Assembly: GCA_012032475.1 (NCBI GenBank)
Contig: JAAUSY010000005.1
Span: 1 to 57,347, forward strand
Length of the DNA: 57,347 nt
DNA from: Chloroflexaceae bacterium
GTDB taxonomy: Bacteria; Chloroflexota; Chloroflexia; Chloroflexales; Chloroflexaceae
Reading direction: 5' to 3'
Of the stretch, positions 1-57,347 are shown piece by piece. The notes under the pieces are model-generated. The model was not told the DNA's origin. It searched no databases and saw only the letters and a list, made by a program, of their open reading frames with translations. Made by a program: the position numbers and the translations under genes. Positions within the stretch are counted from its first letter, which is position 1. The number at the start of each line of letters is the position of its first letter.

Positions 1-376
1 CCCCAGACCGCTGCCGGGGGGGGCATCGCTGAACATCGTTATCTCAACGCCCCCCGGTGCGAGACGGGTCATCACCAATGGGACCAATGGGAGCACCAGG
101 GGCCAGCGATGCATCCGCCACTGCATCCAGCACGGCCTGCGGAAGGCTCAGCGTGCCATCCCACTCCCGACCGGACACCATCTTGCTCACCTGTTCCAGG
201 TCGAGCGAACGGATGGTCACTCCAGGGTGTGGGCCGGAGCGCAGCATACACCGCACAAACAGGTTAATCGTACCATTGAGCACCTTCCCCCCATGCGCTT
301 CGGCATAGGGGCTGACATCGGTTCCGCCGCCAAACAACCCGATACGCATGGGAGCGCGGGCCTTGTACACTTTCAC
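1..376 (-). CDS. hddA: Heptose-7-phosphate kinase, GHMP family (partial, frameshifted)
   Basis: Probable D-glycero-alpha-D-manno-heptose 7-phosphate kinase, which would phosphorylate the product of the adjacent GmhA on the way to NDP-heptose. The N-terminus RAPMRIGLFGGGTDVSPYAE is the conserved GHMP sugar-kinase opening. The first frame stops at 44. The neighbouring frame carries on with EITMFSDAPPGSGLG, the GHMP ATP-binding loop, to the window edge. One extra base (or two missing) near the duplicated CCCATTGGT segment around 74-95 would explain the break. The ATG overlaps the gmhA stop, so the two are translationally coupled. The 3' end lies outside the window. Another GHMP sugar kinase is possible, but the gmhA context favours HddA. 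Confidence 0.75.
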
Positions 377-1035
377 GGGTGTCGCCCCTCCTGAAACAGA
401 TAGCGTTCAACCAGGTAACACAGAATATGTTCAACCGCCAGCATGCCTTCCTGTATCCGCTGTGTATTCGGGCCTGGTACGACAATCCGCACATCAACCA
501 GGGGGGCGAGGATGCCCCCATCGTTTCCGAGCAGGCCAACCGTGTGTATCCCGGACCTGTGCGCCTGTTCGACCGCCCGGACCACATTGGCCGAGTGCCC
601 GCTCGTACTGATGCCAACCAGGATGTCGCCAGGCTTGCCCAATGCCTGCACCTGACGGGCAAAAACCCCCTCAAAGCCGAAGTCGTTGGCAAACGCCGTC
701 AGAAACGAGGTGTCGGTCGTCAGCGCGAGCGCGGGAATGGCCGGGCGGTCCAGCGCCTTCGACAGACGCCCCACCAGTTCCGCGGCCATGTGCTGGCAAT
801 CAGCAGCGCTACCGCCGTTGCCACACAGCAACACCTTACCACCGGCCCGAACCCGCGCTGCGAGCAGGTCTGCGGCCGCAAGAATCGCCTCGCTCCCTTC
901 GCTCGCCAGGTGGCGCATCACCTCGGCACTCTGTTCAAGCTGTTCGAGGACCTCGTGGTGCCATTGGTTGGCTCGTTCCATTTGTTCTGCCTGTTCCGCC
1001 TCTTTCGCGCCCTCTGCGCTTTTTGTGCTACGCAT
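373..1035 (-). CDS. gmhA: Phosphoheptose isomerase (SIS domain)
   Basis: Sedoheptulose-7-phosphate isomerase, first step of the heptose branch for surface polysaccharide. Diagnostic blocks are GNGGSAADCQHMAAEL (phosphate binding and the metal-binding His/Glu), TTDTSFLTAFANDF, GISTSGHSANV, and EGMLAVEHILCYLVE near the C-terminus. The N-terminus is a charged Glu/Gln-rich helix. An in-frame ATG exists at 1080, but the start at 1035 is preferred because it gives a short overlap with the upstream chain-length gene (TAG at 1028-1030). The longer version would begin with an Arg-rich stretch. Length of about 220 aa fits the family. Confidence 0.88.
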   Translation of the reverse strand: MRSTKSAEGAKEAEQAEQMERANQWHHEVLEQLEQSAEVMRHLASEGSEAILAAADLLAARVRAGGKVLLCGNGGSAADCQHMAAELVGRLSKALDRPAIPALALTTDTSFLTAFANDFGFEGVFARQVQALGKPGDILVGISTSGHSANVVRAVEQAHRSGIHTVGLLGNDGGILAPLVDVRIVVPGPNTQRIQEGMLAVEHILCYLVERYLFQEGRHP

Positions 1036-2437
1036 TGGGTTCAGGATTCTTCTCCGTCTCCGCAGCAGTAGCACCGGCACCGGCCAGCCAGGTTTCCAGG
1101 TTCGGCCAGATACGGTACCTTCCTACCACGAAGCAGGAACTCACCAGGAAGCCGATCACCAACCCCAGGCCCCCCCGGACGACCAGCGGCTTCAGGGTCT
1201 GCGGCGGCTCAACGGTCGTTCCAATGAAGACCATCTGATTGTCGGAAAATCCCTGCGCCACCCGCTGTTCATCGAGTTTTTGTTGCAGGGTCTTCAGGGT
1301 CGCCAGGGTGATATCCCGCTGCTGGGTCAACAAGGTTTTGCGGGCATTCTCTTGCTCAACCTGCTGATAGAGCTTTGCCAGGTCCTGTTCATACTGGTTG
1401 CGCTGCTCGCGGGGCAGGGCCATGTGGCCCGGCGCGCCAGCGACCACCGCTTGCGCCAACTCAACCGCGGCGGTGAGCCACCTGGTCCGTTGAACTTCAA
1501 CCAGGCGTGCCAGCGCCTCCACATCATCCACTGACATCTGGTCGCGGGATACGGCGTCTGGAAACTGGATGTGCAGGTCAAAGGGGGGGGCGTCCTGCGC
1601 TGGCTCCTCTCCTGCTGCGCCGCCCATTCCGACCAGGCGCGTTCGGAGCGAGAGCGCCGCGAGGCTGTTTGCCAGATATCCGGACTGCCCGGCGGCAACC
1701 TGACCGCGGAACGTCGCAATATCGTTCCGCAGGGCATTGAAGGTCTGCCCCTGCACAAGGTGCTGGTGAAACAACGCGATATTCGCGTCCTGCGAATCCT
1801 TCAGGACACCTTCCAGCGTTTCAATCTGCCGATTCAGCGCAATGAGGTCGGTGGTCGCGAGGAAATCCTCCAGCGCCTGCTGGCTATCGTCGTAGCGCTT
1901 CTGAGACTGGGCCAGTTCTCGTTCTACGGAGGGAAGCATTTGCTCATTGTAGATTTCATTGACCAAGCGGACATACCCACGCGCCCAGGTGTCGGCCAGG
2001 GTTCTGGCGGCCTCAGCATCAGTATGCCGGGTCGAAATCCGTATCAACTCTCCCTGAACATCTACGTTGAAGCGGTTGGCGAGGCTCCCCGGACGATACG
2101 CCCCATCAAAGAATTCCGACGGCAGTTCATCGAGAATGCGCTCCTCAATGATCAGGCTTTTTGCCAGGGCTTCCAACGCCTGTTCGCGGCTCTTCGACCC
2201 CCCCGACACGTTCCCCTGCTCATCCACCACGTTGGGAAAACGGGGGTCAAAATTGGGTTGCGCCTGGCTGGGGCGCACCAGGGTGTCGGCCGTTGCCGTA
2301 TAGGGCTGCGGCCTGACTACCATGGTCAGCGCAGCAATGCAGGCCCAGCCAAGCGAAACGAGGATGATAATACGCCAGTGTTGCAGGAACACCAGCACAT
2401 ACGGACGCAGGTCTATTTCCCGTTCTTCCAGATCCAA
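1028..2437 (-). CDS. Polysaccharide chain-length determinant (Wzz/PCP family)
   Basis: Polysaccharide co-polymerase of the Wzz type, an inner-membrane protein that sets polymer chain length. The topology is typical. A first membrane helix lies at about residues 22-42 (WRIIILVSLGWACIAALTMV), then a long extracytoplasmic coiled-coil region (about 140-400). A Pro-rich PPQTLKP motif follows just before a second helix (about 424-441), and there is a short cytoplasmic tail. No tyrosine-kinase domain is present. The start is TTG, preceded by GGGAGG at 8 nt spacing. A promoter-like element lies just upstream (2484-2514). The gene heads a gmhA-hddA operon. Confidence 0.8.
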   Translation of the reverse strand: MDLEEREIDLRPYVLVFLQHWRIIILVSLGWACIAALTMVVRPQPYTATADTLVRPSQAQPNFDPRFPNVVDEQGNVSGGSKSREQALEALAKSLIIEERILDELPSEFFDGAYRPGSLANRFNVDVQGELIRISTRHTDAEAARTLADTWARGYVRLVNEIYNEQMLPSVERELAQSQKRYDDSQQALEDFLATTDLIALNRQIETLEGVLKDSQDANIALFHQHLVQGQTFNALRNDIATFRGQVAAGQSGYLANSLAALSLRTRLVGMGGAAGEEPAQDAPPFDLHIQFPDAVSRDQMSVDDVEALARLVEVQRTRWLTAAVELAQAVVAGAPGHMALPREQRNQYEQDLAKLYQQVEQENARKTLLTQQRDITLATLKTLQQKLDEQRVAQGFSDNQMVFIGTTVEPPQTLKPLVVRGGLGLVIGFLVSSCFVVGRYRIWPNLETWLAGAGATAAETEKNPEPNA

Positions 2438-2483
2438 AGCCGATACCTCCCTCTCCCATCCGGCTCACGCTCTCCGAAGGCTT

Positions 2484-2514
2484 ATTGTACCATATCTATC
2501 GGTTTGGCTGACAA
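2484..2514 (-). promoter_or_regulatory. Promoter for the chain-length determinant operon
   Basis: On the minus strand there is an extended -10, TGGTACAAT (2484-2492), with a TTGTCA -35 at 2509-2514 and a 19-bp spacer. The spacer is long, so the TG extension probably matters. It sits about 50 nt upstream of the TTG start. Confidence 0.5.
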
Positions 2515-2585
2515 ACCACTGCGGGGAGGCGGCAATTTGGGCAAAAGTGACAGTGGGAACGCCCTGCTCCTGGACTTTCTGGCTA

Positions 2586-2614
2586 TAGACCGCGCCTTCC
2601 GGGTGGGATATAAT
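2586..2614 (+). promoter_or_regulatory. Promoter for the 93-aa hypothetical gene
   Basis: A perfect -10 TATAAT lies at 2609-2614, with a weak -35 TAGACC (4/6) at 2586-2591 and a 17-bp spacer. It lies about 120 nt upstream of the coding start and diverges from the promoter on the other strand. Confidence 0.5.
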
Positions 2615-2732
2615 AATCATGCCACTGGGATGGGATACACTGGGAAGTGTCAAGCGACCACGGTGGCTCAACACGGGAGGCAGTCCGGTTCCGGCGGCGA
2701 ACCGAGCGGAAACCAGAGGAGCAAAGACAAAA

Positions 2733-3017
2733 ATGTTTCGTGAAACGATGCTGTTTGATTCACCGATTGGTACCCAGATAACGACGCTTTCAGTTGCCCA
2801 ACTCGCTGATATTCAGGACGAACTGTATCGTATCCAGGAAATGGTCCGGGACCACCCGGTTGCCGGGGCCAGAATTCGCCAGCTTATCAAGAAACTCGAC
2901 GCGATGTCCAGCAAACCACCACACTGGTATTCGGTGCGAGAAGCCGAAGAAGAATGTGACCACATGGTCGGGCTATCCAAACTGATGATGCAGGCCCAGC
3001 AGCAGTGCCAGCAATAG
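2733..3017 (+). CDS. Hypothetical protein, 94 aa, helical
   Basis: A short soluble helical protein of unknown function. The start at 2733 is chosen for the GAGGAG ribosome-binding site about 12 nt upstream; the reading frame is open further 5' but without such a site. The sequence has MLFDSPIGTQ, a helical middle (LADIQDELYRIQEMV) and a Gln-rich C-terminus. It is isolated between two minus-strand operons and has its own promoter. No enzymatic motif is visible. Real coding status is likely from the promoter and ribosome-binding site. Confidence 0.6.
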   Translation: MFRETMLFDSPIGTQITTLSVAQLADIQDELYRIQEMVRDHPVAGARIRQLIKKLDAMSSKPPHWYSVREAEEECDHMVGLSKLMMQAQQQCQQ

Positions 3018-3147
3018 GAACCGATTGGCAGATATAAGGCGGTGCGGGGAGCGCCATTGTCCTGTCGTTCTATCGTTCCATGGTTTTCCAGGGACTCCCC
3101 GCCGAACTTCCTCTCCTTTCCTTCTTCTCCTTCCTCGTGTCTCCGGA

Positions 3148-4296
3148 CTATCCCTGTTCCTCTGCTGCCTTGTTTCCTTCCTGCACCGCCATGGCAACCT
3201 GCTCCACCTCAGAACGGGTAAGTTCCGGATACATCGGGAGCGAGAGAATCCGCCGGGTCTGGCGCTCGGTGTGCGGGAGGCTCCCTGCACCCGTGGGGCG
3301 CATTGGGACTGCGGCATAGGCCGGTTGCAGGTGGGCCGGTAGCGGGTAGTGAATATCGGTCCCGATGCCTTGCGTGGTCAGGTGGGACCGCAGCGCGTCA
3401 CGCCGGTCGCTCGCAACCACATAGAGGTGATAGACATGCCCCGGTGTATCCGATGGAAGCTCCAGTGGCAACCCCGCCAGGAGCGCTCCATACCAGGCCG
3501 CCCGTTCGCGGCGAGCCGCATTCCACGCCTCCAGGTGGCCGAGCTTGACCCGCAAAATGGCTGCCTGCATCTCATCCAGGCGCGAATTCCGCCCGCCTGC
3601 TTCGGTCACGATATACTTGCTGCCCCACCCATACTGGCGCAGTCTCCGCAAGCGCTCGGCCAGTGCCGCATCGTCCGTTACCACGGCTCCGCCATCCCCC
3701 AGGGCCCCGAGGTTCTTCGAGGGGTAGAAGCTCCAGCAGCCACACGTCCCCCATGCCCCGGCCTGCCGCCGGTTCCCGTCGTGGTCGAAAGCCCAGGCTC
3801 CGTGGGCCTGGGCCGCGTCTTCAACCACCGCCAGACCAGCGCGGGACGCTACGGCCATCACCGCGGGCATATCGGCCATGCGCCCGTAGAGATGGACGGG
3901 CAGCACCGCACGGGTGCGCGGGGTGATGGCGGCCTCAACTGCGCGAGGGTCTATGGTGTGGACCTCCGGGACGATATCCACGAAGACCGGACATGCCCCG
4001 GTCTGGATAATCGCTGCGGCCTGGTACATTCCGGCATTGGCAACAGTGATCACCTCGTCGCCCGGCCCGATGCCCAGAGCGACCAGCGCCAGGTAGAGCG
4101 CGTCGGTGCCGCTGGCAACGCCCACGCCATACGCCACCCCGCAGCAGGCCGCGAATTCCTGCTCAAACGCGGCCACTTCGGCCCCCAGGATATACCACCC
4201 GCTGCGCAACACCCGCTCGACCGCGGCGTCAATCTCAGCCTGGATACAACGGTATTGCCGTCCGAGATCCCCGAAAGGGACAGATAAATGATTCAT
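3148..4296 (-). CDS. DegT/DnrJ/EryC1/StrS-family sugar aminotransferase
   Basis: PLP-dependent nucleotide-sugar aminotransferase converting a keto-sugar to an amino-sugar for surface glycan. Motifs in order: PFGDLGRQY near the start, GVGVASGTDALYLAL, GPGDEVITVANAGMYQ, VVEDAAQAHGA (PLP contacts), and FYPSKNLGALGDGG with the Schiff-base lysine. Then come RNSRLDEMQAAILRVKL and the C-terminal HYPLPAHLQPAY. The ATG at 4296 gives the usual family N-terminus; in-frame ATGs at 4308 and 4365 are possible and would overlap the upstream gene. The exact sugar substrate cannot be read from the sequence. Confidence 0.85.
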   Translation of the reverse strand: MNHLSVPFGDLGRQYRCIQAEIDAAVERVLRSGWYILGAEVAAFEQEFAACCGVAYGVGVASGTDALYLALVALGIGPGDEVITVANAGMYQAAAIIQTGACPVFVDIVPEVHTIDPRAVEAAITPRTRAVLPVHLYGRMADMPAVMAVASRAGLAVVEDAAQAHGAWAFDHDGNRRQAGAWGTCGCWSFYPSKNLGALGDGGAVVTDDAALAERLRRLRQYGWGSKYIVTEAGGRNSRLDEMQAAILRVKLGHLEAWNAARRERAAWYGALLAGLPLELPSDTPGHVYHLYVVASDRRDALRSHLTTQGIGTDIHYPLPAHLQPAYAAVPMRPTGAGSLPHTERQTRRILSLPMYPELTRSEVEQVAMAVQEGNKAAEEQG

Positions 4297-4354
4297 ATGC
4301 GGTATCATTCTCACCTGTTGCGACCCCACCTGGTGCGACGAGCCGCCAGGCGCA

Positions 4355-5131
4355 TCAGGGCGCAACCTGCACCAGCAGGGTCATCACCCACCCCAGAAAC
4401 CCGCAACACCCCAACCCCGCCAGCAGCACGCCAATCATCGGAAAAAAGAGCACGGCCAACAGCGCATACCCCGTCTCAAGACGGTGTACCACGCCTGTCC
4501 CGACCACCAGTATCAGCAGCCCCCACCCCCAGGAAACTAGCGCAATGGTTGAACCGAGGTAGGGAATGAATGTCAGGGCATCCAGCACATGGGGGGCCAC
4601 CGACAGCGCCCCCACCCCAAGCATCTGCTGGATGCTTCCCCGCCCGCCAAACCAGCGTGCGGCTAGCTGCGTGAAGGCAACCGCCAGCAGCACCCCCTGG
4701 AGATAGGCAAGCGGACGCGACACCAGCACCCCCAACCCATAGAGCACGGCCCGAACCGGGCGCGGGAGCGGGGCCGACAATGCCTGGGTCCGCCGGATGA
4801 TATCAATCCCTGGGGCAAGGTTTTCCTGCAACACCCGGACTACCAGGCGCTGGTCCGGGGTCTGGGCAGCCATAGCCTGCTGGCTCAATGACTGCTCCAT
4901 CTGAGATTGGAACCGCTCAAGCTCCTGGTCGGGGCTGAGTGTCGCCAGCACCCCCCGCACCCCATCTACCCCACCCACCAGCAACCCTACCAGCAGCACG
5001 ACCATCAGCCCCTGAAGCACAACCTGGGGCGAATCTCGCAGCGCCCTGAATAGCTCGACCTTGAGCAGCAAAGACCCATTGAGTCGGTCCGAACTGTGCC
5101 TGAATTCCTGCACGGCTTCCGATAGCCGCAT
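4355..5131 (-). CDS. Yip1-like integral membrane protein
   Basis: A 258-aa membrane protein with about five hydrophobic helices, resembling the bacterial Yip1-domain family. The N-terminus is cytosolic. A first helix around residues 38-55 is followed by a hydrophilic segment, and then four helices fill the C-terminal half (about 130-258). There is a strong GAGGAGGAGG ribosome-binding site directly upstream. It is co-oriented with the pentapeptide-repeat genes and only 43 nt downstream of them, suggesting one operon. Function unknown. Confidence 0.65.
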   Translation of the reverse strand: MRLSEAVQEFRHSSDRLNGSLLLKVELFRALRDSPQVVLQGLMVVLLVGLLVGGVDGVRGVLATLSPDQELERFQSQMEQSLSQQAMAAQTPDQRLVVRVLQENLAPGIDIIRRTQALSAPLPRPVRAVLYGLGVLVSRPLAYLQGVLLAVAFTQLAARWFGGRGSIQQMLGVGALSVAPHVLDALTFIPYLGSTIALVSWGWGLLILVVGTGVVHRLETGYALLAVLFFPMIGVLLAGLGCCGFLGWVMTLLVQVAP

Positions 5132-5174
5132 ACCCTCCTCCTCGTCTCATTTGTCTATATCTGACCATGCATGA

Positions 5175-6472
5175 TCATTGTGGCTTGAACCCATGAGGCC
5201 AGCGGGTCGTTTCGTCATATTGCACCCCGCTCATGTCCGCCTCAGTTACCTTCACACCGAGGGACTTGAGCAGGTTTCCCAGGCTCATATTGGACCAGTC
5301 GACCAGGTCCGGAACACTCCACGCGGGCATATCACGGAGCATCTTCCGGTCTTCTTCCACTCCCAGGGCGTGGAGCAGGGCAACCTGAGACACCCCGATG
5401 GTTTTGAGAAGATCCGCGACATTCATCGCATACAAATCGGCGTCGGTGTAGGTTTTGCTTCCCCTGCCCTCCACTTCGAGCAGCACCACCCCGGTCAGGT
5501 CGGCCCCGCTCAGGTCCGTTCCGACCAACCGTGCCCCGATCAGGCGGGTTCCCGTCAGGGTGCTCATCTGCAAGTTTGCCCCCGTGAGGCTGGCATCGCT
5601 CAAATCGGCCTTGCTCAGGTCAGCCTGGTAGAGGTCGCCCCGCGCAGGTCCGCTTCGTTCATCCTGGCTCCCCGCAGGTTGACCATACGCAGGTCGGTTC
5701 CCCGCAGGTCCGCCGTGCGCAGGTCAGTTCCGCGCATATCCGAATGATGCAGGTCGGCTCCGGTCAGGACGCTCCCATACAGATACCCCCCGACCATCCG
5801 GCAGTCGCTCAAGTTGGCTCCGCTCAAATTGGCCTCATCCAGAAAAGCCGCGGTCAGGTCGGATTCAGCAAAGTTCGTGCCGATCATCCGGGCCTGACTC
5901 AACCCGACATTGAGCCTCGACCGGCTGAAGTCTGCCCCGACCAGACTGGCACTTTGCAGCACGACCGCATTCATGTTCGCCCCGGACATATCGGTCCGGT
6001 TCAGGTTGGCCCCTTGCAGGTTCGCCCCATTCAAGTTGGCGTCGTTCAGGTTGACTCCTATCAGGGTGGCATGCTGCAACTGCACCGCCGTCAGAATAGC
6101 CCCTTGCAAATTGGCCCTGGTCAGGTCGGCCTGCTGCAAATTCGCGCCATTCAGGTTGGCCCCCTGAAGGTTGGCATCAATAAACTGAGTCTTATAGAGG
6201 GTGGAGCCGTTGAAGTTTGCCAGGCTGAGGTCGGTGTGGCTCAACACCTGCCCGCTCAGGTCCAACCCGACACAACTGGGCGGGCACCGGGCCGGAAGAT
6301 ACTTCCAGGGTTCCCACAGCAAGGCCGCTTCCAGGGCCACCGCCAGCGCCAGCACCAGAATAACTTTGAGCAAGTGGCGTCCCTTTTTTTTCCTGGGAGG
6401 CGCTGGTGGTTGGGACTGGCCGGGGTTCTGGTGCGAATCGGTCGCGCTCATGGGGGGGGCCCTGGTGTTCAT
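5175..6472 (-). CDS. Membrane-anchored pentapeptide-repeat protein (frameshifted)
   Basis: The gene appears as two frames, 5615-6472 and 5175-5603, but a single missing base near 5625 explains the split. The repeat pattern continues in the second frame as LRGADLYQADLSKADLSDAS. The joined product is about 430 aa. It has a Lys-rich cytoplasmic N-terminus, a membrane helix (LLKVILVLALAVALEAALLW), CPPSC immediately outside the membrane, then a long A[DN]LxG pentapeptide solenoid. A helical C-terminal domain ends in GVQYDETTRWPHGF. The helix should place the solenoid outside the cytoplasm. It overlaps the next pentapeptide gene by ATGA, so they are coupled. Role unknown. Confidence 0.75.
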
Positions 6473-7470
6473 TCCTCTTCTTCTAAAAAAATGGCGGTTG
6501 AGGGAATTTCAAAGTCGTCGCTTTCGGGCCAGCGGGTCTGGCGGTCATAGGTCACACCGGCAAAGTCGGCGGGGCAGCAAAGCAACTGGTCCAGGTCGTT
6601 GAGGCTCAGTTCTGAGAGGGCAGGGTCGGTCAGCACACTGCGTTCGTTGATCTGGCTCCGCCTCAGTCTGGTGCCGTGCAGGTTGGCCCCACGCAGGTCG
6701 GCCCCGGCCAGGTTGGCCCGGACCAGAGTAGCCCCTTCCAGGTTGGCTTCCCGCAGCGTGGCGGCCAGGTCCGCCCCGATCAAGCTGGCCCCACTCAGGT
6801 CTGCTTGCGTCAGGTCAGACCCGAACAGGCTCACGTAGGAGTTCAACGTGGCTCCTTTCAAGCGGGTTCCTCGCATCAGGGCCCCGGCCATGTCGGCCCC
6901 ACTCAGGGTTGCCCCACTCAAATCGGTTCCGGACAGGTTGGCCGAAGCTAGCCGGGCCCGCCGCAGGTTGGCCCCGCGCAGGTCCACCCCACTCAGGTTG
7001 ACCCCTTCGAGCTTGGCCCGCTCCAGGTTGACTGCCGTCAGACGCACCCCGGTCAGGTCTATTCCAGTCAGGTCGGCCCCGCTCAGGTCCGCGCCAATCA
7101 AGATGGCTCCATCCATCGTCGCGCCCGTCATCCGCGACTGGCGCAGGTCCGTCCCGATCAGGATGGCATTGGTCAGGATCGCATTTTGCAGATCCGTGTC
7201 AACCAGGGTCGCATTGCTCAGGTCGGTTCCGGACAGGTTCGCATGGCTCAGGTCCGCCCCGCGAAAATTGGCATCGATCATGCTCATACCACTCAGGTCG
7301 TCGCCGCTCAAATCCCGCCCCATCATGTCGGAGCCAAGGCAGTTCGGCGGGCATTTGTCGGCATATCCCGCCCAGTTTGAACGGATGACCATGAACAGTG
7401 GCACAAAGGCCAGCACCGAAAGCGAAAAAATCGTCACCCATTTCAGGGCGATGGTGATAAACCTGCTCAT
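6469..7470 (-). CDS. Membrane-anchored pentapeptide-repeat protein
   Basis: About 333 aa. The N-terminal membrane helix (ALKWVTIFSLSVLAFVPLFM) is followed by CPPNCLGSDMMG and then by roughly 25-30 tandem pentapeptides (ADLSG type) forming a right-handed beta-helix. The C-terminus is GVTYDRQTRWPESDDF plus an acidic tail. It is paralogous to the downstream gene over the helix, the CPPxC motif and the TRWP ending. The start at 7470 puts Met directly before the helix; an in-frame ATG at 7524 gives a less likely extension. Function unknown; a scaffold or interaction surface at the membrane is an inference. Confidence 0.8.
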   Translation of the reverse strand: MSRFITIALKWVTIFSLSVLAFVPLFMVIRSNWAGYADKCPPNCLGSDMMGRDLSGDDLSGMSMIDANFRGADLSHANLSGTDLSNATLVDTDLQNAILTNAILIGTDLRQSRMTGATMDGAILIGADLSGADLTGIDLTGVRLTAVNLERAKLEGVNLSGVDLRGANLRRARLASANLSGTDLSGATLSGADMAGALMRGTRLKGATLNSYVSLFGSDLTQADLSGASLIGADLAATLREANLEGATLVRANLAGADLRGANLHGTRLRRSQINERSVLTDPALSELSLNDLDQLLCCPADFAGVTYDRQTRWPESDDFEIPSTAIFLEEEE

Positions 7471-7584
7471 AAGAAGCCCTGTTCCGGTGCCCAGGTAGCC
7501 CGCCCTCCCACCGGGTTCGCCCACCGGTTCCCAACCTGGTGGGAGGTGCGGTCCGAATTCACCACCCAGGCATTGGCGAACCTG

Positions 7585-8226
7585 CTACTGAACGGCTTTG
7601 AGCACCTCAAGCACTGCTGCCATATCCTGCTCGGCTGCCTTCTGGATGGCCTGAACGATATAGCTTCGCCGCTCCTCCTCCGAAAACAGCAGGGGAGCCG
7701 AGATGGGTTCTGAGACAAGGCCCTGCTCCACGAGCTTTGGAAACATCTTCTGCGTGAGGTCCTGATATTTCCCGGACATCGGGGCTTCGCGCCACTTCTG
7801 AAAGACCCCAAGCGCTTTGATGTGGTCCTGGGTCTGGTCGGCCTGCCAGTAGGACAGGCAATAGAGCAACACCGTGGCTTCGAGCGCTCGCTTGAGGGTC
7901 GGGTCGCTTGCCAGGCTCGCATCCGTCAGCCAGGCCAGGTCAAAGTTGGCGTCCTTGCAAAAGTCGGCGACCTTCCCCGTAAATGCCGCCAGGTCTCTGT
8001 CCGGAAGCCCTGCTATCCAGGCGGCAAAGCTGCGAGCATCCTCTGGCAACTTCAGGTAGATGGGTTCTTTCTCTTCCAGCGAGCTACTCGTGACCCAGGT
8101 TTTGAACTGCTGCGCCAGTTCTTCGCCAGTAACGGCTTTCTTCCCCCGCTTGAAGATGTCGGTCAGAGCGCCCGTCACGCGGTTGATGCCGGTTTTCTTC
8201 ATGACTGATTGGACCATCATAGTCAT
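7585..8226 (-). CDS. Hypothetical helical protein, 213 aa
   Basis: Not recognised. A soluble, predominantly helical protein without signal peptide or membrane segment. It has a basic N-terminus (DIFKRGKKAVTGEELAQQF), a Trp/Asp-rich middle and an amphipathic C-terminal helix. It lies upstream of the two pentapeptide-repeat genes on the same strand with a gap of about 115 nt, so it is plausibly first in their operon. The ribosome-binding site is weak. Confidence 0.6.
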   Translation of the reverse strand: MTMMVQSVMKKTGINRVTGALTDIFKRGKKAVTGEELAQQFKTWVTSSSLEEKEPIYLKLPEDARSFAAWIAGLPDRDLAAFTGKVADFCKDANFDLAWLTDASLASDPTLKRALEATVLLYCLSYWQADQTQDHIKALGVFQKWREAPMSGKYQDLTQKMFPKLVEQGLVSEPISAPLLFSEEERRSYIVQAIQKAAEQDMAAVLEVLKAVQ

Positions 8227-8910
8227 AGGTGCAAACCTGCTACTTTCTAGGTGTTCAAAGGTACCCGAAGGTACGCTTGGTCCATGTTCGAAATTCCTGC
8301 TTCGTCCTGCACTGCGCTCTCAAGCGAACGTCTTACACACAGTCCACAGGCGTACTTTACGTCCCGACGTAGCCACGACCGAGGACGACCAGTTCAGGAC
8401 TGGTAGCCTGGATCGGCGATCTGGTTGCGCTCACCGGTCCGAATACGATGGAGGAAGCCATCTCGCGTCCACCCGCCCCAGGGGGCCTTTTTCAGCGTGG
8501 GTCAGCGCAACCGGGCGGCTCTCATCGCCCATCATCGGCGCTCCAACCGGCTTGGCTCTCGCGCTCTTGGGGCCTCCGGGAAGCATGTTCTTTGCATTCC
8601 ACTCCTTTCTTTGTGCGCATCCTGGGTACTCCTGTTCCCTTTCAGGGGTATTTTGCCTATCTCGCTATACCTCCTTCGTCAGGGTGTGAACCGTGCCTGG
8701 TGCCCAGGGCGTGGTTCATGGTTCATCCAAACTAACTAACTGACTAACTAAAGGACCTGCTTCCATTATACCCGACCATTGCCCCTGCCCTGCTGGCCCG
8801 GTTTCCCGGCCCCGCTCCGCAGCCGAGCGCCGGTTGTTCATCTATCCATCATCTATCCATCATCTATCCATACATGCATGCCCCAGGTGTGGGTGAAGCC
8901 TTTTTTCTGC
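8227..8910. other. Intergenic stretch of 684 bp without a supported gene
   Basis: Reading frames here are poor in codon structure and I see no credible protein. It holds short low-complexity repeats near its right end (CTAACTAACTGACTAACTAA at about 8731-8750, and the 11-bp array at 8840-8872). An untranslated leader or small RNA cannot be excluded. Confidence 0.5.
8840..8872. repeat. 11-bp tandem repeat, three copies
   Basis: ATCTATCCATC occurs three times in direct succession, the last copy ending in A. It lies about 40 bp beyond the 3' end of the Band 7 gene. It is not CRISPR-like because there are no spacers. Confidence 0.8.
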
Positions 8911-10038
8911 CTATGGGGTTTCAGGGATGGCTTCGAGGGTAGCAAGCGGCAGCGGGTTGAGTGTGTCGGTGAGCGGCTCGGTGGGGTCAGCCAGCAGGCT
9001 CCCGGAAAGCGGCAGCACCACCGGGGCGTTGTTGGGCACCAGCATGGCCCGGATGTTTGGAGACAGCTTGTTGATGTACTGGTAGGTGAGCAGTTCGGAG
9101 TTTTGCGACAGGGCAATGTTGATGAGTTGCAGTGCCTGCGATTCGGCATCTGCTTCTATCAAACGGGCATCGGCGCGGGCCTGGGCCTCAATGACGATGG
9201 CGGTCGCCCGCGCCTCGGCGAGTGTCTGGATGCGGCCGGCCTCACCCTGGGCCAGGAGGCGAATTTGTTCGGCTTCGTATTTGCGCTCTTCCTGTCCCTG
9301 CTCTGCCACCTGCTTTTGCTCGACCGACGCTCGATATTCCGGCGAGAAATCAATGTTGCGGAGCACAAAGGCGTTCATATTGAACCCTTCTTCTTCGAGA
9401 ATTTCCCCCAGTTCGGTGTTCAATTCGCGTTCCAGGTTCGTCCGCTGGATACTATTCACCTCGTTCACGGTGTATTTGGCAACCAGGGAGCGCACCAGGC
9501 CACGCGTCCTGGCCCGCACCAGGTCCTCGCGGTATCGGCTTTGCCAGTTGATGTGGACACGAACGACCTGTTCGGAGTCCACTCGGAAGATAATGGAGCA
9601 ATCAATAATCACCACCTGCCCATCTTTGGTTCGGGCATGGATAGCATCGCTCCCGACCACTTCGCCTTCGATGGGGTTGCTCGACATGGTATAGGTCTGC
9701 CAGTAGATGGGGTAGATCATGGCTCGTTCGGCCAGTGGGACAACAAAGCGCAGGCCAGAACGCAGGGGATATTCGCGGTAGCCTTTGGGTGCCAGGGCAG
9801 ACACCACGACCGCGGTCTCCTGGGGGGCGATGAAAACCAGGCTGGCGCTCAGGAAGGTGAGACCCATGGGGATGAGCAGAAACCCAAGCACCCGAAACGA
9901 CACGATGTTGATGAGGGTCTGTCTGATGCCGTGTTTCTTGATGCTGTTGGACAGCGAGAGCGCCCCGATGATACCAAAGAGTAGCCACACGGAGGCGGTG
10001 ATAATATCGAGAAAAGTGTTTATGCTTACAGTGCCCAT
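8911..10038 (-). CDS. SPFH/Band 7 domain membrane protein
   Basis: A stomatin/prohibitin/flotillin-type scaffold of the membrane. Two N-terminal hydrophobic segments (about residues 10-28 and 47-67) precede the SPFH domain, recognised by FIAPQETAVVV, RSGLRFVVPLAERAMIYPI, DGQVVIIDCSIIFRVD and RGLVRSLVAKYTVNEV. A long Ala/Glu-rich coiled coil follows (EQGQEERKYEAEQIRLLAQG to ARADARLIEADAESQALQL). The ending is Pro/Thr-rich. It is monocistronic, and no NfeD partner is next to it. Confidence 0.85.
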   Translation of the reverse strand: MGTVSINTFLDIITASVWLLFGIIGALSLSNSIKKHGIRQTLINIVSFRVLGFLLIPMGLTFLSASLVFIAPQETAVVVSALAPKGYREYPLRSGLRFVVPLAERAMIYPIYWQTYTMSSNPIEGEVVGSDAIHARTKDGQVVIIDCSIIFRVDSEQVVRVHINWQSRYREDLVRARTRGLVRSLVAKYTVNEVNSIQRTNLERELNTELGEILEEEGFNMNAFVLRNIDFSPEYRASVEQKQVAEQGQEERKYEAEQIRLLAQGEAGRIQTLAEARATAIVIEAQARADARLIEADAESQALQLINIALSQNSELLTYQYINKLSPNIRAMLVPNNAPVVLPLSGSLLADPTEPLTDTLNPLPLATLEAIPETP

Positions 10039-10126
10039 AGGAATAGGAACGGACCTGATGTCTCCAGATCCGGATACTCCCCTCGCCTCACTTCATCTCA
10101 CTTCATCCCATGCCAGCATCGGGCAG

Positions 10127-10158
10127 AGGTCCGGGCGAACCCGCGGTGGCCCGGACCT
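10127..10158 (-). terminator. Hairpin 3' of short peptide gene P1
   Basis: A perfect 10-bp stem (AGGTCCGGGC at 10127-10136 with its complement at 10149-10158) and a 12-nt loop, starting 28 nt after the P1 stop codon. There is no U-tract, so it may be an RNA-stabilising or weak termination structure. Confidence 0.5.
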
Positions 10159-10185
10159 TTGCCCCCTCAGTCCAGAAAGGAACCC

Positions 10186-10293
10186 CTATGCGCCTTTGGG
10201 AGCAGCCGGGGCTTCGTTCGGGCTGCTTCCGGTGCCAGCAGAGATGACCAGACCCAGGTAGAGTCCGGCCTTGATTCTGGTTTTGACTTTCAT
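10186..10293 (-). CDS. Short peptide P1 of the KVxTxxKAG family (35 aa)
   Basis: Encodes a 35-aa peptide beginning MKVKTRIKAGLYLGL and ending in a Pro/Ala-rich tail (APAAPKGA), with no Cys. GGAG lies 7 nt before the ATG and a 15-bp palindrome (10318-10332) lies 25 nt upstream. The first ten residues match peptides P2 and P3 on the other side of the ABC transporter gene. Nearly all codon differences between P2 and P3 in this block are silent, which argues for selection on the peptide. It could be a small exported or modified peptide; no modification enzyme is adjacent. Confidence 0.6.
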   Translation of the reverse strand: MKVKTRIKAGLYLGLVISAGTGSSPNEAPAAPKGA

Positions 10294-10317
10294 GAAAACA
10301 CTCCATCGTTCATTGTC

Positions 10318-10332
10318 TATACGCTGCGTATA
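10318..10332. promoter_or_regulatory. Palindrome upstream of P1 (operator candidate)
   Basis: TATACGC-T-GCGTATA is a perfect 7-1-7 palindrome, 25 nt upstream of the P1 start codon. Its minus-strand right half contains TATAGA, which could serve as a -10. Position and symmetry fit a repressor site over the P1 promoter. Confidence 0.45.
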
Positions 10333-10438
10333 ATCTTCCGGGAGAACACAGGATGAACGAGACGACTGTCTTGCGAGAATGGGGCGAAACCAGTGATGTT
10401 GCAGAGCGATAGACGCCATAGTTCTGGCCTGCCGCGGT

Positions 10439-10475
10439 GTTGGATGAGGGGATTTTGAAAACCCCCTCATCCAAC
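10439..10475 (-). terminator. Strong hairpin after the ABC transporter gene
   Basis: A 13-bp perfect stem (GTTGGATGAGGGG at 10439-10451 with its complement at 10463-10475). The 11-nt interior has a further TTTT/AAAA pairing. It lies 70-110 nt past the ABC stop codon and before P1, separating the two transcripts. It lacks a following U-run on the minus strand. Confidence 0.6.
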
Positions 10476-10546
10476 GATAGTTATATCACAAAACCCCGGA
10501 TTGATCAATACGTCTGTCGCCTCACATCCGTCACCCCACGTCCCCA

Positions 10547-12712
10547 TTACGGGTGAGCAATGACCAGCAGGGTCGGGGCGCGGTTCAGGACACACTGGAG
10601 CGCCCGTTGCAGGTTTTCCGGGTCGAGCGCGGCAAAGCTCTCGTCCAGCACCATGAAATCGGCCTTCTGGAGGAGCGCCCGGGCGATGTAGAGCCGGCTG
10701 CGTTCCCCGTGCGAGAGCTGCCAGCCACTTTCCCCCACCATCTGGAACAGCCCGGCGGGCATTCGGTCCAGCAGTTCCCCCAGGCCAAGTTCGCGGCACA
10801 CGGCCTCGGCCTCGGCGAGGTCTTCGGGCGAGGGCGGCCACTGCCGCCCCATGAGCAGATTAAAAGCAAAGGTTTCGGTGAGCACGTGGTTTTCGTGAAA
10901 CTGCGGGGCAGCTACCACGCGCCGCCGCCATTCGGCGCTGCCGAGCGTCTGCCGGTCGAACCCGCGCAGCAGCAGCAGCCCGGATTCTGGGAGCCGAAGG
11001 CCCGTCAGGATTGCGGCAAGGGTTGATTTGCCTCCCCCGGAGGGTCCTTCCAGCAATATCCGGTCTCCCTGCTGTATCTGGAGGCTGCACCCGTGCAGCA
11101 CGGGCTGAGCGCGGTTCTGGTAGCGAAACACGAGGTCACGCGCTATCAGGAGCGGTTGGCCGCGGTCGGGTTCGTGCTGGTTCAGGCTGGAGAGCAGCGA
11201 GCCATCCACGCTCCGCTGGTCTCTGGGGCGAGCAGCAGCGTGGTAGAGGGGCGCAATCTGCTGCCAGGCAATCAGCAGGTTGACCACACTTTGCACCCCG
11301 CCTACCAGGCTTTCGAGCGCCTGATACGCGAGGATGATGCCTCCCAGGCTGATGGCAAGTTTTTCTGGCGAGGCCGGCATGAAGGCGAAGCTAGAGACAA
11401 AGCCGGCAAGCCCGACGATAAACCAGCCCCGTACGATAGCGGCACGGATGGTGAGACCAACCCGGTCCAGCCGGGTGGAGAGCTTCAGGTAGTGCGACAG
11501 AATGCGGTCTTCTTCGTCGTGCCAGTGCGCCCGGTCCTCCTGCGCCAACCGCGTGCGGTGCCCGACCATGCGTTCAACCAGGTCGTTGGTCATTTCGCGG
11601 TAGGAGGCCACCCAATCGCGGCTGTTTCGGTAGTATTGCCAGCCGAGCACGACGGTGAGGATCACCCACCCGACGAACAGCAGGGCGTGGACCGCTCCCC
11701 CGGCCCCCAGGGCCAGCACCACCGTAGCCGTGACCAGCCCGATCAGGCCAATGACCGCCCGAAACCCACCATCCAGGGTGAGCATCTCCACCGCCTCGGA
11801 TTCCATCACCCGCCCCAGGAATTGCCCGGCTCCCTGGTGGCGGGTCTCTTCAGGCTCAAGCTGGAGCGTACCATACATCAGCCGCATCTTGAACAACGCC
11901 CCGGCCATGGTGGCGAACGCATTTTGCGACCAGGTACCGAGCAGTTGAAAGGGTATCCTGGTTGCCAGAATGAGCAGCCAGGCCCAGAGCCAGGCCCATT
12001 CGAAATAGCCCTGTAAGGCGCTTCGCCCGATGACCCACCACGCGACCACATCCAGAAGCTGTTGCACCACATAGGCTACGGTGAAGAGGAAGGCAAAGGT
12101 GGGGATACGGGCGTGGCGAATCTGCCCGGCCATGTGGGTGCCCGGCGGGAGGCGGATAAGCCAGCACCCTTCGATGGGCGTGGTGCCAAACCACTGCCGA
12201 AGGAGCACGGCGCGGGTGCGAGCGTGGCGGTGTTCGGGTATCCCGGCGTCTTTCAGAACCCGTGCGATGATTTCCAGAAACGGGGCTTCGATATGGCGAC
12301 CGAGCGTTCTGGTTACCAGCGAGAGCCGAATCCGACGGGAGGACAGGCTGGGGGTGATGACGGTCAGGTGCCGGCGGCTGCCTTTGAGCAGGACGAGGAA
12401 GTGGGGTTCGCCAGTCTCGGTGGTGCCCGGCATACGCAGCAGGGCCGGGCCGGCGCTCCGCACCAGTTGGTCCATATCGGCATAGGTCGAAACGACCGGC
12501 TCGACCTCCAGCCCAAGCCGGATGGCAGTGGTTTCGAGCCACGGTTCAAAGACGCCAGCCTCGGACCGGGCCAGGTGCGTGGGAGGAGGGGGGATTTCGA
12601 CGGGACGGGACAGAAAGCCGCTCTTGCGGGCGACGATTTCGATAGCCTCGGCTGCTCTTGAGGCAGGCCAGAGGAGCGTTTCAACCCTGGGAGTGCTTCC
12701 GAACCGTGGCAT
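10547..12712 (-). CDS. Peptide-exporter-like ABC transporter with degenerate C39-like domain
   Basis: A 721-aa ABC half-transporter. Residues 1 to about 190 resemble the C39 peptidase domain of bacteriocin exporters (GPALLRMPG, then PHFLVLLKGSRRHLTVITPS). The position where the catalytic Cys is expected reads LLWPASRAAEAIEIV, without Cys, so it is probably a non-cleaving substrate-binding domain. A six-helix membrane domain follows (about 210-490). The ATPase has GPSGGGKSTL, LSHGERSRLYIARAL and FMVLDESFAALD. The protein stops right after the H-loop (VIAHP), with almost no C-terminal tail. The ATG is fixed by an in-frame TGA 18 nt upstream. It is flanked by peptide genes P1, P2 and P3, its likely cargo. 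Confidence 0.8.
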   Translation of the reverse strand: MPRFGSTPRVETLLWPASRAAEAIEIVARKSGFLSRPVEIPPPPTHLARSEAGVFEPWLETTAIRLGLEVEPVVSTYADMDQLVRSAGPALLRMPGTTETGEPHFLVLLKGSRRHLTVITPSLSSRRIRLSLVTRTLGRHIEAPFLEIIARVLKDAGIPEHRHARTRAVLLRQWFGTTPIEGCWLIRLPPGTHMAGQIRHARIPTFAFLFTVAYVVQQLLDVVAWWVIGRSALQGYFEWAWLWAWLLILATRIPFQLLGTWSQNAFATMAGALFKMRLMYGTLQLEPEETRHQGAGQFLGRVMESEAVEMLTLDGGFRAVIGLIGLVTATVVLALGAGGAVHALLFVGWVILTVVLGWQYYRNSRDWVASYREMTNDLVERMVGHRTRLAQEDRAHWHDEEDRILSHYLKLSTRLDRVGLTIRAAIVRGWFIVGLAGFVSSFAFMPASPEKLAISLGGIILAYQALESLVGGVQSVVNLLIAWQQIAPLYHAAARPRDQRSVDGSLLSSLNQHEPDRGQPLLIARDLVFRYQNRAQPVLHGCSLQIQQGDRILLEGPSGGGKSTLAAILTGLRLPESGLLLLRGFDRQTLGSAEWRRRVVAAPQFHENHVLTETFAFNLLMGRQWPPSPEDLAEAEAVCRELGLGELLDRMPAGLFQMVGESGWQLSHGERSRLYIARALLQKADFMVLDESFAALDPENLQRALQCVLNRAPTLLVIAHP

Positions 12713-12845
12713 GGGGTTGCTTCGGTATCAACTCAATTCAGCATAGGATTTCCCGTTCGCTCCACCAACTCGTCACACATTCATAGAGGGGCGCACGATG
12801 GCCCCCCTTTTCGAACCTATCGCTTCTTTTCTTTGCAGCCCGCCA

Positions 12846-12870
12846 GAAAGCGGACCGCACGGTCCGTTTC
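12846..12870 (-). terminator. Hairpin 3' of short peptide gene P2
   Basis: An inverted repeat, GAAAGCGGACCG (12846-12857) against CGGTCCGTTTC (12860-12870), with one bulged base and a 2-nt centre. It lies 24 nt past the P2 stop and about 130 nt ahead of the ABC gene start. It may terminate the peptide transcript or act as an operator. Confidence 0.4.
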
Positions 12871-12893
12871 CGGAGGCTGTTTCTGTCTTCCTC

Positions 12894-12938
12894 CTAGTAT
12901 CGCCTTCCACCGGCTTTGACATTCGTCCGCACCTTCAC
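12894..12938 (-). CDS. Short peptide P2 of the KVxTNVKAG family (14 codons, GTG start)
   Basis: Reads MKVRTNVKAGGRRY from a GTG start. Its upstream sequence, GGGGGTGA about 7 nt before the start, is nearly identical to that of P3. Codon differences from P3 in the KVxTNVKAG block are mostly third-position and silent (GTG/GTC, AAT/AAC). The gene is unusually short; in the next frame the reading stays open to 12773, so a frameshift may hide a product of about 55 aa. An extended -10 lies at 12993-13001. Confidence 0.4.
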   Translation of the reverse strand: MKVRTNVKAGGRRY

Positions 12939-12981
12939 GCCCGTTCACCCCCTTTCCCCGGCTCCCAGGTCACCGGACTGA

Positions 12982-13083
12982 TTATTGATAGGAGTATACC
13001 ACAGGTCCGGGCAAGGATTCACCATGCTTTCGGAATCCGTTGACTGCCTGCCAGCCGGCTTTGACGTTCGTCTGGACCTTCAA
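12982..13083 (-). CDS. Short peptide P3 of the KVxTNVKAG family (33 aa, TTG start)
   Basis: Starts from TTG with KVQTNVKAGWQAVNGF and continues through a polar, Gly/Pro-containing tail to a Tyr-rich end (VVYSYQ). AAAGGGGGTGA lies 6 nt before the start. It is the second of two consecutive peptide genes between the 66-aa membrane protein and the ABC transporter, all on one strand. No Cys. Function unknown; a substrate of the adjacent exporter is the simplest reading. Confidence 0.5.
   Translation of the reverse strand: MKVQTNVKAGWQAVNGFRKHGESLPGPVVYSYQ
12993..13001 (-). promoter_or_regulatory. Extended -10 element upstream of P2
   Basis: TGGTATACT on the minus strand, inside the 3' end of P3 and about 55 nt before the P2 start. 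The same nonamer occurs at 13457-13465 ahead of the 66-aa gene. Confidence 0.4.
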
Positions 13084-13161
13084 CCCCTCTCACCCCCTTT
13101 CCTTCCTCCCCTACTCCTCAGCGGACGTGCCGTTTTGTCGCTCCGGAGCGGAGTGCCACGC

Positions 13162-13362
13162 TCAGGAGGCTTGTTTGGCCCGCTCTCGCGCTGCCCGTTC
13201 GCGCATGCGTTTTTTGCGCTGTTCTCTGGGTAAGAAGTCCACCCAGTCGGTCCCCTGCTTCGCAACATATTTCTCGATATACTCTCCGGCTTTGAAGGCT
13301 CCTACGAGCATCACCCAGAGGATGACCCAGACCGCAACCACGGCAATGATTGATAAGGTCAT
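13162..13362 (-). CDS. Small single-pass membrane protein, 66 aa
   Basis: One N-terminal membrane helix (MTLSIIAVVAVWVILWVMLV) followed by a basic cytoplasmic tail rich in Arg/Lys (REQRKKRMRERAARERAK). AAGGAG lies 7 nt upstream of the ATG. An extended -10 TGGTATACT is at 13457-13465. It sits just upstream of the peptide genes P3 and P2 and downstream of the MacB-like gene. Function not recognised. Confidence 0.65.
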   Translation of the reverse strand: MTLSIIAVVAVWVILWVMLVGAFKAGEYIEKYVAKQGTDWVDFLPREQRKKRMRERAARERAKQAS

Positions 13363-13456
13363 GAAACCACTCCTTCTTTCCTTTACCTTTCCTTTTCCTG
13401 GCAACCACTTCACTATCCAGCCAGGCAAGTGGGAAACCGGAACGGCTTCCCACGAA

Positions 13457-13465
13457 AGTATACCA
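13457..13465 (-). promoter_or_regulatory. Extended -10 element for the 66-aa membrane protein
   Basis: TGGTATACT on the minus strand, about 95 nt before the start codon. No good -35 is seen at standard spacing. Confidence 0.4.
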
Positions 13466-13525
13466 GAAGTTTGCGTTTCTTCTGAATGCGGCCAAATGTG
13501 GCGTTGCCTGGGTTGTTGCGGCGCG

Positions 13526-14833
13526 TCACTGGTAGCGCAGGGCCTCAATCGGGTCGAGCCGGGCGGCTCGCTGGGCCGGGTAGATGCCGAAAAAGATGCC
13601 GACAGTGGCCGCAAACCCGACGGCCAGCGCCGCAGACCAGAGCGACACCGGCGCGGTGATGGGGGAAAGCACAGTGACGAGCAGGGCAATCCCATAGCCC
13701 AACGAGAGGCCAAGCAACCCCCCAAACAGGCTCATCAAGAGCGCCTCGACCAGGAATTGGAGCAGGACGTCGGACCGGTGGGCGCCGATGGCCTTGCGCA
13801 GGCCGATTTCTCGCGTGCGCTCTGTGACTGACACCAGCATGATGTTCATAATCCCCAGGCCGCCCACCAGCAGCGAGAGACCGGCCACCGATGCCAGGAA
13901 GATGGTCAGCGCATCCAGGATGCCCGTCAGTTGTTCAATCATTGCGGCTTGGTTGAGGACCCGGAAGGTGTCTTCGCTGCCGTCCTGCGCCAGGTAGTGC
14001 CGCACCCGGAGCAATCGCTCGACCTGAGATTTGACCATCTCCAGGTCGTCGCGGTCTTTCACCACAATCTGGATACTCGACACGAGGTAGCCGTTGCCGT
14101 CGGCGGTGCGCCCGCCAAACAGCCGCCGGTGCGCCACGCTGATGGGAACGAGGGCCTGGTCATCCACCGAGCCAAAGGAGTTCCCTCCCTTTTCCTTCAG
14201 CACGCCAATCACCTGAAATGCCTGCCCGGAGATGCGCACGGTCCGACCGAGGGCCTGCTCGCCAAACAATTCCTGCGCCAGGCTGTTTCCGAGCACGATG
14301 ACCAGCGCCACCGTGTCGTTGTGTTCTTCGGTGAAGAAGCTGCCCTGTTGGAGTTCTAACCCCTGGGCTTTGACAAAGGACGGAGTGACCCCCATCACCG
14401 TGGCGCTCTCGTCTGCGGCGGGGGCCACAATCGTTGCGGTTTCGCCATATTGCGGCGATATCACCTCGATGGGGAGTTGGAGCGCCTCGATGGCCTCAAC
14501 ATCGCTCATGGAGGTATCACCGCGCATCACCGTCAGGGTGTTGGTTCCGGATTCGGCAAAGCTGCTGGTGACCCAGATGCGCACTCCCTGCCCGATAGCC
14601 AGTAGTGCCACCACGGCCGCCACCCCGATGATGACTCCCAGGATGGTCAGCAGGGTGCGGATTTTGTTTCCCAGGAGGCTGGCGAGCGCCAGGGAGCCGA
14701 TTTCCCACAACCGGATGCGCTGTCGCCCGCTCTCTTTGTCTTTGAGCGGCTCCAGGGTCAGGGGGTGGCTGTCGCTGGCCGGAGGGGCCGGAGCCACGAG
14801 GGTGACCGGATGAGACACGACCATATCCGTCAT
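13526..14833 (-). CDS. MacB-like ABC transporter permease
   Basis: Permease with MacB_PCD and FtsX domains. A first membrane helix around residues 40-60 follows SLASLLGNKIRTLLTILGVI. A large extracytoplasmic domain is next, then three C-terminal helices beginning at FLASVAGLSLLVGGLGIMNI and the conserved RTREIGLRKAIGA. It ends in RAARLDPIEALRYQ, typical of the family. The start at 14833 overlaps the ATPase stop as ATGA and has AAGGAGGG upstream. It forms a tripartite export or efflux unit with the next two genes. Confidence 0.88.
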   Translation of the reverse strand: MTDMVVSHPVTLVAPAPPASDSHPLTLEPLKDKESGRQRIRLWEIGSLALASLLGNKIRTLLTILGVIIGVAAVVALLAIGQGVRIWVTSSFAESGTNTLTVMRGDTSMSDVEAIEALQLPIEVISPQYGETATIVAPAADESATVMGVTPSFVKAQGLELQQGSFFTEEHNDTVALVIVLGNSLAQELFGEQALGRTVRISGQAFQVIGVLKEKGGNSFGSVDDQALVPISVAHRRLFGGRTADGNGYLVSSIQIVVKDRDDLEMVKSQVERLLRVRHYLAQDGSEDTFRVLNQAAMIEQLTGILDALTIFLASVAGLSLLVGGLGIMNIMLVSVTERTREIGLRKAIGAHRSDVLLQFLVEALLMSLFGGLLGLSLGYGIALLVTVLSPITAPVSLWSAALAVGFAATVGIFFGIYPAQRAARLDPIEALRYQ

Positions 14834-15624
14834 TGGTTCGTCCCTCCTTGCGCCATCTCGCGCCATCTTGCGCCATCTTGCCCATCTTGCCTATCTTGCA
14901 CCATAGGCACCGGGTGCCCGATAGATGGAAGTTGCTGGTTCGGGGTTTCGTCGCTCACGAGCAATCCGTCGCGCATGGTCAGGATGCGGGCGGCATAGGC
15001 GGCGGCCTCCGGGTTGTGGGTGACGAGGACCACCGTCAATCCCTGCTCGCGGTTGAGGCGTTGGAGCAGTGCCATAATCTCTTCGCTGGTATGTGTGTCC
15101 AGTGCCCCGGTCGGCTCGTCGGCCAGGATGACTGACGGACTGCCCACCAGGGCACGGGCAATCGCCACGCGCTGCTGCTGCCCACCGCTGAGTTCATTGG
15201 GCAGGTGGCTCATCCGGTCGGCCATCCCGACAATCGTGAGTGCGGTGCGGGAGCGTTGCTCGCGGATGCGCCCGGCCACGCCGCGGTAGAGCAGCGGAAG
15301 CTGAACGTTGAATAGCGCGGTCTGGCGCGGCAGCAGATGGTATTGCTGAAAGACAAAGCCGAGCTTGAGCGACCGGATGCTTGCCAGGTTGCCGTCGGAC
15401 AGTTCCCCGACTGATATGCCGTCGAGCAGGTAGGTGCCGCTCGTTGGTGTATCCAGGCACCCCAGGACATTCATCAGGGTGCTTTTGCCGCTGCCGCTTG
15501 GCCCCATAATCGCCACAAATTCACCCTGACGGATGGTGAAGGAAACGCCCCGCAGGGCGGGCACTTCGAGCGTGCCCATCTGGTAGACTTTCGAAATATT
15601 CGTAACTTCTATCATGTTCATCAT
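14830..15624 (-). CDS. MacB/LolD-type ABC transporter ATP-binding protein
   Basis: ATPase partner of the permease. Walker A is GPSGSGKSTLM, the Q-loop region FVFQQYHLLP, the signature LSGGQQQRVAIARAL, Walker B VILADEPTGALD and the H-loop VLVTHN. The start at 15624 sits 2 nt from the adaptor stop with GGAGGAGG upstream; ATG 15615 is an alternative. The C-terminus contains an imperfect DGARW/MAQ repeat encoded by a roughly 10-bp tandem repeat (about 14850-14895), outside the conserved domain. Confidence 0.9.
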   Translation of the reverse strand: MMNMIEVTNISKVYQMGTLEVPALRGVSFTIRQGEFVAIMGPSGSGKSTLMNVLGCLDTPTSGTYLLDGISVGELSDGNLASIRSLKLGFVFQQYHLLPRQTALFNVQLPLLYRGVAGRIREQRSRTALTIVGMADRMSHLPNELSGGQQQRVAIARALVGSPSVILADEPTGALDTHTSEEIMALLQRLNREQGLTVVLVTHNPEAAAYAARILTMRDGLLVSDETPNQQLPSIGHPVPMVQDRQDGQDGARWREMAQGGTNQ

Positions 15625-15625
15625 G

Positions 15626-17713
15626 TTATGGTCGTCCTCCTCCGCTGCCGCCGCCGGGCGGCCCCCCGCCGGGTGGTGGGCCACCGCCGCCGCCGGGGAT
15701 ACGAAGAAGTCCTGGCATCTGACTCCCTCTACTCTCAAGCGTCGGGTTGGCAACGATCTGGTTGCCTTCTTCCAACCCCGATGTGATTTCGGTGTAGGTG
15801 CCGTCTGAGAGGCCGGTTTCGACCACCTGGGGCCGCGGAGACTGGCTCACCGGGTCAACCAGCATGACCGTTTGCTGCTCGCCCTGCGGGATGAGCGCGG
15901 TGCTCGGCACCAGCAGCACATTTTCGACCTTGTTGGCAATGATCTCCAGGTCGGCGGTCATGCCCACTTTGACCCGCGGGTCGTTGTCGGGGAAGCTGAC
16001 CCGCACGCGGTAGGTCACAACGGACGAATCGGTTTCGGCCACCGGCGCAACGTAGGTCACCGTGCCGGCGGCTTCCCACCCGGTCAGGGCGCTGATAGTC
16101 AACTGGACTTCTTGCCCGACGGCAACCTGGGTCACGTCGTTTTCGTTCAGGGTCAGGTCAACGTGCAGCGGGTCGCGGTCTATCACCGTGAAGGCCGCGG
16201 TGGATTCGCCAATGATGCTGCCGGGCACGATGTTCATGGCGATGATGATTCCGTCGAACGGTGCGTCCAGTTCGGCGTTTTCCAGGTCAATTCGCGCCCG
16301 CTCCAGAGCGTTTTCGGCTTTCAGGACGTTCGCTTGCTGGATGCGCAGGTCGGTTTCGGTTGAGGGAGCGGTGAGCTTCTCATACTGCGCCATTGCCTGG
16401 TCCAGACTGGCCTGGGCTGCCTCAATCTCGGCGCTGCTGGCTCCTTCCTGAAGCTGGTAGAAATGCGAAGCAGCCTGGTCAACGGCGGCCTGCCGCTGCA
16501 CGGTGGTGGCGCTGGTTTCGTTCCCCTGGAGCCGCTCCAGGTCAATCCGTGCCTGCTCAACTTCTTCGCGGGCCTGGGTTATCTCCAGAGTGGTTGCGCC
16601 CTGCTGGGCCACGCTCAACTGGACCTCGGCATCGCGCAGGGTGGCTTCGGCGCTGGCAACGCTTTGCTCCGCCTGCTGCACCCCGGTGATCTCGGCCTGG
16701 TGCGCCTGTTCATAGGTCAGCTGTGCGGTTTCGAGCGATTTTTCTGCATCGCGCAGACGAATTTCGGCCTGGCGGAATGCCTCGGCTTCTTCCAGTTCGC
16801 CGTAGTCCGTCAGGGAGGATGGTTGTTGCCCGGCGGCCAACTCGGTTGTCGAAGGCACCGACCCTTTGTCGCTCACTTCCTGGTAGCGCCAGTAGGCCGT
16901 TGAATATTCCGATTGCACCGTCTGGAGGTTCAGGGCAGCCTGTTCCATCTTCTGGTGGGCCTGGGTTTTTTCCTGGCTCAGGCGGTTGCCGGTTTCCTGA
17001 AGGCTCGTCACCGCGCTGTGGTACTGGGTCAGCGCCTGGTCATAGGTGCGCTGCGCCGACGAGAGGTCTTCGGGTTTTGGCCCGGCCAGCAGGTCGTCCA
17101 GTTTGGCCTGGGCCGAGCGCAGCCGCGATTGAGCCACGGCGATATCGTTCTGGGTGCTGGTGAGGTGCTGTTCCAGGCTGGCCTGAGCCGAACGCAGCGA
17201 TGCGGCGGCATCCGCGAGGTCGCTCTCGGTCGCGGTTCCGTTGAGTTTCTGGGCAAGCTGGGCGCGGGCCTGGTCTACGCTAGCCTGGGACGAAGCAAGG
17301 TCCTGCGGGGTAGCGTTGCCTCCCTGGGTTTGCTCCATGGCGGCCTGGGCACTGACCAGGCTGGCTTCGGCATCGGCAACGGTCAGTTCCAGTTCCCGCG
17401 TTTCCAGGCGGGCCAATGGTCGTCCGGCCTGCACGGTGTCGCCCTCTTCGACCAGCACCACTTCGACCCGCCCACCGGTCTGAAAGGGGAGGTCAAGGGT
17501 GTGTTCGGCGGCAACGGTTCCGCTCCCGGATACACTGAGGGCAAGACTGCCGCGGTTGACGGCGACTGTTGCCAGTTCTTCCTGTGCGGTGTCGCTGCGG
17601 CGAAAGAACTGGATGGCTGCGGCCACGATGAGGGCGATGACGAGGATGACCCCACCGGCCACAATCCATCGTTTCCAGCGTGGGCGTTGCGGTGTCGTTG
17701 CTGGTTTCTTCAT
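15626..17713 (-). CDS. MacA-like membrane fusion (periplasmic adaptor) protein
   Basis: HlyD/MacA-type adaptor of 695 aa. The N-terminal helix WIVAGGVILVIALIVAAAI anchors it. A lipoyl half-motif (VEEGDTVQAGRPLARLETRE) is followed by an exceptionally long alpha-helical hairpin (about residues 90-480) with repeated Gln/Ala heptads. The second lipoyl half is APFDGIIIAMNIVPGSIIG, then beta-barrel and membrane-proximal domains, and a Gly/Pro-rich tail. Ordinary MacA is about 370 aa, so the hairpin is nearly doubled. It is first gene of the pump operon. Confidence 0.85.
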   Translation of the reverse strand: MKKPATTPQRPRWKRWIVAGGVILVIALIVAAAIQFFRRSDTAQEELATVAVNRGSLALSVSGSGTVAAEHTLDLPFQTGGRVEVVLVEEGDTVQAGRPLARLETRELELTVADAEASLVSAQAAMEQTQGGNATPQDLASSQASVDQARAQLAQKLNGTATESDLADAAASLRSAQASLEQHLTSTQNDIAVAQSRLRSAQAKLDDLLAGPKPEDLSSAQRTYDQALTQYHSAVTSLQETGNRLSQEKTQAHQKMEQAALNLQTVQSEYSTAYWRYQEVSDKGSVPSTTELAAGQQPSSLTDYGELEEAEAFRQAEIRLRDAEKSLETAQLTYEQAHQAEITGVQQAEQSVASAEATLRDAEVQLSVAQQGATTLEITQAREEVEQARIDLERLQGNETSATTVQRQAAVDQAASHFYQLQEGASSAEIEAAQASLDQAMAQYEKLTAPSTETDLRIQQANVLKAENALERARIDLENAELDAPFDGIIIAMNIVPGSIIGESTAAFTVIDRDPLHVDLTLNENDVTQVAVGQEVQLTISALTGWEAAGTVTYVAPVAETDSSVVTYRVRVSFPDNDPRVKVGMTADLEIIANKVENVLLVPSTALIPQGEQQTVMLVDPVSQSPRPQVVETGLSDGTYTEITSGLEEGNQIVANPTLESRGSQMPGLLRIPGGGGGPPPGGGPPGGGSGGGRP

Positions 17714-17836
17714 CTGGTTAGTTTCCCCTTTCGTTCTTCGTTCCGTGTTCGGGTGAAGGTTCGGAGAACCCCCGGCCCGGCCTGTGGAAGACCTGAGTCC
17801 GCAGACCTGTCCGAAGGTTCCCCTTGCTCGTTGCGA

Positions 17837-18406
17837 TTATCCCACACCGGGTGCTGGTTGTGCCTTGCGCCGACCGGTCAGCAGACCAAACCCTTTCCGT
17901 ATGGCGAAGACGATGAGAATGACCAGCGCGATGATGCCAAGGTTCTTTGCCAGACCAGGCAGGGCCCGGGCGAGGGAAAATCCTTCATCTCCCCTGGTTC
18001 GCATCTGGGGTTCCCCTGCGAAGGTTCCGGGGAATGCATCTGCTCCATCTTCGGTCCCCGTTAATCCTCCTCTTTCGCCGGTTTCGCCCGTTGCGCCGAT
18101 TTCACCGATTTCGCCGGTTCTCTCATGCGGTGGGTGCCGGTCGCCAAACCTCCGCCCGGAACCTTCGCCGCTCCATTCGCCGCCTGGAAAGAACTCGCGG
18201 CCTTCGTGGCTGATTGTCCCGTCCTCACCGGTGCCTGTGCCCAGTCCCATACCCACCGGTGGTGGTCCGTGCCCTTCCTGGTGCGAGGCGAGCGACTGCG
18301 CGAGTGAAGTTTGGGCGAAGAGGGCGATTCCTCCGACGACCAGGCCAGCTACCAGCAGGATGATGAGGGTGCGAATAATGGTCCGTATTACCATCGTCAT
18401 AGTCAT
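17837..18406 (-). CDS. Two-helix membrane protein with Gly-rich linker
   Basis: Not recognised. An N-terminal helix (IRTLIILLVAGLVVGGIALF) could be a signal anchor. About 100 residues rich in Gly, Glu and His follow, including a collagen-like GEIGEIGATGETGE run. A second helix (LGIIALVILIVFAI) and a basic tail complete it. AGGAG lies just before a cluster of in-frame ATGs (18406, 18400); the true start is one of these. It lies between the DUF4405 protein and the pump genes. Confidence 0.55.
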   Translation of the reverse strand: MTMTMVIRTIIRTLIILLVAGLVVGGIALFAQTSLAQSLASHQEGHGPPPVGMGLGTGTGEDGTISHEGREFFPGGEWSGEGSGRRFGDRHPPHERTGEIGEIGATGETGERGGLTGTEDGADAFPGTFAGEPQMRTRGDEGFSLARALPGLAKNLGIIALVILIVFAIRKGFGLLTGRRKAQPAPGVG

Positions 18407-18496
18407 GATCTCCTGTTCTATTCTATCACTCACTTCCGTAACGAGGGTGCGTGACGGTTGATGATGCTCCGTCAGTTCAGTAACGTTCTGCAACGG

Positions 18497-19132
18497 TTAT
18501 TCGGCAGATACCGGCTCTCCGAGATGAGGCGTGGGTGCCTCGCTGGCGGGTGTGGCTGCTTTGCGACTGCTCTTCCACTTGCGGGGGATCGACACCCACT
18601 GCTTGACGGTGTTGACCACCCAGGTCCAGTGCAGCGCGAGGTGCAGGGCGACCAGGCCAAGGGATACGTCGGCTGCAAAGCTGTGGAGCCAGTGCCAGAA
18701 CATGTCCCGGCTGGCGGTGATGCCAAAGAGCGGCAGCACACTGCGTGACATCATCAGCCCACTGAAAAGAACCGCGGTAAACGAAACAAACAACGCCACA
18801 CCTACGAGATAGTTGAGGCGAATCTCCCCCCCGATTTGCTGGAGGAAACGCCTCCCAAAGGCGATAATCCACTTCCAGTGCAAGAGCAGGTGGGCAATCA
18901 GGGCGACGCCCATCGTGACCCCGACCCACTCGTGGATAGTCGTGCCGGTCGCGTGGGCTTCATATACCAGGAGAAAGGCCAGCAGCAAGCCGATATCCAG
19001 CAGCAGGTTGGTTTTGATTGCGCCGCTTAGACGGTGTGCTGGTTTCTGAACGGGTGTCTTCGGGTCCAGGTTTGGGTCCAGGTTTGGGTCCAGGTTTACC
19101 ATGTTCGTGTCCGTGTCCGTAGTTGTCTTCAT
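18497..19132 (-). CDS. DUF4405-like, cytochrome-b-like membrane protein
   Basis: Four membrane helices with paired histidines (HEWVG, HLLLHWKW, FWHWLHS, HLALHWTW), resembling DUF4405 and cytochrome b561-type proteins, so heme binding and electron transfer are plausible. AAGGAG lies 9 nt before the ATG at 19132, which decides the start over 19153. The N-terminus contains NLDPNLDPNLDP from a 12-bp tandem repeat. The C-terminus is a basic, Pro/Ala-rich tail. Confidence 0.7.
   Translation of the reverse strand: MKTTTDTDTNMVNLDPNLDPNLDPKTPVQKPAHRLSGAIKTNLLLDIGLLLAFLLVYEAHATGTTIHEWVGVTMGVALIAHLLLHWKWIIAFGRRFLQQIGGEIRLNYLVGVALFVSFTAVLFSGLMMSRSVLPLFGITASRDMFWHWLHSFAADVSLGLVALHLALHWTWVVNTVKQWVSIPRKWKSSRKAATPASEAPTPHLGEPVSAE
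19062..19097. repeat. 12-bp tandem repeat, three exact copies
   Basis: GGGTCCAGGTTT occurs three times in succession inside the DUF4405-like coding region and encodes the NLDP repeats. Copy-number change would keep the frame. Confidence 0.85.
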
Positions 19133-19314
19133 AGGTGATAGCTCCTTGCTCATTCTATCTGTACCATCTCTCTCTATTCAGTCTCTTCTGCGGGTTTCTG
19201 GTTACGAGAACGTCATTTCAACGTTCCTGCCACAGTGTACGGCACGGATGTGGAGAAAATATGGAGAAGGTATGCCTATCGAGTGGAGGATGGATTGGAA
19301 AAAGATTGGGACCG

Positions 19315-19342
19315 GGAGGGGCGCACAGCGCTGTGCCCCTCC
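19315..19342 (-). terminator. Hairpin terminator of sat-cysC
   Basis: GGAGGGG(CG)CACAG pairs with CTGTGCCCCTCC across a 2-nt centre with one small bulge. On the minus strand it is followed about 12 nt later by a T-run (CTTTTTCC). It begins about 45 nt past the sat-cysC stop. Confidence 0.6.
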
Positions 19343-19385
19343 GTCCGTGGTGGTCTGGTCCGTCCAGTCCCGGTCCATTGTCAAG

Positions 19386-21475
<2,090 letters not shown>

Positions 21476-24389
21476 ATGACCGATTCGTATGGTTTCACCT
21501 GTGTTCGGGACGAGTATCTTGCGGAACTAACCAGCCGTGCGCGGCTTTTTCGGCACCTGCGGACCGGAGCCGAGGTGTTGTCGCTTGAGAACGATGAGGA
21601 CAACAAGGTCTTTGGTATCACCTTTCGGACGCCACCGCGGGACTCGACGGGGGTGGCCCACATTGTGGAACATGCGGTCCTGTGCGGGTCGCGGAAATAT
21701 CCAGTCAAAGAGCCGTTTGTCGAATTGTTGAAAGGCTCCCTCAAAACATTTCTCAATGCCTTTACCTATCCAGATAAGACGTGCTATCCGGTTGCCAGCC
21801 AGAATTTGAAGGATTTCTACCATTTGATAGAGGTCTATCTCGATGCAGTTTTCTACCCACGTATCACTCCGTCCATCTTTCAGCAGGAGGGTTGGCACTA
21901 TGAACTGGAGCACGCGGATGATCCGCTCATCTTCAAGGGGGTGGTGTTCAATGAGATGAAGGGGGCATATAGTTCGCCGGAGCGGGTTTTGAGCGAGTAT
22001 GGGCGGCAGGCTATCTTCCCCGATGTGACCTATGGCGTTTCGTCGGGGGGCACCCCGCCATATTCCAGACCTGACCTATGAGCAGTTCCGGACGTTCCAC
22101 CAGACGCACTACCACCCGTCGAATGCGCGGATTTTCTTCTATGGCAACGATGACCCGACCGAGCGGTTGCACCTGCTCCATGGGTATCTGAAAGATTTCG
22201 AGCCGATTGAGGTGGATTCGTCGGTAGGGGTGCAGCCGCGCTTTGAGCGCCCGGATAGCATCGTGCGGTTTTATCCGGTTGACTCGGATAGTCCCCGCGA
22301 GAAGCAGAACCGGCTGACGGTGACATGGCTGCTGCGCGAGACCGGCGACCCGTTCGTTGACCTGTCGTTCCATATCCTCGAACATATGCTCATCGGGACG
22401 ATTGCTTCTCCGCTGCGGCGGGCATTGATTGAGTCGGGGTTGGGCGAGGACCTGGCCGGGGATGGGATGACCCTTGGGATGCGTCAGGCTTTTTTCTCCA
22501 TCGGGCTGAGGAATATTGCCAGCACGGATGCGGAGGCGGTGGAGACGCTTATTATGCAGACGCTGCGGGAGATGGTCCAGGCGGGGATTGAGGCGGAGAC
22601 GATTGAGGCGGCGCTCAATACGGTGGAGTTTGCCCTTCGGGAAAATAATACCGGGGCGTATCCCCGTGGGTTGGCGGTGATGCTTCGGGCGCTCGATACC
22701 TGGTTGTACGATGGTGACCCGCTGGCGCTCCTGGCGTGGGAAGCGCCGATGCGGGCGATTAAGGCGCGTCTGGAGGCGGGGGAGCGCTATTTTGAGGCGC
22801 TGATTGAGCACGATTTGCTCGATAATCCGCACCGCGTGACGCTGCTGCTTCAGCCAGACCCGGAGCTGGGGCCGCACGAGGCTGAGGAGGAGCGCGCCCG
22901 GCTGGAGCAGGTGCGGGCGGCGATGAGTCCTGCGGAGGTTCAGGCGGTGGTTGAAACCACGCGTGAGTTGAAGCGGTGGCAGGAGACGCCCGACTCGCCC
23001 GAAGCGCTGGCAACTATTCCCCGGCTGCGGGTGGCAGACCTGGACCGGCAGAATAAGACAATTCCGCTGGTGCTGTCTGAGCAGCAGGAGACGACCATAC
23101 TCACGCACGATCTCCATACGAATGGTATTCTCTATCTAGACATGGGGTTTAATCTCTGGGGGTTGCCCCAGGATTTGTTGCCCTATACGCGACTGTTCGG
23201 GCGGGCTTTGCGCGAGATGGGTACGGACCGCGAGGATTATTCCGAGTTTGCCCGCCGTATCAGCCGCAAGACCGGGGGGATTTCGTCTCGCCCGATGAGC
23301 ACGATGACCTGCGATGGGACCTGTACGGCCTGGCTTTTTGTGCGGGCGAAGGCAATGATGCACCAGGTGGACGATTTGCTGGATATTGTGCGGGCGATGC
23401 TGCTGACGGTGCGGCTCGATAATCGGGAGCGGTTTGAGGCCATGGTTCTTGAGGCCAAGGCCCGCGAGGAATCGCGCTTGATTCCCTATGGGAGCGGGGT
23501 GGTCAATACGCGTCTGCGCTCGTTCTTCAATGAGGCCGATTGGGTGAGTGAACAGACTGAGGGGGTCAGCTATCTCTTTTTCTTGCGCCAGCTTGCGCAG
23601 GAGGTGAAGCGTGACTGGCCGGGCGTTCTGGCGAAGCTGGAGCGCATCCGGACAATTCTGGTGAATCGGCGGGCGATGCTCTGGAATGTGACTCTGGATG
23701 AAACGCTCTGGCACCGGGTGATGCCGCGGTTCGAGGCGTTGTTGGCAGCGCTCCCGGTTGCGCCGGTGGCTGCACCGCCGTGGTCGCCATCGTATGGCCG
23801 GGGGGCTGAGGGGCTGACCATTCCTTCCCAGGTCAATTATGTTGGGAAAGCGATGAATCTGTTTCGGGCAGGCTATACGCTGCACGGTTCGCTTGAGGCT
23901 ATGACTGGCTATCTCCGCATGTCCTGGCTCTGGGATCAGATACGGGTGCAGGGTGGGGCGTATACGAGTTCGTGCCTGTTCGACCCGCGTTCGGGGGTGT
24001 TGAGCTTTGTTTCGTATCGCGACCCGAACTTGCTGGCGTCGCTCGATGTGTATGACCGCGCTGGCGAGTTTTTGCGCCAGTCGCCTCCGGATGATGCGGA
24101 GGTTGCGAACAATATCATTGGCGGCATTGGCAAGATGGATGCGTATCAGCTTCCGGATGCGAAGGGGTATACTTCGATGGTGCGCTATCTGGTGGGTGAA
24201 ACGGATGAGATGCGCCAGCACCGACGAGAGGAACTGCTTGCAACGACGGCGACCGATTTCCGGGCTTTTGCCGAAGTGCTGGACCATCTGAGGGATGAGG
24301 GCGTGGTCGTGGTGCTTGGTTCACCAGAGGCTGTTGGCCGGGCGAACGAGGCCAGGCCGGGCTTGCTGACGCCGCTCAAGGTGCTGTGA
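21476..24389 (+). CDS. Presequence-protease-like M16C metallopeptidase (frameshifted)
   Basis: Zinc peptidase of the PreP/CYM1 type, about 970 aa once joined. The frame from 21476 carries HIVEH (inverted zinc motif HxxEH) and VVFNEMKGAYSS with the third ligand Glu. It breaks at about 22055 after YGVSSGG. The next frame continues RHIPDLTYEQFRTFHQTHYHPSNARIFFYG, as in PreP. One base is missing in the ACCCCG run. The C-terminal half has IRVQGGAYTSS, the substrate-contacting Arg/Tyr. The start at 21476 follows GAGAGGA. Length after repair matches the family, so the gene is probably intact in the organism. Confidence 0.85.
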
Positions 24390-24396
24390 TGTTGGT

Positions 24397-24441
24397 GATG
24401 CGTGATGCGTGATGCGTGGATGCGTGGATGCGTGGATGCGT
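24397..24441. repeat. 7/8-bp tandem repeat (GATGCGT) after the protease gene
   Basis: Units of GATGCGT and GATGCGTG occur six times in succession, starting 8 bp past the protease stop codon. Confidence 0.85.
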
Positions 24442-24516
24442 AACAAGCCTCAAGACGGTGTTCAGGGGGAACGTTATCACCCGTATTTGGTGTGACTGAT
24501 GTGAGGAGCGGTGTTT

Positions 24517-25470
24517 ATGAAATATAAGGACTATTATCAGATTCTTGGGGTTGAGCGCGGGGCAAACGAGCAGGAGATTAAGCAGGCGTATCGGAAGCTG
24601 GCCCGCCAGTATCACCCGGATATAAATCCGGGTGATACTGAGGCGGAGGCTCGGTTTAAGGATATTAACGAGGCATATCAGGTGTTGTCTGACAAGGAGA
24701 AGCGCGAGAAGTATGACCGGTTCGGGCAGGACTGGCAGCAGTATCAGCAGACCGGCGAGGCAGGTGGGTTCGATTGGGGTGGTTCTGGCGGCTTCGGTGG
24801 TTTTGGTGGTGCGGGTAGTCCAGGGGGGTTCAGCGATTTCTTTGAGGCGTTGTTCGGGTCTATGGGACGGGGCGGGACGCGTTCGTATAGTCCTGGTCCT
24901 TCTGGGGCAGGCGGCTTCGGGTTGCGGATGGACGGACAGGATATTGAGCAGCCGGTGGATGTGACGCTGGAGGAGGCTTTCCTGGGGACGCAGCGCCGGG
25001 TGCAGTTGAGCGGGGCGGATGGGACGCCACAGGTCATTACGGTGAAGATACCGCCCGGTGTGGATACGAATCGCCGTATCCGCATTGCTGGCCGGGGCGG
25101 GCCAGGGATGGGGGGTGGGAGGAGCGGCGATCTGTATCTGGTGGTGCGGGTGCTGCCACATGCTCATTTTGAGCGTGAGGGGAATGATTTGCGGGTGCGG
25201 GTTGAGACGGATGTGTATGTGCTGTTGCTTGGGGGGGAGGTCCGTATTCCGACGATTGATGGGAAGACGCTGACGCTGAAGATTCCGCCTGAGACGCAGA
25301 ATGGGCGGGTGTTTCGTTTGAATGGGCAGGGGATGCCTTTGATGGAGCGGGGCGACCGGCGCGGAGATTTGCATGCTACGGTGGTGGCTCGTTTGCCCAC
25401 CAATCTGTCACTGCGCGAGCGGGAGTTGTTTGAGGAGTTGCAGCGGATACGGGAGGAGCGGGCGCATTGA
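24517..25470 (+). CDS. DnaJ-class co-chaperone (CbpA-like)
   Basis: J-domain at residues 3-70 with the HPD motif ([11 protein letters not shown]) and [13 protein letters not shown] long Gly/Phe-rich linker follows, then two beta-barrel C-terminal substrate-binding domains ([16 protein letters not shown] and [20 protein letters not shown]). It lacks the Cys-rich zinc-finger domain of DnaJ, so it is CbpA-type, about 317 aa. The ATG at 24517 has GAGGAG 9 nt upstream; GTG at 24511 is too close to that site. It is probably an Hsp70 partner. Confidence 0.9.
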
Positions 25471-25496
25471 TGGGCAATCGGGAGGTATGTTATACT
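25467..25496 (+). promoter_or_regulatory. Promoter for the DsrE-like gene
   Basis: -35 TTGATG (25467-25472), an 18-bp spacer and -10 TATACT (25491-25496) with a TG two bases ahead. It overlaps the stop codon of the DnaJ-like gene and lies 65 nt before the DsrE-like start. Confidence 0.55.
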
Positions 25497-25560
25497 GAGG
25501 GCGGTATCGTCTGGTACCAGGTGAAGGTAAGGAAGTGAAGGATAAGGGGGAAAAGTAGCG

Positions 25561-25920
25561 ATGTCCAGGATTCTCCTGAATGTCTCGCATGGTATAGACA
25601 TTCCGGACCGACCGTCGGCTGCGTTTACGCTGGCAACCGCGGCGATTGCCGCAGAACATGAGACCGTTGTGTCGCTCACTATCGAAGGGGTGTACCTTGC
25701 TCAGAAGGGATATAGCGATGCCATTCATGCCCCACCGTTCGAGAGGCTGAAAGATCTCATGGACCTGTTTCTTGAGGGTGGGGGCAAGCTCTGGGTTTGC
25801 CAGAAGTGTATGAAACGGCGTTCCATTTCGCCGGATAGCCTGATACCCGGCAGCGAGGTAGTCAGCGCGACCCGTGTGATCGAGTTTGTCGCGCCGGGGA
25901 TTTCGGTGCTATCGTTCTAA
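25561..25920 (+). CDS. DsrE-family protein
   Basis: A 119-aa protein with the DsrE/TusD-like alpha/beta fold. It opens with a strand (RILLNVSHG), has an Ala-rich helix (AAFTLATAAIAA) and a central strand, and carries WVCQKCMKRR, a CxxC where family members hold sulfur-carrying cysteines. It could take part in sulfur transfer, but members with unknown roles are common. It is monocistronic and convergent with the phage module. Confidence 0.7.
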   Translation: MSRILLNVSHGIDIPDRPSAAFTLATAAIAAEHETVVSLTIEGVYLAQKGYSDAIHAPPFERLKDLMDLFLEGGGKLWVCQKCMKRRSISPDSLIPGSEVVSATRVIEFVAPGISVLSF

Positions 25921-25959
25921 TCATCACGCAGTTGGGCGGGGCGACGGGATTGGGGAGCA

Positions 25960-27324
25960 TCAGGGAAGGACCCGCAGCTCCCCGCCTGCTGCCACATGCA
26001 GCGTACCTGCGACGGTGTAGCGGCCATACACGACGAGTTGCCCGCTAGCGGGGATGAGGACGAATTCTCCCGCGGGCACGCCGGTCTGCTGCACCTGCTG
26101 GAAAACGTGCTCTGTCTCCGAGGCTTCCGCACCGCGGGACAGCCGGGTTGCCCCCGTGCCCGACCGCTCCAGGACGAGGTCTGCGGTGACCTTCTCGCCA
26201 TCCCGTGTCACCGACACCTGCACCTGCTCTACGCGGCAGGTCATCACTTCTCCGCCAAATTCTGCGGTCACGCGGTCGCCAAAGCGCCAGTGGACGCCAT
26301 AGAGCGCTGCGGGGCGGCTGACAACCCGCGCCGAAAAAGTGTCGGCGGGTTGGCCCGCCTGCAATCGGGCGTGGCCTTCGTCGGTCAAGCCCGTCGTTAC
26401 CGCCACCTGCCGGGCGTCGTGCAGTGTCTCGCGCCGGCCAAACGGCACCAGCGCGGCCCGTGCGGTGTCGGTCACTTCCACCACCTCCCGTGCTGCTCGG
26501 GCCCCCTGCCCGGCGACATAGACTGCCGTGACTTCTTCGCGCCACTCCACCGACCGCACCACATCGGTCAGGGTGCCCATTTCGACGCTCAGCACCACCG
26601 GCTCCATCCCGCGGCTGTTGCTGCGGCTGTGGTCGGTGCCGCGCACCTGGGCATAGGTCTCAAACCGGAGCGTGGCGGGGGTGGGAGCTACCACATCGAA
26701 GAAGATTGGCCCACCTGCCTCGGCGCTGGCCTCGGCAAGCTCTTGCAACACCGTCAGCACGTTCCGCCAGGCAAAGGCTTTCGATAGGGTGGCTCCTGCG
26801 CTGCGGTCTTCCCCGGCGGGGGGCACGGTGAGCCAGGCGCTCACATCTCGTCCGGCTCCTGACTCGCTCCCGAAGTTCTCCCGAACGATGGCCCGCATGA
26901 GGTTGTCAGCCGGGCCGCTCTTTTGTGCCTGGACGCTCCCCGCAGCGAAGGCCACGACGCGCCGGCTGAGCAGGGAGATGGCGGGTTCGGCATAGACGAT
27001 GAGCACCCGTTCGCCCTTGCTCATCACGCGCCGCACCACCTGTGAAATGAACCACACCGTCTCGGTGTCCAGTTCGAGCAATCCCCCATCAACCGACCGC
27101 CACACCTCCAGCCGGTAGTCGCGCTGGAACAGACGAACCAGGGATGGGGGCAGGCTTGGCAGCGCCAGCGTGAGCGTGAAAGGGTAGGATACTCTGCCAA
27201 ACAGTCCAACCCCGAAGCCCGGATCATTTACCCGCCGCCGATATTCCAACCGGACGAAGCGGTCCAGAACGGCAACCCGCTCGCCGGTCGGTGAGGAAAG
27301 CCATATCGAATAGTTTGTGGTCAT
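25960..27324 (-). CDS. Phage tail protein, siphovirus Gp37-like
   Basis: A 454-aa structural protein resembling the ReqiPepy6 Gp37-like tail family of siphoviruses. It opens with a segment describing a local property (SIWLSSPTGERVAVLDRFVRL) and has an internal FISQVVRRVMSKGERVLIVY block. A middle domain follows (VLQELAEASAEAGGPIFFDV), then a beta-rich end (GDRVTAEFGGEVMTCRVEQV). It is the last gene of the minus-strand phage module. Assignment is from overall pattern, not a catalytic motif. Confidence 0.6.
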   Translation of the reverse strand: MTTNYSIWLSSPTGERVAVLDRFVRLEYRRRVNDPGFGVGLFGRVSYPFTLTLALPSLPPSLVRLFQRDYRLEVWRSVDGGLLELDTETVWFISQVVRRVMSKGERVLIVYAEPAISLLSRRVVAFAAGSVQAQKSGPADNLMRAIVRENFGSESGAGRDVSAWLTVPPAGEDRSAGATLSKAFAWRNVLTVLQELAEASAEAGGPIFFDVVAPTPATLRFETYAQVRGTDHSRSNSRGMEPVVLSVEMGTLTDVVRSVEWREEVTAVYVAGQGARAAREVVEVTDTARAALVPFGRRETLHDARQVAVTTGLTDEGHARLQAGQPADTFSARVVSRPAALYGVHWRFGDRVTAEFGGEVMTCRVEQVQVSVTRDGEKVTADLVLERSGTGATRLSRGAEASETEHVFQQVQQTGVPAGEFVLIPASGQLVVYGRYTVAGTLHVAAGGELRVLP

Positions 27325-27413
27325 TTTTTCCCTGCCCCTTCTTTCCTTTCTTTCCCGCGGCTCATCAAACCTTCTTCGCTGCCTTATGCCTTATGCCACA
27401 CTCCTCGCGGATA

Positions 27414-29249
27414 TCACACACCGTCCAGGCTCCAGAACCGTTCGGACCACTGCACTGCCGCTCCGGAGCATACCGACGTTCCGGTCATATAGACCGCGAG
27501 TTGATTGACCCCCGGCGTGAGACGCCACGCGGTGAACTGGCTGCCGGGCAGCAGCGCGTTGACGACGTTCCCACGGAAGCTGCTGACGGCGGACTTCCCG
27601 CCCGGAGCCAGGTCAATCGTGAGGGTTTCGCCTTCGAGCAGCACCAGGTCAAAGAACAGCGCCTCACCGGTGGTCCAGTTGACCACCTCGTGGAGCCGCC
27701 CCGGCCCGGTGATGGTGAAGGCGGGGTAGGCGGCTGCCGAACCCGCGTTGATCACCTCGGTGATGCCGGCGCAGGTGCCGCTGCCGCCCTGGTTGTAGCC
27801 GACATAGACTGCGCCATCGCTGCCGGTCAGCAGCGCTGTCACGTGGGCCGCGCTGCTGGATGGGAGGGTGACATCGAGGGGAAACCAGGCGTAGCCATTC
27901 CACTGCGCCATGTGGTCCGGCAGAGTCAGTCCGTCTGCCGTGTCGAAGGTTCCTCCGGCATAGAGCAGTCCGTCGCTTCGTACCGCCAGACACAACCCCT
28001 CCTTTCCCACGGTGGCATCGAGGGTTCCGAGGGGCAGCCAGACCACACCGTTCCACACGGCGATGCGGCCCGTGAACGCGCCTGCTGCCACCAGACGACC
28101 ATCGGGCATGAACTGGAGCGCCTCGACTATCCCATCCAGGTCATCGCTGCCCAGGGGCGACCAGGCCGAGGTACGGGGATTCCACACCGCTACGTAGTGA
28201 CCGGGGGTGGTGAAACTCCCCCCGGCATAGAGCCTGCCATCTGGACCCCGCGCCAGCGCATAGACCCGCGTGGTTCCACCGCCGCTCACCCCACCGTCCA
28301 ACGACGACCAAGCCGAACCCGCCGGGTCAAACGCTGCGACATGGGTGGTGATGGCTCCTCCGACAAAGCGCCCGCCCAGGTAGAGTTTGCCATCGCTGCC
28401 GAAAGCCAGGGCCCGAACATCGCTGCTGGTTGTGCCAAGCGCCGCATCCACGCCCGGCAGCCCGGCCCACGCCGTTGCGGTGCGCTTTCGGACGACTGGC
28501 GGTGCCCCGCCCAGGCCGGCGTAGAGCGAGCCATCCGGCCCGACCGCGAGCGTATATGTATCCCAGTCGGGCACTGCGCCGGACCCGCCCTCAGCGGCCC
28601 AATCCGTGCCTGTCCACCTGGCAAAAAAGCTCAGCGCCCCGTTGGAGAACGTTCCACCCGCGTAGAGAACACCCTCCGCATCGAACGCCAGCGTATGCAC
28701 GGCTCCGCTCGTGAGGTTGCCCAGAACGGACCACTCCCCCGCCGCCGACCGCGCCACCACCCGCCCGCCAGAGAACGGAGTTGCCACCTCAAGCGACACG
28801 GCGTCCACCACGGTGGTTGCGACCCACACCGGGTCGGGGGCGAGCAACGCAAGCTCCAGCGGAGTTGGTGGCTCCTGCTGCACATCATAGCCCGCGCTTC
28901 CCTCCAACCCTCCCTGATAGACCACCGGCACCTGCACCGTTCTGGAGGCCCCGGCATAGCGCAGATAGGCCGGGGTGGATGGGTTGACCAGATCCGGGTT
29001 CAGCACGGCCACCAGGGCCGCCCGCACCGCTGGTAACACTGCCTGGCGCACCCGCGGAACCAATCGCAGGGTGAGCACCCGCCCTTCGGCCACGGCCCGC
29101 TGCCACCGCACCCCACCGACCAGCGCGTCTTCCAGGGCAACCTGGTGCAGCGGCGGTACGCCGGAACCAGGAACCGAACGTACGAGAACGTTCACCTCTC
29201 GGAGCACCACTTCGGTCCCCGTTGGACCAACTATTGACCAGTTCCCCAT
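27414..29249 (-). CDS. Phage distal-tail-like protein with inserted seven-bladed propeller
   Basis: The N-terminal ~180 residues and the C-terminal ~110 (GEALFFDLVLLEGETLTIDL, then NQLAVYMTG) look like a split distal tail protein. Between them lie seven repeats with the core [AL]xGxDGxLYAGGxF: VHTLAFDAEGVLYAGGTF, YTLAVGPDGSLYAG, VRALAFGSDGKLYLGG, VYALARGPDGRLYAGG, VEALQFMPDGRLVAAG, LAVRSDGLLYAGG and VTALLTGSDGAVYVG. That number suits a closed beta-propeller. Start at 29249 (MGNWSIVGPTG); an in-frame start at 29270 is less likely. A propeller at the tail tip could bind a receptor or carbohydrate (inference). Confidence 0.65.
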   Translation of the reverse strand: MGNWSIVGPTGTEVVLREVNVLVRSVPGSGVPPLHQVALEDALVGGVRWQRAVAEGRVLTLRLVPRVRQAVLPAVRAALVAVLNPDLVNPSTPAYLRYAGASRTVQVPVVYQGGLEGSAGYDVQQEPPTPLELALLAPDPVWVATTVVDAVSLEVATPFSGGRVVARSAAGEWSVLGNLTSGAVHTLAFDAEGVLYAGGTFSNGALSFFARWTGTDWAAEGGSGAVPDWDTYTLAVGPDGSLYAGLGGAPPVVRKRTATAWAGLPGVDAALGTTSSDVRALAFGSDGKLYLGGRFVGGAITTHVAAFDPAGSAWSSLDGGVSGGGTTRVYALARGPDGRLYAGGSFTTPGHYVAVWNPRTSAWSPLGSDDLDGIVEALQFMPDGRLVAAGAFTGRIAVWNGVVWLPLGTLDATVGKEGLCLAVRSDGLLYAGGTFDTADGLTLPDHMAQWNGYAWFPLDVTLPSSSAAHVTALLTGSDGAVYVGYNQGGSGTCAGITEVINAGSAAAYPAFTITGPGRLHEVVNWTTGEALFFDLVLLEGETLTIDLAPGGKSAVSSFRGNVVNALLPGSQFTAWRLTPGVNQLAVYMTGTSVCSGAAVQWSERFWSLDGV

Positions 29250-29338
29250 GCGTTGCCTGCCCCCTTCCATTCAGTTCTCATCAGTTCTCAGCGATTGCCT
29301 GCTGGCTCCCACAACCGGACGGACCGGCATCTTTCTCC

Positions 29339-30811
29339 TCATAGTTCCGCATCCACCCCGATCCACGAATTGGCATTCGCCGCCTGCAAATAGGTCAGTC
29401 CCGCCGCGGTGTTCGTCGTCGTGTGATACAGACGAAAGCGGAATATCTGCGTTCCTATCAGGTCAATGGTGACGGAGGTTCCAACATCCGTGGTCGTTCC
29501 ATCATTGACCTGGAAATCGGAAGCGACCGAATACGCTCCGACGGGAATGGTTCGCTTGTCCGTGTAGAACTTGAACGGGTAGTTCCCGTGCCTGCTCCCA
29601 GACGTCACATGCACCCCCAGGGTATAGTACCCGATACTGATATTGGTATGCCGCTCATAGTAGCGCCGGCACATGGTCAGTTCCTCGGTCACGTCGCGCA
29701 GTTGGAACGGGCTGGCGCTCTCGCCGGCCTCAAGCTGCACGGCCTCCAGGTCGAGCGTGGCGTTCTGCGCCATGGCTCCCTCGCTCCAGATGAACGCGAT
29801 GAGGTTGTTCAGGCCAGGTGACAGGTTGGCAGGGGTGGTGAGGACGAACGGGGACCAGTTGCTCCCGTCGCAGGCCACGACCCCGACCCCCGCCACCTCG
29901 AAATTGGCGGACGAAACAAAGAAATTCCCCTCGGTATAGGTTGTGCTGGTCCAACTGTTGACCAGTTCCTTGTCCGCGTTGGTAAAATGGGGCGCGGGGT
30001 TCGTCGTTCCTGTGCCATCTTCCGGGCCCGTCCAGGCCAGGATAGCGAACCGCACATTCCCCGCTGCTGATAGTTTTGCCCTTCCTGACAAAGTAGCCTT
30101 GTCACCCCGCAGATGGCGGCTGTGGACTCCTTCGACGATCTGCGCCAATCCCACCCGTTGCGTGGTCGCATTCGGTTGGGTCAGGCAACAGGCGTAGCGC
30201 TGCGTGTCGCCCTCCTGCCGCGCCACGTTGACCGCCGCGCTCTGGGTGAGCACATACCAGCGGTCGGGCACATAGGCATATTCGCTCACGCCTGTCAGGC
30301 TCAGGCCGCGCTGCCAGATGTTGAAGCTGCCGTTCAGGAGCAGGTTTGTTCCTCCTCCCCCACTGCTGCTCGTGGGCACTTCCCAGGCTGCCGTGCCGTC
30401 GGCCTGCACGGTGAGCACGTCGCCATCACTCGCCCCGCTCGTCGCCGGAACCTTCCCGGCGCTGGAACCCGACACGTCGGGCAAACGGTCACCGTCCAGC
30501 GTGCCCGACGTGATATCGTTCGCCGCGTGGGCGTGGCTCGCCGCCGCACAGGCCAGGCGAGCCGTTCCGTTGCCCGCATCGGTCAGGGTCCCGTTCGGCA
30601 CCTTGAGGGTCGTTGCCACCACCGACGGCGACCCATCCTCTTCGGCCACCGTGAGCGAAGAGCCGCTGCCGCTCCCGCCGCCCAGTTCTGTCACCGTCCC
30701 ATCGTCCGTCCGCCGATAGACCTTCCCATCGTCCCTTGCGTATACCGCCACCGTTCCGGCTGGCGGTGTCTCGACATCACTTCCGTTCTTTGCCAGAAGC
30801 ACCTTTGACAT
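29339..30811 (-). CDS. Phage tail fibre-like protein
   Basis: About 490 aa. The N-terminus (MSKVLLAKNGSDVETPPAG) is a short beta-structured segment, followed by a Gly/Ser-rich, Ala/Asp-rich fibre region (NDITSGTLDGDRLPDVSG) typical of phage fibres. A carbohydrate-binding-like domain is next (FNIWQRGLSL, then LDLEAVQLEAGESASPFQLRD). The block NIWQRG with VQLEAGxxASPFxxR recurs in phage tail and minor structural proteins. ATG 30811 has AGGGGGTG 6 nt upstream; a GTG lies at 30820. Confidence 0.7.
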   Translation of the reverse strand: MSKVLLAKNGSDVETPPAGTVAVYARDDGKVYRRTDDGTVTELGGGSGSGSSLTVAEEDGSPSVVATTLKVPNGTLTDAGNGTARLACAAASHAHAANDITSGTLDGDRLPDVSGSSAGKVPATSGASDGDVLTVQADGTAAWEVPTSSSGGGGTNLLLNGSFNIWQRGLSLTGVSEYAYVPDRWYVLTQSAAVNVARQEGDTQRYACCLTQPNATTQRVGLAQIVEGVHSRHLRGDKATLSGRAKLSAAGNVRFAILAWTGPEDGTGTTNPAPHFTNADKELVNSWTSTTYTEGNFFVSSANFEVAGVGVVACDGSNWSPFVLTTPANLSPGLNNLIAFIWSEGAMAQNATLDLEAVQLEAGESASPFQLRDVTEELTMCRRYYERHTNISIGYYTLGVHVTSGSRHGNYPFKFYTDKRTIPVGAYSVASDFQVNDGTTTDVGTSVTIDLIGTQIFRFRLYHTTTNTAAGLTYLQAANANSWIGVDAEL

Positions 30812-30842
30812 TTCCCCCACCCCCTGCTTGCTTCTTTCGGTT

Positions 30843-31442
30843 CTAGCGGCTCACCCTCCGGAACACCTCCAGCAGCGCCACCGCCACCGGCGGAAGCGGT
30901 ATCCCTCCCCTGGTGGTGTCCGGCGCGCTCCCTTCCCCGCTCAATGACCGGTCGTAGCTTCGGTAGAGCCAGCCAAGTATCTCCTTCGTCGCATGCACCA
31001 CGGCGTCCGGCGGCACAACCACCCCCGCATCCCCATCCCACCGGCCATATGCCCAGTAGCCTGTCACCTGAAGGGCCTGTTCCCGGTCATCCACAAACGT
31101 CCACACCTTGCCACTGCTCAGGCGCAGCGCCAGCGCAAAGAACGGCCCGTCCTCTGGCAGCGTGACATACGTGTCATCAGGCATGACTTCCCCATTGCCA
31201 TTCACCACCTCAGTCACCCGGGCCAGATCTCCATCCAGGTGCAACACCTGGCCCCGGTCCGACACGGTTGGGTAGGCGCAGTCAAAGCGCCGCGTGGTCG
31301 GAGCCGACGCCGCAAATACCCGCCCGCAATATCCCTCAACCAGATTTTGAGCCACGCCAATCAGGTTTGCCAGCAGTTCGTCATCATCGTTCGTCCCGAT
31401 GCCCAGAAAATTCTTTGCCTCGTCAAGCGAAACATACCCCAT
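30843..31442 (-). CDS. Phage head-tail connector (Gp6-like)
   Basis: A 199-aa protein opening MGYVSLDEAKNFLGI with DDELLANLIGVAQNLVEGYC, the helical pattern of head-tail connector proteins. A beta insert (VLHLDGDLARVTEVVNGNG) and a C-terminal helix typical of the family follow. It lies directly downstream of the capsid gene, the usual place. The start at 31442 gives the family N-terminus; an ATG at 31499 would add a His-rich segment. Confidence 0.75.
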   Translation of the reverse strand: MGYVSLDEAKNFLGIGTNDDDELLANLIGVAQNLVEGYCGRVFAASAPTTRRFDCAYPTVSDRGQVLHLDGDLARVTEVVNGNGEVMPDDTYVTLPEDGPFFALALRLSSGKVWTFVDDREQALQVTGYWAYGRWDGDAGVVVPPDAVVHATKEILGWLYRSYDRSLSGEGSAPDTTRGGIPLPPVAVALLEVFRRVSR

Positions 31443-31508
31443 GCTTTCTACTCCCCCGCTGGAATGTTGCAAGTGATGAGCAGCGAGAAGGACCGCCACG
31501 CGTCACAC

Positions 31509-31550
31509 GCCACTCACCACTCACCACTCACCACTCACCACTCGCCACTG
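31509..31550. repeat. 7-bp tandem repeat between capsid and connector genes
   Basis: CACTCAC/GCCACTC units occur about five times. The same TCACTCGTCACT-like sequence recurs at 37808-37897 and 54032-54072, each time at the end of a gene. Confidence 0.75.
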
Positions 31551-31564
31551 AATATCACCTCATA

Positions 31565-33334
31565 TCACGCGTGCATCTGCATCACCTGGATGGCCTCGGC
31601 CAGCATGACCCGGCTGTCTACCCGCCGGAACCAGCGAAAGCCCACCTGCCCGCTCGCGGCATACAACTCATCCAACCGCTGCATTCCGAACCTTCCGAAA
31701 TCTACCACCCAGAAAAAGGAAATATCCCCGAAGACCATCACCTTCTTCGTCGCTGCCATCGTGTCCATCGCGTTCAACGGAAACACTGGCCGCCCAAAAA
31801 GCCGGTCCGGCTCGCCCGACTGCAACCCCGGCTGCCAGAGATACTGCCCCGTGGTGTCCTTCAGCGTCCGGACCGCCTCCACGGTGGCGTCGTGCATCAA
31901 CCACACCGCCTTCTGGCGATACAGGTGGGGCAGCGCATAGTAGAGACTGATGACCTCATCCGCCGTGATAGCCGTCGGACTGGCGGTCGTCACTCCCACC
32001 GTTCCCCCCGTCACAACGCCCTGTGGTTGGCCGCTGCCGGTCCCCACCGAAAACGCCACCTGCTCCGCCGCGGCAAACGCCTGCACCGCGTCCGGCAGCA
32101 ACACCTGCCGCACCACGTCAATTCGACTGTCTGCCAGCAATTCTTCCGATACCTTCGACAACTTCGTGTACTTGAACGGGGTCAGAACGACTTCGCCAAA
32201 TATCGGCTCCTTCTCATCGTATGCCCCTTCTTCTGCCGTCAGCACTGCTGCCTCGCTCTGGGTCATCGTTGGCACGCGGAGCGAATTGGTCCCCGCCACC
32301 GTGACCACCCGCGCCCCCGCCTGCCGCAGCACACTTGCCTCTCGCAGCGCGGTCACCACCTCCTGCCCATACTGGCGCGGCACCAGATAGCCCCCCTCCT
32401 CTGCGGTTCCTTCCTGAAGTGCCGCCTTCACCCCGTGCCGCACATAGAGATCAAACGACTTCAACGACCGGGCCTCACCATCGCCGCCGGGAGTTTCGCG
32501 CCCCTCGCCAACCACAAACCCGCCGCGCCGCACCGCCGGCTCCTGTTCAACCCGCTCAAGCAGCGCGGTCAGCCGGGCCAGCGCCTCACCCTGCTCCGCA
32601 ACCTGAGACTCCAGCGCCTTCATCGAATACCAGCGACCACTGTCTGTGTCCCTGCTCATCCCCAACACCGTTGCCGTGCCCGGCGACACCACCGTATCTC
32701 CCATCTGCTCCAGACCTTCCTGCCTCATCGTTTCGACCTCCTTATTATTCTGCTGCTGTGTTTTGCCCCCTGCAACGGGCTGTGACTGTGGCAAGAGCGG
32801 GGTCACCCGCGTTCCGCCCGGCTGCGCCGGGGTGGGTGTCAATGACCCTTCGGCAATCACCCACCGGGTCACCCGCCCATCGGCATCTCGCCGCACCAGG
32901 TGCCCCGCCGCCCCGCTCGACCAGGCCAGTTTCCCCGCCGCTGCCAGTTTATACACCGCTCGCTCATAGGCATCGGCCAGGTCCAACACCGTCTCCGCCC
33001 ACAAACCCACCTCGTCCCGCCGGGTGCGCAGCGGAGCCAGCATCCGGTTTGCCAACCCTTCCAACCCCGGCCCAAGCGGAAACCCGTGGTGAACCAGCGT
33101 CACCACCCCGTCCCCATCGTTCGGCCCAAAATACGTCTCCGGCGTGAAATAATCCCCCACCAGGTCCCGGTCCGCCGGCGAACCAAACCGCACCAGATAG
33201 CCCCCCACGCGCCCCTCACCCATAGTCTTCAGCGGAGCGCCGGGCCGCCAGTCTATCAACGTGGAAGCAGGAAGAGCACGCAACGCTCCCCGCCCCGGCT
33301 GGTTCCCCTGGTTGGCCTGTCTCTCATGCCTCAT
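31565..33334 (-). CDS. Fused phage prohead protease and HK97-fold major capsid protein
   Basis: 589 aa. Residues 1 to about 175 form a prohead-protease-like domain with VGGYLVRFGSPADRDLVGDY, LVHHGFPLG (catalytic His region), KLAWSSGAAGH (Ser region) and RWVIAEGSLTPTPA. From about 203 on is an HK97-type capsid: a coiled delta region (ALESQVAEQGEALARLTALL), then EEGGYLVPRQYGQEVV, LTPFKYTKLSKVSEELLADS, and a C-terminal VDSRVMLAEAIQVM. An in-frame ATG at 32728 has its own perfect AAGGAGG, so a free 387-aa capsid protein is probably also made. The start overlaps the portal stop by ATGA. Confidence 0.85.
   Translation of the reverse strand: MRHERQANQGNQPGRGALRALPASTLIDWRPGAPLKTMGEGRVGGYLVRFGSPADRDLVGDYFTPETYFGPNDGDGVVTLVHHGFPLGPGLEGLANRMLAPLRTRRDEVGLWAETVLDLADAYERAVYKLAAAGKLAWSSGAAGHLVRRDADGRVTRWVIAEGSLTPTPAQPGGTRVTPLLPQSQPVAGGKTQQQNNKEVETMRQEGLEQMGDTVVSPGTATVLGMSRDTDSGRWYSMKALESQVAEQGEALARLTALLERVEQEPAVRRGGFVVGEGRETPGGDGEARSLKSFDLYVRHGVKAALQEGTAEEGGYLVPRQYGQEVVTALREASVLRQAGARVVTVAGTNSLRVPTMTQSEAAVLTAEEGAYDEKEPIFGEVVLTPFKYTKLSKVSEELLADSRIDVVRQVLLPDAVQAFAAAEQVAFSVGTGSGQPQGVVTGGTVGVTTASPTAITADEVISLYYALPHLYRQKAVWLMHDATVEAVRTLKDTTGQYLWQPGLQSGEPDRLFGRPVFPLNAMDTMAATKKVMVFGDISFFWVVDFGRFGMQRLDELYAASGQVGFRWFRRVDSRVMLAEAIQVMQMHA
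32726..32743 (-). promoter_or_regulatory. Internal ribosome-binding site and start for free capsid protein
   Basis: AAGGAGG (32737-32743) lies 8 nt before an in-frame ATG (32726-32728). It falls in a Gln/Asn linker between the protease and capsid domains, where no structural constraint explains the sequence. Confidence 0.7.
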
Positions 33335-34500
33335 TCCTGCATCCCTTCTCCTGGGTCAACCTGCCCCAGGCATTCGGTGCGCTTTATCCCCAACCACTCC
33401 CGTGCCTCGGCCACAGTCATCAACCCTCCCTGCACCAGCGTCACCAGCGACCGCGCCTTCTCAACCTCGGCCTTCTGATAGACCTCCAGCTTATCCGGCT
33501 CAAACTCCATCCGTAGCCCCATGCGGGCAAGGTAGTGCTCATTGATGACCTCCTCAATCAACTGCGTCTGCGGCACCACCGTCTGGTCATAAAAATTGAG
33601 CCGGTCGCTCTGCGACGTGGCATAACTCGCGGCATCGGCGCTCAACAGGCTGTGGGGAACGCCAAGCGCCGCACATACATCCTCTCGCGCCTGCGTCGTC
33701 AATTCGCGGTTCTGGATATCCCCCAGGCCATCGCCAATCGTCACCGGCTTCACCGTGTTCCGCACCGCCACACTTTCCCACGCATTCCGCGCCCCCGAAA
33801 CGAGCCGCCGCCACCACGACTGGAGCCGCTCAAGCTCCGCCGCCGGTGGGTTCCCCTCCACCGTGAGCAGCGTCGCCCGGATGGCCCCTCGCCGAAAGAA
33901 CCCCTCGATGAACCGGTCCAGGTGGTGCAACAGCCGGGCCGAGGCCAGCGCCACCTGCGCCGGGGCCACCCCCGGCCCGACCTCGCACGCCAAGCCCGGC
34001 ATCCAGAACCACACCACCTCCTCAAGCCCAAGCTGCCGGATGCCGCCGCTCCAGTGCCGTTCGAACCCGGTCAATCCTGCCTGGGGGTCAACCTGTGGCA
34101 CTATACTCGTTGGCACCACCCACCTGGGCGTCATATTCCACCCGGCCCGGTTGGTCTCCAGCAGCCAGTAGGCAGTCCCATACACACACAATGCCACCTC
34201 GGTCAGGTAGAGCCGCTGCCGCATCCCCCGGACCATGCCAGACGCCGGCGAAGGCATGTTGGGGGCGAGCGGTCGAGACTCGCCGAGGCGATAGAGCGAC
34301 CATGGCATCCCCGCCACGGCTCGTGCCCGTGCGTCCACTGCCCGGTAGAGGTAGGGCACCAGGCAGTAGGCTCGCCCCACCGAAAAATCCCCCATCGCAT
34401 GCTCATCTTCCCCGAAAAAATCCAGCCACCCCCCGCTATCCGGGTGGCTCAAGGGAACACTCTTCACCCCATCAAAAAAGTAGTGACGACCACCAATCAT
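33331..34500 (-). CDS. Phage portal protein
   Basis: 389 aa, HK97-type portal forming the ring at the capsid vertex. Features are YLYRAVDARARAVAGMPWSLY near the N-terminus, ATLLTVEGNPPAAELERL, then LGDIQNRELTTQAREDVCAALGVP and SDRLNFYDQTVVPQTQLIEE, which match the conserved portal clip and stem region. It is first in the phage module. No terminase is found upstream, where the usual gene order would place it. Confidence 0.85.
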   Translation of the reverse strand: MIGGRHYFFDGVKSVPLSHPDSGGWLDFFGEDEHAMGDFSVGRAYCLVPYLYRAVDARARAVAGMPWSLYRLGESRPLAPNMPSPASGMVRGMRQRLYLTEVALCVYGTAYWLLETNRAGWNMTPRWVVPTSIVPQVDPQAGLTGFERHWSGGIRQLGLEEVVWFWMPGLACEVGPGVAPAQVALASARLLHHLDRFIEGFFRRGAIRATLLTVEGNPPAAELERLQSWWRRLVSGARNAWESVAVRNTVKPVTIGDGLGDIQNRELTTQAREDVCAALGVPHSLLSADAASYATSQSDRLNFYDQTVVPQTQLIEEVINEHYLARMGLRMEFEPDKLEVYQKAEVEKARSLVTLVQGGLMTVAEAREWLGIKRTECLGQVDPGEGMQE

Positions 34501-34943
34501 ACCCGTTCAGGGGTCGAGCGCCAGCGTCGGGGAGTAGCTCACGTTCGCCCCCCCGACGCTTACTACCCGAATTCCCCTCCTCCTTTCTGATACGCTGATA
34601 CGCTTCCTCAGACAAAGAAAAACGCCCTGACACTGATATCCAGGTCAGGGCGCCCATCTCCTGAAACGGGACTGAAGCATCCCGTCCGGCCATTCCTTCA
34701 ACCAGGTGGTATGACCCACCGACAACGTATCGTCATACATACTACCATGCCCATGGGTTGCTCCGCGGTTCGCTCCGGGTCTCCGGATCAGCCTTGCCGA
34801 TTCATATCAGGGGTGTAGGGTGGGGGATAATACCCGTGATGAGTGGTGAGGGGGCGAGAGCGTGCGCAATACTACGCACTACTACCAGGATGCGTCGGAT
34901 ACGGGGGTGCTCTGCGCCTGGTGGGGAAGAATCGGGTGGTATG
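34501..34943. other. Structured intergenic region upstream of the phage module
   Basis: About 440 bp without a supported gene. On the minus strand it contains three consecutive hairpins: GGTGG/CCACC near 34706-34721, CGGGA/TCCCG near 34667-34684, and the terminator at 34613-34652. A structured small RNA or leader ending at that terminator is possible. I do not recognise a known riboswitch. Confidence 0.4.
34613..34652 (-). terminator. Intrinsic terminator between the radical SAM gene and the phage module
   Basis: A perfect 9-bp stem, CGCCCTGAC (34623-34631) with GTCAGGGCG (34644-34652), a 12-nt loop, and TTTTTCTTTG immediately after on the minus strand. It isolates the portal gene from readthrough of the radical SAM transcript. 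Confidence 0.8.
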
Positions 34944-35933
34944 CTACCACCATGCCTGGAGCGACCAGTGTGGGCGTTGGTCGTCCAACCGCCACAACCC
35001 GACCTGGTAGGCCAGTTTGAGCGCCTCGGCGTATTCGTGGTTGTTCAGGGAGCGGTTGATTTCGGAGAAGCGCCCGGTGCTGACCCTACCAGAGGGGTGA
35101 TATTGAGCCATGAGGTTGACATAGGTGTCTGGAGATAGCTCCTCTGCGAGGAAGCGCAGGATGCGTTCGGTGTCGGTGAGGAAGCCGGGGATGAGCAGGT
35201 GGCGCACCAGGAGGCCCCGACGAGCCACGTGGTTCTCGTCCATTTTGAGGGGACCGACCTGGCGATGCATCTCTTTGAGAGCGTTCCTCGCCACGTCGGG
35301 GTAGTCGCTGGCTTGCAGGTAGCGCGCAGCGGCCTGTGGGTCCCAGAACTTGAAGTCAGGCATGTACATATCAATAACGCCATCCAGCATCCGCAGGGTT
35401 TCCAGGGATTCGTAGGCGGAGGTGTTGTAGACTATCGGGAGATGCAGGCCGTGGTCAGCGGCGATGGCGATGGATTCGAGTATCTGGGGAACGACGTGGG
35501 ACGGGGTGACGAGGTTGATATTGTGGCAGCCCATGGCCTGGAGTTGCAGCATCACGTTTGCCAGGTGTTCCGGGCGGATGGCTTCTCCAACCCCGGCCTG
35601 ACTGATGTCGAAGTTCTGGCAGAAGACGCAACCGAGGTTGCACCTGGAAAGGAAGATGGTTCCGCTTCCCTTCCACCCCCGCAGGCAGGGTTCTTCGCCC
35701 ATATGAGGAAAGGCGCTACTCATCATGGCGTAGCGCCCGGTGTCGCAGAACCCGGTTTGCCCGTGCAGGCGGTTGGCTCCACACTGGCGGGGGCAGGCGC
35801 AGCACGATGAGAGCCACGCCTGGGTTGCGGCAATGCGCCGCTGGAGTTCGCCAGAACGGTGCAGGGCGAGGTAGGCAGGCTCAAAATCGGTGCTGGCGAT
35901 GGTGAAGGGTTCTGTCTCCAGTTGGGTGGACAT
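34944..35933 (-). CDS. Radical SAM protein, PflA/PflX-like
   Basis: 329 aa. The cluster motif is SRCNLGCVFCQNFDIS (CxxxCxxC). Upstream is a Cys-rich N-terminus (CCACPRQCGANR and GFCDTGRYA) typical of the PflX-like COG1313 group. VYNTSAYESLETLRMLDGVI and IDMYMPDFKFWD follow the pattern of the pyruvate-formate-lyase-activase relatives. No glycyl-radical enzyme is adjacent, so the substrate is unknown. An extended -10 is at 36010-36018, about 80 nt upstream. Confidence 0.8.
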   Translation of the reverse strand: MSTQLETEPFTIASTDFEPAYLALHRSGELQRRIAATQAWLSSCCACPRQCGANRLHGQTGFCDTGRYAMMSSAFPHMGEEPCLRGWKGSGTIFLSRCNLGCVFCQNFDISQAGVGEAIRPEHLANVMLQLQAMGCHNINLVTPSHVVPQILESIAIAADHGLHLPIVYNTSAYESLETLRMLDGVIDMYMPDFKFWDPQAAARYLQASDYPDVARNALKEMHRQVGPLKMDENHVARRGLLVRHLLIPGFLTDTERILRFLAEELSPDTYVNLMAQYHPSGRVSTGRFSEINRSLNNHEYAEALKLAYQVGLWRLDDQRPHWSLQAWW

Positions 35934-36009
35934 GGGTTTCCCCTTGAGCTTGAGTTATCCATCAGGCCAGGCTAGGCCAGGTCCCACCAGTTCCGTGGGG
36001 TATTTCGCT

Positions 36010-36018
36010 ATTGTATCA
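36010..36018 (-). promoter_or_regulatory. Extended -10 element for the radical SAM gene
   Basis: TGATACAAT on the minus strand (TG extension plus TACAAT), about 77 nt before the start. No matching -35 is seen. Confidence 0.4.
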
Positions 36019-36064
36019 CAGAACGCGAGCCAGCGCTCTCGGTCCCCGTTGAGATCGGTGGATT

Positions 36065-36352
36065 TCACTGGACGCTGGCCGTTGGTGCGGGCTTCGGGCC
36101 GTGGTCCTTTTCCAACCCGACCCAGAAATTGTTTCGCCTGACGAAGCTGACCCCGCGCACCAGGACGCCGTGGTGTTCGAGGGTTTCGGTGTTGCTGCTG
36201 AGCAGACCGTTTTCGCCCTCGCTGACCAGAACAACGTTGGGGCGGGTTTTGAAGCGGCGCTGGTAGGCAGCAATGGCTTCTTCGATTTTGGTGCGGGTTG
36301 GGATCTTCGGGTTGTCATCGAACCACATCAGGTAACGGGTATGAGCCATAGT
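36065..36352 (-). CDS. Hypothetical protein, 95 aa
   Basis: Not recognised. Small soluble protein starting MAHTRYLMWFDDNPKIPT, with a helix (KIEEAIAAYQRRF) and a strand (PNVVLVSEGE). GAGGAG lies upstream; ATG 36352 is 11 nt away and ATG 36361 only 2 nt away, so 36352 is preferred. It has an unusually good promoter with an embedded palindrome (36428-36456), pointing to tight regulation. Confidence 0.65.
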   Translation of the reverse strand, partial: TMAHTRYLMWFDDNPKIPTRTKIEEAIAAYQRRFKTRPNVVLVSEGENGLLSSNTETLEHHGVLVRGVSFVRRNNFWVGLEKDHGPKPAPTASVQ

Positions 36353-36427
36353 GATCATTTCTCCTCGGTGCTTATTCGGCGGTTCTTGCTTGCTGTTCGG
36401 CTGATTGTCCTGATTGTCCTTGCAGGT

Positions 36428-36456
36428 ATAGTAAAATAGAATATTTATTCTGTCAA
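36428..36456 (-). promoter_or_regulatory. Strong sigma70-type promoter with embedded operator
   Basis: Minus strand: consensus -35 TTGACA (36451-36456), exactly 17 bp, then -10 TACTAT (36428-36433). The palindrome AGAATA-AA-TATTCT overlaps the end of the -35 and the spacer. Two AGGACAATC direct repeats follow in the untranslated leader (36403-36421). It drives the 95-aa gene. Confidence 0.75.
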
Positions 36457-36500
36457 GGCCGGGATGATGGGGATTCAGGGGGCAGGATGGGGGCATGGTG

Positions 36501-36509
36501 TGGTATGAT
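36501..36509 (+). promoter_or_regulatory. Extended -10 element for the kinase gene
   Basis: TGGTATGAT, about 100 nt before the kinase start and just ahead of an 8-bp repeat array. Confidence 0.35.
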
Positions 36510-36533
36510 GACGTTTGAGACTATTAAATCTGA

Positions 36534-36581
36534 GGCCACAAGGCCATGCGGCCACGGGGCCACGCGGCCACAAGGTCATGT
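36534..36581. repeat. 8-bp tandem repeat (GGCCACNN), six units
   Basis: Units GGCCACAA, GGCCATGC, GGCCACGG, GGCCACGC, GGCCACAA and GGTCATGT in succession, between the kinase promoter and its start codon, so they lie in the mRNA leader. Confidence 0.8.
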
Positions 36582-36608
36582 CGTGAAGTGGAGTGTGGAG
36601 GTTGGGCT

Positions 36609-37801
36609 ATGCACGGTGATTTGAGTGGAAAGGTTTGGGGACGCTACCGAGTTGCGGAACGGGTCGCTCAGAGCCAGGTGTGGGAGGTCTACCGGGCCTA
36701 TCAGGATGACGTGCAGCGCGAGGTGGCAATCAAGGTGCTTGCACCGCAGCTTGCGGAAGTGCCCGATGTGGTGGTAGCTTTCGAGCGAGCGGTGCGGGCG
36801 GCGGTGGCGTTGCAGCATTTGAATATTGAACGGGTGTATGCGTTTCACCAGCAGGATGGGTTGGTCGGTAAGGTGGGGGAGTGGATTGAGGGGGTGTCGC
36901 TGGAGGCGCTGCTTTCGGAACTGGCAGCGCAACGGTTGTTGCTGCCGCTCCAGGTGGTGGGAACAGTGGTGAGCCAGGTGGCGAGTGGCCTGACGTACGC
37001 GAACGAACTGGAGCAAAATCCGCTGCATCGGGATGTGATGCCTGCGAATATCATGCTGCGGCGGGGGGGCATAGCCCGGACGATTTGCTCCAGTTCGTGT
37101 CGAATCTTGGGCCAAAGGATGTGGTTCTGACCGACTTCGGGGTGTCGCGGGTGGGGCACGATGCGGTGCAGCAGATGTTCCCGGACCGCGTGCCGGGGTT
37201 GGCCGACTACCTGTCGCCGGATCTGTGCCGCCGGGAGCGGGGGATAGATTCGCGGGCCGATGTGTATTCGCTGGGGGCAGTGTTGTATGAACTGCTGACG
37301 GGCACGGTGCCCTTTGGGGGCGGGGTTCCGTCGAAGGTGATGCAGATGCAGATGAATGAGCCGCTGCGGCTGCCACGCTCGCTCCGTCCGGACCTGCCGG
37401 AGGAGGTTGAGCAGGTGGTGCTGAAGGCGCTGGAAAAGGACCGCGACCGGCGCTTTTATGATGCGGAGGCGTTCGGTTTGGCCGTGAAGCAGCGGATGGG
37501 ACACGTGAAGGCTCCCCTTCAGTTTGCCCCGATGCCGGCGGCTGTGCCGGGGCGGGGGAAGGCTCCATCCGACCGTGGGACAGCGGTGGCATTGCCCTCG
37601 TCGCGTCCGAGTCCTGGTCCGATTCCTGCGGCGGGGCAGGCTCCAGCTCCCGCCATTGCGGCGCAGGAAGAGGTCCGAAGACAGGGACCCGCGGTGGACG
37701 GGAAGTCTGGCGGCGGGGGAATGCTGGTGCTGCTGGTGGTGGTGCTACTGGTGCTGCTGGCGGTGGTGGGCGTGGGGGTCTGGTGGCTGTTCCTGCGCTG
37801 A
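36609..37801 (+). CDS. Ser/Thr protein kinase-like membrane protein (frameshifted, degenerate)
   Basis: About 397 aa when two frames are joined at about 37067. One G is missing in a run of seven, and the second frame reads GGHSPDDLLQF straight into VVLTDFGVSR. The kinase core keeps EVAIKVL (ATP Lys), HRD, DFG and DVYSLGAVLYELLTG. The glycine loop is degenerate (ERVAQSQVWEVY) and the catalytic loop reads HRDVMPAN, with Met in place of the usual Lys. A Pro/Ala-rich linker and a single membrane helix end the protein. It may be a pseudokinase. Confidence 0.75.
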
Positions 37802-37807
37802 TTCTGT

Positions 37808-37897
37808 TACACCCTTCGGGCAAGTGGCGAGTGGCGAATGAGGAGAGGAGTGGCAAGCGGCTCGTCACTTGTCACTCCTCACTCGTCACTGGTTATC
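37808..37897. terminator. Imperfect hairpin between convergent kinase and carbonic anhydrase genes
   Basis: The AGTGGCGAATGAGGAG arm pairs imperfectly with CTCCTCACTCGTCACT across a short centre. It lies between two convergent stop codons, so it can serve both strands. Confidence 0.5.
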
Positions 37898-37911
37898 CAT
37901 CCTGGACAAGG

Positions 37912-38706
37912 CTATGGCCTGACGAAGCCCGCGGCTTTTTCTGCGATGGCCCGGTTGTTCAGTCGCTGGACTGGGCGTGCGGTGCCGCCGAGGAATGAGC
38001 CGTAGTAGTCAATCTGTTCCTGCGACATTTCGACCGGGGTTTTCATCATGATCCAGTGTACCCCTTCGGTGCAGGGCGGGGTGGTGAGGGAACCTTCGTA
38101 GGCTTCGTAGATGCCGTCAATGGGCAGAATGTCAGCAATGTTGACTTCGGCTCCCAGGGTCGTTTCGCCCTCTTCTTCGGGCAAAGCATCCCAGAACCCG
38201 GCCAGGACGGGGTTTTCTGCGCCGGCCTCGAAGAGCACCCCGACAACGAGGTAGTTCCCTTCATCATCCCGGTGGACGAGGTGCAGTTCCATGGCAGCCG
38301 GTTCACCGTTGATGGTGTGTTCGCTTGGGTTGTGGAAGTGATACTGGAGCAGGCGATAGGTGGTGCCATTGTAGATGAGGGTGCTCCCGGTGTTCTCGTC
38401 AACCTGGATGGTGTGGGTGTTGTTGTGCATCGTTGCTGAGACCGGCAGAGTGCGGTAATTGACGATGAGTTCGGGAAGGTTGGCGACGGGCATAGCCCCG
38501 GTGAGGTCTATGGGCGACTGGTTTTTGCCGGTTTTGCAGGTTCGGTAGTCGGGCGAGAGGTCGCCCCAATGGCTGGGGCCGGTGTTTCCTTCGTAGCTCC
38601 AGTGGGCCGCTTCGTGGGAAGTGCCTGATTCGGTTGATTTGATGCAACCCGCCAGAACCAGGATGGTGGCGAGCATGACAAGAGCAATGATGGCTGTCGG
38701 TTTCAT
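37912..38706 (-). CDS. Alpha-type carbonic anhydrase, lipoprotein
   Basis: 264 aa. A lipoprotein signal (MKPTAIIALVMLATILVLAGC) attaches it outside the membrane. The catalytic domain has WGDLSPDYRTC, NQSPIDL, QYHFHNPSEHTING (two zinc His) and ELHLVHRDD (third zinc His). The tail contains YEGSLTTPPCTEGVHWIMMK, the conserved TTPPC motif. All active-site landmarks are intact. Monocistronic. It hydrates CO2 at the cell surface. Confidence 0.93.
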   Translation of the reverse strand: MKPTAIIALVMLATILVLAGCIKSTESGTSHEAAHWSYEGNTGPSHWGDLSPDYRTCKTGKNQSPIDLTGAMPVANLPELIVNYRTLPVSATMHNNTHTIQVDENTGSTLIYNGTTYRLLQYHFHNPSEHTINGEPAAMELHLVHRDDEGNYLVVGVLFEAGAENPVLAGFWDALPEEEGETTLGAEVNIADILPIDGIYEAYEGSLTTPPCTEGVHWIMMKTPVEMSQEQIDYYGSFLGGTARPVQRLNNRAIAEKAAGFVRP

Positions 38707-39210
38707 ATCTTCTCCTTAATCTCTAGAATCTTCACGAAATGGTTGGATAGGTTGCGCCTGCCATGTGTTTCCCCCTCCATCGGTTGTTTTTTCCTGCTAT
38801 CGTGTTCCCGTATTCCGTTTGATGCTGGCCGGTCGCAGAAGCATTCCGAAGCCCGCCGGGTGGGGGCATCGCCGATTCTGCGCGGTTGATGTTCCCCCTC
38901 CTTCGATGGAGTTTCTCCAAAGAGCAAGAATATTTGCGTATTATAACCGATATCCGGAACTGCGATGACCCTATCCATCCCGGATGGATAGGGGAGCTTC
39001 AGGGGTGCTTCCCGGCGATTCAAAAAAGCGCTGGCGGCGGCGGAAGAGGGCGCGAAAAGAGCGGATTGGCGTGATTGTTTCGGAAGAATGCTGGTCAGGT
39101 ACCGCGGTTCTACTATAACCTGTAGTATACTATGGGCCATCGGATATACCTTTCCACGAAGCACCCATGAATGGGCTGTGAGTGGTCTGTAAGATGGATG
39201 GAAGAGGTCT
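38707..39210. other. Intergenic stretch of 504 bp without a supported gene
   Basis: No credible protein on either strand. It holds the 25-bp palindrome at 38969-38993 and a partly palindromic TACTATAACCTGTAGTA block (39111-39127) with a -10-like TATACT at 39126-39131. Confidence 0.5.
38969..38993. promoter_or_regulatory. 25-bp perfect palindrome (operator candidate)
   Basis: CCCTATCCATCC and its exact complement are separated by a single base. With a one-base centre it cannot make a normal RNA hairpin loop, so a dimeric protein site is more likely. It lies about 260 bp upstream of the carbonic anhydrase start and about 220 bp from the next plus-strand gene. Confidence 0.5.
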
Positions 39211-39723
39211 ATGAAAGAGAGGTTGAAACGCACGATGAAGATGAATACCGATGCACGTCTATTGATCAAGGTTCCGCTCCGCGTGATGGCGATTTCGGCG
39301 GGGTATGCGGCGGCACTGGCGTTGTTCGAGCGGAAGTTTCGCTTGAAGCCCGATCATGAGTGGTTGGAGGTGGCTATCGGGGTGGGGTTGACGATTGTTC
39401 CTGTGGCGTTTGAAGCTCACTCCATTGAACAGGAGCAGAGGCATGGTTCAGCAGAGCCTATCAGTTGGAAGACCTACGAAGGGGCAATCTGGCGTTCTTT
39501 TATGGCTTCTGGAGCGCCAATTATTTTTTGGCAGATTGGTGAGGCCATTATTCGGAAATGGGAGCTTATGGGTTATCTCACAAAGGATGGTAATGGAAGG
39601 AGCGATGCAGATGCCAACACCGCAGCTCAAGTGGCCTACGGAAGTGGAGAGCCAGCGGAAGGAGGCGCTCAAGTCGGCAATGGAGGCTACACGATTTTTA
39701 CTGGAGGCGCAGAAGAAAGCTGA
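39211..39723 (+). CDS. Hypothetical membrane protein, 170 aa
   Basis: Not recognised. The N-terminus is basic, with two or three hydrophobic segments (VMAISAGYAAALALF, VAIGVGLTIVPVAF and FMASGAPIIFWQIGEAII). The C-terminal 40 residues are Gly/Asp/Ala-rich and overlap the next gene in another frame by 113 nt, so the true end could be earlier if a frameshift is present. AGAGG lies 5 nt before the ATG. Confidence 0.5.
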   Translation: MKERLKRTMKMNTDARLLIKVPLRVMAISAGYAAALALFERKFRLKPDHEWLEVAIGVGLTIVPVAFEAHSIEQEQRHGSAEPISWKTYEGAIWRSFMASGAPIIFWQIGEAIIRKWELMGYLTKDGNGRSDADANTAAQVAYGSGEPAEGGAQVGNGGYTIFTGGAEES

Positions 39724-40105
39724 CTACGCACGGGTCAAGGTCCACCAGAACTATGGGGTTGCGGCAATTTTGCTGGCGGATGCGGCGCGGTTGTGTGCCG
39801 ATGCCCAGACCCGCCTGGAACAACTCCAGTTGTACCTTTCGCTGGCAAAGGCAGCTCCCTTGAAGGGACGGTGGGGGGTCGGGGTTGCGGCCAAGCGGGA
39901 GGATTCGGAGCAGGCGGCCAGAGAGGCTGGGAAGCTCCTGAAGAAGATTCTGGGGCAGCTTGAACAGTCGCAGGAGAAGGTGAGCCGCAACCAGGAGCTT
40001 GTTGAGGCGATGATCGCACGGGTTTCGCAGTGGCAGGCGCAGGCACTGGCGCAGATTGTGCGGATTGAGCGATTGTTGACGGAGGCGAACATTGGTCGAG
40101 ATTAG
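39611..40105 (+). CDS. Hypothetical coiled-coil protein, 164 aa
   Basis: Not recognised. Almost entirely helical with heptad patterns (VESQRKEALKSAMEATRFLL, LEQLQLYLSLAKA and AGKLLKKILGQLEQSQEKV). No signal or membrane helix. AAGGAG 8 nt before ATG 39611 decides the start over several in-frame upstream ATGs. It overlaps the end of the preceding gene. It may act with that membrane protein. Confidence 0.6.
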   Translation: MPTPQLKWPTEVESQRKEALKSAMEATRFLLEAQKKADYARVKVHQNYGVAAILLADAARLCADAQTRLEQLQLYLSLAKAAPLKGRWGVGVAAKREDSEQAAREAGKLLKKILGQLEQSQEKVSRNQELVEAMIARVSQWQAQALAQIVRIERLLTEANIGRD

Positions 40106-40180
40106 ATGGTTGGAACAGCTTAAGGAAGCCAGTAGGTTTGTAGGAACAGGTTTCGCCTCGTTCCGAGGCGAAGGAGAAGA

Positions 40181-40226
40181 GGAAAATGAAGCTCAGACCG
40201 CTCTTTGTACCGAGGCTTCATTTTCC
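40181..40226 (+). terminator. 12-bp hairpin downstream of the coiled-coil gene
   Basis: GGAAAATGAAGC (40181-40192) pairs exactly with GCTTCATTTTCC (40215-40226) across 22 nt. A 9-bp hairpin (40152-40172) precedes it. It is a transcription end or part of a mobile inverted-repeat element. Confidence 0.45.
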
Positions 40227-40320
40227 CTGGGTTGGCGGCGCACACACCGCCAGGTATCCATGGTAACACAGATATGGCAGCTATCACCGGGGTTATTGGG
40301 GGCGACGGAGGGTAACGGTT

Positions 40321-40400
40321 CCCCTTTGGGGGGCAGCCCCCTGGGGACGCAGGCATCTTGCCGGCCCGGAGGCGAGCGAGACGCTCATGCTCCCAACGTC
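40321..40400. repeat. REP-like GC-rich element
   Basis: GGGGGGCAGCCCCC, GACGCAGGCATCTTGCC and GGCGAGCGAGACGCTC in succession. This style of GCxGGCATCTTGCC/GCGAGACGCTC element is, from memory, dispersed in some GC-rich genomes. Only one copy is in this window, so its repeat nature is not proven here. Confidence 0.35.
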
Positions 40401-40656
40401 TCCTATCGAAGGTGAACCGTTCCATGCGGGGTTTGGGAGGGCGGTCAGAGTGGACCGAGGTTTCGAGGAGTTTCGAGAAGTCAGGGCCTTCGCTCGCTGG
40501 TCGCACGCGGCAGGGTGGGCATCCATATCCATAGCAATCATTTCGCTGCGGCAGGGGAACGAGGTGGGAACAGGGAGCGAAGGCCTCTGGGAAGAGTTGT
40601 TCTTGATGGGGAAGTCTGGATAGTCGAAGTTAACCATTCAATGAGGAGATGAGCCG

Positions 40657-41175
40657 ATGATGATCCTGTCAGGTCAGGAGGAGCGTTCGCAGCGGGCCCT
40701 TCAACGTATTGCGGCGTTGAATGCGGAGCAGCAGTCCATTTATAAGTCGGGGTTATATCGAACCGCGGGGTTGACGATGGCGGAGAAGCTGCGTCTTGAG
40801 CAGATTGCCCGCGAGATTGCGTTGGCTCAGGATGAGCGCAACCGGGCCCGCTGCGGGGCACCTCCGGCTCCGCCAGACTACGATCCTCTGGCGGAGCCAC
40901 CAATCATTGAAGAGAAATTTGAGACGGGGGAGAAGGGATATCGGAAGACGAATGAAGAAGAGGTGCGGGAGATGCGCGATCTCTATCTGATTGAGCGCTG
41001 GTCGGCCACGCAGATCTGGCGGGAGTTCCCGCACTTGAAGGAGTCAACCGTTCGGGATATTCTGAAGAATCGGACCTGGCACGACCCGAACTACCAACCC
41101 AGGAAGGTGGAGCGACCGCAGGGAGTGCGGGATGTGGTGCGGTCTCGGACGCAGCTACCGGGAGCGGATTCGTAG
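40657..41175 (+). CDS. Hypothetical protein with C-terminal helix-turn-helix
   Basis: 172 aa. The N-terminal half is helical and charged (MAEKLRLEQIAREIALAQDE). Residues about 108-145 (EEVREMRDLYLIERWSATQI, then LKESTVRDILKNRTW) look like a helix-turn-helix of the kind found in resolvases and homing-endonuclease-associated modules. GAGGAG lies 8 nt upstream. It may bind DNA. It has no nuclease motif that I can see. Confidence 0.55.
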   Translation: MMILSGQEERSQRALQRIAALNAEQQSIYKSGLYRTAGLTMAEKLRLEQIAREIALAQDERNRARCGAPPAPPDYDPLAEPPIIEEKFETGEKGYRKTNEEEVREMRDLYLIERWSATQIWREFPHLKESTVRDILKNRTWHDPNYQPRKVERPQGVRDVVRSRTQLPGADS

Positions 41176-41290
41176 TGATGCTCAATACGGGTGAGACCCT
41201 ATCATCGTTGCCATTATCATTATTATCATGGGACCTTGAGCGCGGTTCTGCCGCGCTGGTCTGGCGTATCGTTCGTATGATACGTATGAT

Positions 41291-41310
41291 GGGCGCAGCC
41301 CGCTGCGCCC
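41291..41310. terminator. GC-rich hairpin between convergent genes
   Basis: GGGCGCAG-CCCG-CTGCGCCC, a perfect 8-bp stem 6 bp from the galE stop codon. It serves as a possible bidirectional terminator; no T-run. Confidence 0.5.
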
Positions 41311-41315
41311 CCGCG

Positions 41316-42341
41316 TCACTTGCCGCTGCTGGTGGAAGGTACAGGGGGAGGCGACCATGGGGATTGGTAGCCGTGGGGGTGGGCACGGTGCCATTCCCAG
41401 GCACTGCGGATAATGTCGTCTAGGTGGGGGTAGCGGGGGTTCCAGCCAAGTTCCTGGCGAATACGTTCGGAGGACGCAACGAGCGTCGGAGGGTCGCCCT
41501 GACGACGCGGCCCGACCACCGTGGGAATGGGGTGGCCGGTGATGCGGCGTGCGGCTTCGATGACTTCCAGAACGGTGAAACCAGTGCCATTGCCGAGGTT
41601 GTAGGCGTGGCTCTGGAGGTGGTCGAGGTGGTCCAGCGCCAGCATGTGGGCGTGGGCCAGGTCGAGCACGTGGATATAATCGCGGATGCACGTCCCGTCG
41701 CGGGTGGGGTAGTCGTTGCCAAAGATGGTGATATGGGGGCGTTGTCCAAGGGCAACCTGGAGGATGAGGGGAATGAGGTGGGTTTCGGGAGTGTGGTCTT
41801 CCCCGCGTTCGGGGGTGCCGCCAGCGGCGTTGAAGTAGCGCAGGCAGGCATAGCGCAGGCCGGAGGTGCAGGCAAACCAGTGGAGCATGCGCTCGATGAA
41901 GAACTTCGATTCGCCGTAGGGAGAACCAGGAATGATAGCCTCATATTCGGCAATAGGGATGGTCCGGGGGGTATTGAAGAGGTTGGCCGTTGAGGAAAGG
42001 ATGAAGCGCTGCACCCCGTGGGTGGTGGCGTGTTCGAGCAGGTTGGCCGCATTGACGGTATTGTCGCGCAGGTATTTCAGTGGGTGCTGCATGCTTTCGC
42101 CCACCAGGGTGTGCGAGGCAAAGTGCATGATACTGTCAATATTGGGGTGAGCATCAAAGAGCCAGGAGAGGATCGCGTGGTCAGACAGGTCACCCTGGAT
42201 GAAGGTCGCGTCGGGGTGGACGGCAGCGGCATGCCCCTGGGAAAGGTTGTCGAGGACGATGACGGCATGGCCGGCCCGGATGAGTTCTGCGGTGGTGATG
42301 CTCCCGATATAGCCGGCACCGCCCGTAACAAGAATGTTCAT
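41316..42341 (-). CDS. galE: UDP-glucose 4-epimerase
   Basis: 341-aa short-chain dehydrogenase-type epimerase. Motifs are [14 protein letters not shown] (NAD binding), [17 protein letters not shown] (the Ser/Thr of the triad; usually SSAAVYG), YGESKFFIE (YxxxK), [10 protein letters not shown] and [15 protein letters not shown]. It ends in a Pro/Ser-rich tail. Its ATG overlaps the stop of the upstream response-regulator gene as ATGA, so the pair is coupled. It supplies UDP-galactose for surface glycans. Confidence 0.92.
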
Positions 42342-42754
42342 GCGGTTGCTCCCGCGTTGATGAGTTGACCGACCGCTTCGCAAAAAAGGGTCGCAGCATT
42401 TTTTTCTGCCAGAAGGTCGCCTTTCACCCAGTAATCGTCTATCCCAAGGGAGATGGCGCGTTCGACATCGCTGACGTGGTTGCTGGTCGAGAGGATGATG
42501 ACCGGGATATTGGCCGTCGTGCGGTCGCGCTTCAGACGGGTGAGGACCTGGAAACCGTCCAGGGTCGGCAGGTTGACATCCAGGAGAATAAGCCTGGGAG
42601 CCGTTGCGTGGGCCTGACGCCACCCCTTGCCACCGTCAGTCGCGATGTGGACCTTGAACCCTGCCCGCTGGAGCAAGAGTTGGATTTGCAATCCCTGGCT
42701 CGGGCTATCTTCAATGAGCAGGATATCCAGCGTTTGGTCCAGTGTTTGGTCCAT
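42338..42754 (-). CDS. Single-domain response regulator
   Basis: 138 aa, only a receiver (CheY-like) domain: LLIEDS (acidic pocket), [12 protein letters not shown] (phospho-acceptor Asp), VIILSTSNH (Ser/Thr) and DYWVKGDL (Lys). No output domain. The ATG at 42754 follows AGG; a TTG at 42760 is possible. No histidine kinase is nearby. It overlaps galE by 4 nt. A promoter is at 42797-42825. Confidence 0.87.
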
Positions 42755-43291
42755 AGGCAACCTACTGGTTCCATGATACGGATCCAGTCTTCTCCTATTC
42801 TACCAGAATACCCAGAACCTTTCAATCCACGGTACGATGCAGCATTTGCACAATGGACCAATTTGCTTTAGAATCCCCCAGTCCTCCCCACACCCGCCTG
42901 TGCTCCCACCGCCAGAACCGGAGGAGGGGGCGCGTGTGCCATATTCTTAGAAAACTGTAACAATCCTGGAGATAGTTCGTTCCATGGGGGGAATAACAAG
43001 GACTGCCTCAGGTTTGCGGAAATGACCGTGTAACATGAGGTGGGCCGCGTCGTTACATGGGTGAGAAGAGACCTGGTGAACGGTAGCAATACCACGGCAG
43101 GAGCGGTCATTTTCCCCCTTGCCCGCACGGGGTACGGAAGAGATTTCGGCAAATCAGGACATGCGGTTGGATAGTATCGTCGGGCGAGTCATCAGGAGAG
43201 GAGAGACCTTCCCAGGGTTCTTTCTCGTTATTTTCAGAACAGCTAGAGCACCGCAACGTTGGAGATTGGAAAAGTAAGGAGGTTTTTTATC
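42755..43291. other. Divergent intergenic region before the giant surface gene
   Basis: No supported protein in about 540 bp. It holds the response-regulator promoter on the minus strand, and at its right end the strong TAAGGAGG ribosome-binding site (43275-43282) of the giant gene. I see no confident promoter for the giant gene; TAGTAT near 43167 is a weak candidate. Confidence 0.5.
42797..42825 (-). promoter_or_regulatory. Promoter for the response regulator-galE pair
   Basis: -35 TTGAAA (42820-42825), 17 bp, and -10 TAGAAT (42797-42802) with a TGG extension. It lies about 45 nt before the start codon. Confidence 0.65.
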
Positions 43292-46200
43292 ATGAGGAGA
43301 TTGCAGTCTGACGGCAAGCTATCCTTGCCGCGTTCTAGCAGGATGCTATCCCTCGCCCTCATTGTGGTATTGTTGGCAACCTACCTCGTTGCCTGGCCGC
43401 AAGCGGCGCTTGCCGACCTCCCCTCAATTGACTGGTTTCACCAGTGGGGGGGCGCAGCGACCGACGACCGGGTCAACGATGTGGCTGTCAGTACCAGCAG
43501 AGCCTACTTTGTTGGGACCGAGGGTGGGAATATTTTCCTGAAAGCCGTGAATATTGATGCAACTGGCTCCGTTGAATGGACTGTCACCAGCTCCGGAGCC
43601 GGTGCTGACCAGGGCCGCGGGGTTGCTGTAGACAGTTCCGACGATTACGTCTACGTCACCGGTAGCTTCCGAAACGCCCTGACGTTTAGTGGGTGCCCCA
43701 CCGTGAATGCTACCAACTACGCTGACGTGTTCGTGGCACAATTTGACACCTTTGACGGCGACTGCGAGTGGGTCAGGACCATGGGTGGTGCGGACGACGA
43801 CACCGGGCGAGACATTGCTATTGATAGCGATGAGGGCATTGTCTACGTCACGGGTGATGCCATCGGGTCGCAGCCATTCGAAGACTTCGATGGCAGCACC
43901 GTCGCCAACTTCGCCTTCCCAGGCACCCAGAACGTCTTTCTGGCCGCCCTGGATGACGCTGGCAGTTTTGCCATGAACTGGGACCGAACGAAGATGATGG
44001 GCAGTTCGGGTGGGGCCATCGGCTATGGCGTGGCAGGAGATGGCGAACATGTCTACCTCGCCGGGTCATTCGTCGGCACCAACGCCGACTTCGACACCAG
44101 TCCCCTCGTTCGGCCGGGCTTCAGCAGCGGCGGCAGCGGCACGAGTGAAGATGCCTTCGTCGCCAAATTCGCCCCCAGCGGTGCCTACGTGGACGCCTGG
44201 AAACTGGGTGGCGGCGGCAGCGGCGATGCCGACGTGGCCTACAGCATTGCCCTCGACAACGACTACATCTACACCACGGGTTTCTACCAGAGCAACAATG
44301 CCAACTTCGCCGGAATAACCCTGCCATCCATTGGCACCGGCGGCTCCGACATCTTCGTCTCCAAGCTGCCCAAAGACAGCGACGGCACGGACGGGATGGC
44401 CTGGGGTATGGGTGGCAACGGCGCGAATGCCGCATTTGGCATCTCTGTGGATAACCAGTACATCTACACCGCGGGTTACTTCCAGGGCACGGTAGACTTC
44501 AACCCCGGCGCCGGAACGTTCAACCTCACTTCGAGCGGCGGCGAGGATGTATTCGTTGCCTCACTGAACAAGGCCGATGGCTCCTTCCCCACCAACGGCG
44601 CAAAGAAGTTTGGCGGAACGCTCAATGACCAGGGCCGCACGATCTTTGCCCGTGGCCTCGATGACATCTACCTGGGCGGCTCGTTCCGTGGCACGGCCGA
44701 CTTTGAGGGGCCAGAAACTTCCGCCGGCGGCGAAGATGGCTACGGTCTCCGCATGGGCAAAACGGTCATTGCCGTCTTTGCAGGTGACAATGCTGAAGAA
44801 GATACGGAAGACGGATACTTCACCGTTGCAATGGTCGGGGCCCCTTCGACCAATGCTCAGGTCATTAACTTCAGCATCAGCGGAACTGCGGAAGACAATG
44901 GGGTAGACTACGACCTTGACTTCGGCGCGAACGTCACGGACTGGAGCTACAACCCTGCAACGAATACGGGGAGCTTCAAGGTTACCAGCGGCGAATACAC
45001 CGCTGAGATCTGGGTAGAGGTCGTTGCGGATAATGACGAAGAGACCCCCGACGAGACCGTGATCTTTACCATTGACTCGATCACTGACCCGACGAGCGTC
45101 TTCACCCTTAGCTCCAGCAACAAATCCGCTGAGATTCTGATTATTGACGACGACGCCAAGGGCTTTGAGACGCCCGCGGTTCCGACAACCCCCATTCAGG
45201 AGGAAGATCCGGACCCGGCCCCGACGCTTGAATATACCTACAACCTGGTATTGAAGAGCAACCCCAGTGGCACCGCAGTGATTCGCGTCACCTCGGACAA
45301 CGGGCAACTGCAATTCAAGCAGGGTGCAAACTGGGTTTCCAGCATTGATTTGTCGTTTGCCAGCGTGATAGGCCCCCTGTCGGTGACCTACCGCGCCACC
45401 CCGGACAACGACCACGAGGACAACCCCCACACCTCCACCATCAGCCACACGGCGGTGTTCGGGTATGATGGGGCGGAGCCGCTCTACCTCCCCATCGAAA
45501 TCATAGACAACGACCCCATCAGCCTCACGATGGAGTTGGGGGACAATCCGGGCGTGCCTGTAGACCTGGATACTTCGTGCAACATCAGCGAGACGGAAGT
45601 CTTCAGCTATCTCCTGAAGCTCAACACGAAGCCAGATGCCGCCACCCAGATTCAAGTCTTCACCGACGCCCCCTCGGAAGTGGAACTCAGCACCACCGGC
45701 GCTGACCCCTGGGCCAGTTCCGTCACGGTCGAATTCCAGCCCGACGAGTGGGACGAAGGCAAATACATCTACGTGCGCGGAATCAATGACGGCGTGGTTG
45801 AAGGCGGCTTCGACACCATCCACGTCAAGCACAACGGCGTTGGTCTGCCAGGAAGCGAATATAACGGGGTATCGTTCGTCCCCGACTTCGACATCACCTG
45901 TAAGATCAACGACATCAATGAGAAGGACGTGTTCTTCACGCGCTCGCCAGCGCTCACCGACACGCTCCATATCTACGAAAACCCGGCCCATCCTCAGCAC
46001 ACGGCCAACCTGAGCGCCACCCTGGGGAGCAAGCCGACGGCAAATACGAACATCACCATTGGTTCGCAAAACACCACCGACCTCAGGTTTAGCAAGACCG
46101 GCACCGGCGACTGCTCAACCTGGTCTAGCACCGTGGTGCTGAACTTCACCACCACAACCTGGAAGACCGAGCAGCCGCTCTATGTCTGTGCCCTCCAGGA

Positions 46201-49200
46201 CGGAATGATCGAAGCCGACCCGGAATATGACTACATCACGGCGGCGGGCAGCGGCACCGGCTCCGACTACAACGGCTTCAGCAACACGACCGCGGTCAGT
46301 GTCACGATCCACGAGGGCGATACCCCCGGCTTCAACGTGACCAATCTGTCGCCTATCACCGGCTCCTACCCGTGGCTGGTCTACGAAGACCCGCTCTCAG
46401 AAGACACCCCGGTGCTCCAGTACAAGCTGTCCCTCACCACCGATCCGGGTGGGGCAGGAACCGATGTGGTCATTGGCGGGTGGAACTCCGGAACTCCTAC
46501 GGCTGGCGAAGCCGACGAGACCGACTTCGAATTTGCCGACGACCTGGCTGGCCCGTGGAGCCAGTATTTGACCGTACACTTCAGCGCTGGCCCCAGTGGG
46601 AGCTGGAAGACCGGCCAGTTCATCTACGTGCGCGGCTATGATGACGAACAGTACGAGGGTGATACTCCGCTGGACTTCCCCGTCAATGAGAGCGGCATCA
46701 TCAGCCACACCGCAGTTGGTGGCACCTACGACGGCGAAACGACCACCCAGAAGGGGGCAGGCGGAGCCGATGGCGACTTCGAAGTCTACATTCAGGACAA
46801 CGACCCACTCGGTCCCAAGTTCTGGCTGCCGCCGGACTGGTCGCCCATCGTGGACATTGACGACTCCGGGGTCTGGGTAGACGAAGGCGATGTTGGCCTG
46901 ACAAAGCGCATCACCGTCACTCTGGCAAGCGATCCGGGGGATACAAACGAGGTGGACCTCACCCTGACCTCCGCGGAGGGGCATGTGGAATTCAGGTGCC
47001 CTGCTTCGGTTCCTGTCGCTGAATGTGACGATCCGGGCGTCTGGAAAGGTCCGGACCTGGGCGACACAGACCTGGTCCTCACTCTGGGCAACAACGCCAC
47101 GGTGGACAACTGGAGCAAAACACTTGGCGGTATCCCGCTTGATATCCGCGCCGTAGATGATGGCGACGCCGAGGGCACCCCGCACGATGGCGTTCTGGCA
47201 TTTGAAATTGGCGCTTCTACAGCACCATACAACGAAGTTAACGGCGATACGGTCAATCTGACGGTCAACATCACCGACGACGACCAGATCAGCGTCAGCC
47301 TCTTCGAAATGTCCCCCATCTCGGACACACTGGAGGACGGCGACGTGCTCTACCTCCACGAAGCCCTGGGGCACATGTACAACACCGTCTACTACACCAT
47401 GACCCTCGACAGCATGCCGGGTGGCTCGGTGACCATCGAAATCACCTCCACCAACCAGCAGCTTCAGTTCAGCACCACGGGCAACGACGGAACCTGGGCC
47501 AGCAACCTCCCCTACGTCTTCGACGCCGGCAACTGGTACGACCCGCAGGACGTCTACGTGCGCCCGGTGCCCGATGGCAAGAAAGAAGCCAACCCGCACC
47601 CGTCGGAAATCGTCCACCGGCTGGCGAGCGGCGATGGCAGCGTCTACACGCCGGCCAACTTCGAAGAACTGCGGCTCACCGTCAACATCACCGACGATGA
47701 CGAAGTGGGCATGGAGACGTGGGAAGTGCATCCTGGCCTGGTGTCACCACCTGGCATCATGACGAACAATACTACTCAGGTGTTCTACTACTCTGGCGAC
47801 ACCGGTAAGGACTTCACGGAAACCAACGAGCCAGGGATGTCGTCCGAGACGCTCGTCTACACGATGTGTCTCACCAGCCAACCCTTCGACAGCGACGGCC
47901 AACCGACGAACGTGACGATCCAGGTCACCAGCTACGGCGGGCAGATTGAGTTCAGCGAGACCGGGAATGTCGGCTCGTTCGAAGACTCGCTGCTGTTCTC
48001 GTTCGGCCCCGGCAACTGGGACGCCTGCCCCACCATCTACGCCCGCGGCAAGCTGGACGGAGTGACGACCATCAGCTCCGGGCCATTCCCGACCACAGAT
48101 GACGTTGATGACTACATCGTCCATTCAGTGGTTGTGGATGACACCGGCGACCCTGAATATCAAAACATGGCTGCCCAGTACATCGAAATGTTCATCCTGA
48201 ACGGCGACGAGCCAGGGGTGAATGTTGAGGCCACCGACCCCATCTCACTCAGCGAGTCGCTGCAAGACGGCATCGAACTCCAGGCGCAGCTTGGCACCGC
48301 TGAAGGTCCCGCGAAGGTCGTCGTCTGGTCGGAAAACCACCAGGTAGAGATCAGCCTCGACGGTATGACCTGGTCCTTCACCCAGACGCTGGAATTCTCT
48401 GCCGACTGGGAATCGAAGGTGCCATTCTACATCCGGGCCCTCGACGACCAAATCTACGAAGGAGGGCCGGGGGTCTACACCTACTACGCGGATGAACTCC
48501 GCTTCCGCGGACACGACGACAACGCCAGCGACGACTACAAAGGCGATGACTTCTTCACAAACGACGATTTGAACATCAGCATCGAAGACAACGATGAAGC
48601 TGGCATCAAGCTGCTTTACGGTCCCGGCCACCCGGCTGAAGGCGAAGGAGTGGTGGACCCCCTCGGTTTCACCGAAATCTACTCCGACCCCATCGCCGTC
48701 CAGTGCTTCTATGTGGCCTCGACCATCGAAGTCACACAGGATATGGATATCGTCCTCTGGAGTCCCAATGGGCAGATGCAGTTTAGCAAAGAAGCCGACG
48801 CCCCCGACTCCCAGTGGAAGCGCTATCCATTCCCGGCTGACACCTACGTCATCACCATGACCGAAGACAACTGGGGCTACAACCAGGGACTGCCACAAAT
48901 GCCGCAGGTCGTCTGTCTGCGGGCGTGGGACGACAGCGCCGAAGAACCGTCTCCGCACTCCGATTTGATCCGGTGGAAATCCAAAAACGTAAGTACTCCT
49001 TCGATCTTCGAGGGACTCAATGGAACGGCCGCCGAGGTTGAGATAGAGGACAACGACAGCGAAGACGTCCGCTTCCGCGACAAGGACAACAACCTGCTGC
49101 CAGGCAACGTCCTGGGAGACTACTTCTACGAAGAGGGACAAGAACCAGCCGAGTGCTACAAGCTGAGCCTGACCAACCCACCAACACCCGGCTCCGGCCA

Positions 49201-52200
49201 GACGGTCGAAATCAACGTGGACGGTGGCGAGCAGGTGCGCCTGAGCACCGACGGCGACGGCACCCCCGAAGACAACCCCGAGTCGACGTGGGTCAAGTCG
49301 CTCGACTTCATCTTTGGCGAAGCGAACGAATGGCAGTGGGTCTGTGTGCGGGCCGTGGATGACGACCTCAAGGAAGACACCATCCACGACGGCATCATCC
49401 AGCACTCCGTGGTGTCGGGCACCAACACGACCTACACCGACTACGTGGACAAACTCGACCCGGGTCAGCAATACACGCTGCTCCCCGGCCATGTGACCGT
49501 CCACATTGTGGACAACGACGCTATCAGCATCCTGGTCAACGAAGTTGACCCGGTGAGCCGCGCCATTGACTCCACCAGCGTGGTGAAAGAGGAGTGGGCC
49601 GATCCCGACGCCTTCGACTTCTTCACCATCCGACCGCGCACCGTGTCGGGCGACCCGGTCAAGATCGTCATCACCCCGACCGAACAACTGCAACTGAACC
49701 GCGAGGGCTTCCCCTCACCGGGCGCAGGTCAGCCCATTGAGCTGAACTTCCCGGCTGGTCTGGGTGGTGTCATCTCCAGGACCATCGAAATCCGCGCCAA
49801 CGACGACTTTGACGTGGAAGGGCCACACGAAGGCTACCTCTACTTCTCGGTCTACAGCAACGGCGTCTACGATGGAATCGAAGACTTCTTCTTCAACGAC
49901 ACCATCACACGCACGGGCATCCTGACGGTTTCGATTGTGGATAACGACACCACGGCGGTGCTCATTGACCTGCCCGACGGCGTGTCGAACGAAATAGACG
50001 AAGCCGGCACAACCATCTATTCCTACACGGTGAGACTGCAAGGTCAGCCCACGAGCCGGGTCAATGTGGGCCTCGACTTTTTTGACGGATCGCAAATCCA
50101 GATGAGCACCGATGGCCTGAACTGGAACACCACCGGACACATTGACATCGCGTTCACCACGTCCCACGACGTGCCAGGTGGCTGGAACATGCCGCGGTCT
50201 CTCTACGTCCGCGCCATCCAGGACGATATCGCTGAGGGCGACCTGCCCTACCTCATCGTCCACACCGCAACCAGCGACGACCCGCAGTACAATCACGGCG
50301 ATGGAGTGGTCTACATCGTTGAGGGCGTCACAACCGATCCGGGAGTGACCGGAGACGTGCCGGTGGTTGTCGTTGACGATGACCTGGCAGGCGTGACCAT
50401 CACACCGCAACTGCTGACCCTGATGGAAGATCGCAGCGGTATCTACGAGGGTTCCTACACGGTGGTGCTCAACGACCCGCTGCCGGCCGGCAGCGTCGTC
50501 CAGATTGATATCACCCCGGCCACCGGCTCCGAAGGGCAGGTGCTCGTGGACGATGGCAGCGGAACCTTTACCAACACAGGCGTGCTTATCTTTGACGACG
50601 CCAACCCCTGGAACGTTGCCCAGACCGTTCGGGTCCAGGTGGTGGACGACGACATCCCAGAAGGCAGCCCGCACCTTGCCACCCTTGAGCACACCATAAC
50701 CAGCGACAGTCCTCTCTACGATGCGCTCGACCTCGACAGTGTGGAAATCAGCATCACTGACAACGACACCGCGGGGATGATCATCGTGGACCCGGACACC
50801 GGCCTCCCGCTGACGGATGCGGAACTCAAAGCCCTCCTGAAGACCGACGAGGACGGTACACCGATTGAAGTCTGGGTGCGGCTCACCAAGCAGCCCACCG
50901 CAGATGTGGGCGTCTCCATCACCAGCGCCGATTGCGGCGAGGGGGTCATCAACGGCTCCTGCGACCCGACCACCCTGACCTTTACCACTGGCAACTGGAA
51001 CGTCCCACAGATGTTCGTCATCACGGGGGTTCCCGACGACGACGAGACGGAAGGCCCCTACACCTTCTTCGATGTGAACCTGGTCTCATCCAGCCTCGAT
51101 GAAGACTTCGAAGGGCTGACCCGAACGCTCATCGTCGAAAACGCGGATACCACCAGTGGCGCAGGCTTCACGGTCTTCCCGCTGAGCATCACGACGGACG
51201 AAGACGACCCGCTGAACGACCCGAACGTTGGCAGTGTGGCAACCTTCACCATGACCATCCAGAAGGCTCCAACCGCGGATGTTGAGGTCCGAGTGGCTGA
51301 TTACAACCAGTCCGCGGGCACCATCAGCCCCACCGTGGTCATCTTCTCGGCGGGGATGACGGAAACGAAGCTCTTCGAAGTCACTGGAACGGACGACGGC
51401 TTCACCCCGAACGACGATATCGTCTACACCATCACCTTCAGTGATGCGATGAGCAGCGATATCAACTACGGTGGTCGCCGCGTACCGTCGGTTGAGGTGA
51501 CCCACAAGAACAACGACTTCGTGGCCGATGGAACGAACCTGTCCATCCAGGTCGAGGTGGAACCAGGCGTCTACGGTCCGGGCGACCCCCTGACCTACAC
51601 CATCACGTACAAGAACAAAGGGCCGGACGATGCCACCGGTGTGGTCATCACCGCGACCATTGATCCGAACCTTGTCAGCTTCGACCCGGACAAGAATCCT
51701 GGCTGGACCTGCGATATGGCAACGGGCATCTGCACCTACGAAGTTGGCGATGTGCCAGCCGGCGCTGACGCCCAGACCATTTCGCTGGTCGTGGATATCC
51801 GCGACGATGTCAAGTCAGGGACCATGACGACGCGTTTCGGGATAACCGACGACTCCGGAACGGAGAACGACCCGGATGACAACTACCCCACCGTAGACAT
51901 CATCATCCAGGGCACCGACCAACCGGACCTGTGGGTCCAAATCACCGGCAAGACTGGTATCCCGCTGACGTTCGGCGAGGTGATGACCGTCTCTCTGGCC
52001 TACGGCAACCGGAGCACCGCCACCGCGGATGGCGAAATGGTCTACATCCAGGTGCGGTCCGACGCAGACCTGAGCCTCAGCCAAACCGACGAAACCACTG
52101 GCTCACTGCAAGCTCCGGCCTGGAACTGCCAGCAAGACGGCAGTGAGTGGGTGTGTCGGCTGGACGTTGGCGACCTGCCGGTCGGTGAAGAGGGTGAAAC

Positions 52201-52924
52201 CTCCTTCCAGATTCTCGTTCCCGAAGGCCAGGAGAACGCCTTCGTCCGGGCGACCATCCGGGAGGACAAAGCTCTCACGTCCGACCTGAACTTTGAGGAC
52301 AACACCGACCGGTGGGACCTGACGGCAGGACCTTGGCAGTCACACACCTTCTTACCTGCTCTCTTCAAGCAGGAAGATACCGGCCCGGTCGTTGAAACCG
52401 ATTCGGACCTCCAGATTACGAACGTCTGGTTCAGCCCGACCAACCCGACGGCGGACCAGTCGGTGGACATCTTCGTTGAGGTGAGCAACCTGGGCACCGG
52501 GCCAACCACCCGCGGCTTCTGGGTTGACCTGTACATTGACCCATCCACCGTGCCGACCGTCAACCAGCGCTGGAGCGACATCGAAATCTGCGACCCGGCC
52601 GACCAGCGTGACTGCCTCGGTATCGCCTGGAGGGTTGAGGGCATTATCCAGGCAGGTGGCAAGGAAATCCTGATCTCCAGGGCGAAGTCCACCTACGGTG
52701 GGCCGGAAATCGGCTACCCCGACCAGGATGTGGACGACCAAGGCAACCCGATCCTGCGGGCCGAGTGGCCTGGTTCCTTCCCCGCTGGCACCAACAACCT
52801 CTACGTCCAAGTGGATAGTTGGGGCGGTCCGGAGGGGACAGCGAACCGAGAGTTCGGGGCCATGATCGAACTCAACGACGACAACAACGTGTCCCACACG
52901 TCCATCGGGCCGCTGAGCCAGTAG
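43292..52924 (+). CDS. Giant secreted propeller/Calx-beta/DUF11/CARDB protein (3,210 aa)
   Basis: A secreted surface protein. A Sec signal peptide (LSLALIVVLLATYLVAWP, cleavage near ALA-D) is followed by seven SBBP-type propeller repeats (e.g. GRGVAVDSSDDYVYVTGSF, AFGISVDNQYIYTAGYF) over about residues 45-500. About 15 Calx-beta-like repeats of 130-170 residues follow, each ending in an acidic IxDND/ITDDD turn, so calcium binding is likely. A DUF11 domain (LTYTITYKNKGPDDATGVVI) and a CARDB-like domain (SVDIFVEVSNLGTGPTTRG) lie at the C-terminus. No sorting signal or membrane anchor is seen. TAAGGAGG 9 nt upstream fixes the start. Confidence 0.88.
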   Translation: MRRLQSDGKLSLPRSSRMLSLALIVVLLATYLVAWPQAALADLPSIDWFHQWGGAATDDRVNDVAVSTSRAYFVGTEGGNIFLKAVNIDATGSVEWTVTSSGAGADQGRGVAVDSSDDYVYVTGSFRNALTFSGCPTVNATNYADVFVAQFDTFDGDCEWVRTMGGADDDTGRDIAIDSDEGIVYVTGDAIGSQPFEDFDGSTVANFAFPGTQNVFLAALDDAGSFAMNWDRTKMMGSSGGAIGYGVAGDGEHVYLAGSFVGTNADFDTSPLVRPGFSSGGSGTSEDAFVAKFAPSGAYVDAWKLGGGGSGDADVAYSIALDNDYIYTTGFYQSNNANFAGITLPSIGTGGSDIFVSKLPKDSDGTDGMAWGMGGNGANAAFGISVDNQYIYTAGYFQGTVDFNPGAGTFNLTSSGGEDVFVASLNKADGSFPTNGAKKFGGTLNDQGRTIFARGLDDIYLGGSFRGTADFEGPETSAGGEDGYGLRMGKTVIAVFAGDNAEEDTEDGYFTVAMVGAPSTNAQVINFSISGTAEDNGVDYDLDFGANVTDWSYNPATNTGSFKVTSGEYTAEIWVEVVADNDEETPDETVIFTIDSITDPTSVFTLSSSNKSAEILIIDDDAKGFETPAVPTTPIQEEDPDPAPTLEYTYNLVLKSNPSGTAVIRVTSDNGQLQFKQGANWVSSIDLSFASVIGPLSVTYRATPDNDHEDNPHTSTISHTAVFGYDGAEPLYLPIEIIDNDPISLTMELGDNPGVPVDLDTSCNISETEVFSYLLKLNTKPDAATQIQVFTDAPSEVELSTTGADPWASSVTVEFQPDEWDEGKYIYVRGINDGVVEGGFDTIHVKHNGVGLPGSEYNGVSFVPDFDITCKINDINEKDVFFTRSPALTDTLHIYENPAHPQHTANLSATLGSKPTANTNITIGSQNTTDLRFSKTGTGDCSTWSSTVVLNFTTTTWKTEQPLYVCALQDGMIEADPEYDYITAAGSGTGSDYNGFSNTTAVSVTIHEGDTPGFNVTNLSPITGSYPWLVYEDPLSEDTPVLQYKLSLTTDPGGAGTDVVIGGWNSGTPTAGEADETDFEFADDLAGPWSQYLTVHFSAGPSGSWKTGQFIYVRGYDDEQYEGDTPLDFPVNESGIISHTAVGGTYDGETTTQKGAGGADGDFEVYIQDNDPLGPKFWLPPDWSPIVDIDDSGVWVDEGDVGLTKRITVTLASDPGDTNEVDLTLTSAEGHVEFRCPASVPVAECDDPGVWKGPDLGDTDLVLTLGNNATVDNWSKTLGGIPLDIRAVDDGDAEGTPHDGVLAFEIGASTAPYNEVNGDTVNLTVNITDDDQISVSLFEMSPISDTLEDGDVLYLHEALGHMYNTVYYTMTLDSMPGGSVTIEITSTNQQLQFSTTGNDGTWASNLPYVFDAGNWYDPQDVYVRPVPDGKKEANPHPSEIVHRLASGDGSVYTPANFEELRLTVNITDDDEVGMETWEVHPGLVSPPGIMTNNTTQVFYYSGDTGKDFTETNEPGMSSETLVYTMCLTSQPFDSDGQPTNVTIQVTSYGGQIEFSETGNVGSFEDSLLFSFGPGNWDACPTIYARGKLDGVTTISSGPFPTTDDVDDYIVHSVVVDDTGDPEYQNMAAQYIEMFILNGDEPGVNVEATDPISLSESLQDGIELQAQLGTAEGPAKVVVWSENHQVEISLDGMTWSFTQTLEFSADWESKVPFYIRALDDQIYEGGPGVYTYYADELRFRGHDDNASDDYKGDDFFTNDDLNISIEDNDEAGIKLLYGPGHPAEGEGVVDPLGFTEIYSDPIAVQCFYVASTIEVTQDMDIVLWSPNGQMQFSKEADAPDSQWKRYPFPADTYVITMTEDNWGYNQGLPQMPQVVCLRAWDDSAEEPSPHSDLIRWKSKNVSTPSIFEGLNGTAAEVEIEDNDSEDVRFRDKDNNLLPGNVLGDYFYEEGQEPAECYKLSLTNPPTPGSGQTVEINVDGGEQVRLSTDGDGTPEDNPESTWVKSLDFIFGEANEWQWVCVRAVDDDLKEDTIHDGIIQHSVVSGTNTTYTDYVDKLDPGQQYTLLPGHVTVHIVDNDAISILVNEVDPVSRAIDSTSVVKEEWADPDAFDFFTIRPRTVSGDPVKIVITPTEQLQLNREGFPSPGAGQPIELNFPAGLGGVISRTIEIRANDDFDVEGPHEGYLYFSVYSNGVYDGIEDFFFNDTITRTGILTVSIVDNDTTAVLIDLPDGVSNEIDEAGTTIYSYTVRLQGQPTSRVNVGLDFFDGSQIQMSTDGLNWNTTGHIDIAFTTSHDVPGGWNMPRSLYVRAIQDDIAEGDLPYLIVHTATSDDPQYNHGDGVVYIVEGVTTDPGVTGDVPVVVVDDDLAGVTITPQLLTLMEDRSGIYEGSYTVVLNDPLPAGSVVQIDITPATGSEGQVLVDDGSGTFTNTGVLIFDDANPWNVAQTVRVQVVDDDIPEGSPHLATLEHTITSDSPLYDALDLDSVEISITDNDTAGMIIVDPDTGLPLTDAELKALLKTDEDGTPIEVWVRLTKQPTADVGVSITSADCGEGVINGSCDPTTLTFTTGNWNVPQMFVITGVPDDDETEGPYTFFDVNLVSSSLDEDFEGLTRTLIVENADTTSGAGFTVFPLSITTDEDDPLNDPNVGSVATFTMTIQKAPTADVEVRVADYNQSAGTISPTVVIFSAGMTETKLFEVTGTDDGFTPNDDIVYTITFSDAMSSDINYGGRRVPSVEVTHKNNDFVADGTNLSIQVEVEPGVYGPGDPLTYTITYKNKGPDDATGVVITATIDPNLVSFDPDKNPGWTCDMATGICTYEVGDVPAGADAQTISLVVDIRDDVKSGTMTTRFGITDDSGTENDPDDNYPTVDIIIQGTDQPDLWVQITGKTGIPLTFGEVMTVSLAYGNRSTATADGEMVYIQVRSDADLSLSQTDETTGSLQAPAWNCQQDGSEWVCRLDVGDLPVGEEGETSFQILVPEGQENAFVRATIREDKALTSDLNFEDNTDRWDLTAGPWQSHTFLPALFKQEDTGPVVETDSDLQITNVWFSPTNPTADQSVDIFVEVSNLGTGPTTRGFWVDLYIDPSTVPTVNQRWSDIEICDPADQRDCLGIAWRVEGIIQAGGKEILISRAKSTYGGPEIGYPDQDVDDQGNPILRAEWPGSFPAGTNNLYVQVDSWGGPEGTANREFGAMIELNDDNNVSHTSIGPLSQ

Positions 52925-52939
52925 GACGGCGGGAAGCGT

Positions 52940-52998
52940 GATATTTGGGAGCTTCTCCCGCCGGTTCTCCGACTGGCGGGAGGGCTTCCCAAAATATC
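52940..52998 (+). terminator. Long hairpin after the giant gene
   Basis: A stem of about 23 bp with few mismatches, including perfect CTCCCGCC/GGCGGGAG and outer GATATTT/AAAATATC. It has a 12-nt loop and starts 16 nt past the stop. It may terminate transcription or stabilise the mRNA while limiting expression of the next gene. Confidence 0.65.
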
Positions 52999-53154
52999 CA
53001 ACAACGGAACGACGGAACGACAATGAAAGCAAAGCATATCATATGTCGTGAAGAGGTAAACCCACCAGACCGTAGGAATGGCCTTCTGTGCTGTTTCTAC
53101 GGTTGGTGTTTTCTAACCTTTCAAGTCGAGTTACCAAGAGGAGGATAGATAGCC

Positions 53155-54006
53155 ATGTTGGTCAAAGCAAGCCGCGTCCTGTCTGCGGTTGCCGCCCTAG
53201 TGGTGGTAGCCGTGGTTCTTGGAACCATCTCGGTCTCCCTTTCCTACGCCCAGGAAGCTCCTCCCCGCCCGCCGGACGAGCCAGGGGCACCCACCCGTCC
53301 GCCCGAAAGAACCAGCGAACCCACCACGCCGCCTGAGCCGACGGACGAACCCACCACGCCGCCTGAGCCGACGGATGAGCCAACCACCGAACCCACCACG
53401 CCCGGCGAACCCACCACTGAGCCAACCACGCCCGGCGAACCCACCGCCGAGCCAACCACGCCCGGCGAACCCACCGCCGAGCCAACTGCGGTTCCTGGCG
53501 ATGACGACGATGACGACGACGATGACAACGGTGGCGGCGGTGGCGGTGGCGGCGGTGGCGGTGCGCCTTCCATGGACCTGGAAATCGCCGTAGCCGCCGA
53601 CCGCCCAGTCGTCCACCAGGGCGAAGAAGTCACGATAGTTGCGGTTGTCACCGTCCTGAAAGGGGTTGCCAAAGAGGTCCTTATCTCGAACAAACTTTCC
53701 CCCTTCCTCGAAGTGGTGCGCTACGACGCAACCTATACCCCGCTGACCTACACCACCTGGGGCGACCTGAACGTCACCAGGTCGGTGGTGAATCGGGGTG
53801 GCGTGCAGGTCGAGAACCAGTGGGTGACCGTGGTTATCCCGGAGCAGTACCCGATGGGAGAAGGCCACCAGGTCACGGTCATCATCCGGGCCAGGGTGGT
53901 GAGCGAACCAGTTGCCCCCAACCATAGCATCACCTCGTTTGTCTCGTCTGCAACCGAAGATTCGAACCCGTGGAACAACGTTGGCGTGCTGATGTTCAAT
54001 CAGTAA
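53155..54006 (+). CDS. Secreted protein with PT-rich stalk and DUF11-like domain
   Basis: 283 aa. An N-terminal signal peptide (VLSAVAALVVVAVVLGTISV, cleavage after SYA) is followed by a stalk of EPTTPPEPTDEP/TPGEPTAEP repeats. A run of nine Asp and eleven Gly is next, then a ~145-residue beta-rich domain (VVHQGEEVTIVAVVTVLKGV, then WVTVVIPEQYPMGEGHQVTV) like the DUF11 fold in the giant upstream protein. AGGAGG lies 10 nt upstream. No anchor is seen. Adjacent to and co-oriented with the giant gene, it is a likely partner at the cell surface. Confidence 0.75.
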   Translation: MLVKASRVLSAVAALVVVAVVLGTISVSLSYAQEAPPRPPDEPGAPTRPPERTSEPTTPPEPTDEPTTPPEPTDEPTTEPTTPGEPTTEPTTPGEPTAEPTTPGEPTAEPTAVPGDDDDDDDDDNGGGGGGGGGGGAPSMDLEIAVAADRPVVHQGEEVTIVAVVTVLKGVAKEVLISNKLSPFLEVVRYDATYTPLTYTTWGDLNVTRSVVNRGGVQVENQWVTVVIPEQYPMGEGHQVTVIIRARVVSEPVAPNHSITSFVSSATEDSNPWNNVGVLMFNQ

Positions 54007-54031
54007 ACAGGTATCCAGTTATCAGGAACCG

Positions 54032-54065
54032 GTGACGAGTGATGGGGCAAATCGTCACTCGTCAC
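54032..54065 (+). terminator. 11-bp hairpin after the PT-rich secreted protein gene
   Basis: GTGACGAGTGA (54032-54042) pairs exactly with TCACTCGTCAC (54055-54065), loop of 12 nt, 26 nt past the stop codon. Further TCACTCG units follow to about 54072; the same repeat type occurs at two other gene ends. Confidence 0.6.
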
Positions 54066-54099
54066 TCGTCACTGGTCGCCTGTCACCGCTCATGATGCC

Positions 54100-55140
54100 A
54101 TGACGCTACCCTTGCTCACCCACCGCAGCAACACGCTGCGCTATGACCGCGACCAGGGGACAGTGGTGGTGCTTGACCGCCGCCGCTACCCCCATGAAAC
54201 CGTCTTTGTCACCTGCTGCTCGCTCGATGAGGTTGCCCACGCCATCACCGCTATGGTGGTCCAGGGCGGGCCGCCACTGGCCTATGTCGCTGGCTATGGG
54301 TTGGCGCTGGTTGCGCGGCAACACCGTACCTGGCCGACCGAGCAGCAGCGCGCCGCGCTCATCCAGGCCGGCGAGACGTTGCGCCACACGCGCCCGACCG
54401 CCGACGACCTGCACCACCTGCTCAATGCAGCCCTGACGGTTGCCAGCGATGCCCTGCTCCGCGGGGACGATGCTGAACGCGTTCTGGCCGACTTTGTGGA
54501 TGGGCAGGTGGCGACCGGTGACGCCGTGGCCGAACGTTGTGGTCGCCACGCCGCCCAGTTGCTCCCCGACGACGCCACCATCCTCACCCACTGCTTCGCC
54601 GGCGCTGCCCTGAACTGGATGCTCTCTGTGGCGCATCGGGAGCAGGGAAAGCGGCTGCACCTGTATGCCAACGAAACCCGCCCCTATCTCCAGGGGGCCC
54701 GCCTGACGGCCCACCAGGCCCACGAAATCGGCGTCGCAGTCACGTTGCTCACCGACAATATGGCGGGGTTCTGCTTCAGCCGGGGAATGTTTACCACCTA
54801 TGTCACCGCCGCCGACCGCATTGCGCTGGATGGCAGCGTGGCAAACAAAATCGGAACCTACCAGTATGCCGTGCTGGCGGCCCGCCACGGCGTGCCTTTC
54901 TATGTTCTGGGCTACGATGGCCCCGACCCGGCCACCCCGGATGGCGCCCACATCCCCATCGAAGAGCGCGATGCCACCGAGGTGCTTCAGTGTGCCGGGG
55001 TGCGCACCGCTCCGCAGGGCGTGGCAGGATACTACCCCGCCTTTGATGTCACCCCTCCGGACCTGGTGACCGCCATTGTGACTGAGCGGGGCGTCTTTGT
55101 ACCGGCGGAGATGGCGACGTACCATCTACCGTCTCAGTGA
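54100..55140 (+). CDS. mtnA: Methylthioribose-1-phosphate isomerase
   Basis: 346 aa, eIF2B-like fold. It isomerises 5-methylthioribose-1-phosphate in methionine salvage. Catalytic residues appear as ILTHCFAGA (Cys) and LLTDNMAGFCF (Asp), with the conserved GSVANKIGTYQYAVLAARHG, FYVLGYDGPD and IPIEERDATEV. The usual RGAPAIG phosphate loop reads QGGPPLAYVAGYGL, a notable divergence. It is followed 32 nt later by the MTA phosphorylase gene. Confidence 0.8.
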   Translation: MTLPLLTHRSNTLRYDRDQGTVVVLDRRRYPHETVFVTCCSLDEVAHAITAMVVQGGPPLAYVAGYGLALVARQHRTWPTEQQRAALIQAGETLRHTRPTADDLHHLLNAALTVASDALLRGDDAERVLADFVDGQVATGDAVAERCGRHAAQLLPDDATILTHCFAGAALNWMLSVAHREQGKRLHLYANETRPYLQGARLTAHQAHEIGVAVTLLTDNMAGFCFSRGMFTTYVTAADRIALDGSVANKIGTYQYAVLAARHGVPFYVLGYDGPDPATPDGAHIPIEERDATEVLQCAGVRTAPQGVAGYYPAFDVTPPDLVTAIVTERGVFVPAEMATYHLPSQ

Positions 55141-55172
55141 ATACCTATCAGTGACACGAGATAGCAGGTTCG

Positions 55173-56000
55173 ATGCTCCTGATTATTGGTGGGACAGCGG
55201 CATACTTCCTCGACCAGGAAACCGAACTTGGTCCCCTGGAGCAGGTCAACCTGGATACGCCCTATGGCCCGGCCTTCCCTATCTTGCTCCTCCCCCGCCT
55301 GTCGCCGGTGCACGCCCCCAACCAGCGCCTGGCGTTCGCCTCGCGCCACGGCTTGAAGCGTCTGGAAGTCAGCCCCCCCTTTGTCAATGCCCGTGCGAAT
55401 ATCTGGGCGGCCCACCAGCTTGGGGTGCGGGCCATCCTGGGGTGGAACGGGGTGGGGGCCATCAACCCGCTGCTCGAAATTCACGATGTGCTGGTGCTGG
55501 ATGGGGTGCTGGATTTCACGAAGAATCGGAGGCGACGCTTCACAGAACCGGCATCGGAATCGCTCCCCCCAGACACAGGTGATACGGCGTACCTCACTGG
55601 CATCTCTCCCCCTCAGATGGCTCCGGTCTTCGATGGGGCGCTCCGGGCATTGCTCTACCAGGCCGCACGTGCAACCACCAGCCGGGCGTTTCCGCACGGG
55701 GTCTACGCATGCACCGAGGGGCCGCGCCTGGAGACTGCCGCAGAAATTCAGGCGTTCCGGCGAATGGGCGCTGACGTGGTCGGGATGACCCTGGTTCCCG
55801 AAGTGTTTCTTGCCTGTGAGCTAGGAATAGCCTGCGCCTCGTTGGCGTATGTGACAAACTATGCGACCGGCGTTGAGCCAGCCGATCATGCCCCGCGGCA
55901 CTTCGGGGTAGATGTCGCCCGCCGATGCCTCGCAATCGTCCGCGCTGCGGCGCAACCATTGCTCCACGACCATCCGGAGACAGATTCCGTGTTACAATGA
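55173..56000 (+). CDS. mtnP: Methylthioadenosine phosphorylase (PNP/MTAP family)
   Basis: 275 aa. It cleaves 5'-methylthioadenosine to adenine and methylthioribose-1-phosphate, feeding MtnA. Blocks are IIGGTAAYFL, FASRHGLKRLEVSPPFVNAR (phosphate site), VLVLDGVLDFTKNR, and CTEGPRLETAAEIQAFRRMG with ADVVGMTLVPEVFLACELGI. The phosphate-binding RHG and substrate-contacting EGPR are intact. GCAGG lies 5 nt before the ATG. Confidence 0.85.
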   Translation: MLLIIGGTAAYFLDQETELGPLEQVNLDTPYGPAFPILLLPRLSPVHAPNQRLAFASRHGLKRLEVSPPFVNARANIWAAHQLGVRAILGWNGVGAINPLLEIHDVLVLDGVLDFTKNRRRRFTEPASESLPPDTGDTAYLTGISPPQMAPVFDGALRALLYQAARATTSRAFPHGVYACTEGPRLETAAEIQAFRRMGADVVGMTLVPEVFLACELGIACASLAYVTNYATGVEPADHAPRHFGVDVARRCLAIVRAAAQPLLHDHPETDSVLQ

Positions 56001-56072
56001 GGGGCACACAGCCCGGCCCCGACGGACGGGGGCAATGGCATTGATTGAGGAAAGAACGGAAAGAGTCCCCTG

Positions 56073-56806
56073 ATGAAGATTGTTGACCTCCACCTTGTGA
56101 CCCACGACCTTGCCGCCCAACACGCATTCTACGCCCGCGTGCTGGGGTTCCCGGTCCTGTCCACCGGCCAGAGCGCCATCACGTTTGGCGCGGGAGACTC
56201 CCGCCTGACCTTCGCCCAGATACCACAGGGAATGACGCGGGAGTGGAGCGGGGCCTATCATGTTGCGTTTACCATCCCGACCAACCAGTTTGCCGCGCAA
56301 AGGCATGGCTTGCCCGGCGGGTCCCCCTGATGGCCGATACTGCGGGGGAGGATGAATTTTTCTTTTCGAAGTGGAATGCCCACGCCCTGTATTTTGCCGA
56401 CCCGGATGGCAATGTGATGGAGCTGATTGCCCGCCACACCCTCGCCAACCACACGAACCGACCCTTCGATAGTCAGAATATCCTGACCATCAGCGAAATC
56501 GGGCTGACAGCCACCAACGTCCAGCAGACTATGGCGGTGCTCCAGACAGCGCTTGGCATCACCCCCCACCGCGTCCACAGCAGCGACACCTTCACGGCAC
56601 TCGGCGATGATCACGGCCTGCTGATTGTCGTTGACCAGGCGCGGCCATGGTTTCCCGATACGGGCCGGGTCGCTGGCAGCCTGCCGGTCATCGCCACGGT
56701 TGCCCAGGAGCCAGGGCAAACCTACCGCATCTCCGTGCCGCCCTGTCCCTGCTCCATCGAAATAGTTCACCAGTGCTCGGAATCGGAATCGGAAGTGGGG
56801 GGATGA
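56073..56806 (+). CDS. VOC-superfamily (glyoxalase/dioxygenase-like) protein (frameshifted)
   Basis: Two frames join at about 56296 (TTTGCCGC|GCAAAG, one base missing) to give about 244 aa. The N-terminal half starts MKIVDLHLVTHDLAAQHAFY, typical of a VOC domain, with WSGAYHVAFTIPTNQFA. The second frame continues AKAWLARRVPLMADTAGEDE and HALYFADPDGNVMELIARH, giving the metal-site Glu. A second VOC module follows (ISEIGLTATNVQQTMAVLQT). The substrate cannot be inferred. Confidence 0.75.
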
Positions 56807-56812
56807 GCGCCC

Positions 56813-57347
56813 CTATTCGGGTTCTGGAGAACGATTCTCATGATCATGTCCCTGGTCTATCCCCGTCTGTTTGAGATATTCGTAGACGCTCTGGGTGGGC
56901 GCAATCCAGACCTCCCCGGTCCCCGTAAAGGTCTGCATCAGCCCTTCGCCGCTCGTGAGCGAACCACGGAATGAGCGGCGCGACCGTTCGACCCGAAAGG
57001 CAATATTGCCTTTGCGCAGCAGGGCAAAGTTGCCATCCACACAGAGCTTTTCATTCTGGAGTTGATAGCGGATAATCTCATTGGAGGGAACCGGGCTGCA
57101 CAGCACGCACCACCCCGTCCCCGACAACCTGGTCTGGAAAAAGCTCTCACCGCCAACCAGCGTGGCCGAAAGGTGCTGCTGCATTGCCACGCCAATGTCA
57201 ATGGAGCCTTCTGAGGCGTAGAACATTCCACTATCAATCACCATTTTTCGCGGTCGAGGTAGGAAATGATGAAGTGCCCGAAAGACGGCTCCAGGTGCAG
57301 TTCGCCCGTCCCTCGATAGCGCGGCTTGAACATCGTTTCTCGTGCCA
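56813..57347 (-). CDS. AIM24/TIGR00266-family protein (5' end outside the window, frameshifted)
   Basis: The frame 56813-57244 begins MVIDSGMFYASEGS and contains GGESFFQTRLSGTGWCVLCS and GEGLMQTFTGTGEVWIAPTQ, typical of AIM24 proteins. The upstream part reads KPRYRGTGELHLEPSFGHF and FIISYLDREK in the neighbouring frame. One A is missing from a run of five at about 57243-57247, separating the two. The real start is beyond the window. Function of the family is not well defined. Confidence 0.75.
   Translation of the reverse strand, partial: GTRNDVQAALSRDGRTAPGAVFRALHHFLPRPRKMVIDSGMFYASEGSIDIGVAMQQHLSATLVGGESFFQTRLSGTGWCVLCSPVPSNEIIRYQLQNEKLCVDGNFALLRKGNIAFRVERSRRSFRGSLTSGEGLMQTFTGTGEVWIAPTQSVYEYLKQTGIDQGHDHENRSPEPE

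Follow-up and report, generated by a model that had tools for sequence, protein, structure and literature searches.

The stretch analysed here, called the window throughout, comprises the 57,347 nt of contig JAAUSY010000005.1 (forward-strand positions 1 to 57,347) in assembly GCA_012032475.1 of a Chloroflexaceae bacterium. It carries three very short open reading frames (ORFs), P1, P2 and P3, around an ABC transporter gene, ABC2. Each of the three was recognized from the ORF itself, a Shine-Dalgarno (SD) sequence and a match to a common N-terminal motif. The features are as follows.

P1, 10186..10293, minus strand: ATG start, 35-aa putative precursor, downstream of the ABC2 gene; full translation MKVKTRIKAGLYLGLVISAGTGSSPNEAPAAPKGA, split into leader MKVKTRIKAG and tail LYLGLVISAGTGSSPNEAPAAPKGA.
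P2, 12894..12938, minus strand: GTG start, 14-aa putative precursor, just upstream of the ABC2 gene; full translation MKVRTNVKAGGRRY, split into leader MKVRTNVKAG and tail GRRY.
P3, 12982..13083, minus strand: TTG start, 33-aa putative precursor, with P2 just upstream of the ABC2 gene; full translation MKVQTNVKAGWQAVNGFRKHGESLPGPVVYSYQ, split into leader MKVQTNVKAG and tail WQAVNGFRKHGESLPGPVVYSYQ.
ABC2, 10547..12712, minus strand: ABC half-transporter (Pfam ABC_tran) with a dead C39-like N-terminal domain.
SPFH/Band 7 membrane protein, 8911..10038, minus strand: PF01145, near ABC2 in several Chloroflexota loci.
213-aa protein, 7585..8226, minus strand: no Pfam match, of a family common to the Chloroflexota loci of the system.
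Pentapeptide-repeat protein, 6469..7524, minus strand: PF00805, with an N-terminal hydrophobic stretch, common to Chloroflexota loci.
Second pentapeptide-repeat protein, 5615..6472, minus strand: PF00805, overlapping the first pentapeptide-repeat gene by 4 bases.

A MacB-type ABC gene and HlyD-like genes lying upstream (window positions 13526-17713) were excluded from the system, as the conserved neighbourhood of ABC2 does not include this set.

A purine-rich, SD-like stretch is present 5' of each small ORF, reading GGAG for P1 and AAAGGGGGTGA for P2 and P3. P1 is also contained in a longer in-frame ORF of 94 aa with an upstream ATG; the short start is probably the correct one, because the SD-like stretch and the motif sit there. 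In the 4.6 Mb genome, a degenerate DNA pattern for K-V-x-T-x-[IV]-K-A-G matched only P1, P2 and P3, all within 3 kb, and the reversed pattern used as a control gave no match in the same genome. The nine motif codons of P2 and P3 differ by three synonymous changes and one non-synonymous change. No Pfam or NCBIfam match was obtained for P1 and P3, and P2, with its 14 aa, is below scannable length. A previous sequence-only reading of the window had described three minus-strand ORFs with a shared N-terminus, an SD sequence at each, GTG or TTG starts in two, and mostly silent motif differences between P2 and P3, all of which held, the SD sequences as SD-like stretches.

The motif is not confined to this genome. 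A scan for ATG-K-V-x-T-x-[IV]-K-A-G over about 85,000 species, one genome per species, for which a handful of chance matches had been estimated beforehand, returned 55 stretches from several phyla, a few of them by chance. The lineages include Acidobacteriota, Chloroflexota, Gammaproteobacteria, Rhodoferax, Desulfobacterota-type lineages, Myxococcota and Planctomycetota, among others, with about 45 motif-bearing genomes, mostly metagenome-assembled genomes (MAGs). The carriers also include the named strains Minicystis rosea DSM 24000, Rhodoferax lacus IMCC26218 and Methyloglobulus morosus KoM1. Three matches were rejected as chance, one being ribosomal protein L24 (L056) and two having neither a convincing SD nor ABC2 (L029, L062). 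The majority of matches are SD-bearing ORFs of 14-60 aa, often in tandem; the number of tails that share the leader within a genome ranges from one to over ten, and a Terriglobia locus (L125) has 13 copies by a relaxed motif. Copies also occur in arrays and on contigs other than, and far from, that of the ABC gene. In multi-repeat proteins (L147, L211), the leader-like motif recurs internally, sometimes as KGG, and in L060 SVNWG is present in three identical repeats. The same N-terminal tag is also borne by two P-type ATPases beside the system in L136. The motif and the gene family that carries it are accordingly regarded as shown.

Across 108 distinct coding sequences, the consensus is MK[V/I/T][K/Q/R]Tx[V/I]KAG followed by a tail, and conservation stops sharply at residue 10, with less than 1 bit of information from residue 11 on. 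Ala9-Gly10 is present in all 108 start-proximal motifs, though the regular expression permitted A, G or S at both positions. Most loci were, however, fetched by a pattern that fixes KAG, so this invariance carries weight chiefly in the further copies found with the relaxed motif. Position -4 is V, I or L, position -7 is K, Q, R or N, and position -12 does not exist in a leader of only 10 residues. The tails are hydrophilic and Gly-rich, with a median length of 11 aa, and are often of only 4-8 aa (8 aa or fewer in 46 of 112). In 160 within-stretch paralogue pairs, some of which are common to overlapping stretches, pN/pS reaches 0.76 in the tail but only 0.198 in the leader, which is therefore under purifying selection as a protein, while the tail is nearly free.

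ABC2 carries conserved motor motifs and ends right after the H-loop. Its N-terminal domain aligns to the C39 domain of a second transporter, ABC1 (hhalign 95%), and gives weak fold matches to PCAT1, so that it is C39-like only by profile and weak fold similarity. The catalytic Cys is absent, no Pfam C39 match was found, and only W15 is invariant in the alignment; this domain is dead as a peptidase. With a presence threshold of E<=1e-55, ABC2 is found in 35 of 45 motif-bearing genomes, nearly always as a single copy. In a Chloroflexota sample of 301 genomes, ABC2 was present in three and the motif pattern in one. Among 396 Acidobacteriota, ABC2 was present in 10 and the pattern in four, all four being among the 10; without the seed genome, all three pattern-positive genomes fell among the nine ABC2-positive ones of 395 (hypergeometric probability about 1e-5). 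Of the 52 stretches examined, 24 have a peptide gene no more than 5 kb from ABC1 or ABC2, in 22 of them on the same strand. This co-occurrence and adjacency show ABC2 to be a conserved partner of the peptides, in a link that holds across phyla. ABC2 was not found at 1e-55 in about seven motif genomes that look genuine, for which MAG incompleteness or another exporter is possible. A scan of IMG/VR with ABC2 returned no match and so gave no sign of phage origin.

Clustering of the neighbourhoods revealed a core of a HlyD-like adaptor, ABC1 and ABC2, adjacent in many loci. ABC1 adjoins or is fused to ABC2 nearly everywhere, often with the HlyD-type adaptor alongside, and all three are present in nine acidobacterial ABC2 stretches. 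ABC1 usually possesses an intact C39 peptidase domain (PF03412, E 4e-19), in which the catalytic set Q10, C16, H96 and D112 is invariant (28/28 aligned sequences) and whose model matches the peptidase domains of PCAT1, LahT and ComA; its active-site residues and fold are shown on this basis. Since the two transporters are adjacent, and are fused in three genomes (G022, G023, G024), they are expected to form a heterodimer, which is likely. ABC1 is demonstrably present in the genome of the window, where two other contigs each end in a piece of it and the QTSAMDCGPA site is intact. In this assembly, ABC1 is not adjacent to ABC2. Within the family of the window, peptides were found in four of five genomes with an intact ABC1 C39 domain versus none of four with a decayed one; the numbers are small and the direction is the expected one. 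G022, G023, G024 and G016 have lost the C39 Cys and yielded no leader motif, and in G026 the exporter is intact and the peptide was not found.

In the window and several of its Chloroflexota relatives, the system is accompanied by an SPFH protein, a protein of about 213-270 aa of unknown family, pentapeptide-repeat proteins and sometimes a P-type ATPase. The adaptor is absent or shortened in Chloroflexota (cluster 13, 164-187 aa), which could suit cells without an outer membrane, although this is only a possible inference. Among 83 scanned neighbour proteins, one, encoded beside the peptides in L124, is LanM-like; the other listed RiPP enzyme families were not represented. Modification enzymes are hence not a constant feature of the system.

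Most of the wider claims of the sequence-only reading were borne out. Two checks that could refute it had been set beforehand, and it withstood both. For the first, conservation of the motif in relatives, the motif was found in distant ones. For the second, an excess of third-position changes, silent changes lie far above replacement changes in the leader and not in the tail, so that selection on the peptide held; its picture of a leader plus variable core fits the abrupt end of conservation. The flanking ABC gene with a degenerate C39-like domain, thought to resemble a peptide exporter, does carry such a domain, and its link to the motif was found in other phyla as well. The picture was incomplete, as this ABC protein is only half of the inferred exporter, ABC1 and the HlyD-like adaptor adjoining it in most relatives. 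The proposal of an undescribed peptide export system is supported; export and cleavage are undemonstrated, and "undescribed" is limited to the open-access literature searched.

We consider it likely that P1-P3 give rise to short secreted peptides through a cut behind AG and export by a C39-ABC heterodimer, while translation, leader recognition, the AG cut, export and the role of the peptides are all inferred without experiment. Residues 1-10 (MK[VIT][KQR]Tx[VI]KAG) would be an unusually short leader recognized by the heterodimer, in which ABC1 would contribute an active C39 peptidase, a TMD and an NBD, and ABC2 a dead C39-like domain, a TMD and an NBD. The alternating K-V-K-T-x-V-K pattern suggests that the leader may be bound as an extended strand. 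The C39 domain of ABC1 is predicted to cut after Ala-Gly, the pair would export the tail, and the HlyD-like adaptor may take it onward in many diderm relatives. The tails would most likely act as extracellular signals and less likely as antagonists; signals are favoured over pore-forming bacteriocins because the tails are very short, come in several copies and include identical repeats, a weak inference that is no more than possible. Against the export model, a secreted core leaves the tagged P-type ATPases of L136 unexplained, and the leader departs from the published rules for C39 substrates.

The best-surviving alternative casts KVKTxVKAG as a docking or targeting tag that stays uncleaved and binds to the C39-like domains (dead in ABC2); the small proteins would then work in or at the membrane, for example as transporter regulators or assembly factors. 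It is favoured by the tagged ATPases, by the misfit of the leader to the double-glycine rules, and by the dead C39-like domain retained in ABC2, as in HlyB, whose substrates stay uncleaved. However, the full catalytic set is kept in every aligned ABC1, the peptides are missing where C39 has decayed, and hypervariable tails of 4-8 aa with many copies per leader suit secreted products better; we regard this alternative as unlikely.

Far less probable is a regulatory role for the short ORFs as leader peptides of the ABC operon (attenuators or ribosome-arrest uORFs), as might be speculated from P2 and P3, which are very short and just upstream of the ABC gene. P1, however, is downstream, a conserved N-terminus with a variable C-terminus is the reverse of what an arrest peptide needs, and the motif is internal in multi-repeat proteins (L147, L211); the reading was rejected on the arrays, the copies on contigs remote from the ABC gene and the downstream copies. 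Also improbable is an NHLP/Nif11-type RiPP system, with modification of the peptides (e.g., by LanM) and an NHLP transporter as their exporter. The division of the exporter into an adaptor, a cleaving ABC and a non-cleaving ABC is the same (PMC2887384), and a LanM-like gene does lie beside the peptides in L124. However, the NHLP cut-offs are 709-853 bits and ABC1 and ABC2 reach only 89-171, the long NHLP/Nif11 leaders are wholly unlike the 10-aa leader, and that LanM was the only RiPP enzyme of the listed families among the 83 neighbours. Finally, chance or non-coding repeats, to which the very short length and the rare start codons in two ORFs might point, are all but excluded by the conservation, the codon pattern (pN/pS) and the genome-level co-occurrence.

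If the export model is true, unrecognized ribosomal secreted peptides exist in Acidobacteriota, Chloroflexota, Myxococcota and several proteobacterial groups. Such genes are missed by ordinary annotation because they are only 14-60 codons long, and the ten-residue tag provides a simple search key. The C39 domain of ABC1 could then be a tag protease with a very short recognition sequence, and peptide communication would become open to testing in phyla for which hardly any is known. A bolder reading is a multi-phylum secretion system whose ten-residue leader, extended rather than helical, is read by the C39 ABC1/ABC2 heterodimer; we incline slightly against accepting it as yet. The same caution, a little short of endorsement, applies to the joint claim that it delivers many peptides of 4-20 residues as extracellular signals of poorly studied bacteria from soil and fresh water, unreported in the literature searched.

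In the open-access literature searched (subscription journals and preprints were outside the search), no paper contained the motif or tail strings, and the only related systems met were NHLP and those in general reviews. The closest known system is the NHLP/Nif11 export trio, consisting of the TIGR03794 adaptor, the TIGR03796 cleaving ABC and the TIGR03797 ABC (Haft et al. 2010, PMC2887384), an exporter described by its authors as more widespread than its known substrates. Both systems combine an adaptor, a C39-bearing ABC protein and an ABC protein without active peptidase, and in both, paralogous precursors share a leader, with hypervariable cores behind a Gly motif. However, ABC1 reaches only 163-171 bits versus 853 for TIGR03796, and ABC2 93-123 bits versus 709 for TIGR03797, both far below the equivalog cut-offs. 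In addition, the leader is a 10-aa KxKTxVKAG instead of an NHase- or Nif11-like one of more than 70 aa, it ends in AG instead of GG, modification enzymes are mostly absent, and ABC2 retains a degenerate C39-like domain.

The PCAT/AMS systems with GG leaders (PCAT1, LahT, ComA, class II bacteriocins, microcins) resemble the present one in C39 fold and catalytic residues, in the small residues at P2-P1 and in Val/Ile at -4. According to the double-glycine rules, such leaders end in GG, GA or GS and have hydrophobic residues at -4, -7 and -12 on a helix (PMC10885120). In contrast, the leader described here ends in AG, GG being present only in internal repeats (e.g., L147); only -4 fits, with Lys or Gln at -7 and no -12, and the leader is too short for an amphipathic helix. 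The exporter is also a probable heterodimer of ABC1 and ABC2, and the tails are often only 4-8 aa. Type 1 secretion (HlyB) is similar in the non-catalytic C39-like domain, seen here in ABC2, and in the HlyD-like adaptor, whereas the putative substrates here are tiny and carry a conserved N-terminal tag, and the partner, ABC1, has an active C39 domain.

The tag of the small peptides also begins two P-type ATPases in locus L136, in the form M[KR]VRTH[VI]KAGEF, and both share this locus with the ABC half-transporter ABC2.
L136:5902-8175, P-type ATPase of 757 aa, tagged at the N-terminus
L136:13442-15694, P-type ATPase of 750 aa, tagged at the N-terminus
As well, the HlyD-like adaptor of L018 (5803-7047, minus strand) has a leader-like predicted N-terminus, VKAKTKIRGG, which was seen in none of the other adaptors.

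Anaerolineae and Desulfobacterota-type genomes encode three longer members of the family, 60-61 aa in length, that have in common a tail with a CGCxxRxxxLN-like motif, a conserved small protein following the leader.
L121:8324-8509, longer member
L119:1268, minus strand, longer member
L040:2888, minus strand, longer member
Trp is present in 29 of the 112 distinct tails, and many tails that look unrelated (L125, L128, L046, L057, and others) carry a single Trp close to the end, as in SVNWG, SAAWGT, TVAWGE, and PTGYPW.

Two further features were noted in the window.
13526-17713, minus strand, MacB-type permease, ATPase, and HlyD-like adaptor, in which a coiled-coil-like region is very long; the set lies on the same strand as the peptide gene P3, immediately upstream of it
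43259-52924, plus strand, one uninterrupted ORF, 3221 codons long, whose N-terminus is signal-like; putative giant secreted protein

Finally, a LanM-like protein (DUF4135 and LANC_like; L124:7658-10927) in a Terriglobales genome directly adjoins KxK[ST]xxKAG peptides without Cys, and together they might represent a modified branch of the peptide family.
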